Shown here: in pieces, positions 1-64,000 of the stretch | Position numbering within the stretch: position 1 is the first letter of the stretch | Layout: each line of letters starts with the position of its first letter | Source: Lachnospiraceae bacterium | GTDB lineage: Bacteria; Bacillota; Clostridia; Lachnospirales; Lachnospiraceae | Direction: 5' to 3' | Assembly: GCA_017468395.1 (NCBI GenBank) | Contig: JAFUIR010000015.1 | Coordinates: forward strand, 62,001 to 126,000 | Length of the DNA stretch: 64,000 nucleotides | Translations under genes and position numbers: made by a program | The notes under the pieces: generated by a model | Databases searched by the model: none | What the model saw: the letters and a program-made list of their open reading frames with translations, nothing else | What the model was told of the DNA's origin: nothing

Positions 1-1876
1 CAAAATGTGTTGCTACTTGAAACTCTTCGATTTCGCCCGTACCGGTATCCACCATGATGGTAGCCTTATCCAAATGTTCCTTTAATTCTAAGGTATAATC
101 TATCATTTCCTCTATAGGAAAATTTCTTTCAAAATAGGTACCGAACTCTCCATCCATGTAGCGCTCCGGCTGCCACGGTTCTATTGTGAATTCCAAGGAA
201 TTTTCTGCTTTTGTCACCCGCTCCCAATTTCTGTTATAAGTAAATACCTCATAGCCGTAAGCCCCCACTCCCTGACCGCAATAAGGAATATTACATACTA
301 TGCAGCCTTTTCCTTCTTCCACGTAGTAACTGTACTGCTTATTCCCAGAATGAGCATGAGCGCAATCGCCAAGCACTTCCACCAAAGAATCCGCAGCAAT
401 TTCATCGCCCGGTCGGAAATTATCCATGTTATCACAAGCCAAAACGCCATCATATAACCGCAGTTCCATATAACTGCCGACATTTTTCCTAAGGCTCTCT
501 AACAGCCTCTCTTTGTCTGCCGTAATTGCCACCGGGTCATTCACTAAATCCAAGGATTCCAGCCTCACAATATCCCTGACGCCATCACCATTCATATCCA
601 GCAAAAAGTCATTTACAAATATTCTCTTTTCCTCCATGACTGTTTCTTCGGATGAGGCTGTCCTATCCGCAGCGTTTTCATCACCGGAAGTTTCTTCATC
701 CTCTGAACTTTGCACCACCTGCGAACTTTGCGCCCCTTCAAACCGCTGTTCCTGCCCGGTCTCTTCATTGCGTAGTACTTTCTGCTCTTTCGCCCCGGTA
801 AAAGTCATTGTAATTATGGACACGCACAATAACATTACCGCCACCACAGAAACAAGCATCATCTTGGGTCTGTGGGCAATACGCATAATTCTCTCTTTCA
901 GGCTTTTCTTTCCTCCTGTCATGGTGGTGGCACAACTAAATCTCTCCTTGTAATTTACCCGTTTTACGCTCAGGGAAATCAACAGTCTTCCGTATTCCTG
1001 CTTTTCTGCTTCAGACATTTTTGCAATAACCGTCTCATCACAAGCCAGTTCGCTATCCTGTTTACTTAAATAAGCCGCTACCCAAACAAAAGGATTGTAC
1101 CAATGCAATACAAGACTTACACTGCGAAGCAACGCCCAAATGTGGTCTCCATGCTTATAATGAGTAAGTTCATGCCGGAAAATATAATAGAGTTTCCCGC
1201 TTTCCACATCCTCCGGTCTTATGTAAATTGCAGGCAAAAAGAAGCCAAACAGGCAAGGTGTACTTACCGCTTTCGTAACATAAACCGGCACTTTGAAAGG
1301 CTTCTGCAAAACCTCTGTCACCTTTGCTTCCTCTTCTGCAAAACTTCTACGGCTTCTTTTCAGTTTCAAGTAAAAATGGATATTCGCTGCCAACAGTACA
1401 GCCGCTGTCACAGTCATACCTGCTATCCAAATTGCCACTGCGGCTTTTTTCCAATTTATTTTTTCTTCCGGCAAAGCATTTGTTTCATGAACAGGTTCAC
1501 GCACATCTGCAAGGCTTTCCTTAGACTCATCCCACGGGCTGCTTATTCCCTCAAACTTCCCTACTTTATCTGAATCCCTATCCAAGTCTCCATGGGCTTT
1601 ATTCTCCTTAAAAACACCTTCTCCGCCCACCACCTCTGCATATGTATTATTTTCTTGCAGTTCTGCACTCTCATTTTGTCTGTTTTGCAGCGGTATCAAA
1701 TTCAAAACGCTGGCGCTGTTTGCAGCAAATGACACCGGAACAAGCAATCTGATTAGTACAATCAACCAAAGAAAATAGCGCAGAGCAGCATTTATTTTAT
1801 TTTTAAAAAGCCACCGGATTAACAGCATCATCATAATCAATACCACCGATGACAGCATCCACTCAATCCCCATCAT
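1..1876 (-). CDS. BlaR1-like M56 membrane metalloprotease/sensor (partial, runs off left edge)
   Basis: The reading frame is open from an ATG at 1876, one base after the BlaI stop, to the window edge (625 codons seen). The N-terminus is a string of hydrophobic segments (starting MMGIEWMLSS), followed by a cytoplasmic-type domain with the zinc-protease motif HELTH (near 1170) and the downstream acidic region SELACDE, as in the BlaR1/MecR1 M56 family. After a further membrane segment (KMMLVSVVAVMLL) the extracellular part has no recognisable penicillin-binding transpeptidase motifs. It carries an acidic linker and a DMNGDGVRD calcium-loop-like stretch near 575-600. Family knowledge: such proteins sense an extracellular signal and trigger BlaI inactivation. 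The ligand here is unknown and need not be a beta-lactam. It overlaps no terminator and is cotranscribed with blaI. The C-terminus lies outside the window. Confidence 0.88.
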   Translation of the reverse strand, partial: MMGIEWMLSSVVLIMMMLLIRWLFKNKINAALRYFLWLIVLIRLLVPVSFAANSASVLNLIPLQNRQNESAELQENNTYAEVVGGEGVFKENKAHGDLDRDSDKVGKFEGISSPWDESKESLADVREPVHETNALPEEKINWKKAAVAIWIAGMTVTAAVLLAANIHFYLKLKRSRRSFAEEEAKVTEVLQKPFKVPVYVTKAVSTPCLFGFFLPAIYIRPEDVESGKLYYIFRHELTHYKHGDHIWALLRSVSLVLHWYNPFVWVAAYLSKQDSELACDETVIAKMSEAEKQEYGRLLISLSVKRVNYKERFSCATTMTGGKKSLKERIMRIAHRPKMMLVSVVAVMLLCVSIITMTFTGAKEQKVLRNEETGQEQRFEGAQSSQVVQSSEDEETSGDENAADRTASSEETVMEEKRIFVNDFLLDMNGDGVRDIVRLESLDLVNDPVAITADKERLLESLRKNVGSYMELRLYDGVLACDNMDNFRPGDEIAADSLVEVLGDCAHAHSGNKQYSYYVEEGKGCIVCNIPYCGQGVGAYGYEVFTYNRNWERVTKAENSLEFTIEPWQPERYMDGEFGTYFERNFPIEEMIDYTLELKEHLDKATIMVDTGTGEIEEFQVATHF

Positions 1877-1877
1877 A

Positions 1878-2261
1878 CTATTGCTCCTTCCGATACTGCT
1901 CTAAAATAGCATATAACTGCTCCACATCCTCCTTGGAAAGTTCCTGCTTGGCGGTTATGGAACTCATCATGAGGCTCACACTGCCTTTATAAACCCTTTT
2001 CAAAAAGTTTTCCGTCTCATTATGTACTGCCGCTTCTCTGTCTACACATGGTGCATACAACCGCGCTTTTCCGCTCTCATCACAAAAAAGTAATCCCTTG
2101 GCAGTCATCCTGCCAAGCATTGTAAGTGTGGTGCTTTTGGACCATCCCACGGTCTGTTTTAGTTGTTCCACAAGTTCTCTTCCCGTCAGCGGCGATTTCT
2201 CCCAGAGACATTCCATTACATTCCACTCTGCATTAGTCAAATTCACATTTTCCTGTTCCAT
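1878..2261 (-). CDS. BlaI/MecI/CopY-family winged-helix repressor
   Basis: A 127-residue repressor. The N-terminal winged helix (LTNAEWNVMECLWEKSPLTG, then a KSTTLTMLGRM recognition helix) is typical of BlaI/MecI, and the C-terminal helices form the dimer region cleaved or displaced by the partner protease. The start is taken at ATG 2261 because GGAGG (2267-2271) sits five bases upstream; a GTG at 2273 overlaps that ribosome site and is less likely. The next gene, the BlaR1-like protease, begins one base after this stop, so the two form a sensor-repressor operon. Two near-identical operator-like palindromes lie upstream at 2320-2334 and 2352-2366, overlapping its promoter, which implies autoregulation. 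Regulated targets other than the operon itself are not visible in the window. Confidence 0.93.
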   Translation of the reverse strand: MEQENVNLTNAEWNVMECLWEKSPLTGRELVEQLKQTVGWSKSTTLTMLGRMTAKGLLFCDESGKARLYAPCVDREAAVHNETENFLKRVYKGSVSLMMSSITAKQELSKEDVEQLYAILEQYRKEQ

Positions 2262-2319
2262 ATATTCCTCCACATCAACTTGAAATCGGGTCTGCTGATT
2301 CTTTATCCAATCAAAAATA

Positions 2320-2366
2320 GTCTACAATGTAAACTCATCATATCATGTTCGGTCTACACTGTAAAC
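2320..2366 (-). promoter_or_regulatory. blaI promoter with two BlaI-type operators
   Basis: Two 15-bp palindromes, GTCTACAATGTAAAC (2320-2334) and GTCTACACTGTAAAC (2352-2366), differ only at one central base and have centres 32 bp apart, about three helical turns. They contain the TACA-n-TGTA core of BlaI-family operators. On the minus strand a promoter fits exactly: -35 TTTACA (2365-2360) inside the upstream operator, 17-bp spacer, -10 TATGAT (2342-2337). The second operator covers the start-site region. Repressor bound to both would cover the promoter completely. Confidence 0.82.
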
Positions 2367-2393
2367 TATTTTCTTCAAAAACTGTTTTGCTAT

Positions 2394-2714
2394 TTACTTT
2401 TCTTTAAAAGTTGCACAAGCCGTTTCTCTGCTTTCGCAAGCATCTCCGCCTCTGATATCTACATGGTCTGCCACACACTTGTAATTCTTGTTGTAAATAC
2501 ATTTGGTTGCTTCACAATCGATACTGATAGTGCGTGTGGGATGATTCAGGGCACTTGTGTAAGCATCGTGTCCCTCTCTTCTCTGGGCAAAACTTTCACA
2601 GCAAGTATCCTCTGTTTTTTTTGCATGTTTACCACCCACCATGATATCACCTTTGGAGCAGAGACATTCTTTATTATAGGTACAAGTTTCTACAGTACAT
2701 TTTAAATCAGCCAT
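2394..2714 (-). CDS. DUF1540 protein with two cysteine-rich repeats
   Basis: A 106-residue soluble protein made of two copies of the same small cysteine module. Each begins with C-x4-C (CTVETC near residue 6; CEATKC near 68), followed by a third Cys 6-8 residues on and a fourth in the TCCESF or ACATF context. This spacing is the DUF1540 pattern, thought to bind metal; the function is not established. The start has a good site (AGGAGAG) upstream of ATG 2714. It follows thrS by about 100 bp with only a short hairpin between, and lies upstream of, but probably separate from, the blaI promoter. Confidence 0.85.
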   Translation of the reverse strand: MADLKCTVETCTYNKECLCSKGDIMVGGKHAKKTEDTCCESFAQRREGHDAYTSALNHPTRTISIDCEATKCIYNKNYKCVADHVDIRGGDACESRETACATFKEK

Positions 2715-2739
2715 CCTTACTCTCCTTTCCTGATATTAA

Positions 2740-2760
2740 GCGGATTAAAAGATAATCCGC
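2740..2760 (-). other. Short perfect hairpin between thrS and the DUF1540 gene
   Basis: GCGGATTA (2740-2747) pairs with TAATCCGC (2753-2760) around a 5-base loop. On the minus strand it is followed by an AT-rich stretch but no clear U-run, so it may be a weak terminator or an RNA processing/stability hairpin. Confidence 0.45.
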
Positions 2761-2811
2761 AGGGAACAGTATTAGTATGGATGGCTGATGAGAATTTTAT
2801 TCAATTAAAAA

Positions 2812-4779
2812 TTATTTTTGATTATTTTCTTCCTGCACTTCTTCCTTACGGATTTCTTTTGTGCGGATTTCTTTTGTAATCTGAGCGATAAATGCATCAA
2901 GAGTCTTCTGACCTTCATCTCCCGCAAAACGGCTTCTTACGGAAACAAGACCGTCCTCTTCCTCCTTTTGACCTACAACCAGCATGTAAGGTACTTTCGC
3001 AAGTCTGGTTTCACGAATCTTATATCCGATTTTCTCAGAACGGTTATCTGTTGTAGCCAAAATACCGTTGTCTTTCAATTCTTTTTCCACTTTTGCCGCA
3101 TACTCAGCATACTTTTCGGAAATAGGAAGCACACGGACCTGCTCAGGGCAAAGCCATGTAGGGAACTTGCCGGCATATTTTTCAATCAGCCATGCCAAAG
3201 TACGCTCATAGCAGCCCATAGATGTTCTGTGGATAATGTAAGGACGCTGTTTTTCACCGTTCTGGTCAATATAGTACATATCAAACTGTTCTGCCAGAAC
3301 CGCATCCCACTGGATAGTAATCATGGTATCTTCTTTACCGTATACGTTCTTAGCCTGAATATCCACTTTGGGACCATAGAATGCAGCTTCGCCTTCTTCC
3401 TCATAGAAAGGAATTTCAAGTTCTGTAAGCACTTTACGGATATTATCCTGTGTTTCTTCCCAAACGGCCTCATCACCAACGTACTTCTCTTTGTTGTTGG
3501 GATCCCATTTGGACAGACGGTATGTTACATCTTCCTCAACACCCAAAGTCTGCAGGCAATGTTTTGCAAGTGCCAGACATCCTTTGAATTCTTCTACCAT
3601 CTGGTCAGGTCTTACGATCAGGTGTCCCTCAGAAATTGTAAACTGACGTACACGCGTCAGACCGTGCATTTCACCGGAATCCTCATTTCTAAACAGTGTG
3701 GACGTTTCACCGTAACGGAGAGGCAGATCACGGTAGGATTTCTGGCTCGCTTTATATACATAGTACTGGAAAGGACATGTCATGGGACGCAGGGCAAATA
3801 CTTCTTTATCTTTCTCTTCATCGCCAAGCACAAACATACCATCCTTATAATGATCCCAGTGTCCGGAAATTTTATATAAATCGCTCTTAGCCATAAGAGG
3901 TGTTTTGGTTCTCACATAGCCCCATTTTTCCTCTTCGTCTTCAATCCAGCGCTGCATTGTCTGAATCATCTTTGCACCCTTGGGCATCAAAAGAGGCAGC
4001 CCCTGACCGATTACATCTACCGTTGTGAAAAGTTCCATTTCACGGCCCAGTTTGTTGTGGTCGCGGTTTTTAATATCTGCAAGGTATGCAAGATACTCTT
4101 CCAACTCTTCTTTCTTGTTAAAAGCCGTACCGTAAATACGCTGAAGCATGGCGTTTTCGGATTTTCCTCTCCAATATGCACCGGAAGAAGAAATCAGTTT
4201 GAATGCCTTGATTCCCTTGGTGCTCATGATATGAGGACCTGCGCAAAGGTCGACGAAATCGCCTTGGCTGTAGAAAGAAATCTCAGCATCTTCGGGCAAA
4301 TCACGGATCAACTCTACCTTGTAAGGCTCGCCTTTTTCTTCCATGAATTTGATGGCTTCTTCTCTGGGAAGAGTAAACTTCTCCAACTTGTTGCCTTCTT
4401 TAATGATTTTTTTCATCTCGGCTTCCAATTTGTCAAGGTCTTCCCTGGAAAAAGGTTCGTGTTCAAAATCATAATAAAATCCGGTATCAATGCTGGGACC
4501 GATTGCCAGTTTCGCATCGGGGAATACTCTTTTTACAGCCTCCGCCAAAACATGGGAAGTTGTATGACGGATTACTCTAAGTCCCTGTGCATCGTTAGGT
4601 GTCAGGATGCTTAAATTACAGTCTTCACTGATTACTGTTCTAAGGTCTGCCACCTCGCCGTTCACTTCTCCGGCACATGCCACTCTTGCCAGACCTTCAC
4701 TGATATCCAGTGCAATGTCATAAATGCTCATTTCCTGTGCGTACTCTTTTACAGAGCCGTCTTTCAATGTGATTTTCAT
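2812..4779 (-). CDS. thrS: Threonine--tRNA ligase
   Basis: A full-length 655-residue class II aminoacyl-tRNA synthetase that charges tRNA-Thr in the cytoplasm. In order: an N-terminal TGS domain (about 1-60); the editing/second additional domain with HTTSHVLAEAV (near 73) and the downstream Cys of DLCAGPH; the catalytic core with class II motif 2 (TLFRNEDSGEMHGLTRVRQF) and motif 3 (MGCYERTLAWLIE); and a C-terminal anticodon-binding domain. The start has AGGAGG shortly upstream of ATG 4779. A T-box leader with its own terminator precedes it (4862-5150), so expression should rise when tRNA-Thr is uncharged. The short acidic/basic tail (TKEIRTKEIRKEEVQEEN) repeats a TKEIR unit. Confidence 0.98.
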   Translation of the reverse strand: MKITLKDGSVKEYAQEMSIYDIALDISEGLARVACAGEVNGEVADLRTVISEDCNLSILTPNDAQGLRVIRHTTSHVLAEAVKRVFPDAKLAIGPSIDTGFYYDFEHEPFSREDLDKLEAEMKKIIKEGNKLEKFTLPREEAIKFMEEKGEPYKVELIRDLPEDAEISFYSQGDFVDLCAGPHIMSTKGIKAFKLISSSGAYWRGKSENAMLQRIYGTAFNKKEELEEYLAYLADIKNRDHNKLGREMELFTTVDVIGQGLPLLMPKGAKMIQTMQRWIEDEEEKWGYVRTKTPLMAKSDLYKISGHWDHYKDGMFVLGDEEKDKEVFALRPMTCPFQYYVYKASQKSYRDLPLRYGETSTLFRNEDSGEMHGLTRVRQFTISEGHLIVRPDQMVEEFKGCLALAKHCLQTLGVEEDVTYRLSKWDPNNKEKYVGDEAVWEETQDNIRKVLTELEIPFYEEEGEAAFYGPKVDIQAKNVYGKEDTMITIQWDAVLAEQFDMYYIDQNGEKQRPYIIHRTSMGCYERTLAWLIEKYAGKFPTWLCPEQVRVLPISEKYAEYAAKVEKELKDNGILATTDNRSEKIGYKIRETRLAKVPYMLVVGQKEEEDGLVSVRSRFAGDEGQKTLDAFIAQITKEIRTKEIRKEEVQEENNQK

Positions 4780-4861
4780 TTCCGTTTCCTCCTATTTTTC
4801 ATCTTACCTGCATATCACACTTTGCTACATGATAAGCATTCACTTCTTCACGTGATAAGCA

Positions 4862-5150
4862 CGAAAAAAGTCCCTTGTACCAGCAACGATACAAGGGACG
4901 TATAATACGCGGTTCCACCCTAATTGCTTTGGTTTACGCAAAAGCATAATCCAAAACCACTCAAAAACTGTATAACGGCAGTTGGCCGGGCTGTATTAAA
5001 GCCACTCAGGGATGGTCTTCGGCTGGTTCCTGCAAAGCCGCTTTCAGCACCGGTTTCCCGGGCGGCTTTCTCTGATACACTCCGCAGCGTACTCTTCCCG
5101 TCATCACATTCGTCAATATCACAAATATCTGTTTTACAGATATCTTTGCC
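4862..5150 (-). promoter_or_regulatory. T-box riboswitch leader of thrS
   Basis: The minus-strand leader carries the conserved T-box bulge AGGGTGGAACCGCG (4921-4908), which pairs with the NCCA end of uncharged tRNA, and a Stem I region with AGAGA, GCTGAAAG and the 3' strand ending CCCTGAGTGG. A GGAACC at 5030-5025 offers ACC as the specifier codon, matching threonine; this assignment is by eye. The downstream terminator is listed separately. A TATAAT -10 box lies just upstream at 5157-5152; no good -35 was found. Confidence 0.93.
4864..4899 (-). terminator. T-box attenuator terminator
   Basis: On the minus strand GTCCCTTGTA pairs with TACAAGGGAC around a short loop and is followed by TTTTTT. 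The 5' arm adjoins the T-box bulge, so the antiterminator and this hairpin are mutually exclusive, as expected for T-box control. Confidence 0.93.
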
Positions 5151-5190
5151 TATTATATTACCGCTTATCCCTTAAAAAGTAAAGAGTTTT

Positions 5191-6210
5191 TTACGGATTA
5201 TTTTCTCCGCTATGGCGCTCTGCGTACTGCTTATGCGCAATTTCCGCTTCTTTTTGCAATTTGCGGAGTTTTCTCTTCTTTACACTGCGGATAATCAAAT
5301 TAACAATGAGTAAAACCACTGCTATAACAATGAGAGCAGGAATTAACCTGATAAATAAGAACAATATTTCTTCCAACATTTCCCAGAAGAAATCCCAAGT
5401 CTCCACCAGTGTGTTCTGTAATCTGTCAAGGAAGGTATTGTCTTTCTTCACAGGTTCATCCTGTATGTATTCCATTACCTCTTCTACGCTGATAGTGATG
5501 GTAGAATATTCCACATCTGCATCCATGGACGCCAACTGGTTTTTGTAAAGGCTGAGCTGATACTGTACCTCACTTAAACGCGCTTCAATGGTAATCATAT
5601 CTTCAATGCTTCCGGTCTGCTCCATCATTTCCAGCAAACGTTCCTGCTGGATTTCCAGAGAATCAATCATGGCACCGGTCTCATAATATTGTCTGCTGAT
5701 ATTTTCCACATAAGAATTTTTGGAAATAATCTTACCATTTCCTTCCAACGTATCCAGAAACTCATAGTATTTAGCGGAAGGAATCCGGATAATTATATTC
5801 ATACTTCTGGTACCGGACTGCTTTACATAATCTGTATAATACCATCTGTAAGCATCATCATACTCCGATTCACTCTCGATAATACCACTATACTTTTTAA
5901 TGTTATCTTTGATGGTCTGTACGCAGTTATCATAATCCAGGGTCTGAATGGTCAAATCACAGGTATAAACCAGTTTATCGCCGGTTATAACCTCGTTTGT
6001 TCCACTGCTACCGCCGGTTGCCACGCCACTATCCATTGTCCCTCCGGATTCAGCCCAGACTTCCTCCTCTACGCCATAGTCATAATAATAACTATCCATG
6101 GCTTCCGCCTTATTGGAACCACCCATAGCCATATCGGAACTGCCGCCGCAAGCTGCTGTGGACACTGCCAACATGAAAATCAATAACAATGCGCTAATTT
6201 TCTTTTTCAT
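5191..6210 (-). CDS. DUF4349 membrane-anchored lipoprotein
   Basis: A 339-residue predicted lipoprotein: signal MKKKISALLLIFMLAVSTAACGG with lipobox Cys at about residue 21, a Gly/Ser-rich linker, then the DUF4349 region (LVYTCDLTIQTLDYDNC through SRQYYETGAMIDSLEIQQERLLEMM) including a predicted coiled coil (about 175-225). The C-terminus has a membrane segment (FIRLIPALIVIAVVLLIVNLII) and a basic tail. It is therefore probably held at both ends. The biochemical function of DUF4349 is not known. Good ribosome site (GGGAGG) upstream of ATG 6210. It ends just before the thrS leader and appears monocistronic. Confidence 0.9.
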   Translation of the reverse strand: MKKKISALLLIFMLAVSTAACGGSSDMAMGGSNKAEAMDSYYYDYGVEEEVWAESGGTMDSGVATGGSSGTNEVITGDKLVYTCDLTIQTLDYDNCVQTIKDNIKKYSGIIESESEYDDAYRWYYTDYVKQSGTRSMNIIIRIPSAKYYEFLDTLEGNGKIISKNSYVENISRQYYETGAMIDSLEIQQERLLEMMEQTGSIEDMITIEARLSEVQYQLSLYKNQLASMDADVEYSTITISVEEVMEYIQDEPVKKDNTFLDRLQNTLVETWDFFWEMLEEILFLFIRLIPALIVIAVVLLIVNLIIRSVKKRKLRKLQKEAEIAHKQYAERHSGENNP

Positions 6211-6330
6211 AATTATACCCTCCCTTTTTCCTTGGTATTATAGATACGGATATTTTCAAGGAATTTATTGGAAAAAGAATAAATTTTTATACTTTATCCA
6301 TATATCCCATTATATATTCAATCCTTTCTC

Positions 6331-6359
6331 TTGAAAACCATAAAATGCACTGTTAAACT
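6331..6359 (+). promoter_or_regulatory. Probable nagA promoter
   Basis: TTGAAA (6331-6336) and TAAACT (6354-6359) are separated by 17 bp, 35 bp before the nagA ATG. An imperfect AGAATT/AATTCT inverted repeat follows immediately downstream (about 6360-6377) and could be an operator; no regulator can be assigned. Confidence 0.6.
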
Positions 6360-6394
6360 AGAATTAAGAAATTCTAAATTTTTAAGGTGACAAA

Positions 6395-7567
6395 ATGATT
6401 ATTAAAAACGGACAAATATTTACCCTAAAAAACGGTGGTTCCTTTGAGCCCCTTACCATCCTTACGGAAGAAGACAAAATCATTTCTCTAAATGCGGAAC
6501 TTCCCGCAAATTTTGATAAAACCGAGAAAATTATTGACGCCGCCGGCTGCTATGTAATTCCCGGTCTGACCGACATCCATTTCCACGGATGTGACGGCTA
6601 TGATTTCTGCGATGGTAACTATGAAGCACTTGCCGCAATAAGCAGTTATGAACTAAAAAACGGCATCACGGACATCTGCCCTGCCACCATGACTTTGGAA
6701 AAAGAAGAGTTGTACCGTATATTGGAAAACGCTGCCGGCTTTGCCGCAAAACAGATTGCTTGCAACAAGTCTGCCCGGGAACCTGAGGCCGATTTGATTG
6801 GCATTCATCTGGAGGGTCCCTTCATTTCCCCGCATAAAAAAGGAGCACAAAACGGGGATTTTATCCAAAAACCGGACCTGTCTTTGCTGGCATCCTTTCA
6901 GGAAAAAGCAAAAGGCTTAATCCGCCTGATAACCATCGCCCCGGAAATGCCCGGTGCCTTGGACTGCATCCGGGAATTCGGCAGCAAGATTTCCTTTTCT
7001 GTGGGCCACACCGAAGCGGACTACGAAACTGCCAAAAAGGCCATGGACAACGGGGCTTTGCATGTCACGCACCTTTACAACGCCATGCCGCCCTTTACCC
7101 ATAGAGCCCCCGGCGTTATCGGTGCCGCTGCAGACACTCCCGGTTGTATGGCAGAATTAATCTGTGACGGTATTCACATTGACCCGGCAGTAGTCCGTGC
7201 CACCTTTAAACTTTTCGGGGATGATAATGTCATCCTTATAAGCGACAGCATGTCGGCTACCGGAAAACCGGACGGCGATTACTCCCTGGGCGGACAGGCC
7301 GTTACCGTAAAAGGAAAACTGGCTACTTTGGCAGACGGTACTATAGCCGGAAGTGTTACCAACCTCTATTCCTGCCTAAAAGGTGCGGTAGAAATGGGTA
7401 TTCCCCTTGTTTACGCCGTCAAAGCCGCCACCATTAACCCCTGCCGCAGCATTGGCGCAGAAAAAGAACTGGGCTCCATCGAACCCGGTAAAAAAGCCCA
7501 TTTTCTTCTCTTGGACACAAAAGATTTATCTATCAAAGCCATTATAAAAGGACAAGCAGTCATTTGA
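6395..7567 (+). CDS. nagA: N-acetylglucosamine-6-phosphate deacetylase
   Basis: 390 residues, normal length for NagA. The enzyme converts GlcNAc-6-P to GlcN-6-P plus acetate, feeding amino sugars to glycolysis or to cell-wall synthesis. Amidohydrolase motifs are complete: HFHGCDGYDF near residue 62, EGPF (about 140), GHTEAD, HLYNAMPP (about 228), and the catalytic Asp in ISDSMSATG (about 286). The start ATG 6395 has AAGGTG upstream. It stands alone on the plus strand with its own promoter, convergent with the SEC-C gene. No nagB or PTS gene is next to it. Confidence 0.96.
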   Translation: MIIKNGQIFTLKNGGSFEPLTILTEEDKIISLNAELPANFDKTEKIIDAAGCYVIPGLTDIHFHGCDGYDFCDGNYEALAAISSYELKNGITDICPATMTLEKEELYRILENAAGFAAKQIACNKSAREPEADLIGIHLEGPFISPHKKGAQNGDFIQKPDLSLLASFQEKAKGLIRLITIAPEMPGALDCIREFGSKISFSVGHTEADYETAKKAMDNGALHVTHLYNAMPPFTHRAPGVIGAAADTPGCMAELICDGIHIDPAVVRATFKLFGDDNVILISDSMSATGKPDGDYSLGGQAVTVKGKLATLADGTIAGSVTNLYSCLKGAVEMGIPLVYAVKAATINPCRSIGAEKELGSIEPGKKAHFLLLDTKDLSIKAIIKGQAVI

Positions 7568-7577
7568 TTGCTTGTCC
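7550..7577. terminator. Shared terminator between nagA and the SEC-C gene
   Basis: GGACAAGCA (7550-7558) pairs with TGCTTGTCC (7569-7577). The hairpin overlaps the end of nagA. On the minus strand it is followed by TTTT, so it best serves the SEC-C gene, but it lies where both convergent transcripts end. Confidence 0.75.
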
Positions 7578-7590
7578 TAATCCTTTTATG

Positions 7591-8097
7591 TTATGCGTTT
7601 TTACCGCAACACTTTTTGTACTTTTTACCGCTTCCGCAAGGGCAAGGGTCGTTGGGATAAATCTTTGCTCCCTTAACGATAGTGGTAGAAGATTTCTGCT
7701 CTTTATAAAGAGCTTTGCGCTTGTCCTCGTCAAAAATTGCATTCCACTCTTCCAAGCCGTACAGCCAATCAGCCTCCGCTGCAACCATGTTCTTGTAAAG
7801 AAGTTCTTTGTCGAAGCCCAAGTTTACTTCTGTATCCTCTTCCATCTCTTCAATAGGATTCTTCTTTTTCAAACTGTCATTGATACCATCCAGAAAACCT
7901 GTCATGGTCATGATAGAAACGCCGTACTTTTCAGCCAATTCCTTTACGGTTCCCTTTACAGTTTTGTTCGGAGTCTTCAAAAGTTTTGCGTAAATTTCTT
8001 TTTCTTCTTCAAAATACTTAGTCCAAAGCTGCTGTAACTGATTTTTGTCAGCATTTTCAGAATAAGCCACTGATCTCCATTTTTCTAATAATGCCAT
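7591..8097 (-). CDS. SEC-C zinc-motif protein
   Basis: 168 residues, mostly helical and charged, ending in the SEC-C zinc-binding motif [14 protein letters not shown] (C-x-C-x8-C-C), the tail seen on SecA and many unrelated bacterial proteins. A helix-turn-helix-like stretch ([22 protein letters not shown], about 47-68) is present in the N-terminal half. The start ATG 8097 has AGAGAGG upstream and a promoter at 8165-8193. It is monocistronic. The function cannot be named; the motif suggests an association with ribosomes or the translocase. Confidence 0.88.
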
Positions 8098-8164
8098 AAT
8101 AAATTACCTCTCTGTATTTTCATATGTTTTGGGTCAGGCACTTTGTAATCCGCCCTATTTTGAT

Positions 8165-8193
8165 AGTATATACCAAAAACTTCGCAAAAACAA
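8165..8193 (-). promoter_or_regulatory. Promoter of the SEC-C gene
   Basis: Minus strand: -35 TTGTTT (8193-8188), 17-bp spacer, -10 TATACT (8170-8165), about 70 bp before the start codon. Confidence 0.6.
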
Positions 8194-8304
8194 TAGTGGA
8201 AATATGTGTATACTTTTTGAAAAGCCGTTCATACTATAAATAGTCAAAGGTGGATTCGCCGCCTTGATGCTACCAAAGAAAAATAAATACTTATCCTCCC
8301 CTTT

Positions 8305-8342
8305 AAAAAGCATTCCGGTGTGCAGTATTGCATCCCGGAGTG
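8305..8342 (-). terminator. Terminator of the metallo-beta-lactamase-fold gene
   Basis: CATTCCGG (8311-8318) pairs with CCGGAGTG (8335-8342), with further pairing inside the loop (TGCA/TGCA) and AAAAA/TTTTT on both sides. On the minus strand it falls a few bases after the stop at 8349. It could act in both directions. Confidence 0.8.
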
Positions 8343-8348
8343 TTTTTA

Positions 8349-9416
8349 TTATCCTTCTCCTGCCTGCCATGTCTCGGAAGGTGCACAGTTCCACATAATT
8401 TTTGTTCCATCCGATGTCGCAATGATGCTGCCTTGTTCATCCGTTCTAAAAACCTTTATTCCCCGCGACCTAAACTCATTCAAAGTTGCTGCATGAGGAT
8501 GTCCGTAAGAATTGCCCTCGCCGCAACTGATTACTGCGTAGGTAGGATTTACCGCATCCAGAAATTCCTTACAGGAAGATGTCCGGCTGCCGTGATGTCC
8601 GGCCTTGTACACATCCGCCAAAAGGTCATAGGAAATTTCTTCCCCATCTCTTTCCACCATATCTTTTTCTGCTGCCTCTTGGGTATCTCCCGTAAAAAGA
8701 AAAGTATTGTCTCCGTGAGTCAATATCAAAGATAGTGATGAATCATTAGGATTATCATATTTTTCTGCCGGACCCACAATAGTAAACCGGGCCTCTCCCA
8801 GTTCCCATGTACTTCCCACTTGGGGCGTAATCCATGAAAACTCTCTTCCCTTTAGGGTATTTATTACTTTATCGTAGAATTTATTATCTTTCACAAAATC
8901 AGACATAAATACCTGTTTAATGTCAAACTTCTGAATGATTACCGGAGCGCCGCCGATATGGTCACTGTCCGGGTGGGTCAAAATCAGATAATCCAACTGC
9001 GTAATCCCTCGCTTTTGCAAATAATTCTGGATTTTTGTTCCATAGTCTTCCACGCTGCAATCTATAAGCATGGTTGCATCGCCACAGATAATAAGCGTGG
9101 CATCACCCTGCCCCACCTCCAGAAAATGAACCTCCATGGTGTCTTCAGATTCTTTTGTCCCTTGAGACTCCCCATACAAATCTTCTTGCAAAGTTCCCTG
9201 GGAAATCTGCTGTTCCTGCTCCACCTTCAATTCCTGACTATTCACATAGGAGATGATTCCCTGCAAAATGATAAATGCCGGAATTATAGTAAAAAGACTA
9301 AGCCGCATGCGCCGCGGTCTTTTGTTCCGTCTATGCGTTTTTTTCAAATCAATGCCCTTTCCGCTTCTGTGAAAAAGTTTCTTCCCTCGTTTCAATCCAC
9401 CAATCTGCCACTTCAC
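8349..9416 (-). CDS. ComEC-like metallo-beta-lactamase-fold hydrolase, membrane-anchored
   Basis: 355 residues from GTG 9416. A very basic N-terminus leads into one hydrophobic segment (LSLFTIIPAFIILQGIISYV, about 38-58), so the enzyme domain is probably outside the cell. The domain has the ComEC-type metal motif THPDSDHIGGAP (about 156), FTGDTQ (about 235) and KAGHHGSRTS (about 271), and resembles the stand-alone C-terminal domain of competence protein ComEC. Substrate unknown; nucleotide hydrolysis is possible. GTG 9416 is preceded by AGAAGG and overlaps the preceding reading frame by 68 bp. An ATG at 9308, just before the membrane segment, is an alternative with a weak ribosome site. Confidence 0.85.
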   Translation of the reverse strand: MKWQIGGLKRGKKLFHRSGKGIDLKKTHRRNKRPRRMRLSLFTIIPAFIILQGIISYVNSQELKVEQEQQISQGTLQEDLYGESQGTKESEDTMEVHFLEVGQGDATLIICGDATMLIDCSVEDYGTKIQNYLQKRGITQLDYLILTHPDSDHIGGAPVIIQKFDIKQVFMSDFVKDNKFYDKVINTLKGREFSWITPQVGSTWELGEARFTIVGPAEKYDNPNDSSLSLILTHGDNTFLFTGDTQEAAEKDMVERDGEEISYDLLADVYKAGHHGSRTSSCKEFLDAVNPTYAVISCGEGNSYGHPHAATLNEFRSRGIKVFRTDEQGSIIATSDGTKIMWNCAPSETWQAGEG

Positions 9417-9669
9417 AGACGCCTTCTTCGTTCCATACCAAAAGAAAATGAGCCATTCCGATACCGCTAACCATACCTGTTTCGCCGACCAGATACTCTT
9501 CTACAAGAAGTGCGCTTTGCCCCTCATATTCTGACAGATCCGGTGCAAAAAACCCTCTGGAATTTCCCCCGCACACTTCTCCGGGTTCCAGTGTTTTTCC
9601 TAATTCCGCTTCCGTGGCTCTCTGTCCTGTAATTACAATGGATTCGTCCAAATAATGGCAATAAACCAC
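9349..9669 (-). pseudogene. 3' fragment of the upstream gene, cut off by an in-frame stop
   Basis: This 106-residue reading frame (from a possible GTG 9669) is in the same frame as the 515-residue gene upstream. Only the TAA at 9685-9687 and five sense codons separate them. There is no convincing ribosome binding site. The text continues the upstream protein naturally, with a region rich in acidic and aromatic residues (CHYLDESIVITG, GGNSRGFFAPDL, LLVWNEEG). I read it as the C-terminal domain of one ancestral gene, lost by a nonsense change. A genuinely independent small gene cannot be excluded. Confidence 0.6.
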
Positions 9670-9684
9670 ATGCTCATCTGCTTC

Positions 9685-11232
9685 TTATCCGGCATAAACC
9701 GTAATATCTAAATCTGCATTATATCCATAATTTTCCGAATCAGACAAAATACGCATGGGCTCAAAAATACCGTCTTTGTATTTCAAAACCAGCATATCAA
9801 AACCGCCCGGTCCGCCATTACCACCATTAAAAACTTCCAATACCAATTCTACATGATTGTCACCATCAATATCTGCCCTGAAAATAGTTTCAAATGAATG
9901 ATCATAACAGAAATAATCCTCCCGCAGTTCATAAACCTGTTTGCCGTTCATGAACACCATCAGTTTCCCGTTATCCTCATAATCATCAGCAAAATACTCT
10001 AAAGACCATTCATTTGGTCTTGCAGATACCACATAGTCATATTCCATATTATCATCAATGTACATGATATAGTAGTCATTAATCACATATTTATCATTTT
10101 CAAAGACATTTTCCTGTTGCAGAAAATCATAGCACTCCTGAATCATTTCCTTGGATCTGCCATCCCTCATGCCCATGTTGTAAAAATCAAGCAAATCCTC
10201 TTCTTTATGGAATTGTACCCAGTTTTCCAGAGATAGCACACAAAAATCTCTTTCTGCTGATGCAGGGTCTATACGATAATAGCCCGCTTCTTTTTTCACT
10301 TCTACAAGTCCCTCTTCGGGGCTTTCTATATAAGTGGCACAATAAAATTCAAACTGTAAATCTATTACAAACATATTTATATGCCATGTACCATCTTCCC
10401 TGCGCAAAAACTGCATAAATGACGGGTCATACTCTTCTGCCAGTTCTTCCAGTATGATTTTTCCTCTTCCAAGCTGCGCAAAATCTTCCTGCGTTTTTTC
10501 CCGGGTGGGCATAATTTCATAAAAGCCGTCTTTTACCACATAGGGATATTCCTTGCTGCTTTCCTGAATGAGGGTTTTGTCCACCGGGCGATACCAGCCA
10601 TCTTCTCTCTCTACAGTCATAATGAGCCGCTCATCCCGTAGCACCTTCGTCGTCACATCCGCATAATTTTCTTCTGAAAAACTGCGTTTTGGATGGTCCT
10701 GCTCCACATAATACATATCTGTTTCCCATTGACCATCCACACTTGTAAAAATCAAAATATAATTGGTATCCAGGGCTGCCATCTGCTGGCAATCGCTTAC
10801 AAGTACTCCCTCCTTTAACTTTTCTGCAGGCCATGTATCCCCCACATACCAAAGATCGCCACGAATTAAAATCTCGGAATTTTTGTTTGGAATTGCAGGC
10901 TCCTTCGTGCCAATAACAAGAAAAGCCTCCTCTTTTCCATCGCCGTCATAGTCGTAAACAAAAGCGTAATAGTCCGTGTCCTGTTCATAACCGCCAATGT
11001 TTCTTACCCAATCAGCACCTTTTTCATATTCAGTGGCGTAAAAGTCACACTCCGTACCGCTTTCATCAGTCACACTACTTTCATCTGCCACGCTCTCCTG
11101 CTCTTGTTCTTGCTCCTGCTTCTTCCCTTTTTCCTCCTTGGACGGCACCATCAAAAAGTAAATTGCACAAGCCAAAATCAATCCTATCAAGCCTATCAAG
11201 CCGATGCACAAAATCACTCTATTTCTCTTCAT
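9685..11232 (-). CDS. Membrane-anchored VCBS/FG-GAP-like surface protein
   Basis: 515 residues. An N-terminal uncleaved-looking anchor (ILCIGLIGLIGLILACAIYFLMV) is followed by a Glu/Gln-rich linker (KKQEQEQEQES), then an extracellular region with two calcium-loop-like stretches, DYDGDGKEEAFLV (about 93) and DIDGDNHVELVLEV (about 450), as in VCBS/FG-GAP beta-propeller blades. Several enzyme-poor, aromatic-rich segments lie between. No catalytic motif recognised. It is the first gene of a short operon leading into the metallo-beta-lactamase-fold gene. The reading frame continues past the stop for 106 residues (9349-9669), so the present protein may be truncated. The start has AGAGGAAG before ATG 11232. 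Confidence 0.75.
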   Translation of the reverse strand: MKRNRVILCIGLIGLIGLILACAIYFLMVPSKEEKGKKQEQEQEQESVADESSVTDESGTECDFYATEYEKGADWVRNIGGYEQDTDYYAFVYDYDGDGKEEAFLVIGTKEPAIPNKNSEILIRGDLWYVGDTWPAEKLKEGVLVSDCQQMAALDTNYILIFTSVDGQWETDMYYVEQDHPKRSFSEENYADVTTKVLRDERLIMTVEREDGWYRPVDKTLIQESSKEYPYVVKDGFYEIMPTREKTQEDFAQLGRGKIILEELAEEYDPSFMQFLRREDGTWHINMFVIDLQFEFYCATYIESPEEGLVEVKKEAGYYRIDPASAERDFCVLSLENWVQFHKEEDLLDFYNMGMRDGRSKEMIQECYDFLQQENVFENDKYVINDYYIMYIDDNMEYDYVVSARPNEWSLEYFADDYEDNGKLMVFMNGKQVYELREDYFCYDHSFETIFRADIDGDNHVELVLEVFNGGNGGPGGFDMLVLKYKDGIFEPMRILSDSENYGYNADLDITVYAG

Positions 11233-11300
11233 GCCATCTTCCTCTTACTTTCTGTTTTTTGCTTTCATCACTACCATCGTTTTTGCAACATCCTTCCAAA

Positions 11301-11332
11301 GAAAAACCACCCCGCCTTTTCCGGCGAGGTGT
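11301..11332 (-). terminator. Terminator of the EAL-domain gene
   Basis: On the minus strand CACCTCGCC pairs with GGCGGGGTG around GGAAAA and is followed by GTTTTTC, ten bases after the stop codon at 11341. Confidence 0.9.
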
Positions 11333-11340
11333 GTTAAAAT

Positions 11341-13017
11341 TTAGCCATTCATATTTGCATATTTTTCCATAAACTCTGCACTGGGGCAGGGTCTTCCGAA
11401 ATAATAACCCTGAATATAATCCGGACCGAGTTTGCTGATCGCCTGCAACTCTTCTTCCGTCTCGATTCCCTCTACACACATTTTAAGTTTAATACCGTGA
11501 ATCATATCAATAATATGTTTCAGTAAACTGTTCTCGTATGTGTTCTTAATCGCCTTAAGTGTGAAAGAACGGTCAATCTTAATGGTATTGGGTTCAATAT
11601 CATAAAGATAGTGGAAGTTGGAATAGCCTGTTCCGAAGTCATCCAGATAAAGGGGAATTCCATGCTCTTTCAGACCTTTGCAGAAAGCTGTAAAGTTGGA
11701 ATCCGACTCAATAAATCCACTTTCAGTCAACTCAATAATCAATGAGGACGCAGGTAAATCATACTTCTTCAAATATTCCAAAATATCTCTCAAAACGTCA
11801 CTCTTCAACACCTGTACATAAGACACATTGACACTGACCTTGAAATCAGGAATATATTTCAGCATTGCCTTGCACATTTCCATGGCACGGCGAAGCACCC
11901 ATCTTCCCACAGGAATAATCAGACCGCTCTCTTCCAAAAGAGGAATAAATTCCATGGGAGAAATAAATCCGTATTCTTCATGTTTAAATCTGAGCAATGC
12001 CTCCGCACTGGCCAATTGTTTATGTTCCGCAGACACAATAGGCTGGAAATACAAGTCAAAGCCTTCATAATGGTTATTTACGGAGTAACGGAAATCTAAC
12101 AGCATTTTTCTGTGTTTTAAGAACTTCTCATAATCCGATACACAGTAAGCCTCACATCTGTTCTTACCGTCTCTCTTGGCCTGTTCCAAAGCAAACTCAG
12201 AATATTTCATCATCTCCGAATAAGACCAGTTATCTAATACTTCCAAATCCAAAATACCGCCGGACATGGTATAGAATACTTCATACTTATTCTGACGGAT
12301 ATATTGTATAATTTCCTGCTGAACACAGCGGTACAGTTTCTCGGCCTCCCTAACTGTACCACCCAGAAAATCAACTATTGCAAACTCATCTGCAACAATA
12401 CGGAACAATTTCTGCCCCGGCAAAATCACTCTATTGATACATTCCGCAGTACGTTTCAAAACTTCATCGCCGTATTCGATCCCTCTCTTTTCATTGATGG
12501 TCTTAAAATCATCAATGCCAAGACGGAGAATGTATCCGGAAATATTTTCGCCATCCACACTTTGTATGTATTGTTTTAAACTGGACTCACCCAAAAGTCC
12601 GCTGACGTTGTCTGCCTGCTGCTTCTTACCGATTTCATTGATACAACCAAGCATCAGCCTCGGTTTACCATCTTCCCCCAAAATAGTACGACCTTTACAG
12701 TTAATCCAGATTGGCTCTCCATCCTTTCCAATCCAGCGATACTTTAAATCATGGAAACTTTTCTCACCGGTACCCATTTTTTTCAGGTCTTCAATCAACA
12801 TCTCCACATCATCGGGATAAGTAAATATCCGGTGACTTTCCACAACATCAGTAAACTCCCTGCCCGGAAGTTTAAAACGTTCTAATGCACTTTTGGAAAT
12901 ACTGTATTTATCGGTTGCAATCTCATATACATAGAGAAAATCCTGCATACAATCATCCAATGAATCGATGATTGTAACCATTTGCTCATATGTTAACTGA
13001 CAAACTCCCGTTGTCAT
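11341..13017 (-). CDS. PAS-GGDEF(degenerate)-EAL cyclic-di-GMP phosphodiesterase
   Basis: 558 residues from ATG 13017, chosen because AGGGGG lies seven bases upstream; the in-frame ATG 13038 has its AGGAG only three bases away. Order: an N-terminal PAS-like sensor (about 25-130, with YRWIGKDGEPIWINCKGR), a GGDEF domain whose signature reads RIVADEFAIV (VADEF instead of GGDEF), and a complete EAL domain (EALLRF, ELTESGF, LDDFGTGYS, KIDRSF, CVEGIETEEE, QGYYFGRP). No membrane segments, so it is cytoplasmic. The EAL half should hydrolyse c-di-GMP; the GGDEF half is probably regulatory (GTP-binding at most). It is monocistronic, with a strong promoter at 13065-13093 back to back with that of the HAD gene. 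Confidence 0.93.
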   Translation of the reverse strand: MTTGVCQLTYEQMVTIIDSLDDCMQDFLYVYEIATDKYSISKSALERFKLPGREFTDVVESHRIFTYPDDVEMLIEDLKKMGTGEKSFHDLKYRWIGKDGEPIWINCKGRTILGEDGKPRLMLGCINEIGKKQQADNVSGLLGESSLKQYIQSVDGENISGYILRLGIDDFKTINEKRGIEYGDEVLKRTAECINRVILPGQKLFRIVADEFAIVDFLGGTVREAEKLYRCVQQEIIQYIRQNKYEVFYTMSGGILDLEVLDNWSYSEMMKYSEFALEQAKRDGKNRCEAYCVSDYEKFLKHRKMLLDFRYSVNNHYEGFDLYFQPIVSAEHKQLASAEALLRFKHEEYGFISPMEFIPLLEESGLIIPVGRWVLRRAMEMCKAMLKYIPDFKVSVNVSYVQVLKSDVLRDILEYLKKYDLPASSLIIELTESGFIESDSNFTAFCKGLKEHGIPLYLDDFGTGYSNFHYLYDIEPNTIKIDRSFTLKAIKNTYENSLLKHIIDMIHGIKLKMCVEGIETEEELQAISKLGPDYIQGYYFGRPCPSAEFMEKYANMNG

Positions 13018-13064
13018 ACTAAAACCCCCTTTGAGCATTCGCTCCTAAATACTCGTACAGTCAA

Positions 13065-13093
13065 ATTATACCACCTTTTGTCAGAATAATCAA
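13065..13093 (-). promoter_or_regulatory. Promoter of the EAL-domain gene
   Basis: Minus strand: -35 TTGATT (13093-13088), 17-bp spacer, -10 TATAAT (13070-13065). Only five bases separate it from the -35 of the divergent HAD gene promoter. Confidence 0.8.
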
Positions 13094-13098
13094 ACTTA

Positions 13099-13127
13099 TT
13101 GACAAGTTTTTTTGTTTTTTCTATACT
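13099..13127 (+). promoter_or_regulatory. Promoter of the HAD phosphatase gene
   Basis: Consensus -35 TTGACA (13099-13104), 17-bp T-rich spacer, -10 TATACT (13122-13127), 44 bp before the ATG. Confidence 0.85.
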
Positions 13128-13171
13128 AAATTTGCATATATTTTACACAATACGACATACGAGGTTAAAAA

Positions 13172-13774
13172 ATGATAAAAACAGTAATTTTTGATATCGG
13201 CAATGTGCTGACCGCCTTTAACTGGAAGGGACATTTTGAAAGTTTTCATTACGAAAAAGAAATATTTGACCGGATTGTGGCCGCCACCGTGCAAAATGCT
13301 GCCTGGAACGAATACGACCGCGGCGTTCTTACGGACGATGAAGTTTTGGAACAATTTATTAAAAATGACCCCGGTATTGAAACGCAGCTGCGGGAAAGTC
13401 TCGCAGATATTAAAAATCTTTTGGTGCGCTTTGATTATGCAATTCCCTGGATACAGGATTTGAAATCCAAAGGTTATCAGGTACTGGTACTCTCAAACTT
13501 CTTCCACAAAGCTTATGTGGAGTGCAGCCAGGCCTTGGATTTTCTGCCTTACACCGACGGCGGAATCCTCTCATACCGCGAAAAGTGTATTAAACCGCAA
13601 CCGGAAATTTACCAAAAACTCATTGAGAAATATCAGTTAACTCCCCATGAATGTGTATTCATTGATGACCTGCAACGCAATTTAGACGGGGCTGCTGCCT
13701 TTGGAATCCATACTATTTTGTTCCAAAATCAGGCGCAGGCTATAGAAGATTTGAAAAAATTGGGAGTTGAATAG
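13172..13774 (+). CDS. HAD-superfamily phosphatase, YihX-like subgroup
   Basis: 200 residues. HAD motif I is IFDIGNVL (nucleophile Asp at about residue 7), with Gly where most HAD phosphatases have the second Asp, as in YihX-type sugar-phosphate phosphatases. Motif II is VLSNFFHK (Ser about 109), motif III Lys is in EKCIKPQPEIY, and motif IV is VFIDDLQRNL. A helical cap follows motif I. Likely role: dephosphorylation of a sugar phosphate in the cytoplasm; the substrate is not determined. It is monocistronic behind a consensus promoter and convergent with the GH2 gene across a palindromic element. Confidence 0.88.
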   Translation: MIKTVIFDIGNVLTAFNWKGHFESFHYEKEIFDRIVAATVQNAAWNEYDRGVLTDDEVLEQFIKNDPGIETQLRESLADIKNLLVRFDYAIPWIQDLKSKGYQVLVLSNFFHKAYVECSQALDFLPYTDGGILSYREKCIKPQPEIYQKLIEKYQLTPHECVFIDDLQRNLDGAAAFGIHTILFQNQAQAIEDLKKLGVE

Positions 13775-13817
13775 AGGATGTTCTAAAAAGCAGTTACAAA
13801 TAAAAAGACAATTACAC

Positions 13818-14003
13818 AAAAACACAGTTACATTTACGGTCGTGACCCTAGAAAAACGTCGGTACTTAGATGGCAGTTGGATGTTTGGAGGCAAAACTTG
13901 CTTGCAAGATTTTTGCCGGCGAACGTACAAGTGGCATCTTATGTACCGCTACGTTTTTCACGGAGCGAGAGCGCGTCACGTAAGTAAATGTAACTGTGTT
14001 TTT
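13818..14003. repeat. 186-bp palindromic element with perfect 20-bp terminal inverted repeats
   Basis: The ends are perfect inverted repeats: AAAAACACAGTTACATTTAC (13818-13837) and its complement (13984-14003). Inside, GAAAAACGT...CGGTAC...AGATG on the left is mirrored by CATCTTATGTACCGCTACGTTTTTC on the right. The centre is another inverted repeat, GGCAAAACTTGC / GCAAGATTTTTGCC (about 13890-13917). The whole element can fold into one long hairpin. No protein is encoded. It lies between two convergent genes and could end both transcripts. The architecture is that of a MITE or large REP-like element; only one copy is seen in this window and no clear target duplication was found. Confidence 0.8.
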
Positions 14004-14029
14004 ATATTGTACTTCTTTTATTTCATACC

Positions 14030-17000
14030 TTATTTCTTGAACTGTATGTAGTTAAAGTTGAAATTACTTCCGGGCAGGAATACTGCTTCCACCGTGTAAC
14101 AGCCTGTTACCTTTTCCAGTGCAAAACACTGTTCCTCATAAGTTTGGGATTTTGTAAATTCCACAATCTGGGTTGTAGTCTCGCCGCTTGCAGTAAAGCG
14201 GATGTGAATGGTGTTTTTCTCCAAAGGAGTATAACCGCAAAGCACCACTTCGCAGGCACCTTCTGTACCAAAATCCATTTCTCCAAGTTCCAGCGTTACG
14301 TTGTTTCCGATACCTTCAACCAATTCACCCTTTTGCTCAAAACTGTCACCGTATACTCTTTCCAAGTCCTGACCGGTCAGTTTTTCGTAAGCCTTATCAA
14401 TTGCCTTAAAGGAAAAACCTTTCATATGCACTTTTTCAAAAAATACAAAGCACAGAGAAGTTACGCCTTTCAGTTTTTTGGGCAAATGGTATGTTTCGGG
14501 CTGGTACACGTTCCAGATGGATGGTTTCTGATAAACCAGATCCGTGATTTTTTCACTTCCTTCTTCTCCCGGCATTCCCTCCCACACTTCGATAGTGTGA
14601 GAGACGCTGTCCAGCGCAAAAATCGGAAGGGTAATCTCATCTGCACCAAAGGAACCAAAATCAATATCCCTAAAGCCAACCTTGGTCACACCGTCTCTGG
14701 CGGAGGCAAATCCTTTCTCGTTTCCGTTGCTTACTTCTCCTTCGCTCCAACTGTACAGACCGCCGGATATAAATTCATAAGGATTCAGGAAAGGTTTTCC
14801 AAGTCCCCGGGCTTTAAAGTCTAACTGGGAAATCAGTTTTACTTTTCCGGTGCCGTCATCCGTGGTACAGCGCACCATAAATTCTCCGTCCGCCCTTGCC
14901 GTAATAATGGCTCTGTCACCCTGCACCTGTGCTTTGGCTATGGGAGAAGTAATTCCCGCCTCAGTCACTACGCTCCAGGAAACATCCTTGCATGCCGCAT
15001 TTTCGGGATAAATCACCGCCCGTACTTCAATTTCACGAAGGTCGCCGTTTAACACCTGACCTTTATCGCTGACAATCTCAATCTTTCTCACAAAAACTTT
15101 ATCGTGTCTGCAAGGAACGTCCGTATTTTCTGCAAACACCGAATTTCCTGCACATTCCCCGCCTTTTACTTCCACAGCCTGCAAGGTCATGCTTGCACTT
15201 TCCAAACCTTCGCCGCTCACAGTCACAGTGATTTCGCCGGGCACATCCTTGGCCCCAATCACTGCCAAAAGTTTGCCGGAGAAAAGTTTTCTGCGAGTGC
15301 CTTTATAACTGTCATAATCGGTACTGTCACCGTTATCCAAACCTACCAGTCTGCCGGCACCCGTCACTTTTACATCCACATAATCCACCGCATTTTCTAC
15401 GGGGTAACCATCTTTATCCAAAGTGGCAATGGTAACGAAAATCAAATCCCTGCCATCAGCCTGCATGGTCTCCTTGTCCGCCTGCAAAGTCAGGCATGCT
15501 GAATCTCCAAAGGAATGTCTGCTCTGCCTTGCAATCTCTTTTCCGTCCTCATCATAGGCCACCGCAAGCAATTCTCCCGTTTCATAGCAAATCTGCCAAT
15601 CCTGAATCAGGGTCTGACCTTTCACATGGTCAATGTTTCTGCATCCCAGAGACTTTCCGTTAAAAAACAGTTCCACCTTGGGCGCATTGCTGCACACACG
15701 CACATCAATTAACTGACCCGGATTGAAATCCCAATAAGGGAATACATGCACAAAGGGCTCCTTGCGGTAATCCGTCCACTCCGCTTTGAAAGTATAATAC
15801 GCATCCTTCGGGAAACCTGCCGTATCAATCTGTCCAAAATAAGAATTCTTGGTATGGTAAGGCGTGGGCTCTCCGATGTAGTCAAAGCCGGTCCAAATAA
15901 ACTGTCCCATGCTGTAAGTTGCATCCCTGTCGCCAATAATACATTTTTCAATACTTTTTGCTCCCCAACTGGTGGTACTGTTGCCGAGAGCCGAGCACTG
16001 TTCATCATCATCTGCTAAAAGAGACTGTTTCAAAGGAAAATGGTAAATTCCTCTGCTATGTACCACAGAAGCCGTCTCACTGCCGTAAATTACCCAATCG
16101 GGATATTTGGCATGGTGCGATTCATAATATTTTTCTCCGTAGTTGTATCCGGCCAGTTTTACAATATCCGCACACTTTTGGGTATTCTCCCAAGGCATGA
16201 AATTGGAGCCGAATGTAACCGGTGCATTGCCCAAAGGGTCATGACCTTCCACCCATTCTTTCAGCATCTTAGTCAGTTCCTGACCATGTTCGTCGGCATG
16301 GGTATCATAAATCTCGTTTCCGATACTCCACATAATCACGCTGGGATGATTGCGGTCACGTCTCACCCATGCTGCAACGTCCTTCTTTGCCCAGTCCTTA
16401 AAAAATCTGGCGTAATCATAAGGTGTCTTGGACCGCTCCCACATATCAAAGGCCTCCGACACAACCAAAATGCCCATCTCATCCGCCAAATGCATAAAAT
16501 CTTTGGAGGGCATATTGTGGGAAGTACGGATGGCATTGACGCCCATCCCCTTTAAAACTTCCATTTTTCTTCTCATGGCAGCAGAAAAATAAGCACTTCC
16601 CAGGCATCCCAAATCGTGATGTTCACAGGAACCGTTCAATTTCACATGTCTGCCGTTTAAGAAAAATCCTTCTGTAGAAGAAAAACCAATGGTTCTAAAA
16701 CCAAATGTGGTGGTCTCTCTTTCTCCGTTTTCCAAAAGCACTTCCATCTCATAAAGATGAGGATGCTCTATATCCCAAATCAGAGGCTCTTTTATCTGCA
16801 TTTCGGTCTGCCAAAGCACTGCGCCTGTATTCTCTTCGCCTTCTGGCACTGATGGTACCTGTCCCTTTGCGCGGCAGACTTCCTGTCCTTTATATTTCAT
16901 AACAAAGGCTACAGGCATAGTCTTTGCCTTACTGCCGGTAAGTTCCGCACTGACAGTTACCTGCCATGTATCTGCCTCTGCGGGCTTTGCGGAAACGTAC

Positions 17001-17455
17001 AGACTATCTGTTACCACGCAGGTTTCCTCTGCCACCTTCACAAAGACGTCGCGGTAGATTCCTGCGCCGCTGTACCATCTGCTGTTAGGGCACTGATGGT
17101 TGGCCGCTACCAGAATTTCCTCTTCGCCTCCCTGCAAAAAGGGAGTAATCTCCACTTCAAAAGAAGAATAGCCGTTTTTCCACTCGCACACTTTTGCATC
17201 GTTTACATACACTTCCGAGTCCATGTAAATGCCCTCGAAATAAAGGAAGGTGCGCTGACCTTCCTTACATTCAAAATTCACTTTTTTGCGATACCAGCCA
17301 CGGCTGTCTTCGTACAAGTTATTGGTGTTGTAGATAAGCCAGTCGTGAGGAAGTTCCACCGCTGTAAACTCACTTTGTCTCTCCCTCATCTGTGCTTTAT
17401 CACTACCAAGATGTAATTTTAAAAATTCCCAACCATTATTAAAAATCTGTTTCAT
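14030..17455 (-). CDS. GH2 family glycoside hydrolase (beta-galactosidase-like), multidomain
   Basis: 1141 residues without a signal peptide, so intracellular. N-terminal sugar-binding and Ig-like GH2 domains (about 1-260) precede a TIM barrel with acid/base Glu381 in MWSIGNEIYD and nucleophile Glu460 in IYGSETAS, then a DUF4982-type domain (FVHVFPYWDFNPGQ), a bacterial Ig-like domain (about 790-880, DVSWSVVTEAG), and two C-terminal jelly-roll-like regions. Family knowledge: GH2 enzymes of this build act on beta-galactosides and related linkages; the exact specificity is not readable. It is the last gene of the transporter/glycosidase run that starts at 34516, 33 bp after the GH3 gene, and ends at the palindromic element. 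Good ribosome site (GAGG) before ATG 17455. Confidence 0.93.
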   Translation of the reverse strand: MKQIFNNGWEFLKLHLGSDKAQMRERQSEFTAVELPHDWLIYNTNNLYEDSRGWYRKKVNFECKEGQRTFLYFEGIYMDSEVYVNDAKVCEWKNGYSSFEVEITPFLQGGEEEILVAANHQCPNSRWYSGAGIYRDVFVKVAEETCVVTDSLYVSAKPAEADTWQVTVSAELTGSKAKTMPVAFVMKYKGQEVCRAKGQVPSVPEGEENTGAVLWQTEMQIKEPLIWDIEHPHLYEMEVLLENGERETTTFGFRTIGFSSTEGFFLNGRHVKLNGSCEHHDLGCLGSAYFSAAMRRKMEVLKGMGVNAIRTSHNMPSKDFMHLADEMGILVVSEAFDMWERSKTPYDYARFFKDWAKKDVAAWVRRDRNHPSVIMWSIGNEIYDTHADEHGQELTKMLKEWVEGHDPLGNAPVTFGSNFMPWENTQKCADIVKLAGYNYGEKYYESHHAKYPDWVIYGSETASVVHSRGIYHFPLKQSLLADDDEQCSALGNSTTSWGAKSIEKCIIGDRDATYSMGQFIWTGFDYIGEPTPYHTKNSYFGQIDTAGFPKDAYYTFKAEWTDYRKEPFVHVFPYWDFNPGQLIDVRVCSNAPKVELFFNGKSLGCRNIDHVKGQTLIQDWQICYETGELLAVAYDEDGKEIARQSRHSFGDSACLTLQADKETMQADGRDLIFVTIATLDKDGYPVENAVDYVDVKVTGAGRLVGLDNGDSTDYDSYKGTRRKLFSGKLLAVIGAKDVPGEITVTVSGEGLESASMTLQAVEVKGGECAGNSVFAENTDVPCRHDKVFVRKIEIVSDKGQVLNGDLREIEVRAVIYPENAACKDVSWSVVTEAGITSPIAKAQVQGDRAIITARADGEFMVRCTTDDGTGKVKLISQLDFKARGLGKPFLNPYEFISGGLYSWSEGEVSNGNEKGFASARDGVTKVGFRDIDFGSFGADEITLPIFALDSVSHTIEVWEGMPGEEGSEKITDLVYQKPSIWNVYQPETYHLPKKLKGVTSLCFVFFEKVHMKGFSFKAIDKAYEKLTGQDLERVYGDSFEQKGELVEGIGNNVTLELGEMDFGTEGACEVVLCGYTPLEKNTIHIRFTASGETTTQIVEFTKSQTYEEQCFALEKVTGCYTVEAVFLPGSNFNFNYIQFKK

Positions 17456-17488
17456 GGTCTATCTGCCTCCACAGAAAAACTGTTTCTC

Positions 17489-19636
17489 CTAACGCAAAAC
17501 AATAAATTTAATGCTCTCTTTACCGGTCAGTTCTTTGGTTCTTGCGTCAGCCTGACCAAGTCCCACACTAAGTTCAAATCTGTCGCCATCTACCAGTTTT
17601 TCGCCCTCGTCATTAATAACTGTGAAGGCATCTTTATCCAGTGTGACAGTTATCGTTTTCTTTTCACCGGCACCAAGGCTTACCCTGTCAAAGCCGCAAA
17701 GTTTTGCAGCTGTTGTGGCATGCGCAGACTTGGTATCTTTGATATATACCTGTACCACTTCTTCGGTGGCAACTTTACTTCTGTTTTGCAGTTCCACAGT
17801 CACGGACAATCCGTCATGACCATCATAAGCAATTTCTGCATCTTTCTGGGAAAGTTCTACTTTGGTTTTGCAGTAAGTTACCGTTTCCACCTGCACATCG
17901 CCGTAAGAAAGACCATAACCGAAAGGATATAAAGGTGCACTTTCCAGATAGCGGTAAGTTCTGCCCTTCATGGAATAATCATCAAATTCCGGAAGTTCTT
18001 CGGTATCGTTATAAAAAGTGATAGGAAGTTTGCCGGAAGGGGAAATTTCGCCAAAGAGCATTTTGGCAACTACTTTTCCGCCTCTTGCACCGGGATACCA
18101 AACCTGCATAATAGCATCTGCATGCTCCTGGGCATAACGTAAATCCATGGCACTTCCTGTCATATTCAGCAAAATCACAGGTTTTCCAACCTTGCACACT
18201 GCCTCTATCAGTTCTCTCTGAACTTCCGGTAAAAGAAGGTCTGTCTTATCGCCGGATGCATAACTGTTACCGGTATCCCCCTCTTCTCCTTCCAACGTTT
18301 CATCCAAACCTACGCAAAGGATGACCACATCACTGTTTTTTGCCACAGCAACTGCCTCGGAAATACGGTCCTGTCTCCAGCCCAAATGCTCCACACGGTC
18401 TCTAAAGAGATGGCAGCCTTCGGAATAATAAACACGCACTCCCTCATCCTTGGTTTCATCCTGAATACCTTCCAGCACTGTAATATATCTGGAAGAAGTT
18501 CCGTGATAGTTACCCACCAGTGCCACACGGCTGTTAGCGTTAGGTCCCACCACTCCGATAGATTTCAATTCACTTTTCTTCAAAGGTAAAATACCATTGT
18601 TTTTCAGAAGTACAATACCTTCTGCTGTGGCTTTATCAGCCAGTTTCAGGTGCTCCTCGCACTCAATTTTATCATATCCGATTTTATCGTACTCTGTCTC
18701 GTCAAAAAGTCCCAAAAGGAAACGTGTGGTGAAAAGACGCTCTGCTGCCAGTGTGATTTCTTCTTCCGTTACCAGACCTTTATTGTATGCGGAAAGCATA
18801 TGTAAATAGGTGTTTCCGCAGTTCACATCACAGCCGGCTTTCAGTGCCATTGCTGCGGATTCTTCCGGTGTTTCGGTTACCATATGGTTTTCATGGAAAT
18901 CTCTGATTGCCCAGCAGTCGGAAACATAATGTCCCTGAAACTCCCATTCGTCCCTGAGAATATCCTGCATGAGGGTTTTGCTGCCGCAGCAAGGTTCGCC
19001 GTTGGTGCGGTTATAAGCACCCATTACAGCCTCTACACCCGCTTCTTTTACCAGTTTTTCAAAAGCCGGCAGATAGGTTTCTCTCATATCCTTTTTACTT
19101 GCCACTGCATCAAAATGATGCCTGTCTGCTTCGGGACCGGAATGTACGGCAAAGTGTTTTGCACAGCCTGCTGCTTTCATGTACTCTCCGTCGCCCTGCA
19201 AGCCTTCCACAAAAGATTTACCCAGTTCTCCGGTCAGATAAGGGTCTTCTCCGTAAGTCTCATGGCCTCTTCCCCATCTGGGGTCACGGAAAATATTTAC
19301 GTTGGGTGACCAGAAAGTCAGACCTTTGTAAATATCCCTGTCTTCAAGACTGCTGTATGCATTATATTTTGCGCGGCCCTCTGTAGCAACCACGTCGCCT
19401 ACTTCTTTCATCAAATCTTTATCAAAGGCTGCGGCCATTCCGATCGCCTGGGGAAAACTGGTTGCCACGCCGGCTCTCGCCACACCGTGAAGCCCCTCAT
19501 TCCACCAATTATATGCCGGTACATTCAAGCCCGGCACAGCAGGCGCATCATATTTTAACTGAGATGCCTTTTCTTCCAAGGACATCTTTGCCACCAATTC
19601 TTTTGCCCTCTTTTTGGCTAACTCTCTGTCTCTCAC
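17489..19636 (-). CDS. GH3 family beta-xylosidase/beta-glucosidase
   Basis: 715 residues, no signal peptide. Order: GH3 N-terminal TIM barrel with WSPNVNIFRDPRWGRGHETY (about 109-128), AKHFAVHSGPE and nucleophile Asp240 in HYVSDCWAI; the alpha/beta sandwich domain with SIGVVGPNAN (about 358) and the GLDETLEGEEGDT region; then a C-terminal fibronectin III-like domain (VTVELQNRSKVATEEVVQVYI). The VSDCWAI form and long N-terminal segment resemble xylosidase-type GH3 enzymes, which suits its GH43 neighbour. It probably trims imported xylo-oligosaccharides in the cytoplasm. It starts at GTG 19636 with GGAGGAG upstream. Confidence 0.93.
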   Translation of the reverse strand: MRDRELAKKRAKELVAKMSLEEKASQLKYDAPAVPGLNVPAYNWWNEGLHGVARAGVATSFPQAIGMAAAFDKDLMKEVGDVVATEGRAKYNAYSSLEDRDIYKGLTFWSPNVNIFRDPRWGRGHETYGEDPYLTGELGKSFVEGLQGDGEYMKAAGCAKHFAVHSGPEADRHHFDAVASKKDMRETYLPAFEKLVKEAGVEAVMGAYNRTNGEPCCGSKTLMQDILRDEWEFQGHYVSDCWAIRDFHENHMVTETPEESAAMALKAGCDVNCGNTYLHMLSAYNKGLVTEEEITLAAERLFTTRFLLGLFDETEYDKIGYDKIECEEHLKLADKATAEGIVLLKNNGILPLKKSELKSIGVVGPNANSRVALVGNYHGTSSRYITVLEGIQDETKDEGVRVYYSEGCHLFRDRVEHLGWRQDRISEAVAVAKNSDVVILCVGLDETLEGEEGDTGNSYASGDKTDLLLPEVQRELIEAVCKVGKPVILLNMTGSAMDLRYAQEHADAIMQVWYPGARGGKVVAKMLFGEISPSGKLPITFYNDTEELPEFDDYSMKGRTYRYLESAPLYPFGYGLSYGDVQVETVTYCKTKVELSQKDAEIAYDGHDGLSVTVELQNRSKVATEEVVQVYIKDTKSAHATTAAKLCGFDRVSLGAGEKKTITVTLDKDAFTVINDEGEKLVDGDRFELSVGLGQADARTKELTGKESIKFIVLR

Positions 19637-19684
19637 TTTTCTCTCCTCCGTCTATTTTGCTATTACTTTTTCATTCTTTATACT

Positions 19685-21277
19685 TTATATACTTTCGTAA
19701 GTAAAACCTCTGAAACATGCGGCTGCTTCGTCATCGGCATGGTCCGGGCTTTCATTTACTGCGTACATACCTACGGTACAGCCCACAAAACCGCCGGCCA
19801 CTTCCGTGGAAAGACAACGGATATCAATATCTTTGGCAATAAAAATCTCTTCTTCACCTTTATCTACGCCCACGGTAGCCTTAAGTCCGTCCACTGCCAT
19901 AAACAAAACTGCATCTGCATCATCGTATTTTGCCATTCCGAGGATGTTATCCTGTCCTTTTTGGCACAAAATTGCTTCCACCTTATTTTCCGAAACTTCC
20001 AGACGAAGGTGATATTCATTGCTCTGAAGCAAGGTAATTCCTGCTTTTTTATCTCCTTTGATGCCTTCCATGGAAAGCCACGAACTGACCATAAACTGGT
20101 GGTGCTGCTGTCTGATACCTATATAAGAAGGGCTTGCTTCCTCCCGTAAAGCCCATTTACCAAAGGACAGTTTCAATCCTTCCTTGGGCTTTAATTCATA
20201 CATGTTTTCCCCGGGATTACGCAGCATCAAAAATTCATCTCCCAGTTGTTTCATTTTGGAGAAATCGTACTGTCTGTTGCTGCCGGGAACTGCGGTTTTC
20301 TTGCCGGTTTGATTAGTATAAGACTTTCTGTCTTTCACGGGATCCCAAGGCTCCAGATTGACCTCCACTGTATCGGTAAGCATACCCACGCCGGGATTTA
20401 CCACGGGCCAGTCATTTTCCCAAGTCACTTTTGCAAGAAATGTTTCTCTTCCCATAGTGGTATAACCTTCCAAAGGACGCACGGCCAACATAACCATGTA
20501 CCAATCGCCCTTGGGTGTTTCAATCATATCCGCATGACCTACATACTTAATAGGATAAGCCCATCCCAAATGCCTATGTGTCAAAATAGGATTACAATTA
20601 TTGTTTTCATAAGGCCCCCAGATATTACGGCTGCGGCAAACTGTTACCGCATGGTCCGGTCCGGTTCCCCCTTCTGCATTCATAATGTAATAATAACCGT
20701 TCTTTTTATATAAATGGGGACCTTCGGGCCATATTACGTTTTTCATGGCGCCGTTCCACACATCTTTGGGTTCCCCAATTAATTTCATCTCTTTCAGATC
20801 CAGTTCCTGAATCCATATATACCAGTCTCCGCCGTATTTACATCCCTCTTGGTTGGGGCGGGTACCGATATAGTAACAGGTGCCGTCCTCATCAAAGAAC
20901 AAACTGGGATCGATTCCCTGGGCACCTTCCAAATAATAAGGTTCTGACCAAGGTCCTTCCGGACTTGCGGCCGTAACAATATAGTTTCCTCCGTGGGAAA
21001 CATTGGTACAAATTACGTAGTATGTACCCTCGTGATAACGGATGGTCGGAGCAAACAGCCCCTGTGAATGTCCGCAGCCGCTCAAAGGCAACTGGGAATT
21101 TCTGTCCATGGCATTTCCAATCTGCTCCCAGTGCACCAAATCTTTGCTGTGCATAATGGGAAGCCCCGGGAAATATGCAAATGTTGAATTAATAAGATAA
21201 TAGTCTTCTCCTACCGCACAGATAGAAGGGTCAGGATAAAAACCTGACAAAATCGGATTCTTCGCTATAACAGTCAT
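19685..21277 (-). CDS. GH43 family beta-xylosidase/alpha-arabinofuranosidase
   Basis: 530 residues from ATG 21277, chosen for AGGGGGG six bases upstream; a longer reading to 21346 would translate the preceding terminator. The five-bladed propeller carries the GH43 acids: base Asp16 in GFYPDPSIC, the pKa-modulating Asp in GIDPSLFF, and acid Glu in WPEGPHLYKK. A C-terminal beta-sandwich (about 325-530, with ALREEASPSYIGIRQQHHQF) matches the extra domain of two-domain GH43 xylosidases. No signal peptide, so it is cytoplasmic. It should release xylose or arabinose from oligosaccharides brought in by the upstream transporters. A terminator separates it from the solute-binding gene, so expression may rely on read-through. 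Confidence 0.94.
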   Translation of the reverse strand: MTVIAKNPILSGFYPDPSICAVGEDYYLINSTFAYFPGLPIMHSKDLVHWEQIGNAMDRNSQLPLSGCGHSQGLFAPTIRYHEGTYYVICTNVSHGGNYIVTAASPEGPWSEPYYLEGAQGIDPSLFFDEDGTCYYIGTRPNQEGCKYGGDWYIWIQELDLKEMKLIGEPKDVWNGAMKNVIWPEGPHLYKKNGYYYIMNAEGGTGPDHAVTVCRSRNIWGPYENNNCNPILTHRHLGWAYPIKYVGHADMIETPKGDWYMVMLAVRPLEGYTTMGRETFLAKVTWENDWPVVNPGVGMLTDTVEVNLEPWDPVKDRKSYTNQTGKKTAVPGSNRQYDFSKMKQLGDEFLMLRNPGENMYELKPKEGLKLSFGKWALREEASPSYIGIRQQHHQFMVSSWLSMEGIKGDKKAGITLLQSNEYHLRLEVSENKVEAILCQKGQDNILGMAKYDDADAVLFMAVDGLKATVGVDKGEEEIFIAKDIDIRCLSTEVAGGFVGCTVGMYAVNESPDHADDEAAACFRGFTYESI

Positions 21278-21303
21278 TGGAATGCCCCCCTCTTTATCGG
21301 TAC

Positions 21304-21338
21304 AAAAGGGATGGTACCCGGAAAATACCATCCCTTTT
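21304..21338 (-). terminator. Terminator between solute-binding gene and GH43 gene
   Basis: GGGATGGTA (21308-21316) pairs with TACCATCCC (21326-21334), followed on the minus strand by TTTTGT. It probably attenuates transcription so that the abundant binding protein is made in excess over the downstream enzymes. Confidence 0.85.
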
Positions 21339-21379
21339 GACACCATGTCATATAAACATATAGATATAAACTTTACTAA

Positions 21380-22861
21380 TTATTTATTAGCATCTTCGAT
21401 ATACTGATTCCATGTATTTCTGATAGACTCTGTCTTCTGAGCAGGTGTGTTATCTTTGTTGATACCCCAGTGCAGATCGTTGTTGATCTTCAGGTTAGGA
21501 ATCAGTGTATGATATGTAATCATACCGTTTGTAGTCATTCTAGCCAGAGTCAGATCTACAGATTCCAAATCTCTAAACTCTTTGTAGTAGTCTGTTTTCC
21601 ATGTAGCATAGTCTTCAAATCCGGGAACGGGATCTGTATACAGGTTGTAAGCAAATGCAATCTTCCATGCTCTGTCTGCATCATAGCAAGCAGGAATAGC
21701 ATATACATTATCGTTGTAGCAGTTTGTGTAATCGTCTGCTTTAGGTCCTTTAGGGAAGCATACGAAACCGTAGTCGTCTACCATGTCTGTATAGTTATCG
21801 CCTGCATAATAAGCTTCCTGAGGAAGGAATGCACCTTCGCCGTTTTTGAATGCTGTGTAAGCATAGTTCCACTCAGCATCTGCTGCGAATACTTTTGCAT
21901 AACTGTCAATCATATCCAAAGCCCAATCCAGAGCCTCGATTGTTTCAGCACTTTCTACATCATTGTAATATTTACCGTTTTCATCTTTACCAACGTATTC
22001 ACCGCCGTTACTATAAACAGCCATAGGATAGAGATCCTGGTTTACGCAAACCAGAGCATAACGGTCAATTACACCATCATTATCTGTATCTGCATTAATT
22101 TTTTCACACAATTCTTCAAATTTGTCCCATGTCCATGTGCCGTCTTCCTGCCATTTGTAAATGTCAGCGGGGTTAATATTTGCTTCTGTAAGAATTCTCT
22201 TGTTGAAGTAAAGACCTCCACGGGGTTCGGGAGCGATACCTCTCATGCCATAGATAGATTTACCTTTTGCAAACATCTCATGAATGCCGGATACCCATTT
22301 TGCTTCGGAGAAGTCAAGGCAATCCAAAGTAGAAAGGTCAAACATAAGACCCTGATTCATAGCCTGTGTCAATTCTGTACCCTGACGCAGTGTAAATACA
22401 TAGTTTGCATCATCTCCACCTGTGGATGCATAATCTGCGAAATCCTGAGGTGTGGAAGACCAAGAACTGATAGCAACAGTTTTGATTGTGAAGTTGTATG
22501 TTTCCTGAATCCAGTCGTAATAGTTTTCACGAGCTTCTTCATAGTCATCAGTAGGAACTACTTCTTCATCAGCTGTCCACCAGTCACGGATAACGATTTC
22601 CATACCGCCGAGGTCATAAGTATTACCATTTTCATCTTTGAGAACGGTATAGCCGCCCAGTTCATCTTCGCCGCCTGCTGCCTCTGTAGAAGGTGCTACT
22701 TCACCTGCGCCACCGGCAGATTCAACAGTATCTTTGCCGGCATCGGGTGTTGTGTCGGGTGTACTTTCACCACCGCCTTCGCCACCACAAGCTGCAAGAC
22801 TCATTGTCATGGTTGTTGCCATTGCTGCTGCAATCAGTTTTTTCACAATTTTCTTTTTCAT
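21380..22861 (-). CDS. Extracellular sugar-binding lipoprotein (family 1 SBP) of second permease pair
   Basis: 493 residues. Signal peptide with lipobox (TMTMSLAACGGEGG, Cys about 25), a Gly/Thr/Glu-rich linker, then a family 1 solute-binding fold (MEIVIRDWWTADE, WTWDKFEELCEKINADTDNDG, MYSNGGEYVG-like and FKNGEGAFLPQEAYYAG segments). It is tethered to the outer face of the membrane and hands sugar to the permeases at 22983-24888. The calcium-loop-like DTDNDGVID is common in this family. The ribosome site AAGGAGG is strong and a large stem-loop precedes the gene, consistent with raised expression. The ligand is unknown; context favours a xylan- or galactoside-derived oligosaccharide. Confidence 0.93.
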   Translation of the reverse strand: MKKKIVKKLIAAAMATTMTMSLAACGGEGGGESTPDTTPDAGKDTVESAGGAGEVAPSTEAAGGEDELGGYTVLKDENGNTYDLGGMEIVIRDWWTADEEVVPTDDYEEARENYYDWIQETYNFTIKTVAISSWSSTPQDFADYASTGGDDANYVFTLRQGTELTQAMNQGLMFDLSTLDCLDFSEAKWVSGIHEMFAKGKSIYGMRGIAPEPRGGLYFNKRILTEANINPADIYKWQEDGTWTWDKFEELCEKINADTDNDGVIDRYALVCVNQDLYPMAVYSNGGEYVGKDENGKYYNDVESAETIEALDWALDMIDSYAKVFAADAEWNYAYTAFKNGEGAFLPQEAYYAGDNYTDMVDDYGFVCFPKGPKADDYTNCYNDNVYAIPACYDADRAWKIAFAYNLYTDPVPGFEDYATWKTDYYKEFRDLESVDLTLARMTTNGMITYHTLIPNLKINNDLHWGINKDNTPAQKTESIRNTWNQYIEDANK

Positions 22862-22903
22862 TGTAAATTTTTCCTCCTTCTTGGAAATACCTTATATAAT
22901 ATA

Positions 22904-22969
22904 TTTTCACCCTCACCCCCGTACCGGCCATTTTTCCGGAATGGCAGGCACATACCCGCGTGGTGAAAA
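22904..22969 (-). other. Intercistronic stem-loop upstream of the solute-binding gene
   Basis: TTTTCACC (22904-22911) pairs with GGTGAAAA (22962-22969), enclosing a second hairpin GCCATT/AATGGC around TTCCGG. It lies between the permease stop and the binding-protein ribosome site. No U-run follows directly, so an RNA-processing or stability role is more likely than termination. Confidence 0.5.
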
Positions 22970-22982
22970 ACATATCCAAACG

Positions 22983-23990
22983 TTACATTTTGATTCCGGA
23001 AGAACTAAGACTTTCCACGAATCCTTTCTGCGCAAACAGATAGATTACCAAAAGCGGTACAATTACCATCAAAGTACCTGTTGCCACAATTGCATTGGTG
23101 TATCCCATGGAAGCACCGGATGCTTCGTGCAGGGTGTAGATAATATAGTTATCCAAACGCTCTGCAATAATTTCCACCTGAGTAGAAAGAAGTTTTACAC
23201 CGCCAAGGAAAGTTCTGGAGTAAAAACCATCTGTCCACTGCCATACAAAGGAAAACAGGAAACAGGATGTCAGAATAGGTTTCGCATCCGGAAGCATGAT
23301 TCTGATAAAGGTCTTTAAAGTACCGCATCCATCCACGTAAGCCGCCTCTTCCAATTCCTTGGGAATATTACGGAAGAACTGTCGGATCATGTAAATGTAA
23401 AGACCGTTTTTCAATCCCATACACCCTGCACTCATAAGATAATAGGGCAAGGTGGAACCACGAAGGTTCAACGTGTCACCTGTAATCAACTTAATAACAC
23501 CGAATACATCAAAATATCTAAAGTGCAGATACAGTGAGTTTGACAGTGTCTGAGGCGGAATGACAATCATTAAGATTACACAGGCAAACCAGAAATTCTT
23601 AAGTGGGAATTTAAATCTGGCAAAGCCGTATCCTACCAAAGTACACACGATAATTTGCAAAACCGCTATGCTTAAGGAAACTAACAACGTGTTGACAAAA
23701 GATTCACTGTAACTCATGAACTGCGCAGCCAACTGGTAGTTTTCTGTTGAAAAGTTCTCCGGAATGGAGATTACCATAGGATTATACAAATCCTCTTCTG
23801 CCATGAAACTGATGGAGATTTTGTTTAATATGGGCTGTAAAATCATGAAACACATACCAAACAGCATCAGCATTCTTATTAACTTATATCCGTAGTTGCC
23901 CAATGTCTTTCTAAGCAAATGTCCGCCGGACTTTCTGTTTCTTTCCCAGAACATTTTATTTTTTTGTCTCAATGTCATTGTCTTACTCAT
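22983..23990 (-). CDS. CUT1 sugar ABC transporter permease (MalG/AraQ type), pair 2
   Basis: 335 residues with six predicted membrane helices after a basic N-terminus. It has the inner-membrane transport signature and EAA loop EEAAYVDGCGTLKTFIRIMLPDAKP (about 220-244), which docks the ATPase. It overlaps the preceding permease gene by eight bases and is followed by the binding protein. A long periplasm-side-equivalent insert after helix 1 (ILNKISISFMAEEDLYNPMV) is typical of this oligosaccharide subgroup. No ATPase gene is in the operon, so a shared MsmK/UgpC-type ATPase elsewhere is implied. Confidence 0.93.
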   Translation of the reverse strand: MSKTMTLRQKNKMFWERNRKSGGHLLRKTLGNYGYKLIRMLMLFGMCFMILQPILNKISISFMAEEDLYNPMVISIPENFSTENYQLAAQFMSYSESFVNTLLVSLSIAVLQIIVCTLVGYGFARFKFPLKNFWFACVILMIVIPPQTLSNSLYLHFRYFDVFGVIKLITGDTLNLRGSTLPYYLMSAGCMGLKNGLYIYMIRQFFRNIPKELEEAAYVDGCGTLKTFIRIMLPDAKPILTSCFLFSFVWQWTDGFYSRTFLGGVKLLSTQVEIIAERLDNYIIYTLHEASGASMGYTNAIVATGTLMVIVPLLVIYLFAQKGFVESLSSSGIKM

Positions 23991-24888
23991 AATAGTACAC
24001 CACCTTTGAAAGAATCAGTGAAATTAATCCTAAGACAGCAATAACAATCAAGAAGTAAACCCATGCCATCGCCGACGAGAAACCATAATCAAGGTTGACA
24101 ATCATTGCATCGCTGATTTTCTCCATAACCTCGTTGTCGGTTCTCATACAGAAATCAACCACTGTATAGATCAAGTTTACCAAGAACAGGGAACTGATCA
24201 TAGGGAAAGTGATTTTCCAAAGGCTTTCCCATGATGTACAACCTTCAATCTGGGCTGCCTCATACATATTCTCCGGAATGGTCTGCAAACCGGAAAGGAA
24301 AATAATAATCTGTATACCAGAGGCAATGGCCACATCGTAGATACCGTCTACAATTTCAAATACCACTTCAAATGCGGAAGCACCGATACCTGATGTTACC
24401 AGAATGTTTTCAATGGCTTCTGTAATACTTGCACCATTCGCATTCTCCTCAATGGTTGCCTCAATGCTGGAGAGCAATGCATTGTCATACTCGATACCTA
24501 AAATGACACCGGAGGAAAGAATAACCGGCAGGAAGAAAACCGCACGCACAAAGGCTCTTCCCTTAAATTTCTGGTTCAAAATCAATGCTACGAAAAAGCT
24601 GAATACCATGATTGCCATTGTATTGATAAGCATAAAACTAAGTTCTTCCACCAGCAATCTGTTAAACTCTATATCTACAGTAAATGCTCTGATGTAGTTT
24701 GTAAGACCGTTAAAATTCATACTGATACCTTTACCGCTTACTAACACTTCGCAAAAACTCATATACAGAGAACGAAAGAAGGGCTTCACCATGAAGGCTA
24801 AAAAGCCTACGATGAAAGGCATGATAAACAGATAACCTGATATCGCTTTCCGCTTTTGAAGACCCGCTAATTTACTTTGTTTCTTCAT
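23983..24888 (-). CDS. CUT1 sugar ABC transporter permease (MalF/LplB type), pair 2
   Basis: 301 residues, six predicted helices, basic N-terminus. EAA loop YEAAQIEGCTSWESLWKITFPM (about 212-233). A roughly 60-residue acidic insert between helices 3 and 4 (SIEATIEENANGASITEAIENIL) is longer than in MalF-type permeases of plain maltose systems. It forms the heterodimer with the product of 22983-23990. It follows the DUF5696 gene by 26 bp. The start is ATG 24888, with GAAAGGA upstream. Confidence 0.92.
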   Translation of the reverse strand: MKKQSKLAGLQKRKAISGYLFIMPFIVGFLAFMVKPFFRSLYMSFCEVLVSGKGISMNFNGLTNYIRAFTVDIEFNRLLVEELSFMLINTMAIMVFSFFVALILNQKFKGRAFVRAVFFLPVILSSGVILGIEYDNALLSSIEATIEENANGASITEAIENILVTSGIGASAFEVVFEIVDGIYDVAIASGIQIIIFLSGLQTIPENMYEAAQIEGCTSWESLWKITFPMISSLFLVNLIYTVVDFCMRTDNEVMEKISDAMIVNLDYGFSSAMAWVYFLIVIAVLGLISLILSKVVYYYE

Positions 24889-24914
24889 ATCAACAATCCT
24901 TTCTTCCCTTCCTT

Positions 24915-27509
24915 TTATTTCACCGCTTTATAATCTCTGGCAGTAACTGTAACACCGCCTGCGGCCTTGTAATCTTCATATCCGTAGTTTACATACACCT
25001 TTGTTCCGTCTTCATAAGTAGTGCAGGAAACGGTATCCGACAGCCACTGGTGGTCTGTCATTCTCTGATTGTATACATGACCAAGTTCCTGATTGTATCT
25101 TGTGTAGATTTCTATCATTCTGTCATGCCATGCATCATAATCTGCACCGAAGTACTGTGTATATAATGTTTTCTGGAGAGCAAATGCTGTCTCATCCATC
25201 AGTGTGAAAGATAAGCCTGCTCCGTATTCCGCAGAACGAAGCAATTCATCTTCAAAGTTCTGGGTGATATTCAGGGACTCTCCTGTATAATTTACATATC
25301 CGTGTAATGCTAACTGATAGAACGGAACCGTCTTATCAATAATGGTGTATTCAGAACCTGACAGTTCCATATTTGTCACCATGTCAGCATAGGGAAGCAT
25401 GTAATCATTACCCATGTTTATCATGATATTCTGACCGGAATCACTTGCAGATTTTACAAGTTGTGTCTGCACATCCAATGTCTGCTGTCTGGTCTGAATC
25501 GCCTTACGGTTGAAATCGGAAGCCAAGTCTTTACCAACATTCTGGAAAGAAACTCCCGCGCCATAGCCCTGTGTGCTTTCCAAAAGATTTTCAATCATAT
25601 TCTTTGCCACACTTGCTTTCAGCAAATAATAAGGATCAAGGTCATCTCTCTGTCCGTACATAACTGTGGAGTATTCGTACAGTTCTGCCTTTTCTTTGGA
25701 CACAAGTCTTGCAGCATCGAAAGCTGCCACAAATCCTTCCAAAGCACCACTGTCCAAAGCATAATCCGTGATACCGTCCAAGTAGATATCTACTCCGTTT
25801 GTGTTTGCATAATTAATCAGGTTCTGCAAATCTTTTTTGCTTCCCAAATCGGAAATCAAATCCACATCTTTTAAAATGGTCTGCTTTACACCGCCGTTCA
25901 TCCAACCGGTCATTTTTACGGACATATTGGTCATGCCCTCGCCAAGCAGTTCACTGACAATGGTCTGTGCCTCTTCATAAGAAGTCAGTTTCAAGGGTCT
26001 TGAAACAGGAACGCCCAGTACCTGTTTTACCTTATCAACAGCGCCTACGATTTCGATGTTTACAGGTGTCTGTGTATCATCATTTAATGTTAAATCATCG
26101 CCATATTTGACAGTCAGATAATCGTTATACGCCATAGCCATATCCACATAATTACCGGAGTCTATGAAACGATATCTTGTCACCAAATCTTCCTGGGGAA
26201 TAATGGGCTCGTAAACAAACATCTCGCCGTTATACTTATCGGAAACATCATACTGTTCACGATGTGTAATGTTATAAACCGCATTTACAAAGTTGTAACT
26301 GTGGTTACGGCCGCTGACATCTGCCTGAATCGCTGCATAAGGAGCACCATCTTCCAAAATGCAGATGAAAGAATCATCTGACTGGGACACGCCAAATACG
26401 CTATAATAACTTCTTGTTTCATGTACCAGTGCTGTTCTGATCTGAGCCATATCCCAACCGTACAAATTGGAATAATAGTTGCTCTGTGCTATTTTGCCAT
26501 TGTTGAAATTGATTAATCCACCGCCGCCTTCGGGTACCAGCATAAAGCCTTCATCTTCGGTACCTGCTGCACCAAAGTAAGGCAGCACGCTTAAGTAAAG
26601 CAGGGGATATTCATCTTTGTATTCGATTTCTGTCATGGGAACTTCCACAACCAAATCGTTACCTTCCAAACGATAAACCACATTTACGTTAAATACGGGT
26701 TTATCAGAAATTTTAGTACTCATATCCAAAGCCTGGTCGGCTTTCAAATTTTCTTCGTTATATCCTACCGATGTGAAGATTTGCTCCAACTTACCTCTCA
26801 GGTTATCCTTGATACCGTCACGGAGCACATAAATCACTTCTGTTTCCATAATAGGATAATTTGCAAGCAACTCTTCTTTGTTGTCTTTTTTATCCAGGTT
26901 ATTGATATCATATTTTTTATAATATCTCTGAACTACCATGGAGTCGTCCTGCACCATCATGCTACGCCACTCATCCATCTGGCTTGCTGTGGTTACGGGA
27001 GGAATCAGGTATACTTTTTCGGTATCACCGATAGAGTAATTTACCTTAATGAAATCCTCGCCCTCTTCAATCTCATAAATACCGTTTACCATACTGTATT
27101 TATAGTTGTTATACAATGTATCTACACCGTTGATGGTACTGTATGTAAGAAGCATGGTAGACTGCAATTTTTCTTTTTCTACCAATAGTGCCTTTGCATC
27201 CTGTGCCGCACCTTCCGGATTGGATTTCCAGATTTTTCCGGTATCCTTTACTTCCAGATAAAACTGTGTGGTTTTGGGATCCATCACTAACTTTAATTCC
27301 TCATTTTCCAGCACAATCTCTTGGCCGTCTCCGTCGTAGCCGTTTACTTTTACGATTTCCTCAGGCTCTACTTCTTCCTGATAAAACGCAATAACCAGTA
27401 CGCCCGCCATAATAATCAGAAGAATAATCATGGGACCGATGAGACTTTTTAATTTCTTTATCAAGGCAGTTTTCAATTCTTGTTTTCTTACTGCTTTATC
27501 CTTTTTCAT
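24915..27509 (-). CDS. DUF5696 membrane-anchored glycosidase-like protein
   Basis: 864 residues. A basic N-terminus and one anchor helix (LIGPMIILLIIMAGVLVIAFY, about 23-43) leave the rest outside the cell. The first half is beta-rich, like the sandwich domain before GH barrels (ELKLVMDPKTTQFYLEVKDTGKIWKSNP). The second half (about 490-830) looks like a TIM barrel, with TNMSVKMTGWMNGGVKQ, GVDIYLDGITDYAL and ELSGSEYTIIDKTVPFY. This is the DUF5696 family, for which no activity is established to my knowledge. Position between the Yip1 gene and a permease pair suggests it prepares or recognises the transported glycan at the membrane. Ribosome site GGAGG precedes ATG 27509. Confidence 0.87.
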   Translation of the reverse strand: MKKDKAVRKQELKTALIKKLKSLIGPMIILLIIMAGVLVIAFYQEEVEPEEIVKVNGYDGDGQEIVLENEELKLVMDPKTTQFYLEVKDTGKIWKSNPEGAAQDAKALLVEKEKLQSTMLLTYSTINGVDTLYNNYKYSMVNGIYEIEEGEDFIKVNYSIGDTEKVYLIPPVTTASQMDEWRSMMVQDDSMVVQRYYKKYDINNLDKKDNKEELLANYPIMETEVIYVLRDGIKDNLRGKLEQIFTSVGYNEENLKADQALDMSTKISDKPVFNVNVVYRLEGNDLVVEVPMTEIEYKDEYPLLYLSVLPYFGAAGTEDEGFMLVPEGGGGLINFNNGKIAQSNYYSNLYGWDMAQIRTALVHETRSYYSVFGVSQSDDSFICILEDGAPYAAIQADVSGRNHSYNFVNAVYNITHREQYDVSDKYNGEMFVYEPIIPQEDLVTRYRFIDSGNYVDMAMAYNDYLTVKYGDDLTLNDDTQTPVNIEIVGAVDKVKQVLGVPVSRPLKLTSYEEAQTIVSELLGEGMTNMSVKMTGWMNGGVKQTILKDVDLISDLGSKKDLQNLINYANTNGVDIYLDGITDYALDSGALEGFVAAFDAARLVSKEKAELYEYSTVMYGQRDDLDPYYLLKASVAKNMIENLLESTQGYGAGVSFQNVGKDLASDFNRKAIQTRQQTLDVQTQLVKSASDSGQNIMINMGNDYMLPYADMVTNMELSGSEYTIIDKTVPFYQLALHGYVNYTGESLNITQNFEDELLRSAEYGAGLSFTLMDETAFALQKTLYTQYFGADYDAWHDRMIEIYTRYNQELGHVYNQRMTDHQWLSDTVSCTTYEDGTKVYVNYGYEDYKAAGGVTVTARDYKAVK

Positions 27510-27529
27510 GATTTCTTATCCTCCAACTG

Positions 27530-28186
27530 CTACATTCGGAACATTATCTCCCTACCAATAGAGATGAAATATGCAATACCCTGACTAATCATACTGAAGA
27601 ACAACAGCAGGATAAATACCATAACCAGCATTGCAAAAAGTGAACCAACCGTAAAACCGATGGTCTTGGAAATGGAATACTCGTGAATCTGCATCATAGC
27701 GGCTATAATAAGAAGTCCCGCCCACAAAAGGGAAAATGCACTGACCACGGAGTAAAATGCCCCTTCTTCCACAGTTACCACATTACTTACAATAGTAAGG
27801 GGAATCTGCAAAAGCGGATACGGCAGAAACGCATAACAAGTTGCCATATATACTTGCCTTAATGTACCTTTTCCGTCAAACAATGTGGTAAGCGCCCAGT
27901 TGCCCACACACCAAAGTGCCAAAGGAAACAGAATACTTGCCAGATATAAGAAGATATTGATACCTTCCCAGTAAACTTTCATGAACAGAAAACTGGTAAA
28001 CTGCAGTTTCGCAATTCTGGAAACCAGCGTTAAAATCAATATGGTATTTGCAGCGGCAATTGACCCTCTTTTTTCATGTGTCAAATCCCAAAATCCGTCC
28101 AGCGGATGGGTGATACAATAGAAGGCAAACTTAAGTGTCGCCCAATAATGCGTATAGGTTTCTTTCTTTTTCAATGAAGCTAGCAT
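27530..28186 (-). CDS. Yip1-family polytopic membrane protein
   Basis: 218 residues from ATG 28186, chosen for GGAGG five bases upstream; an ATG at 28198 has none. About five hydrophobic helices (INIFLYLASILFPLALWCVGNW, ATCYAFLPYPLLQIPLTIVSNVV, SVVSAFSLLWAGLLIIAAMMQI, GFTVGSLFAMLVMVFILLLFFSM), with the WALTTLFDGKGTLRQVYMATCYA signature of bacterial Yip1 proteins. The N-terminal AFYCITHPLDGFWDLTHEKRGS motif recurs in this genomic setting. It is embedded between NHL-repeat and DUF5696 genes in the transporter operon. The role is unknown; a scaffold in the membrane for the two surface proteins is one possibility. Confidence 0.88.
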   Translation of the reverse strand: MLASLKKKETYTHYWATLKFAFYCITHPLDGFWDLTHEKRGSIAAANTILILTLVSRIAKLQFTSFLFMKVYWEGINIFLYLASILFPLALWCVGNWALTTLFDGKGTLRQVYMATCYAFLPYPLLQIPLTIVSNVVTVEEGAFYSVVSAFSLLWAGLLIIAAMMQIHEYSISKTIGFTVGSLFAMLVMVFILLLFFSMISQGIAYFISIGREIMFRM

Positions 28187-28206
28187 ACCTGCCTCCATTC
28201 TAATTG

Positions 28207-29703
28207 TTACTGTTGAAAAATATCTGCTGTATCAATCTCGTGTTTAATCTTTTTAATCTTACCAATCATAAGGGGTACACATAAAACAGCGAACACTACG
28301 ATAAAAATCCACAAAATGTTTTCTTCTACCCACTCTTTACGGTACTGTTTAAATGCTCTGGAATAGTTATCATCATCATATTTAAGTTCAAAATATTCCA
28401 TTGCTTCTTTATATTTTTCCTGTCTGAGTAAACTTCTGCCGATGCCGATGTAAGCCAAATCGTAGTTACCGTTTAATTTCATAACTTCTTTCCAACTTTC
28501 ACCGGATTCGTAATATTCACCATCCTGGAACTGCTCGATTGCCTGGAAAATCAAACTACCGAAAGTAGTAGGGGTAAACAGTGTAATACTGCTGTCTACC
28601 GCATCCAGCACCAGCAAATCATGATTCATATGGTCAATGGCAACGGGACTCTTGAAATATCCGTCCATGTTACCGTTTCCGCCAAATGCATACAGCATAC
28701 GGCCCTGATCGTCATATGCGAACAATCTGCCACGGTTTCTGTCCAAAGCCACATATACATCGTTTTCAAAAGCGGTAATGTCTGTCATAAGGGATGTGCC
28801 TTTGTAACCGCCGGCCTCGCCCCAGTACAAATCACCGATAATAAACCATTCACCGTTGCGGACCAAAATGTCATTTCCCATCAGGTTCAGTCTTCTGACG
28901 GGGTTGGCTGCTCCGCTGTCCACATCTGCCGCAGATACATTGGAAGTAACCGCATAAATAAATCCTTCATGATCCATATACAGGTTGTCATACTCTGTAG
29001 GAACAAAAGATTCCAATTGGGCACGCTGTGCCTTTGTGGAAAGGCGCTTCCAAATGTAATCCGTCCAGTCGTAGGTAACCGGTGTGGCGCCTACAAATCC
29101 TGAAAACACTCCGTCCGGTTCAAATTTGATAGTACCTTTGTTTACGTTTACTGCTACGCAGTACACACGACCTGCGCTGTCTACTGCCAATTTGTTGGGC
29201 AAAAAGTCAAAGGACTGGTCAAAGTTGGGATCGTCGGGCTTTGTGAACTCCATCACATAGTTTAAATCCATATCCAGTTTTAAAATACGTTTGTTGCTCT
29301 GGTCACAGATGAACATGTAGCCATCATCTGTCACCGCAATATCTGTAGGCATTGCGAAAGTATTAACTTCCACATTACCTTTAAATTCTGTGATGATTCT
29401 TTGCACTTCCAAAGTGGTATCGTTGGTTCTTTTAACCTCCAAAATACGGTTATTTCCGGAATCGCAAATGTAAATCATGTCTTCGTATACAGACAAGCCT
29501 TGGGGAGATTTCAGTCCGGTTTCCAGACCCATATCACCTGCGGTAAATACTTTTGCTACGTCATATGCATCGGGGGAATACTGTACATCTCCCCAATAGT
29601 CATAATTGTATGTGTAGCCTTCTTCCGCTTCGGCAGTCATATAAGAAGTAGCCAATATCAATGCACTAAGCACAAAAGCACTTATTCTTTTTAGTCTCTT
29701 CAT
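28207..29703 (-). CDS. NHL-repeat beta-propeller protein with TPR and C-terminal membrane anchor
   Basis: 498 residues from ATG 29703 (GAGG six bases upstream; a GTG at 29715 is weaker). Signal peptide (RISAFVLSALILATSYMTAEA), then a beta-propeller of NHL-type blades (LKSPQGLSVYEDMIYICDSGNNRILEV; MPTDIAVTDDGYMFICDQSNKRILKL; FKSPVAIDHMNHDLLVLDAVD), a short TPR segment (about 395-455, YIGIGRSLLRQEKYKEAMEYFELKY), and one C-terminal helix (ILWIFIVVFAVLCVPLMIGKI). The propeller faces outside and is held at its C-terminus. No catalytic residues are evident; carbohydrate or protein binding is more likely. Sits between the first permease pair and Yip1. Confidence 0.88.
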   Translation of the reverse strand: MKRLKRISAFVLSALILATSYMTAEAEEGYTYNYDYWGDVQYSPDAYDVAKVFTAGDMGLETGLKSPQGLSVYEDMIYICDSGNNRILEVKRTNDTTLEVQRIITEFKGNVEVNTFAMPTDIAVTDDGYMFICDQSNKRILKLDMDLNYVMEFTKPDDPNFDQSFDFLPNKLAVDSAGRVYCVAVNVNKGTIKFEPDGVFSGFVGATPVTYDWTDYIWKRLSTKAQRAQLESFVPTEYDNLYMDHEGFIYAVTSNVSAADVDSGAANPVRRLNLMGNDILVRNGEWFIIGDLYWGEAGGYKGTSLMTDITAFENDVYVALDRNRGRLFAYDDQGRMLYAFGGNGNMDGYFKSPVAIDHMNHDLLVLDAVDSSITLFTPTTFGSLIFQAIEQFQDGEYYESGESWKEVMKLNGNYDLAYIGIGRSLLRQEKYKEAMEYFELKYDDDNYSRAFKQYRKEWVEENILWIFIVVFAVLCVPLMIGKIKKIKHEIDTADIFQQ

Positions 29704-29718
29704 ACCCCACCTCACTGA

Positions 29719-30618
29719 TTAATCTTTCAGTCCGGAACTTGCCATTGTTTCCAAAACCTGACTCTCGGCTGCTATGAAAACGGCAATGGGAACTATCATA
29801 ACAACTACAGATACCGCTGCTGCCTGACCGGTTCTGGCGATACCACCGCTTTGAACCTGCTGAAGTGCATAAACCAGGGTTTTCTTTTCCTCTGAATAAA
29901 TGTAAGTCGCTGCTCTGTTATTCCAAAGGTTCTGCACGGAGTAAATAATAATTGTCATTATTGCGGGTTTTACGTTAGGCATTACAATACCGCTGAAAAC
30001 TCTCCACTCACTGGCGCCATCAATTTTAGCTGCTTCAATCAACGACATGGGCAGACCTTCCATGAACTGTTTCATCAGGAACAATCCGATAGGAGCTGCA
30101 AATGCAGGAATAATAATCGCCCAATATGTATCAATCCAGCCAAGTCCGTTAATAATCAGATAGTTGGGAATACCTGTTACATAACCGGTAAACATCAAAG
30201 CCACAACTACTACATTAAAGAACGTTTTTCCGCCCGGGAAATCATATTTCGCAAGAACAAATGCCGCCATGGAAGCGATAATTATGTGTCCCAAGGTTCC
30301 CACTACTGTGATAAACACAGTATTGAAGATATATCTGGAAAATGTTACCCATGATTTACCCATGGTAACAAACAAATCCGAGAAGTTATCTGTGGTCGGG
30401 TTGTTCGGCCAGAAAGACGGAGGGAACTTAAACAATTCATCCAAGGGCTTTAAGGCATTGTTGACGGTAAATACCAACGGAAAAACCATCAAAATCGCCA
30501 TAAGCAACAGGAATAAATACAGGAAGAAGTCTCCCACTCTGGAACGATTCGGTTTTCTTTTCTTTATTTTGAATAACTTGTGCTTCTGCACAGTCTCTTC
30601 TTTTTTCTTCTTGCTCAT
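29719..30618 (-). CDS. CUT1 sugar ABC transporter permease (MalG type), pair 1
   Basis: 299 residues, Lys-rich N-terminus (MSKKKKEE) and six helices. EAA loop LIEAAKIDGASEWRVFSGIVMPNVKP (about 194-219). It directly follows its partner permease (one base between the genes) and is followed by the NHL-repeat gene. Together they form the membrane channel for the large binding protein encoded upstream. No ATPase in the locus. Confidence 0.94.
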   Translation of the reverse strand: MSKKKKEETVQKHKLFKIKKRKPNRSRVGDFFLYLFLLLMAILMVFPLVFTVNNALKPLDELFKFPPSFWPNNPTTDNFSDLFVTMGKSWVTFSRYIFNTVFITVVGTLGHIIIASMAAFVLAKYDFPGGKTFFNVVVVALMFTGYVTGIPNYLIINGLGWIDTYWAIIIPAFAAPIGLFLMKQFMEGLPMSLIEAAKIDGASEWRVFSGIVMPNVKPAIMTIIIYSVQNLWNNRAATYIYSEEKKTLVYALQQVQSGGIARTGQAAAVSVVVMIVPIAVFIAAESQVLETMASSGLKD

Positions 30619-30619
30619 A

Positions 30620-31561
30620 TCAGGTTCCTACTCTTCTCAACATACTTTGAATTGCTTTGTTACATAAAATCATAACCAAGAACAACAAGGTTGCGATTGC
30701 TGACGCATAACCCATTTCGAATCTGGAAAAACCATAGTCGAACAAGTGGGTTACAACCGTACGTGCCGCATAGTCCGTACTGGGATATCCGCAAAGTGTC
30801 ATGGTAACATCGCAGACACCGAATGCACCTGTGATAGCCATAACCGCACCGAACATCAGCATAGGCTTCATGTTAGGAAGGGTAATGTACCACAACTCCT
30901 GCCAACGGTTTTTTACGCCGTCCATGTATCCCGCTTCATACTGGGATCTGTCTATACCCTGCAGACCTGCTACGAAGGAAAGGAAACCGCTTCCCAAACT
31001 CATCCATAAGATAACAATCATACAGATAGGAAGCATATAATCCGGATTTGTGAGCCACAAAATCGGTGTGTTGATGATGCCCATTTCCATAAGCAATGCA
31101 TTGACCTGACCGTAAGCATCTCCTCTGAACAAAATGGAGAAGATGATGTATACACCTGTACCTGCAATGGAAGGTGCATAGAACACAACTACCGCGATGG
31201 TTCTGATCCATCTGGGAAGTTCGTTAATCAGCCACGCAAACAGGAAAGAGGCAATATACCCTAACGGACCTGTAATAACGGCTATCAAAAAGGTGTTTTT
31301 TACACCCACAAGGAAAATGTCATCCTGCAATATCAAACTGATATAGTTCTGAAGCCCGATGAATTTCGGAGCCTCCAAAACGTTGTAATATGTAAAACTA
31401 AAGAAGATGGAAGTTGCCACCGGTAAAATGTTGAAAGCAAAAAACAAAATCGCATAAGGTGCTAAAAACAAATAACACATTTTACTTCTTTTTGCTTTTT
31501 TACAAGCCACTTGGAAGTTATGCTTGCGCAATATGAAATATTTTTGAATATACTCTTTCAT
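30620..31561 (-). CDS. CUT1 sugar ABC transporter permease (MalF type), pair 1
   Basis: 313 residues with a long basic cytoplasmic N-terminus (about 1-30) and six helices. EAA loop YEAGYMDGVKNRWQELWYITLPNMKP (about 208-233), a Gly in place of the second Ala being common in this class. The start ATG 31561 has AGGAGG upstream, nine bases after the stop of the binding-protein gene. Partner of the permease at 29719-30618. Confidence 0.94.
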   Translation of the reverse strand: MKEYIQKYFILRKHNFQVACKKAKRSKMCYLFLAPYAILFFAFNILPVATSIFFSFTYYNVLEAPKFIGLQNYISLILQDDIFLVGVKNTFLIAVITGPLGYIASFLFAWLINELPRWIRTIAVVVFYAPSIAGTGVYIIFSILFRGDAYGQVNALLMEMGIINTPILWLTNPDYMLPICMIVILWMSLGSGFLSFVAGLQGIDRSQYEAGYMDGVKNRWQELWYITLPNMKPMLMFGAVMAITGAFGVCDVTMTLCGYPSTDYAARTVVTHLFDYGFSRFEMGYASAIATLLFLVMILCNKAIQSMLRRVGT

Positions 31562-31570
31562 TTCAACCTC

Positions 31571-34516
31571 CTATTCCAACGGCAAACCAAATTCAATTCT
31601 CTTCTTGGTAATCTCTTCGTCAATAGTAATGGTGTAATCCTGAATGGTCTCTCTGGGATCATCCTTGTCGTTGATTACCTTTCGGATAGCGTTGGTAATG
31701 TGGCGTCCGGTGTAATAACCGCCGGGTACCTCTCTGATACCGACTGTCCACTGCCACTGTTCCATAAGCACTTCGATGTCGTCTGCGCTCCATGCCAAAT
31801 TGGTAAAAGCATCAATGTTTGCTGTCGCATATCTCGCAGAGGAACCGAGAAGTGCCTCGATTTCACGGCCAAATCTAATCTGTGTATCCGGGGAAGCCCA
31901 CCATTTCATGAACTCCCATGAATTGTTTCTCAAAGTCTCATCTTCCGTTCTAATCATCATGGTTGCGCTACCTGTGATGAAGTCAGAGCGGTCAATGTAT
32001 GTATTTCCGTTTTCATCTGTCTTTTCTGTACCGGGAATCAGTGTAAAGTCCCAAAGACCTTTGATTTCCGGTGCAGAAACCATCAGTGTATTGTAAGTGG
32101 AATAACTTGCAATACCGATAGGCATCTCGCCGGAACGGAAACGGCTGATAAAGTCAAAGTAAGTAGGAATACCGTAATCGTTAAAATATGCAACATAATC
32201 CGAGAACGCTTCCACACCTGCTTCGCTGTCTACGGTTGTCTCTGTGCCTGCCTCATTATACAGGTCGCCGCCGTTCTGGTACAACATACTAAAGTACATG
32301 GACAAGTCAGGAGTATTGGATGCAATTGTGGTACTTGCTGCCGCACTACCGCTACTACCTGCCGCACTGGGAATACCAATGGACATGTTGTTACCTTGAA
32401 TAGTAGGCAACATTTCAACCAGTTCCTGCCATGTCTGGGGCGGTTCCAAGCCAAGTTGCTCTAAAATATCTTCACGATAGAACATAACGTTGAAAGTCAT
32501 GGTTTCGGGAAGCGCATATACACTGCCGTCCAGACTGTACTGTCTGTAGGAACTTTCTGTATAGGAATCCAAAACCTCATCTAAATCTTCAAACTGTGTC
32601 AAATCTTCTACCGCATTACGCAGTGCATAGTTTACAGGCTGGTCTGCACCTACGGTAAGAACTACGTTAGGTCCTCTTCCTGCCACTACCGCATTCAAAA
32701 GTGCATCTGCCGCTACGATTTCCACGTTGACTTTTACGCCTGTGTCAGGAGTAAAGGTATCGTCAATCATGGATTTCAAAATAGTACCCTGGTCGCGGCC
32801 GGAAAGTACCCAAACCTTAATAACATCATCAGAATCCAAATCATCATATACGTCACCCACTGCATCGTAGTCCACTACGAAGGATGCTCCGAAGGATTTC
32901 AGTTCGTGCCAGATGGCAGCCAATGTGCCTGCTTCGTCTTTTTCCACCTCAGCCTCCACGCCGCTGACAACCAGATAGTCCACATCCAGTTTGGTCTGGC
33001 TCATGCTCAGCATTGCAGTACCAAGGGAAGTAATATTATCTTTAAAGTTTACAAACTCTACGGAAATCTTGTCAGGACGGTCTACGAATCTTTCCAACTG
33101 GTCCGCAAGAGTCTGTGCTGTAGCGATTTTATCGCCTTTTTGTCCTGTAAGAGCAACAGTATCATCTACAATTTTGTAAAGACGTTTGGATTCCAAATCC
33201 ATAGCCTCAATAATTTCGGGATAAATCTGCTCCAAGTTGTAATCTCTGTATTTATCGGGGTTTGCACCGATGTAAACCAAAGTCTGACGATAAATCTGGT
33301 TTAAACGGAAAACAGAGTCTTCCAGTTCTTCCAAAACCATACCCATGTCGCCCATGGTTGCTTCCAGACGCAACGTATGTGTACCTTCTGTCAGATAGAA
33401 CTTATAGGGTTCTCCGTTTTCATCGGAAAGGGTCTTGCACTCCCACTCATTCGCATAGTCGAAGGAGATTTCTTTTACTTCTTCAAAAGGTGTCTTTCCG
33501 TCGATATACAGGATTCGGCTGGACACCGCGCCACGCTGGTAGTTCTGGCGTGCTTTTACTGTAATATTGTAGAAACCGTCCTCAGGAACGGTAACATTCC
33601 ATTCAATCCATTGACCGGAGTCTCTCCACGCCTCACCGCCTGCATAGTTGAGTACTGTTGTGGTTACACTGTTAGGCTGTGTACTTGCGGAAGATCTGTC
33701 GTATTTCGCATACAGGGAGGATTCACTTCTGATGGTGGAATCTTCACCCTGCACGATTTCCAAGTGCTTCAATCCTTTTTCTGAGGCGTTTACACCGGGC
33801 TGCTGTGCCAGATAATCTTTATAATACAATTTATCTTCGATTCCTTTGATAGTCAGACTGCCGATAACAGCCGGCTCGTTTACCGCTTCCAAAGTAATCT
33901 CGTTTTTACCTTTTTCAAAATAGAACCGGTAGGGTTCCACTATGTATCCCATGTCATCTTTGAAGTAAGAACTTTGCCAATCGAAAACCTCTACCTGGGG
34001 AGGTCTGATTTCATTGCCCTGGTTATCCACGCGGACATCGCCGTCGTTGGTCCAGATTCTGGAAAAGGTCATGGTTCCCGCATCGTCGAAAGGAAGTTCT
34101 CCGTTAATATAGAAAGCACGTTCTACGGCAACGCCTCTGGACTCTACTGTGAGATATTCCATAAATACATTATAAAAGCCGCTTTCGGGAACACTTATTT
34201 CCCAAGTTACGGTAGAGCCGGAAGCAGTATAAAGAGCTCCCGCTTTCTCTTTGTAGGCTTCCACATCTTCGCCGGACACATAGTTAAGCAGGTCTACTTC
34301 CACATCTTTTTGGGGAAGGGCTGCATCCGCATGCGCTTCCAGATACTTTGTATATGTACCCTCACGGACAGCGCCAATTGCATCCACTGTCAAATCGGTC
34401 CCTTCATATTTGTCATGAAAATCTTCCACACGGGTCAGATTATTTACAATGAGAGCCACTGCTATCACTGCAGCAATGCCACCTATTAACATGATTTTCT
34501 TCAAAGAGTCTTTCAT
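31571..34516 (-). CDS. Giant membrane-anchored solute-binding protein with N-terminal jelly-roll modules
   Basis: 981 residues from ATG 34516 (GGAGG 11 bases upstream; GTG 34540 has no site). An N-terminal hydrophobic segment (IMLIGGIAAVIAVALIVNNL) without a lipobox Cys acts as an anchor. Two similar beta-rich modules follow (about 75-230 and 260-400), each with a W-x-V-x-V-P-E-x-G-F-Y-N core (WEISVPESGFYNVFMEY; WNVTVPEDGFYNITVKA), as in CBM6-like sugar-binding domains. A helical linker (about 400-490) leads to a family 1 solute-binding domain (about 560-980, with KVWVLSGRDQG, DFITGSATMMIRTED and WEFMKWWASPDTQ). First gene of the sugar operon. Roughly double the usual SBP length. Confidence 0.92.
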   Translation of the reverse strand: MKDSLKKIMLIGGIAAVIAVALIVNNLTRVEDFHDKYEGTDLTVDAIGAVREGTYTKYLEAHADAALPQKDVEVDLLNYVSGEDVEAYKEKAGALYTASGSTVTWEISVPESGFYNVFMEYLTVESRGVAVERAFYINGELPFDDAGTMTFSRIWTNDGDVRVDNQGNEIRPPQVEVFDWQSSYFKDDMGYIVEPYRFYFEKGKNEITLEAVNEPAVIGSLTIKGIEDKLYYKDYLAQQPGVNASEKGLKHLEIVQGEDSTIRSESSLYAKYDRSSASTQPNSVTTTVLNYAGGEAWRDSGQWIEWNVTVPEDGFYNITVKARQNYQRGAVSSRILYIDGKTPFEEVKEISFDYANEWECKTLSDENGEPYKFYLTEGTHTLRLEATMGDMGMVLEELEDSVFRLNQIYRQTLVYIGANPDKYRDYNLEQIYPEIIEAMDLESKRLYKIVDDTVALTGQKGDKIATAQTLADQLERFVDRPDKISVEFVNFKDNITSLGTAMLSMSQTKLDVDYLVVSGVEAEVEKDEAGTLAAIWHELKSFGASFVVDYDAVGDVYDDLDSDDVIKVWVLSGRDQGTILKSMIDDTFTPDTGVKVNVEIVAADALLNAVVAGRGPNVVLTVGADQPVNYALRNAVEDLTQFEDLDEVLDSYTESSYRQYSLDGSVYALPETMTFNVMFYREDILEQLGLEPPQTWQELVEMLPTIQGNNMSIGIPSAAGSSGSAAASTTIASNTPDLSMYFSMLYQNGGDLYNEAGTETTVDSEAGVEAFSDYVAYFNDYGIPTYFDFISRFRSGEMPIGIASYSTYNTLMVSAPEIKGLWDFTLIPGTEKTDENGNTYIDRSDFITGSATMMIRTEDETLRNNSWEFMKWWASPDTQIRFGREIEALLGSSARYATANIDAFTNLAWSADDIEVLMEQWQWTVGIREVPGGYYTGRHITNAIRKVINDKDDPRETIQDYTITIDEEITKKRIEFGLPLE

Positions 34517-34570
34517 AGATATAAATGCCTCCACATCCACAGTATGGTACCCATTACGTTCTTTTATGAT

Positions 34571-34614
34571 ATTATATTATAACGAACCCCTTTTTAAATC
34601 TTCTCACATATTGC
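34571..34614 (-). promoter_or_regulatory. Probable AraC-dependent promoter of the sugar operon
   Basis: Minus strand: overlapping TATAAT boxes at 34581-34576 and 34576-34571, with no recognisable -35 at the right distance. A half-site GCAATAT (34614-34608), shared with the inverted repeat at 34669-34708, lies where the -35 should be. This arrangement fits a promoter that needs an activator. Confidence 0.5.
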
Positions 34615-34668
34615 TATTTTATCTTCACGTTTTGCTTAGGTTTTTGACAAAAAACATTTTTTTATTGT

Positions 34669-34708
34669 GCAATATTTACTTTTTATCATTCAAATGGTAA
34701 AATATTGC
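34669..34708. promoter_or_regulatory. Inverted-repeat operator candidate for the AraC regulator
   Basis: GCAATATTTAC (34669-34679) is mirrored by GTAAAATATTGC (34697-34708), differing by one base in arm length. The repeat straddles the regulator's own promoter (34675-34703), suggesting autoregulation as well as activation of the divergent operon. Confidence 0.5.
34675..34703 (+). promoter_or_regulatory. Probable promoter of the AraC-family gene
   Basis: -35 TTTACT (34675-34680), 17-bp spacer, -10 TAAAAT (34698-34703), 80 bp before ATG 34784. A consensus TTGACA at 34645-34650 lacks a properly spaced -10. Confidence 0.55.
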
Positions 34709-34783
34709 CATAGAAAAGTGGTTTTTTCCGCCTTTCCTTTGTGCAAAACTGTTGTTGTTCGATTTGTGAGGTAAAAACAAAAA

Positions 34784-35719
34784 ATGGCAATTTCTCGAAA
34801 TATTCAAATTCCACATGCATTTTGGAAATTTAACGACGATTTCACTTCCCGTTCCTTAAATCAGGAGCAGGAAATTGTGCAGTTTAAAAACAACTCCACC
34901 ATCCGCGTGTGGCTTAACACCCAAGTCTCGGATTACAATCCCCACTGGCACAGTGCTTTGGAAATCATCGTTCCGGTGGAGAATTATTATGATGTGGAAA
35001 TTAATGAAGAGCAGTTCCGTATAAATCCCGGTGAAATTCTGGCTATTCCTCCCGGAGAAATGCACGCTCTGTCTGCTCCTGAGTCCGGCAGCCGTTTCAT
35101 CTTTATGTTTGATATTTCCAGTTATTCCAGACTGAAAGGTTTTTCCGGTATCCAGTCCCTGCTGATTAATCCCCTTTATATCACCAGAGATACTTATCCG
35201 CTTATTTATGATGAACTTTTTCAATTACTCCAGTCCATCAGCGCGGAATATTTCGGAGAAAACGAATATAAGGAACTGACTATTCACGCCCTGCTTTTGA
35301 ACTTTTTTGTAAAACTGGGACATAACCACATTGACACGGCGAACCTTTTCCCCAATGTCCGTCCCGGCAAGCAAAAAACTTATGTCAAGAAATTCAACGA
35401 CCTTTTAGATTACATAGACACACATTATATGGAAGAACTTACTTTGGAAGAGGTGGCGGCCTCCATCGGGTTTAGCAAATACCACTTTTCCCGTTTGTTC
35501 CGCCAGTATACCAATTTCACATTCTGCGATTATGTCAATTACAGACGCATTAAAGTAGCCGAGGAACTTTTAATCCAGCCCGACATCTCCATCACAGAGG
35601 TAGCGCTGCAGTCCGGTTTCCCCAGCATTTCTACTTTTAACCGCCTGTTCAAGCAGCAAAAAAATTGTACCCCCAGTGAGTACAGAGCCATGAATAATCA
35701 TCCCAAGCACTTCCGGTAA
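34784..35719 (+). CDS. AraC-family transcriptional regulator with cupin sensor domain
   Basis: 311 residues. An N-terminal cupin (about 35-120, with HWHSALEIIVPVE and IPPGEMHAL) probably binds a sugar. The C-terminal double helix-turn-helix (about 210-305, YMEELTLEEVAASIGFSKYHFSRLFRQYT and SITEVALQSGFPSISTFNRLFKQQ) is the AraC/XylS DNA-binding domain. It is transcribed away from the 20-kb sugar operon across a 267-bp region with shared half-sites, so it is the likely local activator. GTGAGG lies upstream of ATG 34784. It ends in a nested hairpin shared with the convergent export operon. Confidence 0.94.
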   Translation: MAISRNIQIPHAFWKFNDDFTSRSLNQEQEIVQFKNNSTIRVWLNTQVSDYNPHWHSALEIIVPVENYYDVEINEEQFRINPGEILAIPPGEMHALSAPESGSRFIFMFDISSYSRLKGFSGIQSLLINPLYITRDTYPLIYDELFQLLQSISAEYFGENEYKELTIHALLLNFFVKLGHNHIDTANLFPNVRPGKQKTYVKKFNDLLDYIDTHYMEELTLEEVAASIGFSKYHFSRLFRQYTNFTFCDYVNYRRIKVAEELLIQPDISITEVALQSGFPSISTFNRLFKQQKNCTPSEYRAMNNHPKHFR

Positions 35720-35745
35720 GATTTGCATACGAAGCATGAAATAAT

Positions 35746-35848
35746 GGGCTGTTAAGCCGATACATACAAAAAGCGATTAGAAAAAGGATTTCTGCAAAAG
35801 AAACTTTTTCCAATCGCTTTTTAATTTAAATCGTCTATTTAACAGCCC
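35746..35848. terminator. Nested bidirectional terminator
   Basis: An outer stem GGGCTGTTAA (35746-35755) / TTAACAGCCC (35839-35848) encloses an inner stem AAAAAGCGATTAGAAAAAG (35768-35786) / CTTTTTCCAATCGCTTTTT (35804-35822). The U/A-runs on the inner stem allow termination in both directions, between the AraC gene and the end of the export run. Confidence 0.85.
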
Positions 35849-35854
35849 TTTATT

Positions 35855-38065
35855 TCACTGTATTTCCGCATACAAATCCTTGTTGCGGTTTTGCATTTGT
35901 AATTGGGCCTGTACCAGACCATAGTAAATCCCCTGCTGCTTCATCAATTCTTCGTGGCTTCCCACTTCTGCAATCTTATGTCCGTCAATTACTACCAGAC
36001 GGTCCGCATCTTTTAAAGTGGACAGCCTGTGGGCGATGGCAAAAGTAGTTCTGCCTTCCCGCAGTCTTCCCAGGGCCTGTTGAATCAAATATTCGCTTTC
36101 CGTATCCAGGCTGGCGGTAGCCTCGTCCAAAATCAAAATGGCCGGGTCACACAAAATGGCTCTGGCTATGGCGATACGCTGCCTTTCTCCGCCGGATAAA
36201 TTGTGACCGTTTTCTCCTACATACGTATTATATCCGTCCGGAGTCTTGCAAATAAAATCATGGGCATTGGCCATTTTCGCCGCCCGTACCACTTCCTCAT
36301 AAGTTGCCTTAGGTCTTGCAAAGCGGATATTATTTAAGATAGTTCCGGAAAACAGGAAGTTTTCCTGCAACACCACACCTATCTGGCTATGGTAATTTTC
36401 CAATTTAATTTTTCTGATATCAATGCCGTCCACCAAAAGACACCCGTCATCCACTTCATAAAGATGCATAATCAGGTTAATCATAGTGGATTTACCCGTA
36501 CCGGACGCTCCCACAAAGCCAATCATTTCTCCGGGTTTCACCTTCAAATTGACCCCCTCCAGTACCGGCTGGTAAGACTTATATCCAAAAGAAGCATTAC
36601 AAAACTCAATCTCACCCTTTACCTTATGGAAAACCGCATCCTCACCGTCCCTGATGGAAGGCTCCTGATTTAAAACATCCCCTATACGCTCCAAACTGGT
36701 AATCAGGTTCATAAGCGCCCTCGGCGTGTTGGTCAACCAACCTACATATTGGTACAAAAGAGAAGTATAACTGATAAACTGTAACAGCCGTCCCGGCGTC
36801 ATATCCCCAAGCAGCACTTCCCTTCCTCCAAAGAAAGTTACCAGATAAGTGCCCGCACCCAGTAAGAATCCAAGGGTAGGATAAAACACCGCAAAAAATA
36901 TTTCGTTCGCTCTTTGTATCTTTGCCAGTTCCTCAGTATTTCTTTCAAAACGCCCCGCTTCCCGGGTTTCCTGACCATAGGATTTTACTTCCGCAATACC
37001 GGAAATCACGTCCTGCAAATTTTCATTTACCTTATCACTTTTCATGCCCTGAATGTGAAACACCGTACGGATTTTGCGCCTTACGGACATCGCCACCACC
37101 ACGCAGACCGGCACCAGAAGAAACGCCAAAATCGCCAGTTTGTAATTCAGTACCAACATGTAAATAACCACACAGATAAACAAGATGGCTACCGTAAACA
37201 TATTGCAGAATACGTTTCCCACAAATTCTTTGATACGCATGGTGTCCCACATAATGCGGTTCATCAGTTCTCCCGGGCTTCTGTCATTAATAAAAGAAAG
37301 GGAAAGCATCTGAATACGTTCAAACAATTTCTTTCTCTGGTCCTCGCTAATCATGGAGCCCAGTTTGGTACAAAGATAACTTTTGGCTGCATTAATCACT
37401 ACAATGCCCACGCTCATAAGGAACATGCCCAAAAGGCAAAGCACTGCCGCCCCATAATCTTTTTCTTCCCGCAGCAGCACATCATCCACCAGATACCCCC
37501 TGATGGCAGGGTCCACCAAAGTCACCACCGTAGCCCCAAACATCAAAAGTAAAATTACCGCCATCATTTTTTTATGAGGCCTTACCATTTCTAAAAAAGT
37601 ATATAACAGCCCCTCTTTTTTGCCGCCGCACTTAGGGCACCTGCTTGTTCCGGGAAGTGCCCGCCCACACTTTTGACAGGATTTTTCATATTCGGGACTG
37701 ATTACCTTTTCTTTTCTTCCCTGTTTCAAAATCTGCACGCCGCGGAACAGATAGGAATACCGCACCTGATGTTTGGCAGAAAATCTTCCAAGGAGCACTT
37801 TCTCACCTTTTCTCTCCCCGTAAACAATGCCACATCCGATGCCGGCCTCACTCTTTACGCAGTCCCACATTTCCAAAGGATAGTCCCCTGTAAGAAAGCC
37901 TTCCTCCAAAATAAGAATCCTGTTGTCTGTTACCACCAGATAAGAATTTTTTCTGTAATTTCCCGAAAAATCCAAATCCAGAGGCAGACAGTAAAAAATC
38001 TCCTCATTTTCTTTCAGCCCGCACAGATTTCTATTTTCCTGATTTAACTCAAATTTCAGTATCAC
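35855..38065 (-). CDS. ABC half-exporter with N-terminal PH-like domain and zinc ribbon (second of pair)
   Basis: 736 residues from GTG 38065 (GGAG upstream). Order: an N-terminal beta-rich PH-like domain (about 10-115, SYLVVTDNRILILEEG), a zinc ribbon CQKCGRALPGTSRCPKC (about 130-146), a six-helix type I exporter domain (about 160-480), and an ATPase domain with Walker A GASGTGKST, Q-loop VVLQENF, signature LSGGERQR, Walker B ILILDEATAS and H-loop AHR. It resembles the other half-exporter (38636-40852) in all parts, and the two probably form a heterodimer. DUF1854 lies between them. The cargo is unknown. It is the last gene before a strong terminator. Confidence 0.92.
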   Translation of the reverse strand: MILKFELNQENRNLCGLKENEEIFYCLPLDLDFSGNYRKNSYLVVTDNRILILEEGFLTGDYPLEMWDCVKSEAGIGCGIVYGERKGEKVLLGRFSAKHQVRYSYLFRGVQILKQGRKEKVISPEYEKSCQKCGRALPGTSRCPKCGGKKEGLLYTFLEMVRPHKKMMAVILLLMFGATVVTLVDPAIRGYLVDDVLLREEKDYGAAVLCLLGMFLMSVGIVVINAAKSYLCTKLGSMISEDQRKKLFERIQMLSLSFINDRSPGELMNRIMWDTMRIKEFVGNVFCNMFTVAILFICVVIYMLVLNYKLAILAFLLVPVCVVVAMSVRRKIRTVFHIQGMKSDKVNENLQDVISGIAEVKSYGQETREAGRFERNTEELAKIQRANEIFFAVFYPTLGFLLGAGTYLVTFFGGREVLLGDMTPGRLLQFISYTSLLYQYVGWLTNTPRALMNLITSLERIGDVLNQEPSIRDGEDAVFHKVKGEIEFCNASFGYKSYQPVLEGVNLKVKPGEMIGFVGASGTGKSTMINLIMHLYEVDDGCLLVDGIDIRKIKLENYHSQIGVVLQENFLFSGTILNNIRFARPKATYEEVVRAAKMANAHDFICKTPDGYNTYVGENGHNLSGGERQRIAIARAILCDPAILILDEATASLDTESEYLIQQALGRLREGRTTFAIAHRLSTLKDADRLVVIDGHKIAEVGSHEELMKQQGIYYGLVQAQLQMQNRNKDLYAEIQ

Positions 38066-38079
38066 TTTATCACTCCGTT

Positions 38080-38619
38080 CTACAGGAATAAGTCCAGTTT
38101 CTTTCGTTCTGCAGGTGTCATTTTGGAAACATCCGGTATCTCAAACCGGTTTTCATCAATATCCATAATCAGCACCCGCTCCTCAGACAGATGGCTGATG
38201 GATTTTCCACCCATTTTTACAGTAAATTTGCATTCTCCACGGTCTGTCACCACATCCCAGTAGGAATAGCCGTATTCGTCTTTAATATTACGCACTTTCA
38301 GGATAACCGGTGTAAAATAGCGCAAGGACAATTGTTCCAAAAGCATTTCTTTTTTTTTGGGACTCATAGTGTCCAAATCTTCTATAATGCCGATTTCTTC
38401 CTGTTTCTCCTCCGCATTGCGGATGGAAATAAATTTCTGGCTGTCGGAAAAAGGAAACATTCTCACTACATTTACCCTTGGATAATATTCTTCTCCCAGA
38501 CAGAGACTTAAAAAACCGTTCCCCACTTTTTCAAAAACAGCATCCCCGTCCTTCAGATAGCGTATCCTCAGCATGGCTTCTGTTTCCTGCTCCATTTGTT
38601 CTAACTGAAATTCTTCCAT
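38080..38619 (-). CDS. DUF1854 protein between two ABC half-exporters
   Basis: 179 residues, soluble, no signal. Conserved DUF1854 features: VRMFPFSDSQKFISIRN, EEIGIIEDLDTMSP, LSLRYFTPVILKVRNIKDEYGYSYWDVVTDRG and FTVKMGGKSI. In Proteobacteria DUF1854 proteins occur beside an ABC exporter linked to cyanophycin genes; here there is no cyanophycin synthetase or cyanophycinase in view, only the conserved link to ABC exporters with extended N-termini. It probably binds the cytoplasmic extensions of the two exporter halves or the cargo. Gaps of 14-16 bp on both sides show tight operon packing. Confidence 0.85.
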   Translation of the reverse strand: MEEFQLEQMEQETEAMLRIRYLKDGDAVFEKVGNGFLSLCLGEEYYPRVNVVRMFPFSDSQKFISIRNAEEKQEEIGIIEDLDTMSPKKKEMLLEQLSLRYFTPVILKVRNIKDEYGYSYWDVVTDRGECKFTVKMGGKSISHLSEERVLIMDIDENRFEIPDVSKMTPAERKKLDLFL

Positions 38620-38635
38620 GATTCCTCCTGCCCTT

Positions 38636-40852
38636 CTATTCTTTTACCGCAAGGGCCTTTGTCTGTAATTGCATCAGTTTATAGTAAATACCACCCAGTT
38701 TCTCCAGTTCTTCATGGGTGCCTGCTTCCGTAATTTCTCCGTTTTCCACCACTACCAGATAGTCCGCATCCCGGAGAGTAGACAACCGGTGTGCAATGGA
38801 AATGGTAGTTCTTCCCTTTACCAGATATTGCAGTGATTTTTGAATAATACGCTCTGTCTCCGTGTCCACGGAAGCCGTGGCTTCATCCAAAATCAAAATC
38901 TTGGGATTTGCCAAAATGGCTCTGGCAATGGAAATCCTCTGCCTTTCCCCGCCGGAAAGAGCCCTGCCGGAAGAGCCGATAAAGGTATCATAGCCGTCAG
39001 GCATTTTCATAATAAAATCATGGGCGCCGGCAAGTTTCGCCGCCCGCATTACATCCCCATGATCCGCTCCCGGGTTGGCATAAGCGATATTTTCCGCCAC
39101 CGTCCCCATAAAGATATAAGTGTCCTGAGACACCATGGAAACATTCTTTCGAAGATCACCTGCCGAAAGGTCTTTTACATCGATACCATCAATACGGATA
39201 CTTCCCTCCTGCACGTCATACATACGGGATATAAGATTGACCAGTGTGGTTTTCCCTGCACCGGAGCGACCGATAATACCAATCATTTTTCCCGCTTCAA
39301 TATGTAACGACACATCTTTAAGCACCGGTCTGCCGATTTCATATCCGAAAGTCACTTTATCCAGTACCACATCGCCTTTTGGCTCCTTTAAAGGAATGGG
39401 TTTTTCCTTTTCCTGCACCTGCGGAATGGCATCCATAATCTCAAAAAGCCTTTGGGCACTGTTCATACTTTCCGCCCACCAGTTGGGCACATGGGACATA
39501 AAATTAAGTGGTCCCTGCAATTGACTGACATAGCCTGCAAAAGTAATGAGGGTACCAAGTTCCATTCCTGCATCTCCCAAAAGGAAATATACCCCCAAAA
39601 ACCATACGCTCATATCAATAATACTCTGGGCACCGCCGTACACAATCTGGAAATAATTTTGTCTGTAAGCAATATGGGTTTCCGCATCCCTCAGTTTGCG
39701 GTTAGAGGACTTAAATCTGCTAATTTCCTGACTTTCCTGTCCGAAACTTTTTACCACACGGGCGCCTGTCAGGTTATCATTGACACTGTTATTTACAGAG
39801 CGCTCCGCCCTGTGTCTGCGTCCGTGCATAATCCAGATTTTCGGTCGAAGATAACGGTTTATGCCCAAAAGTACAGGCAAAATGAGTAAAGTCGTCAAGG
39901 TCATTTTCCAGTTAATACGAAGCATTACCACCATAGTGACCGTAAAAGTCAATACATGCACCAGCACATAGGGCGCACCGTCTACAAAAAATCCCGTAAT
40001 GCGGTCCGCATCGCTCATCACTCTGGTCATCAGTCCGCCGGTCTGACGACTTCTGAAAAAACTGATGGACAACTGCCCCATTTTGGCAAATACGTCCTTT
40101 TTCATGTCCCGTATCACACCGATTACCATATGGGCAGTCAATACTCCATGCAAAATCTGGAGCAAAAGCAGCACCACCTTGGTGGCTACCATAGTAAGTA
40201 CAAGCAATAAAAGCGCAGTTATAAACTCCCCCTGCCCAAGGCCTATACTCTGCAAAAACCCTTCATCCCCTGCCAATACCTTATCATACAAAATTTCGCC
40301 GTTTAAATAAGGCCACACCAAATTCAAAAGGGAAGTCAGGATAACTCCCAAAACCAAGGTTATAAACTGAACTCTATAAGTCTTAAAGTATTCCAGTACA
40401 CGCCAAAATACCGCTCCCTTATCCATACATTTGGGACAAATTTTCTGCACCGGGTCAGGATATCGTTTGCCGCATTTGGGACAGCACACTTCCTCTTCCT
40501 TGGGCGGTTCAAAGGCCTCCCCTTTTTGCAACTGTTCCACGCCTTTTTTTAACTGAAGCATTTTTCCGAGGCAGGCATTGGTAAACCGCACCAGATACTG
40601 CATCCGGTTACCGATACGGACCGTCAGCATATTACATCCGATACCATTTTCCACGTTCAGTTGTTCCAAATCTTTCAAATCATAGGAAAACCGGCAGTGC
40701 TGCTCCTTTTCGCTTTCCGAAAAAACATACAGTTTTTCGCCGGTCAGCACCACATAGCCTTTCCCATACTCTCCGTTTTGTTTTAAATCAAACAAGGCAG
40801 AAAATAAAATTTCTGCCTTTATTTCTGCTTTTATCTCTTCCGGTAATTTCAT
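38636..40852 (-). CDS. ABC half-exporter with N-terminal PH-like domain and zinc ribbon (first of pair)
   Basis: 738 residues. An N-terminal PH-like domain (about 25-120, GYVVLTGEKLYVFSES) and zinc ribbon CPKCGKRYPDPVQKICPKC (about 124-142) precede an exporter membrane domain and ATPase with Walker A GRSGAGKTT, signature LSGGERQR, Walker B ILILDEATAS and AHR. Both ATP sites of the presumed heterodimer therefore look catalytically complete. The ribosome site GGAGG precedes ATG 40852, two bases after the stop of the AbrB-tailed ATPase gene, so the export modules are translated as one unit. Confidence 0.92.
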   Translation of the reverse strand: MKLPEEIKAEIKAEILFSALFDLKQNGEYGKGYVVLTGEKLYVFSESEKEQHCRFSYDLKDLEQLNVENGIGCNMLTVRIGNRMQYLVRFTNACLGKMLQLKKGVEQLQKGEAFEPPKEEEVCCPKCGKRYPDPVQKICPKCMDKGAVFWRVLEYFKTYRVQFITLVLGVILTSLLNLVWPYLNGEILYDKVLAGDEGFLQSIGLGQGEFITALLLLVLTMVATKVVLLLLQILHGVLTAHMVIGVIRDMKKDVFAKMGQLSISFFRSRQTGGLMTRVMSDADRITGFFVDGAPYVLVHVLTFTVTMVVMLRINWKMTLTTLLILPVLLGINRYLRPKIWIMHGRRHRAERSVNNSVNDNLTGARVVKSFGQESQEISRFKSSNRKLRDAETHIAYRQNYFQIVYGGAQSIIDMSVWFLGVYFLLGDAGMELGTLITFAGYVSQLQGPLNFMSHVPNWWAESMNSAQRLFEIMDAIPQVQEKEKPIPLKEPKGDVVLDKVTFGYEIGRPVLKDVSLHIEAGKMIGIIGRSGAGKTTLVNLISRMYDVQEGSIRIDGIDVKDLSAGDLRKNVSMVSQDTYIFMGTVAENIAYANPGADHGDVMRAAKLAGAHDFIMKMPDGYDTFIGSSGRALSGGERQRISIARAILANPKILILDEATASVDTETERIIQKSLQYLVKGRTTISIAHRLSTLRDADYLVVVENGEITEAGTHEELEKLGGIYYKLMQLQTKALAVKE

Positions 40853-40854
40853 TT

Positions 40855-41739
40855 TTATTCCTCCGGTCTGCTGATAATGACCTTTCCGTCCTGTAGTTCC
40901 AACTTCACTTTATTGTCCTTAAGTTCCAGACTACCGATAATTTCTCTGGGAATCTGCACACGTCCCGCTTTATCCATGATAACGTACTCCTCCTGGGTGT
41001 CCTCATGGCGCCAGTCGATGGACACTTCCTTCAAACGGTCCGCATACTTCTCCTTAAGGATTCTCTCACTGCTGATTTTACCGTCCCTGATGGCAACCAC
41101 GCGCTTTACCTTTTTGGACAAGGCCACATCATGGGTAACAATCAAAATGGTCTGTCCCTGCCTGTTCAGTTCCGTAAACACATCAAAAATATAATTTGCC
41201 GTCTTGGGGTCTACGCTTCCTGTAGGTTCATCCGCCAAAAGCAGTTTGGGCGAATTCGCAAGCGCTATGGCAATGGCTACCCTCTGCTGTTCACCGCCGG
41301 AAAGCATATTCATACGGCTGTTTTTTTTGGAAGACAATCCCACCATTTCCAAAAGTTCCAGCGCCTTTGTACGCTTTTTTTTCACGTTGGAAAGGTGCAT
41401 GGGCAGCATAATGTTTTCCAGCACTGTCAGATAAGGAAGCAGATTTCTTCCGTTGTTCTGCCACACAAAGCCTACCGTATCCCGCTTGTAAACCACCAGT
41501 TCTCTTTCCGTCATGGTAAAAAGGTTTTTACCTCCCACCACCAGACTTCCGGCACTGGGTCTGTCCAGACCGCCAATCATATTTAAGAAAGTGGACTTGC
41601 CGCTTCCGCTGTTTCCGATTAAAGCAGTCAGTTCCCCCTGCTCCACAGTCAAATCAAGCCCCTGCAGGGCAAGCACTTCCGTCTGTTTTGTCTTATAAAT
41701 CTTAACCAGACCATCGGCCTGTATCATTACTTCTGACAT
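40855..41739 (-). CDS. LolD/MacB-type ABC ATPase with C-terminal AbrB-like domain
   Basis: 294 residues. The first 220 form a LolD-type ATPase: Walker A GNSGSGKST (about 42), Q-loop VWQNNGRNL, signature LSGGEQQR, Walker B LLLADEPTGSVD, H-loop THD. The last 45 residues (VIMDKAGRVQIPREI, then KVKLELQDGKVIISRP) match the AbrB/SpoVT swapped-hairpin fold, normally a DNA-binding or oligomerisation domain of regulators. Such a tail is unusual on a transport ATPase. It overlaps the other ATPase gene by 13 bp. With it and the FtsX-type permease it would make a MacB-like complex energised by two different ATPases. Confidence 0.9.
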   Translation of the reverse strand: MSEVMIQADGLVKIYKTKQTEVLALQGLDLTVEQGELTALIGNSGSGKSTFLNMIGGLDRPSAGSLVVGGKNLFTMTERELVVYKRDTVGFVWQNNGRNLLPYLTVLENIMLPMHLSNVKKKRTKALELLEMVGLSSKKNSRMNMLSGGEQQRVAIAIALANSPKLLLADEPTGSVDPKTANYIFDVFTELNRQGQTILIVTHDVALSKKVKRVVAIRDGKISSERILKEKYADRLKEVSIDWRHEDTQEEYVIMDKAGRVQIPREIIGSLELKDNKVKLELQDGKVIISRPEE

Positions 41740-42419
41740 ATCTGCTCCCCGTTTTCCAACTCGATTACCAAGTCTCCCGCATCCATAAGTCCCATGTCAT
41801 GGGTTGTCATTAAAATAGTAACCCCTTCAGTTTTGGTCATCTCCTGAAAGAGTTTCGCCACTTCCGCCGCCATGGCACTGTCAAGTTCCGCCGTAGGCTC
41901 ATCCGCCAGCAATATCTTGGGTCTGTGGGCAATGGCCCTGGCAATAGCCACTCTCTGCTGTTCACCGCCGGACATTTCCGCCGGCATATGATGCATACGG
42001 TTTCCAAGCCCTACCATTTTCAGGCATTCTTCCACACGTTTTTTCCTGTTTTCCTTTACTCCCGCAAGCCTCAAAGAAAATTCTACATTTTGAAAGGCAT
42101 CCATGGTGGGAATCAAAGAAACCGACTGGAACACAAAGCCCACCTTGGTTCTTCGCAGTTTTTCCCGCTGCTTATCGGACATTCTTCCGATGTCCTCACC
42201 CTCCATCAGCACTTTACCGGAGGATGGTTTGTCTAAGGCCCCGATAATATTAAGCAGCGTTGTTTTTCCGGAACCCGAGCGGCCTTTTAACACTGTCAGC
42301 ACCCCTTCCGGAATCTGCACATTTATATTTTTCAAAGCCTGAAATTCACCACCGGCAACGGGGAACACCCGGTTTACGCCCTGAATGTCAATGGCCACTT
42401 TTTTTAAGTCTTTTTCCAT
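41727..42419 (-). CDS. LolD/MacB-type ABC ATPase
   Basis: 230 residues, the standard length. Walker A GRSGSGKTT (about 45), Q-loop VFQSVSL, signature MSGGEQQR, Walker B ILLADEPTAELD, H-loop TTHD. The start ATG overlaps the stop of the FtsX-type permease gene by one base (TAATG), indicating translational coupling. Partners: the permease (42419-45223) and probably the AbrB-tailed ATPase. Confidence 0.94.
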   Translation of the reverse strand: MEKDLKKVAIDIQGVNRVFPVAGGEFQALKNINVQIPEGVLTVLKGRSGSGKTTLLNIIGALDKPSSGKVLMEGEDIGRMSDKQREKLRRTKVGFVFQSVSLIPTMDAFQNVEFSLRLAGVKENRKKRVEECLKMVGLGNRMHHMPAEMSGGEQQRVAIARAIAHRPKILLADEPTAELDSAMAAEVAKLFQEMTKTEGVTILMTTHDMGLMDAGDLVIELENGEQICQK

Positions 42420-45223
42420 TATTCCTCACCCAATTTCAAAGCCTTTGCCACGTTCAACTTAAATACCAGCGCTATCAAAACTGCCAGACAAACCACTACC
42501 ACAATACCGATGACACTGTAAAGCCTGAGTAAATCCTCCGGGTTGGTTATCAGTTTCATAGGCAGTATCTGGTTGGCCGCCGCATAAGCGGTCTGCAAAA
42601 TAGGTACATACATATCTGATGCCACTTTTCCGATACCGATTCCTGCCGCAACAGAGAAAAGTCCTGAAAAAATCTGCTCATTAATCAGCATATGGAACAG
42701 TTCCCCTTTATGCATACCGCAGGCACGGAGCACACCAAAAAGCATTTCCCTTGAGCGGATGGACATAATCCAGTAAATCAAATATCCCACTCCGCACAAA
42801 ATAATCGTCACAATAAATCCCATAGTCAGCACACCGTTGGTTCCCTGCAAAAGGGGATCCTCGGAAACAGTTTTCAAATCCGCCTCTTTATCCCCAAACT
42901 TTACAAGACGCATATTCTCATCCTGTACCCATGCCTTAAAAGCCTGCGTATCTGCGCCCTCTTTCATGGTAATCCAAACCTCATAGGGAACCGTGCCCCA
43001 TTTTTGTTGCAAAGCAGAGTAATGGGCAACCACCACATAATTGTCTTTTGTTGCCACACTGCCGTCAGGATTAAGAGACGTGGTAGTGGGCGCATAGCCC
43101 GGCCAATAATCAAAAAATCCTACAATTTTTCCTCTGGCTCCGTTGCCGTCACTATTCTTAAATTCCACCGTGTCACCTACTTTATAACCCAAAATGGATT
43201 CAAAATTCCGGGACACCAAAAGCCCTTGGGCATTTACCGCCAGTTCATTTAAGTATGTATAATAATGTTTTTCCGTCAGCCCTACCGGAAGAGAGGTGTT
43301 CATCCCGAATTCTTTGGTATGAATGCCCATCAGGGTGATGCCCTGGCCTTTCGCATTGGAAAGTACTGCCCGCTCATCAAAAATCACCCGTGTATAAGAC
43401 TGCACACCGGGAGCTGCCGCATATTTGCTGTAATCCGGCTCAAAATACTGGAATTCCACGCTGCTGTCTTTGGAGGCAAAAGAGGAATTATCCTCCCATT
43501 TTTCTTTTATAATAAAATCCGCACCGCTTAAATAAGCCGCATTTTCCCTGGCATTCTGCAAAATAGTGCGTGCCACCGTGGCATGAAACATACCCAGGGA
43601 AATAGTCAAAATCATAAACAGCATAATAAACTGCTGCTTCTTTCCGTTTTTCAAATTTTCCGTAAAGGACGCATAACTTGCCGGTTTCCAAAATCTTTTA
43701 CCAATCTGGTAAATCACTTTGATCACAATGGGCTGTAATCTCAAAAACAGAAGACCCATACCCACAATAAACAAAGAAGAACTTAAGTAAAGAAGGGGAT
43801 CCAGCGCTTCGCCCCTAAGGACATTCTGCACCAGCGCCTCCTGATTTTTTTGATAATTATAAAATCCGTACAAAGACACGCCCAGACAAATCACATCCAG
43901 GAAAAACTTTTCCCACCATGCGCTCTTTTTCAGCGCTTTTTGCTGTTTTAATTTCACAATGGTCAGCCTACTGTGTTTCAGCGCCGGCACTGTCATAATC
44001 AAAACAGAGCCAACTACTGCCCAAAGTGCATAAAGCATCACTTCATCGGTATAAACCACTTCCAGTTCCCTGTGCATATTAAATTCCAGGAAATTACCTG
44101 CTGAACCCAGCATTCTGCAAAATACGCTTCCAAGGGGCATCCCCAGCACACAGCCTAAAAGCGTCAGGAAAATACTCTGGAAGAGATACAGCCTGAATAT
44201 CTGACTGCCGGATGCACCGCGGCTTTTGATTACGGAGATTTCGTTTCGCTCCATCTCGTACATCTGCCCGGAAATCATAAACAAAAATGCGCAAAGCAAA
44301 ATCAGCACCGGCACCTGCAAAATAAACAGTGTTGCCTCAATCCGCTCCTGCTTACCTACGAAACTGTCCAAAACTTCCAAATAGCCCGTATCGGACACCG
44401 TACTGCGGTACGGGCTTTCCTCTGTGAGCCACTGGGTGTACTGTTGAATCTGTGCCACCTGACCGGCTTTTAAATTTTCGTATTCGAACATAGGAAAATA
44501 TTTACAGGTAATGGTGTATTTGGCCGCATTTTTGCCCGTAAAATACTGATGAAACAGTTCCTCTTCCATGAGGCACACGCCGTCCAGTTCATCCGGCGTA
44601 ACCTGCCAATAAAAATCGGCGGAATCGGCCCAGTCATAAACACCTGTCACTTTCATCCTGATGGGATTTCCCTCTGCATCCTTTAAGGCGGAAAATTCCA
44701 AGTGTTCTCCGATTAACAGATTGGAACTGACCATACAGGCCTGACTGATTACCACTTCGATGCAGCCATCCTCATCAAGACCATCCTCCGAATACATCTC
44801 CCCCGACAACATTTTTGCATGCTGCGGCAATTCGCTGAGCATACCAAGCCTTAGGGACAACTTCTGCAAGTCCTCCCTGTCCATAAGGGAATCCACTTCC
44901 GCTTTTGCCAAGGCATAATGCATAACTGTGTTTTTTTCTGTAACACCCATTTTCCCGTGGATTTCAGCCATCAATCCTTCCATACGGTCAATGGCACTGC
45001 CCTCTTTATCCTTCTTGGAAATCATCACCATGGAATTGTATGCGGGCCACTTGCTGTCTGCAAGTAAACGATTTTCAAATTCATCCTGCAACATACGGTC
45101 AAAGGCTGCGCTGCGGTACATAGGAAAACTTACCACCGTGGCAATCAGCAGCAAACTTCCCAGTAGCAGACACAGAACCATCCACTTTTTATGCCACAAT
45201 TTCTGCAACATTACTCTAAGCAT
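42419..45223 (-). CDS. FtsX/MacB-type ABC permease
   Basis: 934 residues. A first membrane helix (WMVLCLLLGSLLLIATVVSF, about 15-34) is followed by a large extracellular domain (about 35-300), a first FtsX core with three helices (about 300-430, with MERNEISVIKSRGASGSQIFRLYL), another pair of helices and a second extracellular region (about 540-820), and a C-terminal FtsX core (ILCGVGYLIYWIMSIRSREMLFGVLRACGMHKGELFHML). This is the 8-10-helix, duplicated arrangement of FtsX-family permeases that act with LolD-type ATPases. Likely role: mechanotransmission or export of a lipid, peptide or glycan with the adaptors encoded upstream. ATG 45223 has AAGGA upstream and overlaps the preceding stop by 13 bp. 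Confidence 0.92.
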   Translation of the reverse strand: MLRVMLQKLWHKKWMVLCLLLGSLLLIATVVSFPMYRSAAFDRMLQDEFENRLLADSKWPAYNSMVMISKKDKEGSAIDRMEGLMAEIHGKMGVTEKNTVMHYALAKAEVDSLMDREDLQKLSLRLGMLSELPQHAKMLSGEMYSEDGLDEDGCIEVVISQACMVSSNLLIGEHLEFSALKDAEGNPIRMKVTGVYDWADSADFYWQVTPDELDGVCLMEEELFHQYFTGKNAAKYTITCKYFPMFEYENLKAGQVAQIQQYTQWLTEESPYRSTVSDTGYLEVLDSFVGKQERIEATLFILQVPVLILLCAFLFMISGQMYEMERNEISVIKSRGASGSQIFRLYLFQSIFLTLLGCVLGMPLGSVFCRMLGSAGNFLEFNMHRELEVVYTDEVMLYALWAVVGSVLIMTVPALKHSRLTIVKLKQQKALKKSAWWEKFFLDVICLGVSLYGFYNYQKNQEALVQNVLRGEALDPLLYLSSSLFIVGMGLLFLRLQPIVIKVIYQIGKRFWKPASYASFTENLKNGKKQQFIMLFMILTISLGMFHATVARTILQNARENAAYLSGADFIIKEKWEDNSSFASKDSSVEFQYFEPDYSKYAAAPGVQSYTRVIFDERAVLSNAKGQGITLMGIHTKEFGMNTSLPVGLTEKHYYTYLNELAVNAQGLLVSRNFESILGYKVGDTVEFKNSDGNGARGKIVGFFDYWPGYAPTTTSLNPDGSVATKDNYVVVAHYSALQQKWGTVPYEVWITMKEGADTQAFKAWVQDENMRLVKFGDKEADLKTVSEDPLLQGTNGVLTMGFIVTIILCGVGYLIYWIMSIRSREMLFGVLRACGMHKGELFHMLINEQIFSGLFSVAAGIGIGKVASDMYVPILQTAYAAANQILPMKLITNPEDLLRLYSVIGIVVVVCLAVLIALVFKLNVAKALKLGEE

Positions 45224-47385
45224 ACATTCATTCCTTCCGAAAGACCTTCAATCACCCAGTAGTTTTGGTTGTCATAACCACCCGCCACAAAACTTTGGGC
45301 TACCACATTTCCGTTTTCGTCAATTATATGTACATAAGTATTTCCGGCAATCTCCGTCACTGCTTTTCTGGGCACCACAAGTACCTGATTCATTTCGCGG
45401 ATGTCCGCAGATACCCCGTAGCGGTTGCGGTTCCACCAGCCACCCTGTCCCTGAGTCGCCACTGCCATATCGGAAATCACGTCCGCAGGCAGCAAGATCA
45501 TGGAATACTCCGTATTCATAGCACTGGTGACGCCGGCTGCGGATATGGTTGACACCATACCGGAAGCAGTTTTTTCTTTTCCTTCCCTATCTTCGTAGGT
45601 AATGGTCACTTTATTGCCGTAATTTAAAAGTTGATTGGTATTTTCTACAATCACATAGCACGTATCTTCATCTGCCACCCGGATTATATTGGCTTTGGCA
45701 GACAAAATATCCTCTTTCTCGTAGTCTGCCACCCAGATAATAACACCGGTGCGGTCCGATTTAATTTCTACCGTTTCAGCATCCGCCTTCATATTTTCCA
45801 GCAGTTCCTTTTGCTCTGCAATTATCTCCTGCCTGGACGCAATTTCTTCCGTAACAGCCTCCGAATCAGAGTCTTTGTGCTGCTCCAAATAGTCCTGCAA
45901 CCGTTCTTCCAGTCTCTGCAGTCTGGTTTCCTGCCTTTGCATTTCTATCTCATTTTCCTGCACACGGATGGTAGCAATCACGTCCCCTTTTTCCACATGC
46001 TGATACTGTGAAACAAGCATTTCCCCGAAATATACGGTTCCGTATTCCACCGGACTTTGTACCATCATACTGGAAGGATAATACATATAACCGCTTCCGC
46101 TAAATTCGCTGCAAAAACTGCCCATCTTCACTGTAGCCACATTGCTGCCGGGCTGTCTGCCTGCCGTCAAAAGCACTTTTTGTCCGCTATTTAGACCGGA
46201 TTCAATTTCCGTGTACGCACCATCACTCATGCCGGTACTTACATAGGTACATTGGCTGCCTTCTTCTCCCAGCACATACACATAATTTCCGCCTTCATCC
46301 TTGTGGATTGCTTCCTTGGGAACGGATAAAACCTGCTCCCGTTTGTCCAAAACTACCACAATTACAGCAAAGTCACCGACTCCTACTTCGTCCCCTGCAT
46401 CTATAAGATGAAAGGTAGAGTACACCGTCTCGCCCCGGGTAGTCAGTTCCGTATATTCCTCCGCACTGATAGTCTGATGTTCCACCTCGTAACGCACTCC
46501 ATCTATCATGGCATACATTTCCTGCGCTTTTGAAACAATCATGCTGTTAATATAATTGCACTTTAATACTTTCGTGTCCGGATTTCCTACCGCTACTACA
46601 GGGGTCTCCTTTGACACGGTGCTTCCATAGGACAAGTCACTGATTGCCACAATTTCTCCGCTCATACCGGCAATAATGCTTCCGTCCTTTTTCTGTTCTT
46701 TCAATCTTTCCAGTTGCTTCTCGTAATAAGCATAGTCCAGTTCATACAACTGTGTCCGCTGTTCCAAGGCTTTTTCCTGAGTGTCAATGGCATGGGCCAA
46801 TTTCCGGTAATCCCCTTCCCATTTGCGATATTCTTTCTGCCATTTGGCATACTCTTGTTCCCATGCCGCATAACCGGCCGCATCGCCACCGCTTACCGTC
46901 TCATCGGCAACATAGGGCTTTGGCTCCGCATCCGCATAAGCATCCATCCCCCACTCATAATAATCCAGGGTGGATTTGGACTGTGCCCATTCTTCTTCCA
47001 ATTCCTGCTTGTACGTGTCATAGTCTTCTTTCATGGTAACAAGACGCTCTTCCATGGTCTCGATTTTCTTATCAATGGACTCCGAATCCGAATAAACCAA
47101 GGTTTCGTCCTTCTTTACCTTTTCTCCGGGCAAAGCACCGTATCCCATAAATTTCTGGTCCGACTCAAAGGCATACTCCACCACATAAGGCATGACGCTG
47201 GCAGAATAAATCTCTACCTCATAAAGATTTCTGTAGGCTGCTTCCTCATACTCCTGAGCCGTGTTTACCGGTTCAATCAGTTCAATGCTTTCGGCAATTA
47301 CCTGTTGCCCGTCTCCCGCACCGGAGCATCCTGCAAGCAGAAAAGACAGCCACAGACAAAATGCTGTTTTTCCACGTTTTGTCAT
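45211..47385 (-). CDS. Tandem-fused HlyD/RND-type adaptor lipoprotein
   Basis: 724 residues from ATG 47385 (GAGG six bases upstream; ATG 47403, overlapping the previous stop, is an alternative). Lipoprotein signal (LWLSFLLAGCSG), then two successive adaptor units. Unit 1 (about 40-420): barrel-sandwich hybrid halves around a long coiled coil (EERLVTMKEDYDTYKQELEEEW), ending VLSVPKEAIHKDEGGNYVYVLGEE. Unit 2 (about 430-724): PVEYGTVYFGEMLVSQYQHVEKGDVIATI, coiled coil RLQRLEERLQDYLEQH, ending VLVVPRKAVTEIAGNTYVHIID. Adaptors of MacA type link permeases to downstream envelope parts; two in one chain is unusual. It functions with the FtsX-type permease that follows. Confidence 0.88.
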   Translation of the reverse strand: MTKRGKTAFCLWLSFLLAGCSGAGDGQQVIAESIELIEPVNTAQEYEEAAYRNLYEVEIYSASVMPYVVEYAFESDQKFMGYGALPGEKVKKDETLVYSDSESIDKKIETMEERLVTMKEDYDTYKQELEEEWAQSKSTLDYYEWGMDAYADAEPKPYVADETVSGGDAAGYAAWEQEYAKWQKEYRKWEGDYRKLAHAIDTQEKALEQRTQLYELDYAYYEKQLERLKEQKKDGSIIAGMSGEIVAISDLSYGSTVSKETPVVAVGNPDTKVLKCNYINSMIVSKAQEMYAMIDGVRYEVEHQTISAEEYTELTTRGETVYSTFHLIDAGDEVGVGDFAVIVVVLDKREQVLSVPKEAIHKDEGGNYVYVLGEEGSQCTYVSTGMSDGAYTEIESGLNSGQKVLLTAGRQPGSNVATVKMGSFCSEFSGSGYMYYPSSMMVQSPVEYGTVYFGEMLVSQYQHVEKGDVIATIRVQENEIEMQRQETRLQRLEERLQDYLEQHKDSDSEAVTEEIASRQEIIAEQKELLENMKADAETVEIKSDRTGVIIWVADYEKEDILSAKANIIRVADEDTCYVIVENTNQLLNYGNKVTITYEDREGKEKTASGMVSTISAAGVTSAMNTEYSMILLPADVISDMAVATQGQGGWWNRNRYGVSADIREMNQVLVVPRKAVTEIAGNTYVHIIDENGNVVAQSFVAGGYDNQNYWVIEGLSEGMNVCLE

Positions 47386-47399
47386 AATATTCCTCTTCA

Positions 47400-48491
47400 T
47401 CATCTAAGCACAACTTTCTCTCCACGGCTCAGTCCGGATACCACTTCCACGTTCCGGTCCCCGTGCAGCCCTGTTTCAATCCACTTGATTTCGCGCATAT
47501 TATTTTCGCCCACAACATACACATAATTTTTACCGTCTGCTGTGTGCACTGCTTTTTCGGGAATATTAAGCACATTCTCTTTATAGCCCACTACTATTTT
47601 CAAAGTTCCCATGGTTCCCACTTCGATGATATTTCCGTCTTTATCACCTGCCATGGTAAAGGTCTGTTTTTCGCCCCATTCTTCCATTTTGTAAGGAACC
47701 ACTGTATATTTTCCCGCACCGGTTCCGGAAGTAATGCTCACTTCCGCTTCTGTCCCTTCGGAAAAATATTGCGCACATTCTTCTTTACGGGTCACAAAAA
47801 GGCATTTGCTTCCGTCAATGATTGTCATGATTTTCTCGCCTTTTATGGAAGTAGAACCTTCCAGCCCCTCCCTCAAAAAAGTGACTGTTCCGGTCAACCC
47901 TGCATAAACACGGCTCTTTTCAAGTTCTTCCTTCATCTGCGCAAGTTGCAGTTCATCCAATGCAATGGCATCCTGATAATCCTCTCTGCTGTAGGTGCAA
48001 CTTTGCTGGAAAGATGCAATACCCGCTTTCAGTGAATCTGCGGATGCTTGGTAGGGACTATACATATATTCCAGCCATCTTCTGGAAATTTCATAATTTT
48101 CATTTATCTTTGAATGTTCCAACAGCAGTTTATTTCTGGCAATCCGGTATTCCAAATCTTCAATCTGTGTATCCAGACTGCCACCGGACAGTTCTGCCAA
48201 AAGCTGACCCTTTTCCACATGATCACCCTCTTTGACATATACCGCCGAAATCTTTTTACCGCTGATAGAAAAACTGATGTCTTCTTCGTCTTCCTGCTCA
48301 TAGGTGCATTTGAAACTTAAGGACTTCTCCACATCTCCAATGGTTGCCACCGCCAGTTCGTAGGTAATTTCCTCCCGTTCCTGTTCAATCATTACCATAT
48401 CACCTGCATCCTGTACAGGTCCGCACCCTGAAAGAGCAAGCAGCATCACAAGTAATGCTGCCGTTTTCCTTCTCTTATTTTTTGCTCTCAT
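47400..48491 (-). CDS. HlyD/MacA-type adaptor lipoprotein
   Basis: 363 residues. Lipoprotein signal (LLVMLLALSGCGPVQD), then a single adaptor unit: lipoyl-like half motif with VKEGDHVEKGQLLAELSGG (about 90-108), a helical hairpin (IEDLEYRIARNKLLLEHSKI onward), a beta-barrel region, and VLNIPEKAVHTADGKNYVYVVGEN near the C-terminus. This last block closely matches both units of the tandem adaptor encoded next, so the three units share an origin. It begins the export part of the run, only 44 bp after the esterase gene with no visible terminator or good promoter between. Confidence 0.9.
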   Translation of the reverse strand: MRAKNKRRKTAALLVMLLALSGCGPVQDAGDMVMIEQEREEITYELAVATIGDVEKSLSFKCTYEQEDEEDISFSISGKKISAVYVKEGDHVEKGQLLAELSGGSLDTQIEDLEYRIARNKLLLEHSKINENYEISRRWLEYMYSPYQASADSLKAGIASFQQSCTYSREDYQDAIALDELQLAQMKEELEKSRVYAGLTGTVTFLREGLEGSTSIKGEKIMTIIDGSKCLFVTRKEECAQYFSEGTEAEVSITSGTGAGKYTVVPYKMEEWGEKQTFTMAGDKDGNIIEVGTMGTLKIVVGYKENVLNIPEKAVHTADGKNYVYVVGENNMREIKWIETGLHGDRNVEVVSGLSRGEKVVLR

Positions 48492-48535
48492 CTGCTTTTC
48501 CCCATTTTGTGCTTACCGGTTTTTGAAACGGGACA

Positions 48536-49321
48536 CTATTTTGTCTCCAACAGCCATTGCACCGCCGGTTCCAAATAGGTGTTCCAAAACATAAAATCAT
48601 GAGCCCCCGGACTTTCCAAATAGATATGTTCCACTCGCTCTTCCGTCAAAAAGACATCAAAAGCACGGTTGGATGTCAACAAAAAGTCCTCCGTACCGCA
48701 GGCCATGTAAATTTCCGGCATAGGTCCTCCCTGTGCCTTTATGCGTCTTACCAGTTCCTCCGGGTTATTTTCATGATTTTCCAGTTTATCCAAATCTCCG
48801 AACATTAAGTGATAATACTCATAGTTTGCAATGGGATTGGACATTCCCGGCGTCATATTTTTCAGTTCATACATAATCAGCGCCGAAGATAATCCGAACG
48901 TTTTGGCAAATCTCTCCGGATATTTCAGTGCTGTATGAATGGCTCCGAACCCTCCCATGGAAAGTCCGCCCAGAAAATGGTCTTCCCGCTTTTGGGAAAC
49001 GCCAAAAGTCCGCTGCACATACAAGGGCAGTTCTTCGCCCACAAACGTACCGTACATTCTTCCCGTAGCCGCTCCGTCCAGATAAAAACTGTTTTCTCCT
49101 GAAGGAAGCACCACGCACAATTTGTACTTTCCTGCCAGTTCCATAATGTTGCTGTTCCATACCCATTCATAGTTCATATTGGAATATCCATGAAGCAGGT
49201 ATAAAGTTTTCAATTCTTTCTGGTTGACCGCTTCTCCCGGCATGTCATTGGGCAAAACCACTTTGAATGACACACATCTCTTTAAGCAATCGGAATAAAA
49301 TTCTACGTTAAAAAAAGCCAT
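48536..49321 (-). CDS. Alpha/beta-hydrolase esterase (esterase D/CE1-like)
   Basis: 261 residues, no signal peptide. Nucleophile Ser in GLSMGGFGAIH (about 120), acid Asp in CGTEDFLL, and His in SPGAHDFMFW (about 242) form the triad. LYLLHGYSNMNYEW is the oxyanion-hole region. The fold is that of esterase D and tributyrin-esterase-like CE1 proteins, which remove acetyl or feruloyl groups. Sitting 28 bp after the GH115 gene, it most likely deacylates xylan fragments in the cytoplasm. ATG 49321 has GGGGG upstream. Confidence 0.88.
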   Translation of the reverse strand: MAFFNVEFYSDCLKRCVSFKVVLPNDMPGEAVNQKELKTLYLLHGYSNMNYEWVWNSNIMELAGKYKLCVVLPSGENSFYLDGAATGRMYGTFVGEELPLYVQRTFGVSQKREDHFLGGLSMGGFGAIHTALKYPERFAKTFGLSSALIMYELKNMTPGMSNPIANYEYYHLMFGDLDKLENHENNPEELVRRIKAQGGPMPEIYMACGTEDFLLTSNRAFDVFLTEERVEHIYLESPGAHDFMFWNTYLEPAVQWLLETK

Positions 49322-49349
49322 AACCGTAACCCCCGTTCTCTATGTCTTT

Positions 49350-52220
49350 TTACACTCTGTAAGTTTCTTCCGGTCCAAGATAGGACTCTTTCAAAGCTGT
49401 TCCGCTCTTATAAATCCGTATTCTCTCAAGAACTACACCGGCATCCAGTGCTCCGATACTAAGTTCCTGCTCGCCGCTTTCAAAATTGACTGTAACGGTC
49501 AGTTTTCGTATCTGATCCAATACGCCCTGACACCATCTCCAGTCACTTGTATTTCCTGCCCTAAAGTCGGCCGGCACAAGCCGGGCATTTACCCACTCAC
49601 CCCTTCCGCCTTTCAGCATCAGGTTCATGCTTGTTCCCATGGATACCGGATTGGTTGGCGCAGTCAATACTTCCACCTGATAGTCTCCCGCCTCTTCAAT
49701 CATAAAACGGTAAGTCAAAACAGGCTTCTCTTCCTCTTTTTCAAAAGACACCGTAGTAGGCATTACTTTCACGCCCACGCCATAACTGCCGTATCCTTCC
49801 ATTACATTCCATGCGCCCTTTTGTACATCATCCTTTTGTACAAAATGTTCTGCGTTCATAACGATAACACCGTCTTTTGCAAGGAATGTGCCTTTGGAAA
49901 TGCCCTGTGTCTTTGTTTTTGCCGCCTCAATATCCACCGCCACGCAGGTTTCCTCTCCGCGAATCAAAAGGCGCATCTTCTGCACACCTTCCGGCAGTTT
50001 GTCTTTCAGGCAGGTCACTGTCACTTCCCGCAAAAGGGAAACTTCGCCCTGCATAGGCTCCACCTGTAACCACTCAGGCATCATGCCGTTTTCAGGACTG
50101 ATTTCATAGGTAAAACTTCCCACACCTCCGTTTGCGATTTCAAAAACCGCGCTCTCACAGTCCACTGACAGGAAATCTTTTATTTCGATAGCCATAGGTG
50201 CTCCATAGTTTTTCACTGCAATCCGGGCATCATCTTTTCTGGACACTGTCATGCGGGGCTTATGGGCAGGCTCCACTTTCATGATAATGGGATAGCGGTA
50301 TCCGTCCTCATTCCAGGTTACGAAACCGATATGCTGAGCCATCTGCATGCCTTTCCATTTACCGCCCTCGAAGGCTGCAAATTCCGCTGAAAGTTCCCGG
50401 TCTTTTTCAATGCACTGTGCCACCAAATCCCCGTAGTGGTTGGCAATGGGTCTTCCCTGCAGCGCATAATGTTTATTTTTCCCTGCATACAAATGCATCT
50501 TAAGTAAGTTCATGGATGCAGTAGCAGAAAAATGAATCATACTGTAATATGCTTTCTTTTCCCTGTCATTCAGGCTCTCGTAAATTTCTGCGGAAAGACT
50601 TTGGATTTCCTCGGCCTTGGCAAGCATACGGTCTGTTTCCCCGTAGTGACAGGCATGATAAATGCCCTCATGCAAAGCCTCGGGTCTTCGCATATGATTG
50701 GTGTTTATATATTCTGTCAGTACTTTCGCAATTTTCGCCTGATTTTCGCCGGCCTGCGGGAAAGTCTTCTCACTCCACATCCGGGCATATTCACGGTAAC
50801 TGTCGGGATTTCCGTATCCCCACTTGTCATAATCGTAGGCCAGTGCCATGAAATAGGTCAACGGCACTTCATGGAACTTCACATCCCCCACATTGACAAT
50901 CCATACATCACGGATACCGTACTCGTAAGCCATACTCATCTGTTCCCACATTTTGGAAAAAGGCGTGGAATCCACCCACTCATAGGAAATGGGACCGCCG
51001 TGGTAGTCGTAATGATAATACATACCAAAACCACCGTTACGCCCTCTCACTTCCTCCGTGGGAAGGGTTCGCAAATGACCAAAATTATCTTCACACAGCA
51101 TACAAGTCACACCCTCTAAACCGTCCCAATCTTTCAGTCCGGGTGTGTTTTCGTCGCCGTAATAATATTCTTCCACTTCTTTGTAAAGAGCCAAGAGTTG
51201 GGGCACTTTACTAAGGTCAGGATTTACATGTTTTGCAATCAGTTCCCTCTGCTTTGTAATAATCCTTTTCAGCAGTTCAATATTCTCTGCCACAGTAGAA
51301 TTTTCGCCCAGCATGGAAGTATCTCTCTCCCCACGCATACCGATGGTAATCATATTTTCATATTTACCGCTGCGAATCAGGGCATCTTCCCAGTAATTTA
51401 AAAGCCCCTCTTCATTGGTATAAAAGTTCCACTCGTTACCGTATTTGGTCTGGGGACCTCTTACTTTATCCCACTCCTCACTGGCACGAAGGCAGGGCTC
51501 ATGATGGGAATAACCCATTACCACGCCGTAAATGTCCGCCAGTTCCTCATTGGCACTGCCGGGTCCATCCAAAGGAAAAGATGCACTCCACATGGCAGGC
51601 CACAAATAATTTCCCTTCATACGGAGCAAGAACTCAAAGACATGCTCATAAGCCTTCGCATTAAAGTCACCGTAATGAGAGCACACCCAGTTACCAAAGC
51701 AGGGCCACTCATCATTAATAAAAAAACCTCTGTGTTTTACACTGGGCTCTTTGGACAGGGTTTCGATATCCGCTCCAATCACCAAGTCAGCGTTTTTTGC
51801 AGGTGCCACATCGCCCCAAAAGCAAAGTGCGGTCACACCTATATATTCAGACAGGGCAAACATACCGTAAATGGTACCTCTTTTATCACTGCCGCAAATC
51901 ACAAGAGTTTCATTTGCGTCTGGCACTGCCTCTTTCACAAAAGCAATTTTATATACCTCTCTTTTGCCCCGCACGCCCGATAAATCTATTTTTCCTTCTG
52001 CTTCCAGTTTCGAAAGCAACGGACTGTTGTCTACGGTAGCACAAAAAATTACTGCCCCTTTGCTGTTTTCCTCTATTTCTTCCACAATTTCGGGGCAGGT
52101 ATCTGTCACAAGACAAATATCTTTTGCCACTTTACCCGCAATGCGTTTTACCCCTTCAAAACTTTCTGCTTCTACCAGCATTTTAACATTTTGCTGTCCC
52201 AATCTGATTGCCTTCTCCAT
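49350..52220 (-). CDS. GH115 family xylan alpha-glucuronidase
   Basis: 956 residues from ATG 52220, one base after the preceding stop with GGAGG six bases upstream. No signal peptide. GH115 hallmarks: SVKHRGFFINDEWPCFGNWV (about 135-155), FEFLLRMKGNYLWPAMWSASFPLDGPGSANEELAD, VVMGYSHHEPCLRASEEW, and YYHYDYHGGPISYEWVDSTPFSKMWEQMS. A C-terminal GH115-type beta domain follows (about 780-950, ending VVLERIRIYK). Family members cleave (4-O-methyl)glucuronic acid from xylan side chains. Being intracellular, it acts on imported acidic xylo-oligosaccharides alongside GH8 and the two esterases. Confidence 0.95.
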   Translation of the reverse strand: MEKAIRLGQQNVKMLVEAESFEGVKRIAGKVAKDICLVTDTCPEIVEEIEENSKGAVIFCATVDNSPLLSKLEAEGKIDLSGVRGKREVYKIAFVKEAVPDANETLVICGSDKRGTIYGMFALSEYIGVTALCFWGDVAPAKNADLVIGADIETLSKEPSVKHRGFFINDEWPCFGNWVCSHYGDFNAKAYEHVFEFLLRMKGNYLWPAMWSASFPLDGPGSANEELADIYGVVMGYSHHEPCLRASEEWDKVRGPQTKYGNEWNFYTNEEGLLNYWEDALIRSGKYENMITIGMRGERDTSMLGENSTVAENIELLKRIITKQRELIAKHVNPDLSKVPQLLALYKEVEEYYYGDENTPGLKDWDGLEGVTCMLCEDNFGHLRTLPTEEVRGRNGGFGMYYHYDYHGGPISYEWVDSTPFSKMWEQMSMAYEYGIRDVWIVNVGDVKFHEVPLTYFMALAYDYDKWGYGNPDSYREYARMWSEKTFPQAGENQAKIAKVLTEYINTNHMRRPEALHEGIYHACHYGETDRMLAKAEEIQSLSAEIYESLNDREKKAYYSMIHFSATASMNLLKMHLYAGKNKHYALQGRPIANHYGDLVAQCIEKDRELSAEFAAFEGGKWKGMQMAQHIGFVTWNEDGYRYPIIMKVEPAHKPRMTVSRKDDARIAVKNYGAPMAIEIKDFLSVDCESAVFEIANGGVGSFTYEISPENGMMPEWLQVEPMQGEVSLLREVTVTCLKDKLPEGVQKMRLLIRGEETCVAVDIEAAKTKTQGISKGTFLAKDGVIVMNAEHFVQKDDVQKGAWNVMEGYGSYGVGVKVMPTTVSFEKEEEKPVLTYRFMIEEAGDYQVEVLTAPTNPVSMGTSMNLMLKGGRGEWVNARLVPADFRAGNTSDWRWCQGVLDQIRKLTVTVNFESGEQELSIGALDAGVVLERIRIYKSGTALKESYLGPEETYRV

Positions 52221-52221
52221 G

Positions 52222-53940
52222 TTAATCCTCCACATAACCAAATCCCAAAATAGTGAAATTTTTATCTTCATCACCGGGCTGCATTTTTACTTCCACATGG
52301 TAACTTTTCTTCTCTCTGCCCCTAAAACAGATAGCAGGATTACAATGCGTCCAGCCGTTGATTTTCGGGTTTGCAAACAATACCATTTCGCCGTCCACAA
52401 ACACCTGGGCACAGCCCACATTAGGCGATGCAGAGTCCTTGAAAATAAGGAGCAGAGCACTACAGGTAATGTCCATGGAAAAAGCTTTGCCTTCCCCTTT
52501 CTTTTCACTTCCTTTGTACATCCAGTTGTCCGGAAACTCCGGCGTAGGCACCAGATTTAAATCCTGTTCCACACATTGCAGTTCGCTGTCGCAATCCGTG
52601 AAATCTCCTACATCTATTACTGCATTGCAGTTATTCTGCGAAGCCGCAAGCAGTTTCACGTTTTGGAATTCTCCGCCGATAGGCGCAGGGATTTTTTCCA
52701 AAACAATATCTTCTTTATCCGCAGGCTGTGCATCCACCGTCTTCAGCAAATGAATCAGTCCGTCTGCCATAACCGTATGTCCCACATTGGTAGGATGGAA
52801 ACTGTCGTAGAAAAACTGTCCTTTACTCACAACCTTACCCTCTCCGGGCTTTTTGTAAAACTGTTCTACCACTGCATTTTTGGTGCTGATCATAGGCAGA
52901 TTGTATGCTTTTCCCACGGGAATCAGTCTGTCCTGCAAATTAAAGTCATCCGCAAATACCGCAAAAAGCAAAATAACCGCCGGCGCGTTTTGGGCGCTTA
53001 AAATTTTTCTTACCAGAGAGTCATAGCACTCGCCGTTTGTTTCATCTCCTGCGTCGTTTACCGCAAATTCCACCACCACAATATCAGGGGTAACGGTTCC
53101 GTTTCTGAGAACATCTCTCTCATAGCGGAGCATTCCAAGTTCCGAAGGGGTACCGCCCACCCCGGCTTTTATGTAATGAATATTTTCTTCCGTTCCTTTG
53201 CCCGCCAGTTCGCACAGCCCACGGAAGGTTTTATATGCATAGCACTGGGTATTAATAGGAATGGCTCCGGCGCCCTGGGTAATGGAACCGCCAATAAATG
53301 CGATGGTCACATCCTCCCCTGCCTTTGCCTTGTCAATTGCTTTTTTCAGGCGCACATTGTTACCCACCTGAATCAAAGATTGTTCCAACATCTCCTGATA
53401 ATAAGGCGAGGAAAAATCCGCCTTCTCTTCCTCTTCCGGCTCCGGTGCATCGAAACCGTCCTGCAAATAAAAGCGGACAGAGACGCTGGCAAATTCTCCC
53501 GCAGTTTTAAATTCAAAACGAATCTGACCGGGGATATCATCATCCTCGGACCAGTTACACTCATCCAGCACCAGAATATTTTCCATGCCGTCTGCACGCA
53601 GGGACTTTCTAAGATTTGTTCCCGAACCATAGATGTTTGTTTTTCCATACATCTGGAACACAAAATCCACCTGTTTCTCTCTATCATCCGCCTCCACGGT
53701 AATACCGATGCTATGTACCAACTTTCTAAAACCCTCTGTGGTTTTCAAAAGTTCCAACATATTTTCATCAGAGATGCCGCCCACAATTTTGGCGCTGCTA
53801 ATCATGCGTCCGTCATTCAGATAAATAAACTGGATACCGTTGCCGGCGGGCTGCACAGCGCCTGCCACCGCTTTATTTCGCATGATAAAGAAACTCTTTC
53901 TTTTCTTTGTGGGGTCCTTGGGTGCCTTAGGTCCTTGCAT
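52222..53940 (-). CDS. SGNH/GDSL carbohydrate esterase
   Basis: 572 residues, no signal peptide. An N-terminal beta-rich domain (about 20-185) is followed by an SGNH hydrolase with block I FIGGSITQGAG (Ser219), block II GVGGTPSELG, block III EFAVND and block V DSFHPTNVGH with the Asp-His pair. A C-terminal beta domain (about 425-572, with KSYHVEVKMQPGDEDKNF) may bind sugar. Context between GH8 and GH115 points to acetyl-xylan-oligosaccharide deacetylation. ATG 53940 has AGGAGG eight bases upstream, 12 bp after the GH8 stop. Confidence 0.9.
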   Translation of the reverse strand: MQGPKAPKDPTKKRKSFFIMRNKAVAGAVQPAGNGIQFIYLNDGRMISSAKIVGGISDENMLELLKTTEGFRKLVHSIGITVEADDREKQVDFVFQMYGKTNIYGSGTNLRKSLRADGMENILVLDECNWSEDDDIPGQIRFEFKTAGEFASVSVRFYLQDGFDAPEPEEEEKADFSSPYYQEMLEQSLIQVGNNVRLKKAIDKAKAGEDVTIAFIGGSITQGAGAIPINTQCYAYKTFRGLCELAGKGTEENIHYIKAGVGGTPSELGMLRYERDVLRNGTVTPDIVVVEFAVNDAGDETNGECYDSLVRKILSAQNAPAVILLFAVFADDFNLQDRLIPVGKAYNLPMISTKNAVVEQFYKKPGEGKVVSKGQFFYDSFHPTNVGHTVMADGLIHLLKTVDAQPADKEDIVLEKIPAPIGGEFQNVKLLAASQNNCNAVIDVGDFTDCDSELQCVEQDLNLVPTPEFPDNWMYKGSEKKGEGKAFSMDITCSALLLIFKDSASPNVGCAQVFVDGEMVLFANPKINGWTHCNPAICFRGREKKSYHVEVKMQPGDEDKNFTILGFGYVED

Positions 53941-53952
53941 GATGCTTTCCTC

Positions 53953-55098
53953 CTACCAAATACGATAATTTCCGCTGAGTGCCAAATATGCAAAAAAGTA
54001 CAAACAATTGTCGTAATATCTTCTTATACCGGTGCGCATGGGCAGTTTCCAGAAAGTCTCCACCCATTCACGGCAAAATTCACTCTTGGACGCCAAAGAT
54101 GCCTGTGCCACCGTAGCTGTAATGGCGATAGGATGAAGCACAAAATCCTTCACTGCAATACTTCCGTCCACCTCATATATGTAATATTGTCCTTTGCGGC
54201 AATCCTCTATCAAAAAGTCTTGTATTCTGTCTGTTGCCGCCCTTTGTCCTTCGTCTGTGCCAAACCACTCATAGTCCAAACCGATATTTGCCGCAGTTCT
54301 GTAAGAATCGCTGAAAAACCAGTCATGTCTGTCGGTGGTCCAAGAGAGACCTCTGCTCATGGGGCTACCGTCAAACTCCGCATATTCCGCAGAAAATCCG
54401 GTTACGGGATGGCAGGCTTTTTTCAAATACTCTCTGCTGACTTTTGCTGCGTTTTTCCAAAACTCTCTATCCTCTTCATCTGCCCACAACGCAAACAATT
54501 CATAAAAATGAGGCAAATGGTAAGAAGGATCCGTAAAATCAATGCCGGGAACAAAGAGAATCTGACCATTTTCCAAATTCCACATAGAAACGCCTTCCCT
54601 GCCGTCTTGTCCTTTATGTAAGCAGGCTCTCAAAATCTCTTTTGCCTGTTCTTCGTAGTTGAAAATCCCTTCACCGTTTCCCCATCTGTGTGCCGCAAAG
54701 AAAAGTGCCATTGCAAAAAACTCTTCGCCATCAGATGCGGGGCCCTTATCATTTTTGCTGCCGTCTGTAGCACAGGACCATGCAAAATAACCTTCATGCC
54801 AGCCCTCTGTATTAAACATATAAGTCTTCGCCCACTTCCAAAGACGGTCGAATTCCTCTTTCATATCAAGCTGCACACAAATCATCATACCGTAAGACAT
54901 ACCTTCGGTTCTGGCATCATTATTACCGGTATCCATAATGTAAGCCATATCATCCCCCACCGGATAATAGACCTTCTCATCTTCTTTGCCATAGAAATAC
55001 ATATCTCTGATTTCCCAAAGGCGTTTTTCCACTTCCTCCTTGGGAATTCCCATCTCCGCAAACAAATTTCTGTATTCCTTCTTTAGCACTTGACTCAT
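53953..55098 (-). CDS. GH8 reducing-end xylose-releasing exo-oligoxylanase
   Basis: 381 residues from ATG 55098 (GGAGGG seven bases upstream); a further in-frame ATG at 55131 lacks a site. The (alpha/alpha)6 GH8 domain has the acid Glu65 in DARTEGMSYGMM and base-region Asp123 in GPASDGEEFFAMAL, at positions matching the Rex enzymes of Bacillus (offset of five), plus the Asp of SWTTDRHDWFFSD. No signal peptide. Rex enzymes take xylose from the reducing end of oligosaccharides, a cytoplasmic job. First gene of the xylan part, behind the promoter at 55146-55175. Confidence 0.95.
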   Translation of the reverse strand: MSQVLKKEYRNLFAEMGIPKEEVEKRLWEIRDMYFYGKEDEKVYYPVGDDMAYIMDTGNNDARTEGMSYGMMICVQLDMKEEFDRLWKWAKTYMFNTEGWHEGYFAWSCATDGSKNDKGPASDGEEFFAMALFFAAHRWGNGEGIFNYEEQAKEILRACLHKGQDGREGVSMWNLENGQILFVPGIDFTDPSYHLPHFYELFALWADEEDREFWKNAAKVSREYLKKACHPVTGFSAEYAEFDGSPMSRGLSWTTDRHDWFFSDSYRTAANIGLDYEWFGTDEGQRAATDRIQDFLIEDCRKGQYYIYEVDGSIAVKDFVLHPIAITATVAQASLASKSEFCREWVETFWKLPMRTGIRRYYDNCLYFFAYLALSGNYRIW

Positions 55099-55145
55099 TT
55101 TATTGCCCTCCAAAAATGTATATCCATCCATTTTTTATACTCCTA

Positions 55146-55175
55146 ATCATATTTTATTTCATTGTCACAAATCAA
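55146..55175 (-). promoter_or_regulatory. Promoter of the xylan-enzyme/export run
   Basis: Minus strand: -35 TTGATT (55175-55170), 18-bp spacer, -10 TATGAT (55151-55146), about 50 bp before the GH8 start. No other good promoter was noticed before 48491. The stretch from here to 55265 holds nothing else I recognise. Confidence 0.6.
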
Positions 55176-55265
55176 ACTCTCTATCTTTTGTCATGGATTC
55201 CCCAAATGTTGCTAAACAAGTTTTCCATATCCGCTCCCAATCCTTATGCCCTGCCCATTTCCCAA

Positions 55266-55318
55266 TAAAAAAGAGCCACTGCCAATGTGGTTTTTCTCCA
55301 CAAAGGCAGTAGCCCTCT
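55266..55318 (-). terminator. Terminator of the PurF-like/membrane-protein transcript
   Basis: Minus strand: GGGCTACTGCC pairs with GGCAGTGGCTC, with an inner GTGG/CCAC stem, followed by TTTTTT. It lies about 55 bp past the stop at 55372. Confidence 0.88.
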
Positions 55319-55371
55319 TGTCAGTCTTTCTTAAATTCTACTTGTATTGTCCACGAAGCCTGGCCGGTACT

Positions 55372-55677
55372 TCACTCATCCTGCGCCCCTTCGTCTGCAA
55401 TATCCTCAGCTGTTTCCGCCATATCACCGGTCTGTAAAATCTTCAAATCTGCAATGGTTTCCTTGCCCGTCATCTGACCGTACAGCCATATATAAATCCA
55501 TGCAAGCAGCGGAACCGCAATGGTTGCCATAAGGCATGCGCCAAAGAGATTTCCCGCATCTGCAGGATAAAACAGCGCTACCATAAAAGTAAAGATATAG
55601 AGCCCTGCCAAAAGCACCAGGGCGATAATAGCCACAATACGTTTTCTGGTCCATTTTGTTTTTTTATCACTTGTCAT
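55372..55677 (-). CDS. Small two-helix membrane protein of unknown function
   Basis: 101 residues from ATG 55677 (GAAAGGG upstream; ATG 55698 lacks a site). A basic N-terminus (KKTKWTRKR) is followed by two hydrophobic helices (IVAIIALVLLAGLYIFTFMVAL and FGACLMATIAVPLLAWIYIWL) and an acidic C-terminal tail rich in Asp/Glu/Ala. The short gap after the PurF-like gene shows cotranscription. No family with a known function recognised. Confidence 0.75.
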   Translation of the reverse strand: MTSDKKTKWTRKRIVAIIALVLLAGLYIFTFMVALFYPADAGNLFGACLMATIAVPLLAWIYIWLYGQMTGKETIADLKILQTGDMAETAEDIADEGAQDE

Positions 55678-55718
55678 AAAAAGCCCTTTCCATCTCACAG
55701 TTTACGCCTGTTTGCAAG

Positions 55719-57125
55719 TTACTCTTTACCGTCCCAGCAATAAGTACAAAGTTTTGAGCGGTCAATACCGACGGCTTCAATCATATCATCCAATCTGTGA
55801 TAACGCAGAGTAGTGAAATTCAGCTTCTTACAGATACGGTCAATCATATCCTTGTACTCTGCTGTATCCGGGTCGCAATAAGCCTCCAAGTTGGTGTACT
55901 TTCCTTCTCTTTCAATTTCCTTTAAAGTTCTTCTGGTAATCAAATCCATTTCCGAAGAGGAACGGGAGAAATTCAAGTATTTACATCCAAACATCAGGGG
56001 CGGACAAGCCGGACGGATATGCACCTCTTTTGCACCGCTTTGATATAAAAATTCCGTAGTTTCCCCAAGCTGTGTTCCCCGGACAATGGAGTCGTCAATC
56101 AAAAGCAGGCTCTTATCCTGAATCAAATCATGCACCGGAATCAGTTTCATCTTTGCAATCAGATTTCTCTGGGTCTGAATGGTGGGCATGAAAGATCTGG
56201 GCCAAGTAGGTGTGTATTTAATAAAAGGTCTGGAAAAAGGAATTCCCGAACGGTTTGCGTAACCGATAGCATGGGGAGTACCGGAATCCGGCACACCCGC
56301 TACAATATCCGGTTTTACATCATCCCTGTCTGCCAGCAGTGCACCACAGTTATATCTCATCTGCTCGACACTGATACCTTCGTAGGATGAGGACGGATAT
56401 CCGTAATAAACCCATAAAAACGTGCATATTTTCATATCTTTACCGGGAGCTGCCAATGTATGGGCACCTTCCGGTGTAATAATGGCAATTTCTCCGGGAC
56501 CCAATTCTCGCACTGGAGTATAGCCCAGATTCAAATATGCAAAACTTTCAAAAGCCGCACAACAAGCACCCTCTTTTTTGCCAATGGCAACAGGGGTTCG
56601 TCCCATTTTATCTCTGGCAGCATAAATACCCTTTTCCGTCATAAGGAGCATAGTCATGGAGCCTTCTATCATTTCCTGGGCATACCGGATACCCTCCACC
56701 AGATGCTCTCTTTGGTTAATCAGGGACGCCACCAGTTCTGTTGCATTAATATCGCCGCCACTCATTTCCAAAAAGTGGGAATGTCCTTTCTGGAACAGCA
56801 TTTTAACAAGGGCATCCATGTTATTAATTTTTCCCACCGTTGCAATGGCATAATTACCGTGGTGTGAACGGACAATCAACGGCTGGGGCTCATAGTCGGA
56901 AATACATCCGATACCCAGATTACCCTGCATGGTGTTAATGTCTTTATCAAATTTTGTACGAAAAGGGGAGTTCTCGATGTTATGGATTGCGCGGTCATAT
57001 CCCTTTTCTTTGCTGTAAACTGCCATTCCGGCACGTCTCGTTCCCAGATGGGAATGATAGTCTGTTCCGAAAAACAGGTCAAATACACAGTCCTCTTTTG
57101 ATGCAACTCCAAAAAATCCGCCCAT
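55719..57125 (-). CDS. PurF-like amidophosphoribosyltransferase homologue lacking the glutaminase Cys
   Basis: 468 residues. It aligns along its length with PurF: an N-terminal Ntn-hydrolase domain and a C-terminal phosphoribosyltransferase domain with an intact PRPP loop (LLLIDDSIVRGTQ, about 350). However, residue 2 is Gly where PurF has the catalytic Cys (MGGFFGV), the GHxRYST-type loop reads GIGCISDYEPQP, and the oxyanion Asn-Gly is replaced (ATVGKINN). Cysteines in KICTF, FGCKY and LCTYC match the spacing of the [4Fe-4S] ligands of Bacillus-type PurF. It should not use glutamine; ammonia-dependent synthesis of phosphoribosylamine or a regulatory role is possible. No other purine gene is nearby. 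Confidence 0.88.
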   Translation of the reverse strand: MGGFFGVASKEDCVFDLFFGTDYHSHLGTRRAGMAVYSKEKGYDRAIHNIENSPFRTKFDKDINTMQGNLGIGCISDYEPQPLIVRSHHGNYAIATVGKINNMDALVKMLFQKGHSHFLEMSGGDINATELVASLINQREHLVEGIRYAQEMIEGSMTMLLMTEKGIYAARDKMGRTPVAIGKKEGACCAAFESFAYLNLGYTPVRELGPGEIAIITPEGAHTLAAPGKDMKICTFLWVYYGYPSSSYEGISVEQMRYNCGALLADRDDVKPDIVAGVPDSGTPHAIGYANRSGIPFSRPFIKYTPTWPRSFMPTIQTQRNLIAKMKLIPVHDLIQDKSLLLIDDSIVRGTQLGETTEFLYQSGAKEVHIRPACPPLMFGCKYLNFSRSSSEMDLITRRTLKEIEREGKYTNLEAYCDPDTAEYKDMIDRICKKLNFTTLRYHRLDDMIEAVGIDRSKLCTYCWDGKE

Positions 57126-57199
57126 ATTTTGCCTCGCTTCTTAAATTGTTTTCTTGTAATGTAATCGCAAATTACGCTTTTTTGCAGTCTTTTCAAGTG

Positions 57200-57757
57200 C
57201 TACTCCAACACAGTACTCATATACTCAATGGAAACAATTTCGTCATTTTCCAAAATAAAGCACAGTTTCATACCGTCTTTTTCATACACAAGCAGACCGT
57301 TTTCCTCTTTGTAATTTTCGCCGTAAGCAGCAATCATATCTGCTTTTGTTTCAAACAAACTTACTCCTTCGGGTGTTTCCACCATATCGTCTTTCAAAAT
57401 AATGCTTGAAACTCTGTCAGCGCCTTCAGCATCGGGATAAGTGTCGATTTCCACACTGTTGTATGTGTACATCTTGTCCAAACCTTCAAATGCACAACTT
57501 GCCGCCTCAAAGTAACTTACAGGCTCGCCCAAAGTCTCAACAATAGGTGCTGCAAGGGCATCCGCACTGATACTTACGCCCTGATACACAAATACATAAC
57601 CTTTTGCAGCCTCTTCCTTAGAAGCGTCTCCTGCGCCTGCAGATTCTCCTGCCACATTAGACTCTTCTCCGTTTACCGGTGTCTGCTCACCGCCTCCGCA
57701 AGCTGCAAAAGCAGCAGCCAGAGCAGCGCTCATCAACAATACTTTCCATTTTTTCAT
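57200..57757 (-). CDS. Small lipoprotein at the end of the Dlt-like cassette
   Basis: 185 residues from ATG 57757 (AAGGAG seven bases upstream). Signal peptide with lipobox (MKKWKVLLMSAALAAAFAACGG), a Glu/Ala/Gly linker, then a compact domain (about 65-185). It contains GVSISADALAAPIVETLGEP, two Cys-flanked aromatic segments, SSIILKDDMVETPEGVSLFETKADMIAAYG and LCFILENDEIVSIEY. The ILxD..VxTxEGVxLF.TKADMIAAYGE part resembles small secreted inhibitor-like/SmpA-like folds, but I cannot name a family with confidence. It follows the SGNH-like gene by 38 bp and probably works with the cassette at the cell surface. Confidence 0.82.
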   Translation of the reverse strand: MKKWKVLLMSAALAAAFAACGGGEQTPVNGEESNVAGESAGAGDASKEEAAKGYVFVYQGVSISADALAAPIVETLGEPVSYFEAASCAFEGLDKMYTYNSVEIDTYPDAEGADRVSSIILKDDMVETPEGVSLFETKADMIAAYGENYKEENGLLVYEKDGMKLCFILENDEIVSIEYMSTVLE

Positions 57758-57795
57758 AATAAAACTCCTTCCTTTCCTGCAAGTTGCAGGCACTT

Positions 57796-58848
57796 TTATT
57801 CTACTCCATATAAGACTTTTTGTCTCTCTATTTCTGCATAATATTCTGCCAGTTTTTCTTCCCAAATTTTGGACAGATGTTCCTCACTTCTGCGGTCTTC
57901 CAAGCCACACTCGTCAATCAAATATTGACCAAGGTAGTCAGTTATCTTAATTGCCCCCCACAAATTCAGGTGCAGACCCGCATCATAGGTGTCGGTGTTA
58001 AAGTCCAGACCGCACTCTTCCTGCAATTCCAAAAAATTAATATATTTCAAATCATTTTCGGCAGCATACTCTTCCATCTGTACCTCCCACTGGTCATACC
58101 AATGCGGGTAAAGACTGGGGGCTTTTACCAAAATCAGTTCAATATCATTTTCCTTACAAAGATTGGTAATCATATCCATATATTTGTACGCATTGTCGCC
58201 GAATTGGTAATTTGCCAGCCTTTTGGGCTCCGGGATATTGGTAGCCGGCTTACTATCCACACGCATATAATATCCGTTATAGGATACCTTGGGGCGGGAA
58301 AACATATACTGCACGTCCTCCCGTTTCAGCTGCGTAATCCGGGAATGATAACGCAAAATAGGGAACACATAATCCAAAAAGTTCTCATCCTCCATCATGG
58401 AAGACTGTATCGCACCCACTTTGGACATGGACCATTCCATTCCCTCAATAGACATACGGTTGTACGCCTCTCTTTGGGGTTCATTATACTGCAATGCCAA
58501 AACATTGAAAATCACTACATCCGGCTTTTCATAGCGCAGGGCATCTTCCAAAAGATAATAAGACTGCCAAATAAGTTGCTGCGCGCTGCCACGGATATAA
58601 CTGTTGATACCGTACTCTTCCCACAAAACCGCAGGGACAAAGTTTTCATACACTTCACAGTCTCCGATAAAAAGTACATCGTGATCCTTCTCTTCCTGAT
58701 AGTATTCCGCAATCAGGTTGCCTTCCACCACTTCACTGGCATACTTGGGTACCAGAAGGCACTGTAAAAGCCACAAAGTCACCCACACAAAGGTTACTAT
58801 CAAAGCCGCCGCTACCGTTTTCTTTTTATTCCATTTCTTTTTTTCCAT
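57796..58848 (-). CDS. DltD/AlgX-like SGNH-fold membrane protein with Cys at the nucleophile position
   Basis: 350 residues. One N-terminal anchor (TVAAALIVTFVWVTLWLLQCLLV, about 11-33), the rest outside the cell. The first SGNH block reads VLFIGDCEVYEN, with Cys64 (codon at 58657-58659) where Ser stands in GDS/GSS enzymes. RGSAQQLIWQSYYLLEDAL is block II-like, and the final DAGLHLNLWGAIKITDYL supplies the Asp/His. It lies directly after the MBOAT gene, as DltD follows DltB-type proteins, and should take part in transfer of the acyl or aminoacyl group to an envelope polymer. Basic residues near the anchor set an outside-facing topology. Confidence 0.85.
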   Translation of the reverse strand: MEKKKWNKKKTVAAALIVTFVWVTLWLLQCLLVPKYASEVVEGNLIAEYYQEEKDHDVLFIGDCEVYENFVPAVLWEEYGINSYIRGSAQQLIWQSYYLLEDALRYEKPDVVIFNVLALQYNEPQREAYNRMSIEGMEWSMSKVGAIQSSMMEDENFLDYVFPILRYHSRITQLKREDVQYMFSRPKVSYNGYYMRVDSKPATNIPEPKRLANYQFGDNAYKYMDMITNLCKENDIELILVKAPSLYPHWYDQWEVQMEEYAAENDLKYINFLELQEECGLDFNTDTYDAGLHLNLWGAIKITDYLGQYLIDECGLEDRRSEEHLSKIWEEKLAEYYAEIERQKVLYGVE

Positions 58849-58867
58849 CGTTTATACAAACTCCATT

Positions 58868-60463
58868 TTAAAACTGGTTATAAATAAACTGACTCGCATC
58901 ATATCCTACGCCGTAAGCGCCAAAAAGAAGCACCGCCAAAAACAGGACATACCAGATAACCGCACGCACCGCCAAAGGTTTTGCGGAAATTTTGTCTCTT
59001 ACTTTGCCCCTTCTTTGCACCAGACTGACCGTAAGCAGCACAAGGAAACCGACAAATAAAATTACATAATCTTTTACATCCAATCCAAGTCCCAGCAATC
59101 CTCCGCCCAGCACTTCTCCCCAGTTCCATGTAGTAAACATACTTCCGAACATCTTAAAAGTAAGGGGCACATCCCTGTAACAGTCAAACATACGAAGGGT
59201 GCTCATAAGCAAAATGGTTCTTACCACCTGAAAAGCCCTGAAAGCCCATTTATCCTTCACGGCCGGAAAAGCCGCGTGGAATTTGCGGTACAAAGGCTCC
59301 AATTCCTGGGAAATCATAATTACCACAAAGTTCCCCAGTCCCCAGGCAATAAAGTTCCAACTGGCACCGTGCCAGATACCTGTAGTAAACCAAACTACAA
59401 AAGAGGACAGATACACCGGCACGCGCTTGCCCAGGGCATCACCCAAATGGCTTCTTGACCACTTGGAAATGTTAAGCATGGGCTGACACACGGAAATAGG
59501 ATAGAAAATGTAATCCGTAAACCATGTACCCATGGTAATATGCCATCTGTTCCAATATTCTTTGATATTTTTCGAAAAATAAGGTCTGCGGAAGTTTTCC
59601 GTCACCTTGATTCCCAGCACCTCTGCAATACCGATGGTAATATCAATACCGCCCGTAAAGTCCGCATAAAGTTCCAACGCATAGAACAGCATACCCACAA
59701 AAACATAGGCCCCCTGATATGTATCGCCGTTTTGGATAATCTCTTTTACCGCAATAAGCATACGGTCTGCAATGACCATCTTTTTAAAATAGCCCCAGAG
59801 AATCCTCTGCAGTCCGTAAGATACCGTCTTTGTATCAAACTTGTGCTGTGCAAAAAGGCTCTGTGCCAAATCGTCAAAACGGCTGATGGGTCCCTGCACT
59901 AATTGAGGGAAGAATGATACAAACAGCGCAAACTTAAAGGGATTTGTCTCCGCCTCATATTTGCCGCGGTATACGTCAATCACATATCCCAAGGTCTGGA
60001 AAGTATAAAAAGAAATACCAAGGGGCAGCACCAAATCTACAAATTCCAAAGCCCCCTCGCTTCCGAAAGCTTTCATCACGGAATTGACATTGGAAATGGC
60101 AAAGTTAGTATATTTCAGCACCGCCAAAATTCCAAGGTTAAACAGCAAAGTAAGAAGCAGCCATCTCCACTGCTTCTTCTTTTCTTTTGCCTTATATTCT
60201 TTTCTTTCCTCACGGCTCATTTCGGCCTTATGTACAGCCAGATACTGTTCCTGACCGGCCTTAAGGCTGCGAAGTTTCATGCCCACCAGATAGGCTGAAA
60301 CGGTAGTTACCAGTATAAACGGCAGAAATTCCACCCCTGCAATAGCGTAAAAAACATAGTTCGCCACCAAGAGAACGCACCACTGCATTTTCTTGGGCAG
60401 GACATAATAGAGCACTGCCGTTACCAGTACAAAAATCATAAATTCATAAGAAGTAAAAAGCAT
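58868..60463 (-). CDS. MBOAT-family O-acyltransferase (DltB/AlgI-like)
   Basis: 531 residues with about 11-12 membrane helices. MBOAT hallmarks: LPLGISFYTFQTLGYVIDVYRGK (about 145-167), FFPQLVQGPISRFDDL, FRRPYFSKNIKEYWNRWHITMGTWFTDYIF (about 290-320) and the catalytic His in TGIWHGASWNFIAWG (about 358). In Dlt and alginate systems this protein moves an acyl group from a cytoplasmic donor, here probably the carrier protein encoded just upstream, across the membrane to an extracellular acceptor. The gene follows the carrier gene by 31 bp and precedes the SGNH-like gene by 19 bp. Confidence 0.93.
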   Translation of the reverse strand: MLFTSYEFMIFVLVTAVLYYVLPKKMQWCVLLVANYVFYAIAGVEFLPFILVTTVSAYLVGMKLRSLKAGQEQYLAVHKAEMSREERKEYKAKEKKKQWRWLLLTLLFNLGILAVLKYTNFAISNVNSVMKAFGSEGALEFVDLVLPLGISFYTFQTLGYVIDVYRGKYEAETNPFKFALFVSFFPQLVQGPISRFDDLAQSLFAQHKFDTKTVSYGLQRILWGYFKKMVIADRMLIAVKEIIQNGDTYQGAYVFVGMLFYALELYADFTGGIDITIGIAEVLGIKVTENFRRPYFSKNIKEYWNRWHITMGTWFTDYIFYPISVCQPMLNISKWSRSHLGDALGKRVPVYLSSFVVWFTTGIWHGASWNFIAWGLGNFVVIMISQELEPLYRKFHAAFPAVKDKWAFRAFQVVRTILLMSTLRMFDCYRDVPLTFKMFGSMFTTWNWGEVLGGGLLGLGLDVKDYVILFVGFLVLLTVSLVQRRGKVRDKISAKPLAVRAVIWYVLFLAVLLFGAYGVGYDASQFIYNQF

Positions 60464-60494
60464 TGTATTACACCTTTATCTTTTATTTGAGGAA

Positions 60495-60737
60495 TTATTC
60501 GTCCAAAAGTTCCTCAATCAACTCAGCAAGTGCTGCTGCGGAGTTAAAATACTGAGGGTCGATTTTGTCAGCAGGAACAGTTACATCCCACTCATTATTA
60601 ATCTCTGAAATCAAAGATACAATGTCAAAGGAATCCAAAATTTTATCATCAATCAAAGTGTCGCAGGTTTCAAAATCCACGTCAGGATGCAAATCTGTCA
60701 AAATTTCCACTAAAGTTTCCATAATATTTTCGTACAT
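60495..60737 (-). CDS. Acyl/aminoacyl carrier protein (DltC-like)
   Basis: 80 residues, acidic, helical. Phosphopantetheine attachment site at Ser36 in KILDSFDIVSLISEIN. Length and motif fit DltC-type carriers, which hold the aminoacyl thioester made by the adenylation enzyme and present it to the MBOAT protein. GAGGAG precedes ATG 60737. It lies between the adenylation enzyme and the MBOAT genes, i.e. order A-C-B-D rather than the canonical dlt A-B-C-D. Confidence 0.93.
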   Translation of the reverse strand: MYENIMETLVEILTDLHPDVDFETCDTLIDDKILDSFDIVSLISEINNEWDVTVPADKIDPQYFNSAAALAELIEELLDE

Positions 60738-60816
60738 TGTTTTATCTCCTCTTCTTTTCTTTATTTACAGCCCTCCGTTTTCCTTCGGGCACAATAAACT
60801 ATTTTCCCGCCGTTTT

Positions 60817-62334
60817 CTAGGCTTTTTCTTCCTGATATAACTGTTTCAGATACACTCTGTTAATCTTTCCGTTGGGAGTTAAAGGCATCTCGTCCAGTTT
60901 CTTTACATAGTTGGGAATCATGTATCTGGGAAGTTTGTCCTTCAAAGCCTTGGTAAGGGCTCCGCTCTCAATATCTCCCACATAATAAAGTACTATTTTT
61001 CCCTTTACGTTGTCATATATACATCCCGACAGGCGGATTTGTGGCATCATATTCACATTTACTTCGATTTCTCCCAGTTCAATGCGGTGTCCCATGTGCT
61101 TAATCTGATAATCTTTCCGGGACACAAAAACCAGTTCTCCGTACTCATTGTACTTTCCGATATCGCCGGTGCGGTAAATCAGTTCGGGATAGGCAGTATT
61201 CAAGGGATTCTGCACAAAGGCCTCTGCGGTCTTTTCAGGGTTATTGTAATAGCCCATGGTCAGGGATGTTCCGCGGATACAAATTTCTCCCGGTTCTCCC
61301 GCAGCCGCTCTTTCATCCTTTTCGTTTAACAGAATAATCTCCGTATTTTTGAACGGCCGTCCCACCGGAATGACTTCATCCAGTGCAAATTCTCTGTTTA
61401 CTTTATAATAACAGCACATGCCCGTACCTTCCGTAGGTCCGTACAGGTTTGTAAATTTCGCATTAGGAAGCACGCTCTTCCACAAATTGAACTGCTTGAT
61501 GGGAAATACTTCACTGCCAAATGCAATGGTGTGCAGATATTCCGGTTTTACCTTGTCAAAAGCACCAAAAGCAGAAATCATGGTAAGGGCAGATACCACC
61601 CAGCAAACCGTGTTAATCTTATGCTCATTCAAAAATTCCACCAGTTTAATAGGGAACATAAACAAACTCTTGGGCACCAGATAAGTGGTGGCACCGAATT
61701 TCAGCGTAGGATACAGTTCTTTCAGGCAGGCATCAAAGTAAAGAGGTGTCTGGTTACCAAAGACCGTATCTTCATTAAATTCCAATACTTCGGAAAGTTG
61801 CTCGATATAATCCAGCACAGAGCGGTGACATGCCACCACGCCCTTGGGCACCCCGGTGGAACCGGAAGTAAACACCACATAAATGGGGTCTGTGTCGATT
61901 GCCTTATCGTGAATATCCTGCAATTTTTCCACATCAATTTCCGTCTTAATCATCTCATCATAGAGATAAATTTCGCCGTTAAAATGAAAAGTCTCTGCAA
62001 TTTCTTTTGTCTTTTCGTCGCAAATAATGGCTCTGGGTTTCAGATTATCCAAAATCAAATCAATTCTGACTCTGGGCATTTCCTCGTCAATGGGCACATA
62101 AAAATCTCCCGCTGCAATGACACCAAAGAACGCAACAATAGTCTTAGGGTGCTTGTTCATAAACACCACTACCGGCTCTTTATAAATTCCTTTCCCGGCA
62201 AGAAATGTTGCAATAGCTTTATGCTGATTTTCTACATCTTTGAATGTCAGGGCTTCTGTCTCATTGGCAAACGCCGTTTTGTCAGGCACTCTTTTTACTG
62301 TGTCTATTAAATAATCAAGTACATGATTTTGCAT
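60817..62334 (-). CDS. Amino-acid adenylation enzyme (DltA-like) loading the carrier protein
   Basis: 505 residues, standard for stand-alone adenylation enzymes. Core motifs: VFTSGSTGVPKGV (about 154-166), NQTPLYFDACLKELYP (about 194-209), NLYGPTEGTG (about 296), YRTGDIGKYNEYGELVFVSRKDYQIKHMGHRIELGEIE (about 387-424) and the catalytic Lys in TPNGKINR. Asp201 in FDA should bind the amino group of the substrate amino acid, so an amino acid rather than a fatty acid is activated. The pocket differs from DltA: Lys205 at the position that contacts the side chain, and AFGSEVFP where DltA has a conserved Cys-Gly-Glu. Automatic annotation would call it D-alanine ligase; the true substrate is open. Confidence 0.9.
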   Translation of the reverse strand: MQNHVLDYLIDTVKRVPDKTAFANETEALTFKDVENQHKAIATFLAGKGIYKEPVVVFMNKHPKTIVAFFGVIAAGDFYVPIDEEMPRVRIDLILDNLKPRAIICDEKTKEIAETFHFNGEIYLYDEMIKTEIDVEKLQDIHDKAIDTDPIYVVFTSGSTGVPKGVVACHRSVLDYIEQLSEVLEFNEDTVFGNQTPLYFDACLKELYPTLKFGATTYLVPKSLFMFPIKLVEFLNEHKINTVCWVVSALTMISAFGAFDKVKPEYLHTIAFGSEVFPIKQFNLWKSVLPNAKFTNLYGPTEGTGMCCYYKVNREFALDEVIPVGRPFKNTEIILLNEKDERAAAGEPGEICIRGTSLTMGYYNNPEKTAEAFVQNPLNTAYPELIYRTGDIGKYNEYGELVFVSRKDYQIKHMGHRIELGEIEVNVNMMPQIRLSGCIYDNVKGKIVLYYVGDIESGALTKALKDKLPRYMIPNYVKKLDEMPLTPNGKINRVYLKQLYQEEKA

Positions 62335-62372
62335 TTCTTGTTGCCTTTCTTCTATCTTTGATAAATACTTTT

Positions 62373-63080
62373 TTACAAATTATCGTATTTTGCTCTCAGC
62401 CTGCCGCACTGCTTTACGGCAGTTCTGGCCAAAACCTCCATAGCATCCAAATAATAGGGCTGTAATTCATAATCTCTTTTCACCATGGAAAGTTCCGTAC
62501 AACCTAAAATAATCACCTCGGCACCTTTTTCCAAAAGTTCTCTTTCCACCTCGCCAAAGGCCTGCATGTCCACTTTGCAACCGGCTTTTACATTATCATA
62601 AATAATGCCCATTACCTTCTTTTGGCTTTCCTTGGAAGGCAGAATAACCTCTATCCCGGCCTCTTCCAGTTCCTTTTGGAAGACCCCTACCTGCACGGTT
62701 CCGTCCGTAGCCTCCAGCGCTGCTTTGCTTATCCCTTTTTCCTTTAAATAGAGTGCCACTTCTTTGATAGCGTGGATAATGGGAATTCCCACATCACCTT
62801 GGATTTCCTCATGCATGGCATGAGCGGTAATACAGGGAATAGCCGCAATTTCAGCACCGTCTGCCGCCAGTTTACATCCGCACTGCGCAATCTGCGGTGC
62901 CGGATTTTCTGCTGACAGACCCAGTAAATATTTTGTTCTGTCCGGTATCTGCGGACAGTTGTATATAATCATCGGAATGTGTTCCTGATCCGTTGCCGCA
63001 TCTGTCATTTCAATAACAAGTTGCATAAAATAGGCCGTTGCCATAGGACCAAGACCGCCGATTATTCCCAGCGTTTTCAT
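62373..63080 (-). CDS. Aspartate/glutamate racemase-family enzyme
   Basis: 235 residues from ATG 63080 (GAAAGAG eight bases upstream); GTG 63089 is an alternative. The two catalytic cysteines are present in AAIPCITAH (about 80) and IILGCTELSM (about 195), with the GGLGPMAT N-terminal loop typical of Asp/Glu/hydantoin racemases. It is cytoplasmic and cofactor-free. First gene of the Dlt-like run, 38 bp before the adenylation gene and behind a good promoter, so it probably supplies a D-amino acid to that enzyme. It is too short and divergent to be called MurI, and no wall-synthesis genes are adjacent. Confidence 0.9.
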   Translation of the reverse strand: MKTLGIIGGLGPMATAYFMQLVIEMTDAATDQEHIPMIIYNCPQIPDRTKYLLGLSAENPAPQIAQCGCKLAADGAEIAAIPCITAHAMHEEIQGDVGIPIIHAIKEVALYLKEKGISKAALEATDGTVQVGVFQKELEEAGIEVILPSKESQKKVMGIIYDNVKAGCKVDMQAFGEVERELLEKGAEVIILGCTELSMVKRDYELQPYYLDAMEVLARTAVKQCGRLRAKYDNL

Positions 63081-63124
63081 CTTTTTCACTCTTTCAATTT
63101 GCCTTCTGCAAAAATGCCTTTACA

Positions 63125-63153
63125 ATATTAGCACACTTTTTTCTACATTACAA
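63125..63153 (-). promoter_or_regulatory. Promoter of the racemase/Dlt-like cassette
   Basis: Minus strand: -35 TTGTAA (63153-63148), 17-bp spacer, -10 TAATAT (63130-63125), 45 bp before ATG 63080. No other promoter-like element stood out between here and 57200. Confidence 0.65.
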
Positions 63154-63176
63154 GAACCGACCATCAAATGAAAATC

Positions 63177-64000
63177 CTAGTTAATTTCCGGATACAGGCT
63201 CTTATCGTAAATGTGGGTGTTCTTATGGCTCTCGGAATATTCCCGAAGTTGTTCATCCGTCCACATAAAGAACACTGTTTTATCTTTTCTGGGTGTGGCA
63301 TCAAAATGATACCAGCCGTCCCCGATATCCACCAAGTTCCAATAATGGGAAGGATTTACCGTAGACTTCACAATGTCCATGTTCGTAATTCCCGCTCTGG
63401 TAAGAAGCACCTTGGCAGTACATGCATAAACAAAGCAGTCTCCCTGCCTCTTTACCAGACCTTCATAGGCGCCTCGTACCCAGTCGCCCTTCTCCGAATG
63501 GCTGATATAACCGATTTTGCTGTGCACCCAATTATAAATCGCCTTGGTCTTTTCATAGAGTGTCATATTATCTTTCAAGATAGATGCCAGCACTTCATCT
63601 GCCTTTTCGTTTACCACATTTTCATCATAGTAAACAGGCTTTTCCGCCATTACAAAAACCTTGCCGGTTTTGCTGGTAAAATTACCTGCTGTGTCCGTCA
63701 CGGTGTAAACCACCTCATAGGTTCCCACCGTATTGGGGTCTACTTTTGAATTATCAATATCCAGTTTCAATTCTGCCTTGGTATCCGCATTGTCGGAGTA
63801 ACCTACCGCTTTCTTGTAGGACACTGCCTCACCGATAATAATATCAATGGTACTTAGAGAAACTTCCGGTGCCACTTTATCCTCTTTCAACTTAAAGGAC
63901 ACCGTCTGGCTGGAAGTGTTTCCCGCTGCGTCCGTAGCCACGATTTCAGCACTGCCGCTTCCCGCCGTATTCCAGTCCGGCTCCTGCACATAACTGTAAG
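63177..64000 (-). CDS. Secreted transglutaminase-like protein with Ig-like repeats (partial, runs off right edge)
   Basis: The frame is open to the window edge; 273 residues are seen and the N-terminus is missing. At least two bacterial Ig-like/HYR-type repeats (VATDAAGNTSSQTVSF; AELKLDIDNSKVDPNTVGTYEVVYTVTDTAGN) precede a transglutaminase-like cysteine-protease domain. It has Cys in KRQGDCFVYACTAKVLL, His in NPSHYWNLVDI and Asp in WYHFDATPR, preceded by AIYNWVHSKIGY. Such proteins are cell-surface proteases or crosslinking enzymes. Internal GTG at 63989 is a Val codon, not a start. It ends about 25 bp before the racemase promoter and has no U-run terminator that I can see. Confidence 0.88.
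   Translation of the reverse strand, partial: YSYVQEPDWNTAGSGSAEIVATDAAGNTSSQTVSFKLKEDKVAPEVSLSTIDIIIGEAVSYKKAVGYSDNADTKAELKLDIDNSKVDPNTVGTYEVVYTVTDTAGNFTSKTGKVFVMAEKPVYYDENVVNEKADEVLASILKDNMTLYEKTKAIYNWVHSKIGYISHSEKGDWVRGAYEGLVKRQGDCFVYACTAKVLLTRAGITNMDIVKSTVNPSHYWNLVDIGDGWYHFDATPRKDKTVFFMWTDEQLREYSESHKNTHIYDKSLYPEIN

Follow-up and report, generated by a model that had tools for sequence, protein, structure and literature searches.

A conserved racemase-linked, Dlt-like gene cassette in Lachnospiraceae, a candidate system for D-amino-acid modification of the cell envelope

The 64,000-nt window analyzed here (Lachnospiraceae bacterium, GCA_017468395.1, contig JAFUIR010000015.1, positions 62,001 to 126,000) carries a cassette of seven genes, encoding, in order, a transglutaminase-like protein, an Asp/Glu-family racemase, a stand-alone adenylation enzyme, a carrier protein, an MBOAT acyltransferase, an SGNH-like protein, and a lipoprotein (Table 1). 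The cassette is characterized by this conserved gene content, by its motifs, by the separate clade of its adenylation enzyme, and by its linkage to the racemase gene. Judging from the sequences, it is probably a hybrid of Dlt-like and PatAB-like machinery that is related to but distinct from Dlt. We consider it fairly likely that the cassette is a dedicated system for modifying the envelope with a D-amino acid, most likely D-aspartate. No description of a racemase-linked Dlt-like cassette was found among the matches listed from one open-access library.

Table 1. Cassette genes and putative promoter in the window
Feature	Position	Strand	Length (aa)	Remarks
Small lipoprotein	57200..57757	-	185	Lipobox Cys20; conserved Cys88 region
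SGNH-like membrane-anchored putative transferase	57796..58848	-	350	Cys64 at nucleophile place (GDCE); Asp289/His293
MBOAT acyltransferase	58868..60463	-	531	PF03062, 47.3 bits (cut-off 27); C-terminal FIYNQF acyl-shuttle motif
Predicted aminoacyl/acyl carrier protein	60495..60737	-	80	DSF phosphopantetheine site Ser36; weak AsbD/DltC matches
Stand-alone amino-acid adenylation enzyme	60817..62334	-	505	TIGR01733, 322.9 bits (cut-off 317.4)
Asp/Glu-family racemase	62373..63089	-	238	TIGR00035, 219.5 bits (cut-off 93.1); GTG start, alternative ATG at 63080
Putative promoter	63125..63153	-		TTGTAA-17-TAATAT, TG before -10; read from sequence; weak
Transglutaminase-like protein, 3' part	63177..64000	-		Membrane-anchored, Ig domain; runs past window

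Gene organization

The six genes from the racemase to the lipoprotein that an earlier note on this DNA had listed are all present in the order given, on the minus strand, with successive gaps of 38, 79, 31, 19, and 38 nt. Contrary to that note, the racemase gene is not the first of the unit; a transglutaminase-like gene usually stands before it. The single promoter proposed for the unit is not established; a candidate element, located within the 87-nt gap preceding the racemase, has 8 of 12 matches and lies below the threshold of the promoter scan, and that scan in any case reports many sites (33, with 19.9 expected by shuffling). An Rfam search of the window gave no match. A PurF-like gene downstream was rejected as a cassette member, being present, among 80 loci, only in the nearest relative (L040).

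The full transglutaminase-like gene (L140:6178-8205) encodes 675 aa. Its product has a PF01841 domain (40.1 bits; cut-off, 23), an Ig-like domain, and one transmembrane segment (assigned by eye), and a relative is found in 75 of the 80 related loci; the proteins of this type that were examined carry Ig-like or cell-wall-binding repeats. In the lipoprotein, the lipobox Cys20 is conserved, and S87, C88, A89, T106, T128, and E130 are invariant in a 51-row alignment. The window lipoprotein alone has no family match, and Pfam scans of its family gave weak, scattered matches only. In three loci (L091, L239, and L241), the lipoprotein and the SGNH protein share one open frame.

Adenylation enzyme and racemase

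The adenylation enzyme scores 274.5 bits against the DltA equivalog TIGR01734, which has a cut-off of 559.85, and it falls within its own clade, apart from DltA (support, 100/100). Its pocket code, mapped by hand alignment and not from a structure, is DAKCIFLGMK, in which Lys205 of the protein occupies position 239. The pocket starts with DAKC in all 105 rows of the clade (99 distinct) and in 18 of 19 class-level rows, the remaining one having DARC. Nine DltA-type enzymes have a D[LV]x pocket without Lys239 and differ from the window enzyme at positions 236, 239, 278, 299, 322, 330, and 331. By score, tree, and pocket, the enzyme is not DltA, in agreement with the departure from canonical Dlt that the earlier note had proposed. 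Of 26 related A domains that lack a racemase, 15 likewise have Lys239, so this residue is consistent with an acidic substrate and was rejected as proof of one by itself. An A gene of another type (Ser235) is found at L129, and that genome has no racemase match.

The racemase passes its TIGR00035 family profile and also NF052483 (CuyB, cysteate racemase, NCBIfam), with 200.5 bits against a cut-off of 190, and its PDB match is the aspartate racemase 1jfl (8.5e-55). The catalytic residues Cys86 and Cys197 are both present in 86 of 86 aligned rows (83 distinct), as is R51, and K168 is present in 85 (one X). R51 and K168, which we take to correspond to the ligands of the side-chain carboxylate in PhAspR, are likewise present in nine non-cassette racemases, and they thus mark the wider family. 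Position 87 is Ile, Val, or Met in 81 of the 86 rows, whereas aligned solved relatives have Asn, so the substrate of the racemase may differ. The host genome encodes a second PF01177 racemase, presumably MurI.

Carrier, MBOAT, and SGNH-like proteins

The carrier protein gives weak scores with AsbD (32.7 bits) and DltC (TIGR01688, 23.5 bits; cut-off, 52.35), both below cut-off, and its Ser36 is kept in 97 of 98 rows. The MBOAT protein scores 147.8 bits against the DltB equivalog TIGR04091 (cut-off, 375) and has both marks of the MBOAT member of MBOAT-SGNH pairs, namely, a conserved histidine (His365, in 93 of 94 rows, with one gap) and a C-terminal FXYXXF motif. This motif is present in all 74 complete MBOAT relatives scoring over 600 bits and in none of nine MBOATs adjoining DltA-type genes, all nine of which are frames of 389 to 407 codons. 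There is no gap above 87 nt between the cassette genes to hold a gene for the DltX microprotein.

Alignment of the SGNH-like proteins shows Cys64 and His293 in 72 of 72 rows and Asp289 in 71, and paralogous SGNH proteins from other cassettes have Ser at the place of Cys64 (10 of 10). The window protein alone has no Pfam match and no DltD match, and 42 of 47 relatives weakly match Lipase_GDSL_2 (best, 1.3e-5). When the SGNH alignment was compared, as a profile, with the GDSL protein of the window, no match resulted, and profiles of the SGNH protein and the lipoprotein returned nothing from the PDB better than an E value of 0.02.

Conservation of the cassette and linkage to the racemase

Among the related loci, 48 extend for 6 kb or more on each side of the adenylation gene; in these, the carrier, MBOAT, and SGNH genes are present without exception, accompanied by genes for the transglutaminase (47 loci), the racemase (44), and the lipoprotein (39). 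The same genes stay clustered in other genera, which indicates that the cassette is more than a chance arrangement. Cassettes of this kind occur widely among gut Clostridia, and the cultured hosts include Pseudobutyrivibrio ruminis and Pseudobutyrivibrio xylanivorans. The commonest order, tgl-rac-A-C-MBOAT-SGNH-LP, is found in 34 of 80 loci, and the racemase gene lies immediately upstream of the A gene in 61 of the 77 loci with room for it. Among 200 genomes of the family, a racemase scoring over 200 bits is present in 21 of the 24 with the cassette A clade and in 0 of the 176 without it (Fisher, 1.5e-25, kinship ignored), the 200-bit line having been drawn after the scores were known and the best genome outside the clade (G062) reaching 188.5. 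One of the three exceptions, G134, has a weaker racemase adjacent to the cassette. At the class level, the racemase is inside the cluster in 14 of 21 genomes, two of them under 200 bits. A new search of nine cassette genomes lacking the racemase left three without any Asp-racemase-family match. The linkage of the racemase to the cassette is thus borne out at both levels, with a minority of genomes without it. The broader claim of the earlier note, a noncanonical Dlt-like system that makes its D-amino acid itself, is partly supported: it withstood the comparative half of the refutation test set in that note, the racemase being conserved with the cassette and the adenylation enzyme not being a DltA. 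The racemase is absent from 7 of 21 class-level clusters.

The non-cassette families beside 81 loci are AsnB (13), an ABC-transporter family (12), and smaller lineage-specific families; no polymer or acceptor gene is conserved nearby (81 loci, gene families in at least 6). A set of minus-strand frames in 23 of the 81 loci was taken for antisense frames. A D-aminoacyl-tRNA deacylase gene lies on the cassette strand in 8 of 80 loci. The AsnB gene, also on the cassette strand, was rejected as proof of D-Asn, given its presence in 13 of 80 loci, its absence from the window, and the 31% identity of one cassette AsnB to ligase-linked AsnB.

A clue to D-aspartate is provided by the near non-cassette racemases, 14 of 16 of which adjoin a gene for an AslA-like ATP-grasp ligase. 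In a tree of the racemases, 44 cassette rows form one group (support, 90/79) that takes in a single ligase-linked row. The cassette-type racemase L223 (Ile87 type) adjoins genes for an AslA-like ligase and AsnB in G363. The G363 ligase is 37 to 44% identical to lactobacillus proteins, whose genes neighbor an amino acid racemase gene and aspS in L. curvatus and asnB in L. crispatus, and these contexts resemble what PMC4155827 describes in L. lactis, an aslA-racD operon. The ligase argument carries function across 32 to 49% identity, and no ATP-grasp ligase is found among the neighbors of the window racemase.

Proposed mechanism and alternative readings

We infer the enzyme activities, D-Asp as the substrate, the acceptor, and the direction in which the group is transferred. 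In the resulting mechanism, the racemase would convert L-Asp to D-Asp, which the adenylation enzyme would activate at its alpha-carboxylate, using ATP, and attach to the carrier through a thioester bond. The aminoacyl group would pass through the membrane via the MBOAT protein onto the tyrosine of its C-terminal FIYNQF, and Cys64 of the SGNH-like protein would take it up and hand it to an extracytoplasmic acceptor, which may be a wall polymer, teichoic acid, or a peptide. The transglutaminase-like protein and the lipoprotein may help in this last step. The shuttle and SGNH steps draw on chemistry given in PMC12148441. An LtaS-like sulfatase-domain ORF is found in the host genome, which keeps teichoic acid among the possible acceptors. 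A bolder extension, which we put forward tentatively and regard as doubtful, is that the cassette represents a third route for envelope D-Asp, in which the amino acid is produced locally, travels as a thioester, and is transferred outside the membrane by a Cys-SGNH protein. Since a thioester would favor transfer to an amine, D-Asp could end up in amide linkage to peptidoglycan or some other polymer with amino groups, and not as an ester. Along this route, the transglutaminase would act on the same material as the D-Asp transfer, and Lachnospiraceae would have several adenylate-carrier-MBOAT-SGNH systems in parallel, this cassette among them, each distinguished by a different pocket code.

It is rather unlikely, though conceivable, that the same machine handles another acidic D-amino acid, such as D-Glu or D-cysteate. 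The score of the racemase with the cysteate racemase profile, the replacement of Asn87, and Lys239, which would suit any acidic side chain, are all compatible with this, whereas the position of L223 beside an AslA-like ligase and AsnB and the ligase linkage of most near relatives argue for D-aspartate. D-Glu would need no extra enzyme in a genome with a second PF01177 racemase, and, as regards D-cysteate, the survey of 81 loci shows no additional conserved gene family next to the cassette. That the aminoacyl group ends up on a lipid or in a small metabolite for export, instead of on an envelope polymer, is improbable: polymer genes are not conserved beside the cassette, and the lipoprotein and the transglutaminase have no known role, but FXYXXF MBOAT-SGNH pairs are described for polymer acylation in PMC12148441, and the repeats of the transglutaminase-like proteins likewise speak for the envelope. 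Least probable of all is an ordinary Dlt system, with an A enzyme that supplies activated D-Ala for teichoic acid and a racemase that is a mere passenger, either unrelated or auxiliary. Its parts list (A, C, MBOAT, and SGNH) is identical, the DltA, DltB, and DltC profiles do match below their cut-offs, and the LtaS-like ORF would fit; however, the missed cut-offs, the separate A clade, the seven pocket differences, the racemase linkage, the MBOAT-borne shuttle, the absence of any gap over 87 nt for DltX, and the Cys-for-Ser exchange in the SGNH protein all oppose it, and a canonical Dlt system with a passenger racemase was rejected on profiles, tree, pocket, and linkage.

Relationship to known systems

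The preferred reading, a D-aspartate envelope modification system, shares with DltXABCD the logic of an adenylation enzyme, a carrier, an MBOAT protein, and a putative SGNH-type transferase, by which an aminoacyl thioester would be brought across the membrane. It differs from DltXABCD in that the A, C, and MBOAT proteins fall under the Dlt cut-offs and DltD is unmatched, in its own racemase, gene order, and added lipoprotein and transglutaminase, and in having the shuttle motif on the MBOAT protein instead of on DltX and Cys instead of Ser at the nucleophile place. An MBOAT-borne C-terminal FXYXXF tyrosine with a separate SGNH protein is a feature of PatA-PatB and related MBOAT-SGNH O-acetyltransferases, and other MBOAT/SGNH pathways are said to be without a similar carrier (both from PMC12148441). 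Unlike PatA-PatB, the cassette would draw on an aminoacyl carrier protein as donor instead of acyl-CoA, and its SGNH protein has Cys for Ser. With the AslA/Aslfm-RacD(-AsnH) D-Asp cross-bridge systems, the cassette shares an aspartate-racemase-family gene beside the enzyme that would use its product. The window cassette has no ATP-grasp ligase, however, and would use adenylation-thioester chemistry with transfer outside the membrane, whereas AslA works through a beta-aspartyl phosphate with cytoplasmic addition.

If this reading is correct, many gut and rumen Clostridia would place an acidic D-amino acid on the cell surface by an undescribed pathway, and what is expected of these commensals in surface charge, in resistance to cationic peptides and muramidases, and in recognition by the immune system would have to be revised. 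The cassette would also uncouple features thought to belong together, DltX with a carrier-protein donor and an MBOAT-borne shuttle with an acyl-CoA donor, and its Cys-SGNH transferase would be new in mechanistic terms. Cultured Pseudobutyrivibrio offers a direct test of the prediction.

Gene content and surroundings of the cassette

The six genes that the earlier note had listed are all present on the minus strand, in the order it gave. Contrary to what had been supposed, the racemase does not head the unit; the 3' end of a 675-aa transglutaminase-like gene (tgl) lies 87 nt upstream of it, and tgl followed by the racemase is a common order. The tgl product combines a transglutaminase core with Ig-like domains and a single membrane segment recognized by eye, and the start of its gene overlaps the next gene upstream. 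A promoter-like element with 8/12 matches lies within the 87-nt gap and is not among the sites of the promoter scan; the racemase may have its own promoter, but this lacks support. A search of the window genome (2.6 Mb, 92.7% complete) with the protein encoded by the adenylation gene (A) found no second relative, and thus no canonical DltA was seen. The PurF-like product downstream of the cassette starts MGGFFG and lacks the N-terminal Cys expected of class II glutaminases.

Features of the cassette, its surroundings, and related loci
Feature	Location	Strand	Content
Cassette	57200-63089	minus	Racemase, A, carrier, MBOAT, SGNH-like protein, lipoprotein (transcription order); gaps of 19 to 79 nt
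PurF/GATase_7-like gene	55719-57125	minus	189.8 against purF cut-off of 350
Downstream block	40855-55131	minus	GH115, GH8, GDSL and esterase enzymes, HlyD, FtsX-type, and ABC genes; apparently for hemicellulose use and export
Genes upstream of the window	L140:8180-15116		DUF5717, DUF5716, and two unnamed genes, running into tgl with overlap
Ligase locus of G363	L244:8407-12258		ATP-grasp ligase, cassette-type racemase, asparagine synthase, consecutive
Fused SGNH-lipoprotein frames	L091:13320-15017; L239:11923-13473; L241:11514-13124		One open frame each

Comparison with Dlt systems

The A protein scores 274.5 against the DltA equivalog model (cut-off, 559.85), the carrier 23.5 against DltC (52.35), and the MBOAT 147.8 against DltB (375), and the family-model scan found no DltD match for the SGNH protein. 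A tree of 68 adenylation domains, 66 of them different, places the 40 cassette-clade rows in a single clade (support, 100/100), and five DltA-type rows stand apart together with three NRPS rows, a grouping at which, according to a tool warning, long branches meet. By these family tests the cassette is not a Dlt operon, which bears out its earlier description as non-canonical. Nine DltA-type loci of the class (L141-L149; 501 to 565 bits, 2/9 above the DltA cut-off) served as the Dlt reference set. Their pockets are of the DL[MSA][VI] type, with one DVIV, and none has a lysine at position 239; the ~1.5 kb compared on either side of these loci contains no racemase.

Distribution and linkage of the racemase

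A scan of GTDB contigs with a 17-row alignment of A proteins gave at least 593 confirmed loci. Their titles name Lachnospiraceae, Oscillospiraceae, and other Clostridia, including cultured Pseudobutyrivibrio and Cuneatibacter, as well as single MAGs titled Anaerolineaceae, Gastranaerophilales, and Bacilli, which may be misbinned. The best 80 of these loci were analyzed, a sample of best matches to the query clade that is biased toward close relatives. Anywhere in the locus, the carrier was present in 79, MBOAT in 78, transglutaminase in 75, SGNH in 71, racemase (>150 bits) in 69, and lipoprotein in 55; 13 of the 25 loci without a lipoprotein are titled Pseudobutyrivibrio, and several are short contigs. 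Among these best 80, the racemase lies directly upstream of A in 61/77 loci with at least 900 bp upstream, and where 6 kb is available on each side (48 loci), 44 have the racemase and 39 the lipoprotein. The full order from tgl through racemase, A, carrier, MBOAT, and SGNH to lipoprotein is found in 34/80, the remainder being interrupted by contig ends or reordered with the gene set still together.

In a family survey of 200 genomes from 199 genera, A-clade proteins (at least 55% identity) occur in 24 genomes, including that of the window. The racemase query exceeds 200 bits in 21 genomes, all among these 24, and in 0/176 others (Fisher p 1.5e-25, kinship ignored); the 200-bit line was set after the scores were known, the next genome (G062) reaching 188.5 bits and further non-clade genomes less. 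In two of the 21 (G013 and G135) the racemase lies 6 to 7 kb off within the same cluster, and in G087 the A gene and the transglutaminase-racemase-MBOAT-SGNH-lipoprotein set are on different contigs. The three misses comprise a 142.6-bit racemase adjoining A (G134), a 36% one elsewhere only (G002), and none (G065). G022, the one further survey genome from the window's genus, has no A or racemase match at the thresholds used, and the cassette is patchy within one genus.

A class survey of 245 genomes, a few of them, including the window's, common to both surveys, found the A clade in 21. The racemase lies within the cluster in 13 of these (G326 and G394 under 200 bits), or 14/21 when G299 is counted, where its contig ends inside an A fragment. 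It is absent from the cluster in 7/21 (G355, G309, G282, G296, G338, G303, and G213). The earlier note suggested a survey of whether the racemase is conserved beside the cassette across Clostridia; such conservation holds for most A-clade genomes and fails in a third of those of the class. Of nine A-clade genomes lacking a cassette racemase, six carry a different TIGR00035 gene (with an interruption in G282), and the other three gave no match at 1e-10. Genomes of this kind weigh most against the racemase being strictly required. Outside the A clade, 2/224 class genomes (G363 and G367) have a racemase above 200 bits, and both copies adjoin an ATP-grasp ligase gene.

Adenylation pocket and control cassettes

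The pocket code was read by hand alignment at GrsA positions 235-236-239-278-299-301-322-330-331-517. The register is supported by two NRPS rows, DLTKVLHIGK (L155) and DAKDFIVVDK (L150), which resemble the Asp and Glu codes. The pocket starts DAKC in 105/105 A-clade rows (99 distinct), and the class-level pockets, outside the window genome, give DAKC in 18/19 and DARC in 1/19. Asp235 would suit a free alpha-amino group, and a Lys or Arg in position 239 would suit an acidic side chain. As controls, 26 related A domains from other clades (L033-35, L037-39, and L120-139) were compared. In the stretch examined, 25 have a carrier, 19 an MBOAT, and 11 an SGNH match, and no racemase lies beside any (flanks of ~1.5 kb for six and mostly ~6 kb for twenty). 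Lys239 is also found in 15/26 of these racemase-free rows (DVK- and DAKD-types), so its presence alone does not follow that of the racemase, unlike Cys278, which occurs in 0/26.

The Lachnospiraceae Dlt-like A clades of L120-L139 and L033-L039 have pocket codes DVKI..CNK, SMLYVFLDIK (Ser at 235), and DNLF.FLDVK. They probably represent other uncharacterized envelope acylations, one perhaps serving a non-amino acid. Locus L129 (G178) has the cassette transglutaminase, carrier, MBOAT, SGNH, and lipoprotein genes together with an A gene that lies on the opposite strand, belongs to another clade, and encodes Ser at position 235; a search of this genome found no racemase match at 1e-20. This single case resembles a natural exchange of the acyl group accompanied by racemase loss.

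Racemase identity and the case for D-Asp

The nearest solved structure to the racemase is the Pyrococcus aspartate racemase 1jfl (8.5e-55), and the protein also scores above the cut-off of the cysteate racemase model. Both catalytic cysteines and R51 are present in 86/86 racemase rows (83 distinct), and K168 is present in 85, with one X. In alignment to solved relatives, R51 and K168 match R48 and K164 of PhAspR, ligands of the side-chain carboxylate; the same pair is found in nine non-cassette racemases. The residue after the first cysteine is Ile, Val, or Met in 81/86 and Asn in 5/86, and among 30 racemases compared, the motif is C[IVF]T in the 21 from cassette genomes and CNT in the other 9. 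Docking in a RacX study points to the corresponding Asn as one of four key residues (PMC12838360), so a changed substrate is possible.

An ATP-grasp ligase gene lies within ~1.5 kb of 14/16 close non-cassette racemases (exceptions, L183 and L186), and NCBIfam gives these ligases weak matches only. The G363 ligase shares 37 to 44% identity with three lactobacillus proteins, of which two carry the annotation carboxylate-amine ligase; the Lactobacillus curvatus gene follows aspS and an amino acid racemase gene, that of L. crispatus follows asnB, and that of L. fermentum has neither alongside. In Lactococcus lactis, according to a review, racD lies within the aslA operon, AslA is an ATP-grasp D-Asp ligase, and AsnH amidates D-Asp (PMC4155827). 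By gene context, the ligases beside non-cassette racemases are predicted to be AslA-like. In a racemase tree of 61 rows, whose bootstrap had not settled, 44 cassette rows group together (support, 90/79) with one ligase-linked row inside, L223 of G363, a cassette-type racemase adjoining ATP-grasp ligase and AsnB genes. The G363 gene row is likely a D-Asp cross-bridge cluster in a clostridial genome. The strongest indication of D-Asp is that one racemase type would serve both the cassette and ligase machines. Further hints may come from two neighboring genes, an asparagine synthase family gene on the cassette strand in 13 of the best 80 of at least 593 loci (position fixed for 10; L099, L195, and L196 pass TIGR01536) and a D-aminoacyl-tRNA deacylase gene that follows SGNH in 8 of the same 80, all titled Pseudobutyrivibrio and one family-tested. 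Each association may be a single lineage event.

Transfer step and acceptor

According to a 2025 JBC article, DltX is the FXYXXF tyrosine shuttle of Dlt, and the motif is also C-terminal on MBOATs that use acyl-CoA without a carrier (PMC12148441). In the cassette, unlike in Dlt, FXYXXF stands at the C terminus of the MBOAT itself, ending 74/74 complete MBOATs above 600 bits (one from L129, with its swapped A gene). It is also present in 16/20 complete MBOATs below 600 bits, comprising a single low-scoring one from the cassette, six that are the second MBOAT of a cassette locus, and 9/13 from control cassettes; of the MBOATs beside DltA-type genes, 0/9 have it. Together with the carrier gene, this indicates that the cassette, unlike the acyl-CoA MBOATs, would unite a carrier donor with a built-in shuttle, as would several sister cassettes.

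Assignment of the SGNH fold rests on weak Pfam matches in 42/47 members and on alignments. The protein has GDC in 72/72, and the Cys column is Ser in 10/10 control-cassette SGNH proteins other than that of L129, with His common to both. Since the L129 protein keeps Cys despite its different A gene, Cys marks the SGNH clade rather than the amino acid. The frames shared by SGNH and lipoprotein in three loci suggest that the two proteins work together.

No conserved polymer gene was found beside the cassette in the locus neighborhoods compared. In the window genome, a 677-aa ORF with a sulfatase domain resembles LtaS by eye, and the CDP-glycerol-transferase family has one partial match; these make LTA a possible acceptor. 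L,D-transpeptidase and D,D-carboxypeptidase domains are found in the product of the next gene in L239 and L241, and choline-binding-type repeats in the L129 transglutaminase, both of which would fit a wall location. Searches of one open-access library gave no description of the cassette among the entries listed. As read from its genes, the cassette is a genuine and widespread variant of carrier-based envelope aminoacylation; it has a racemase of its own, and its amino acid is probably D-Asp.
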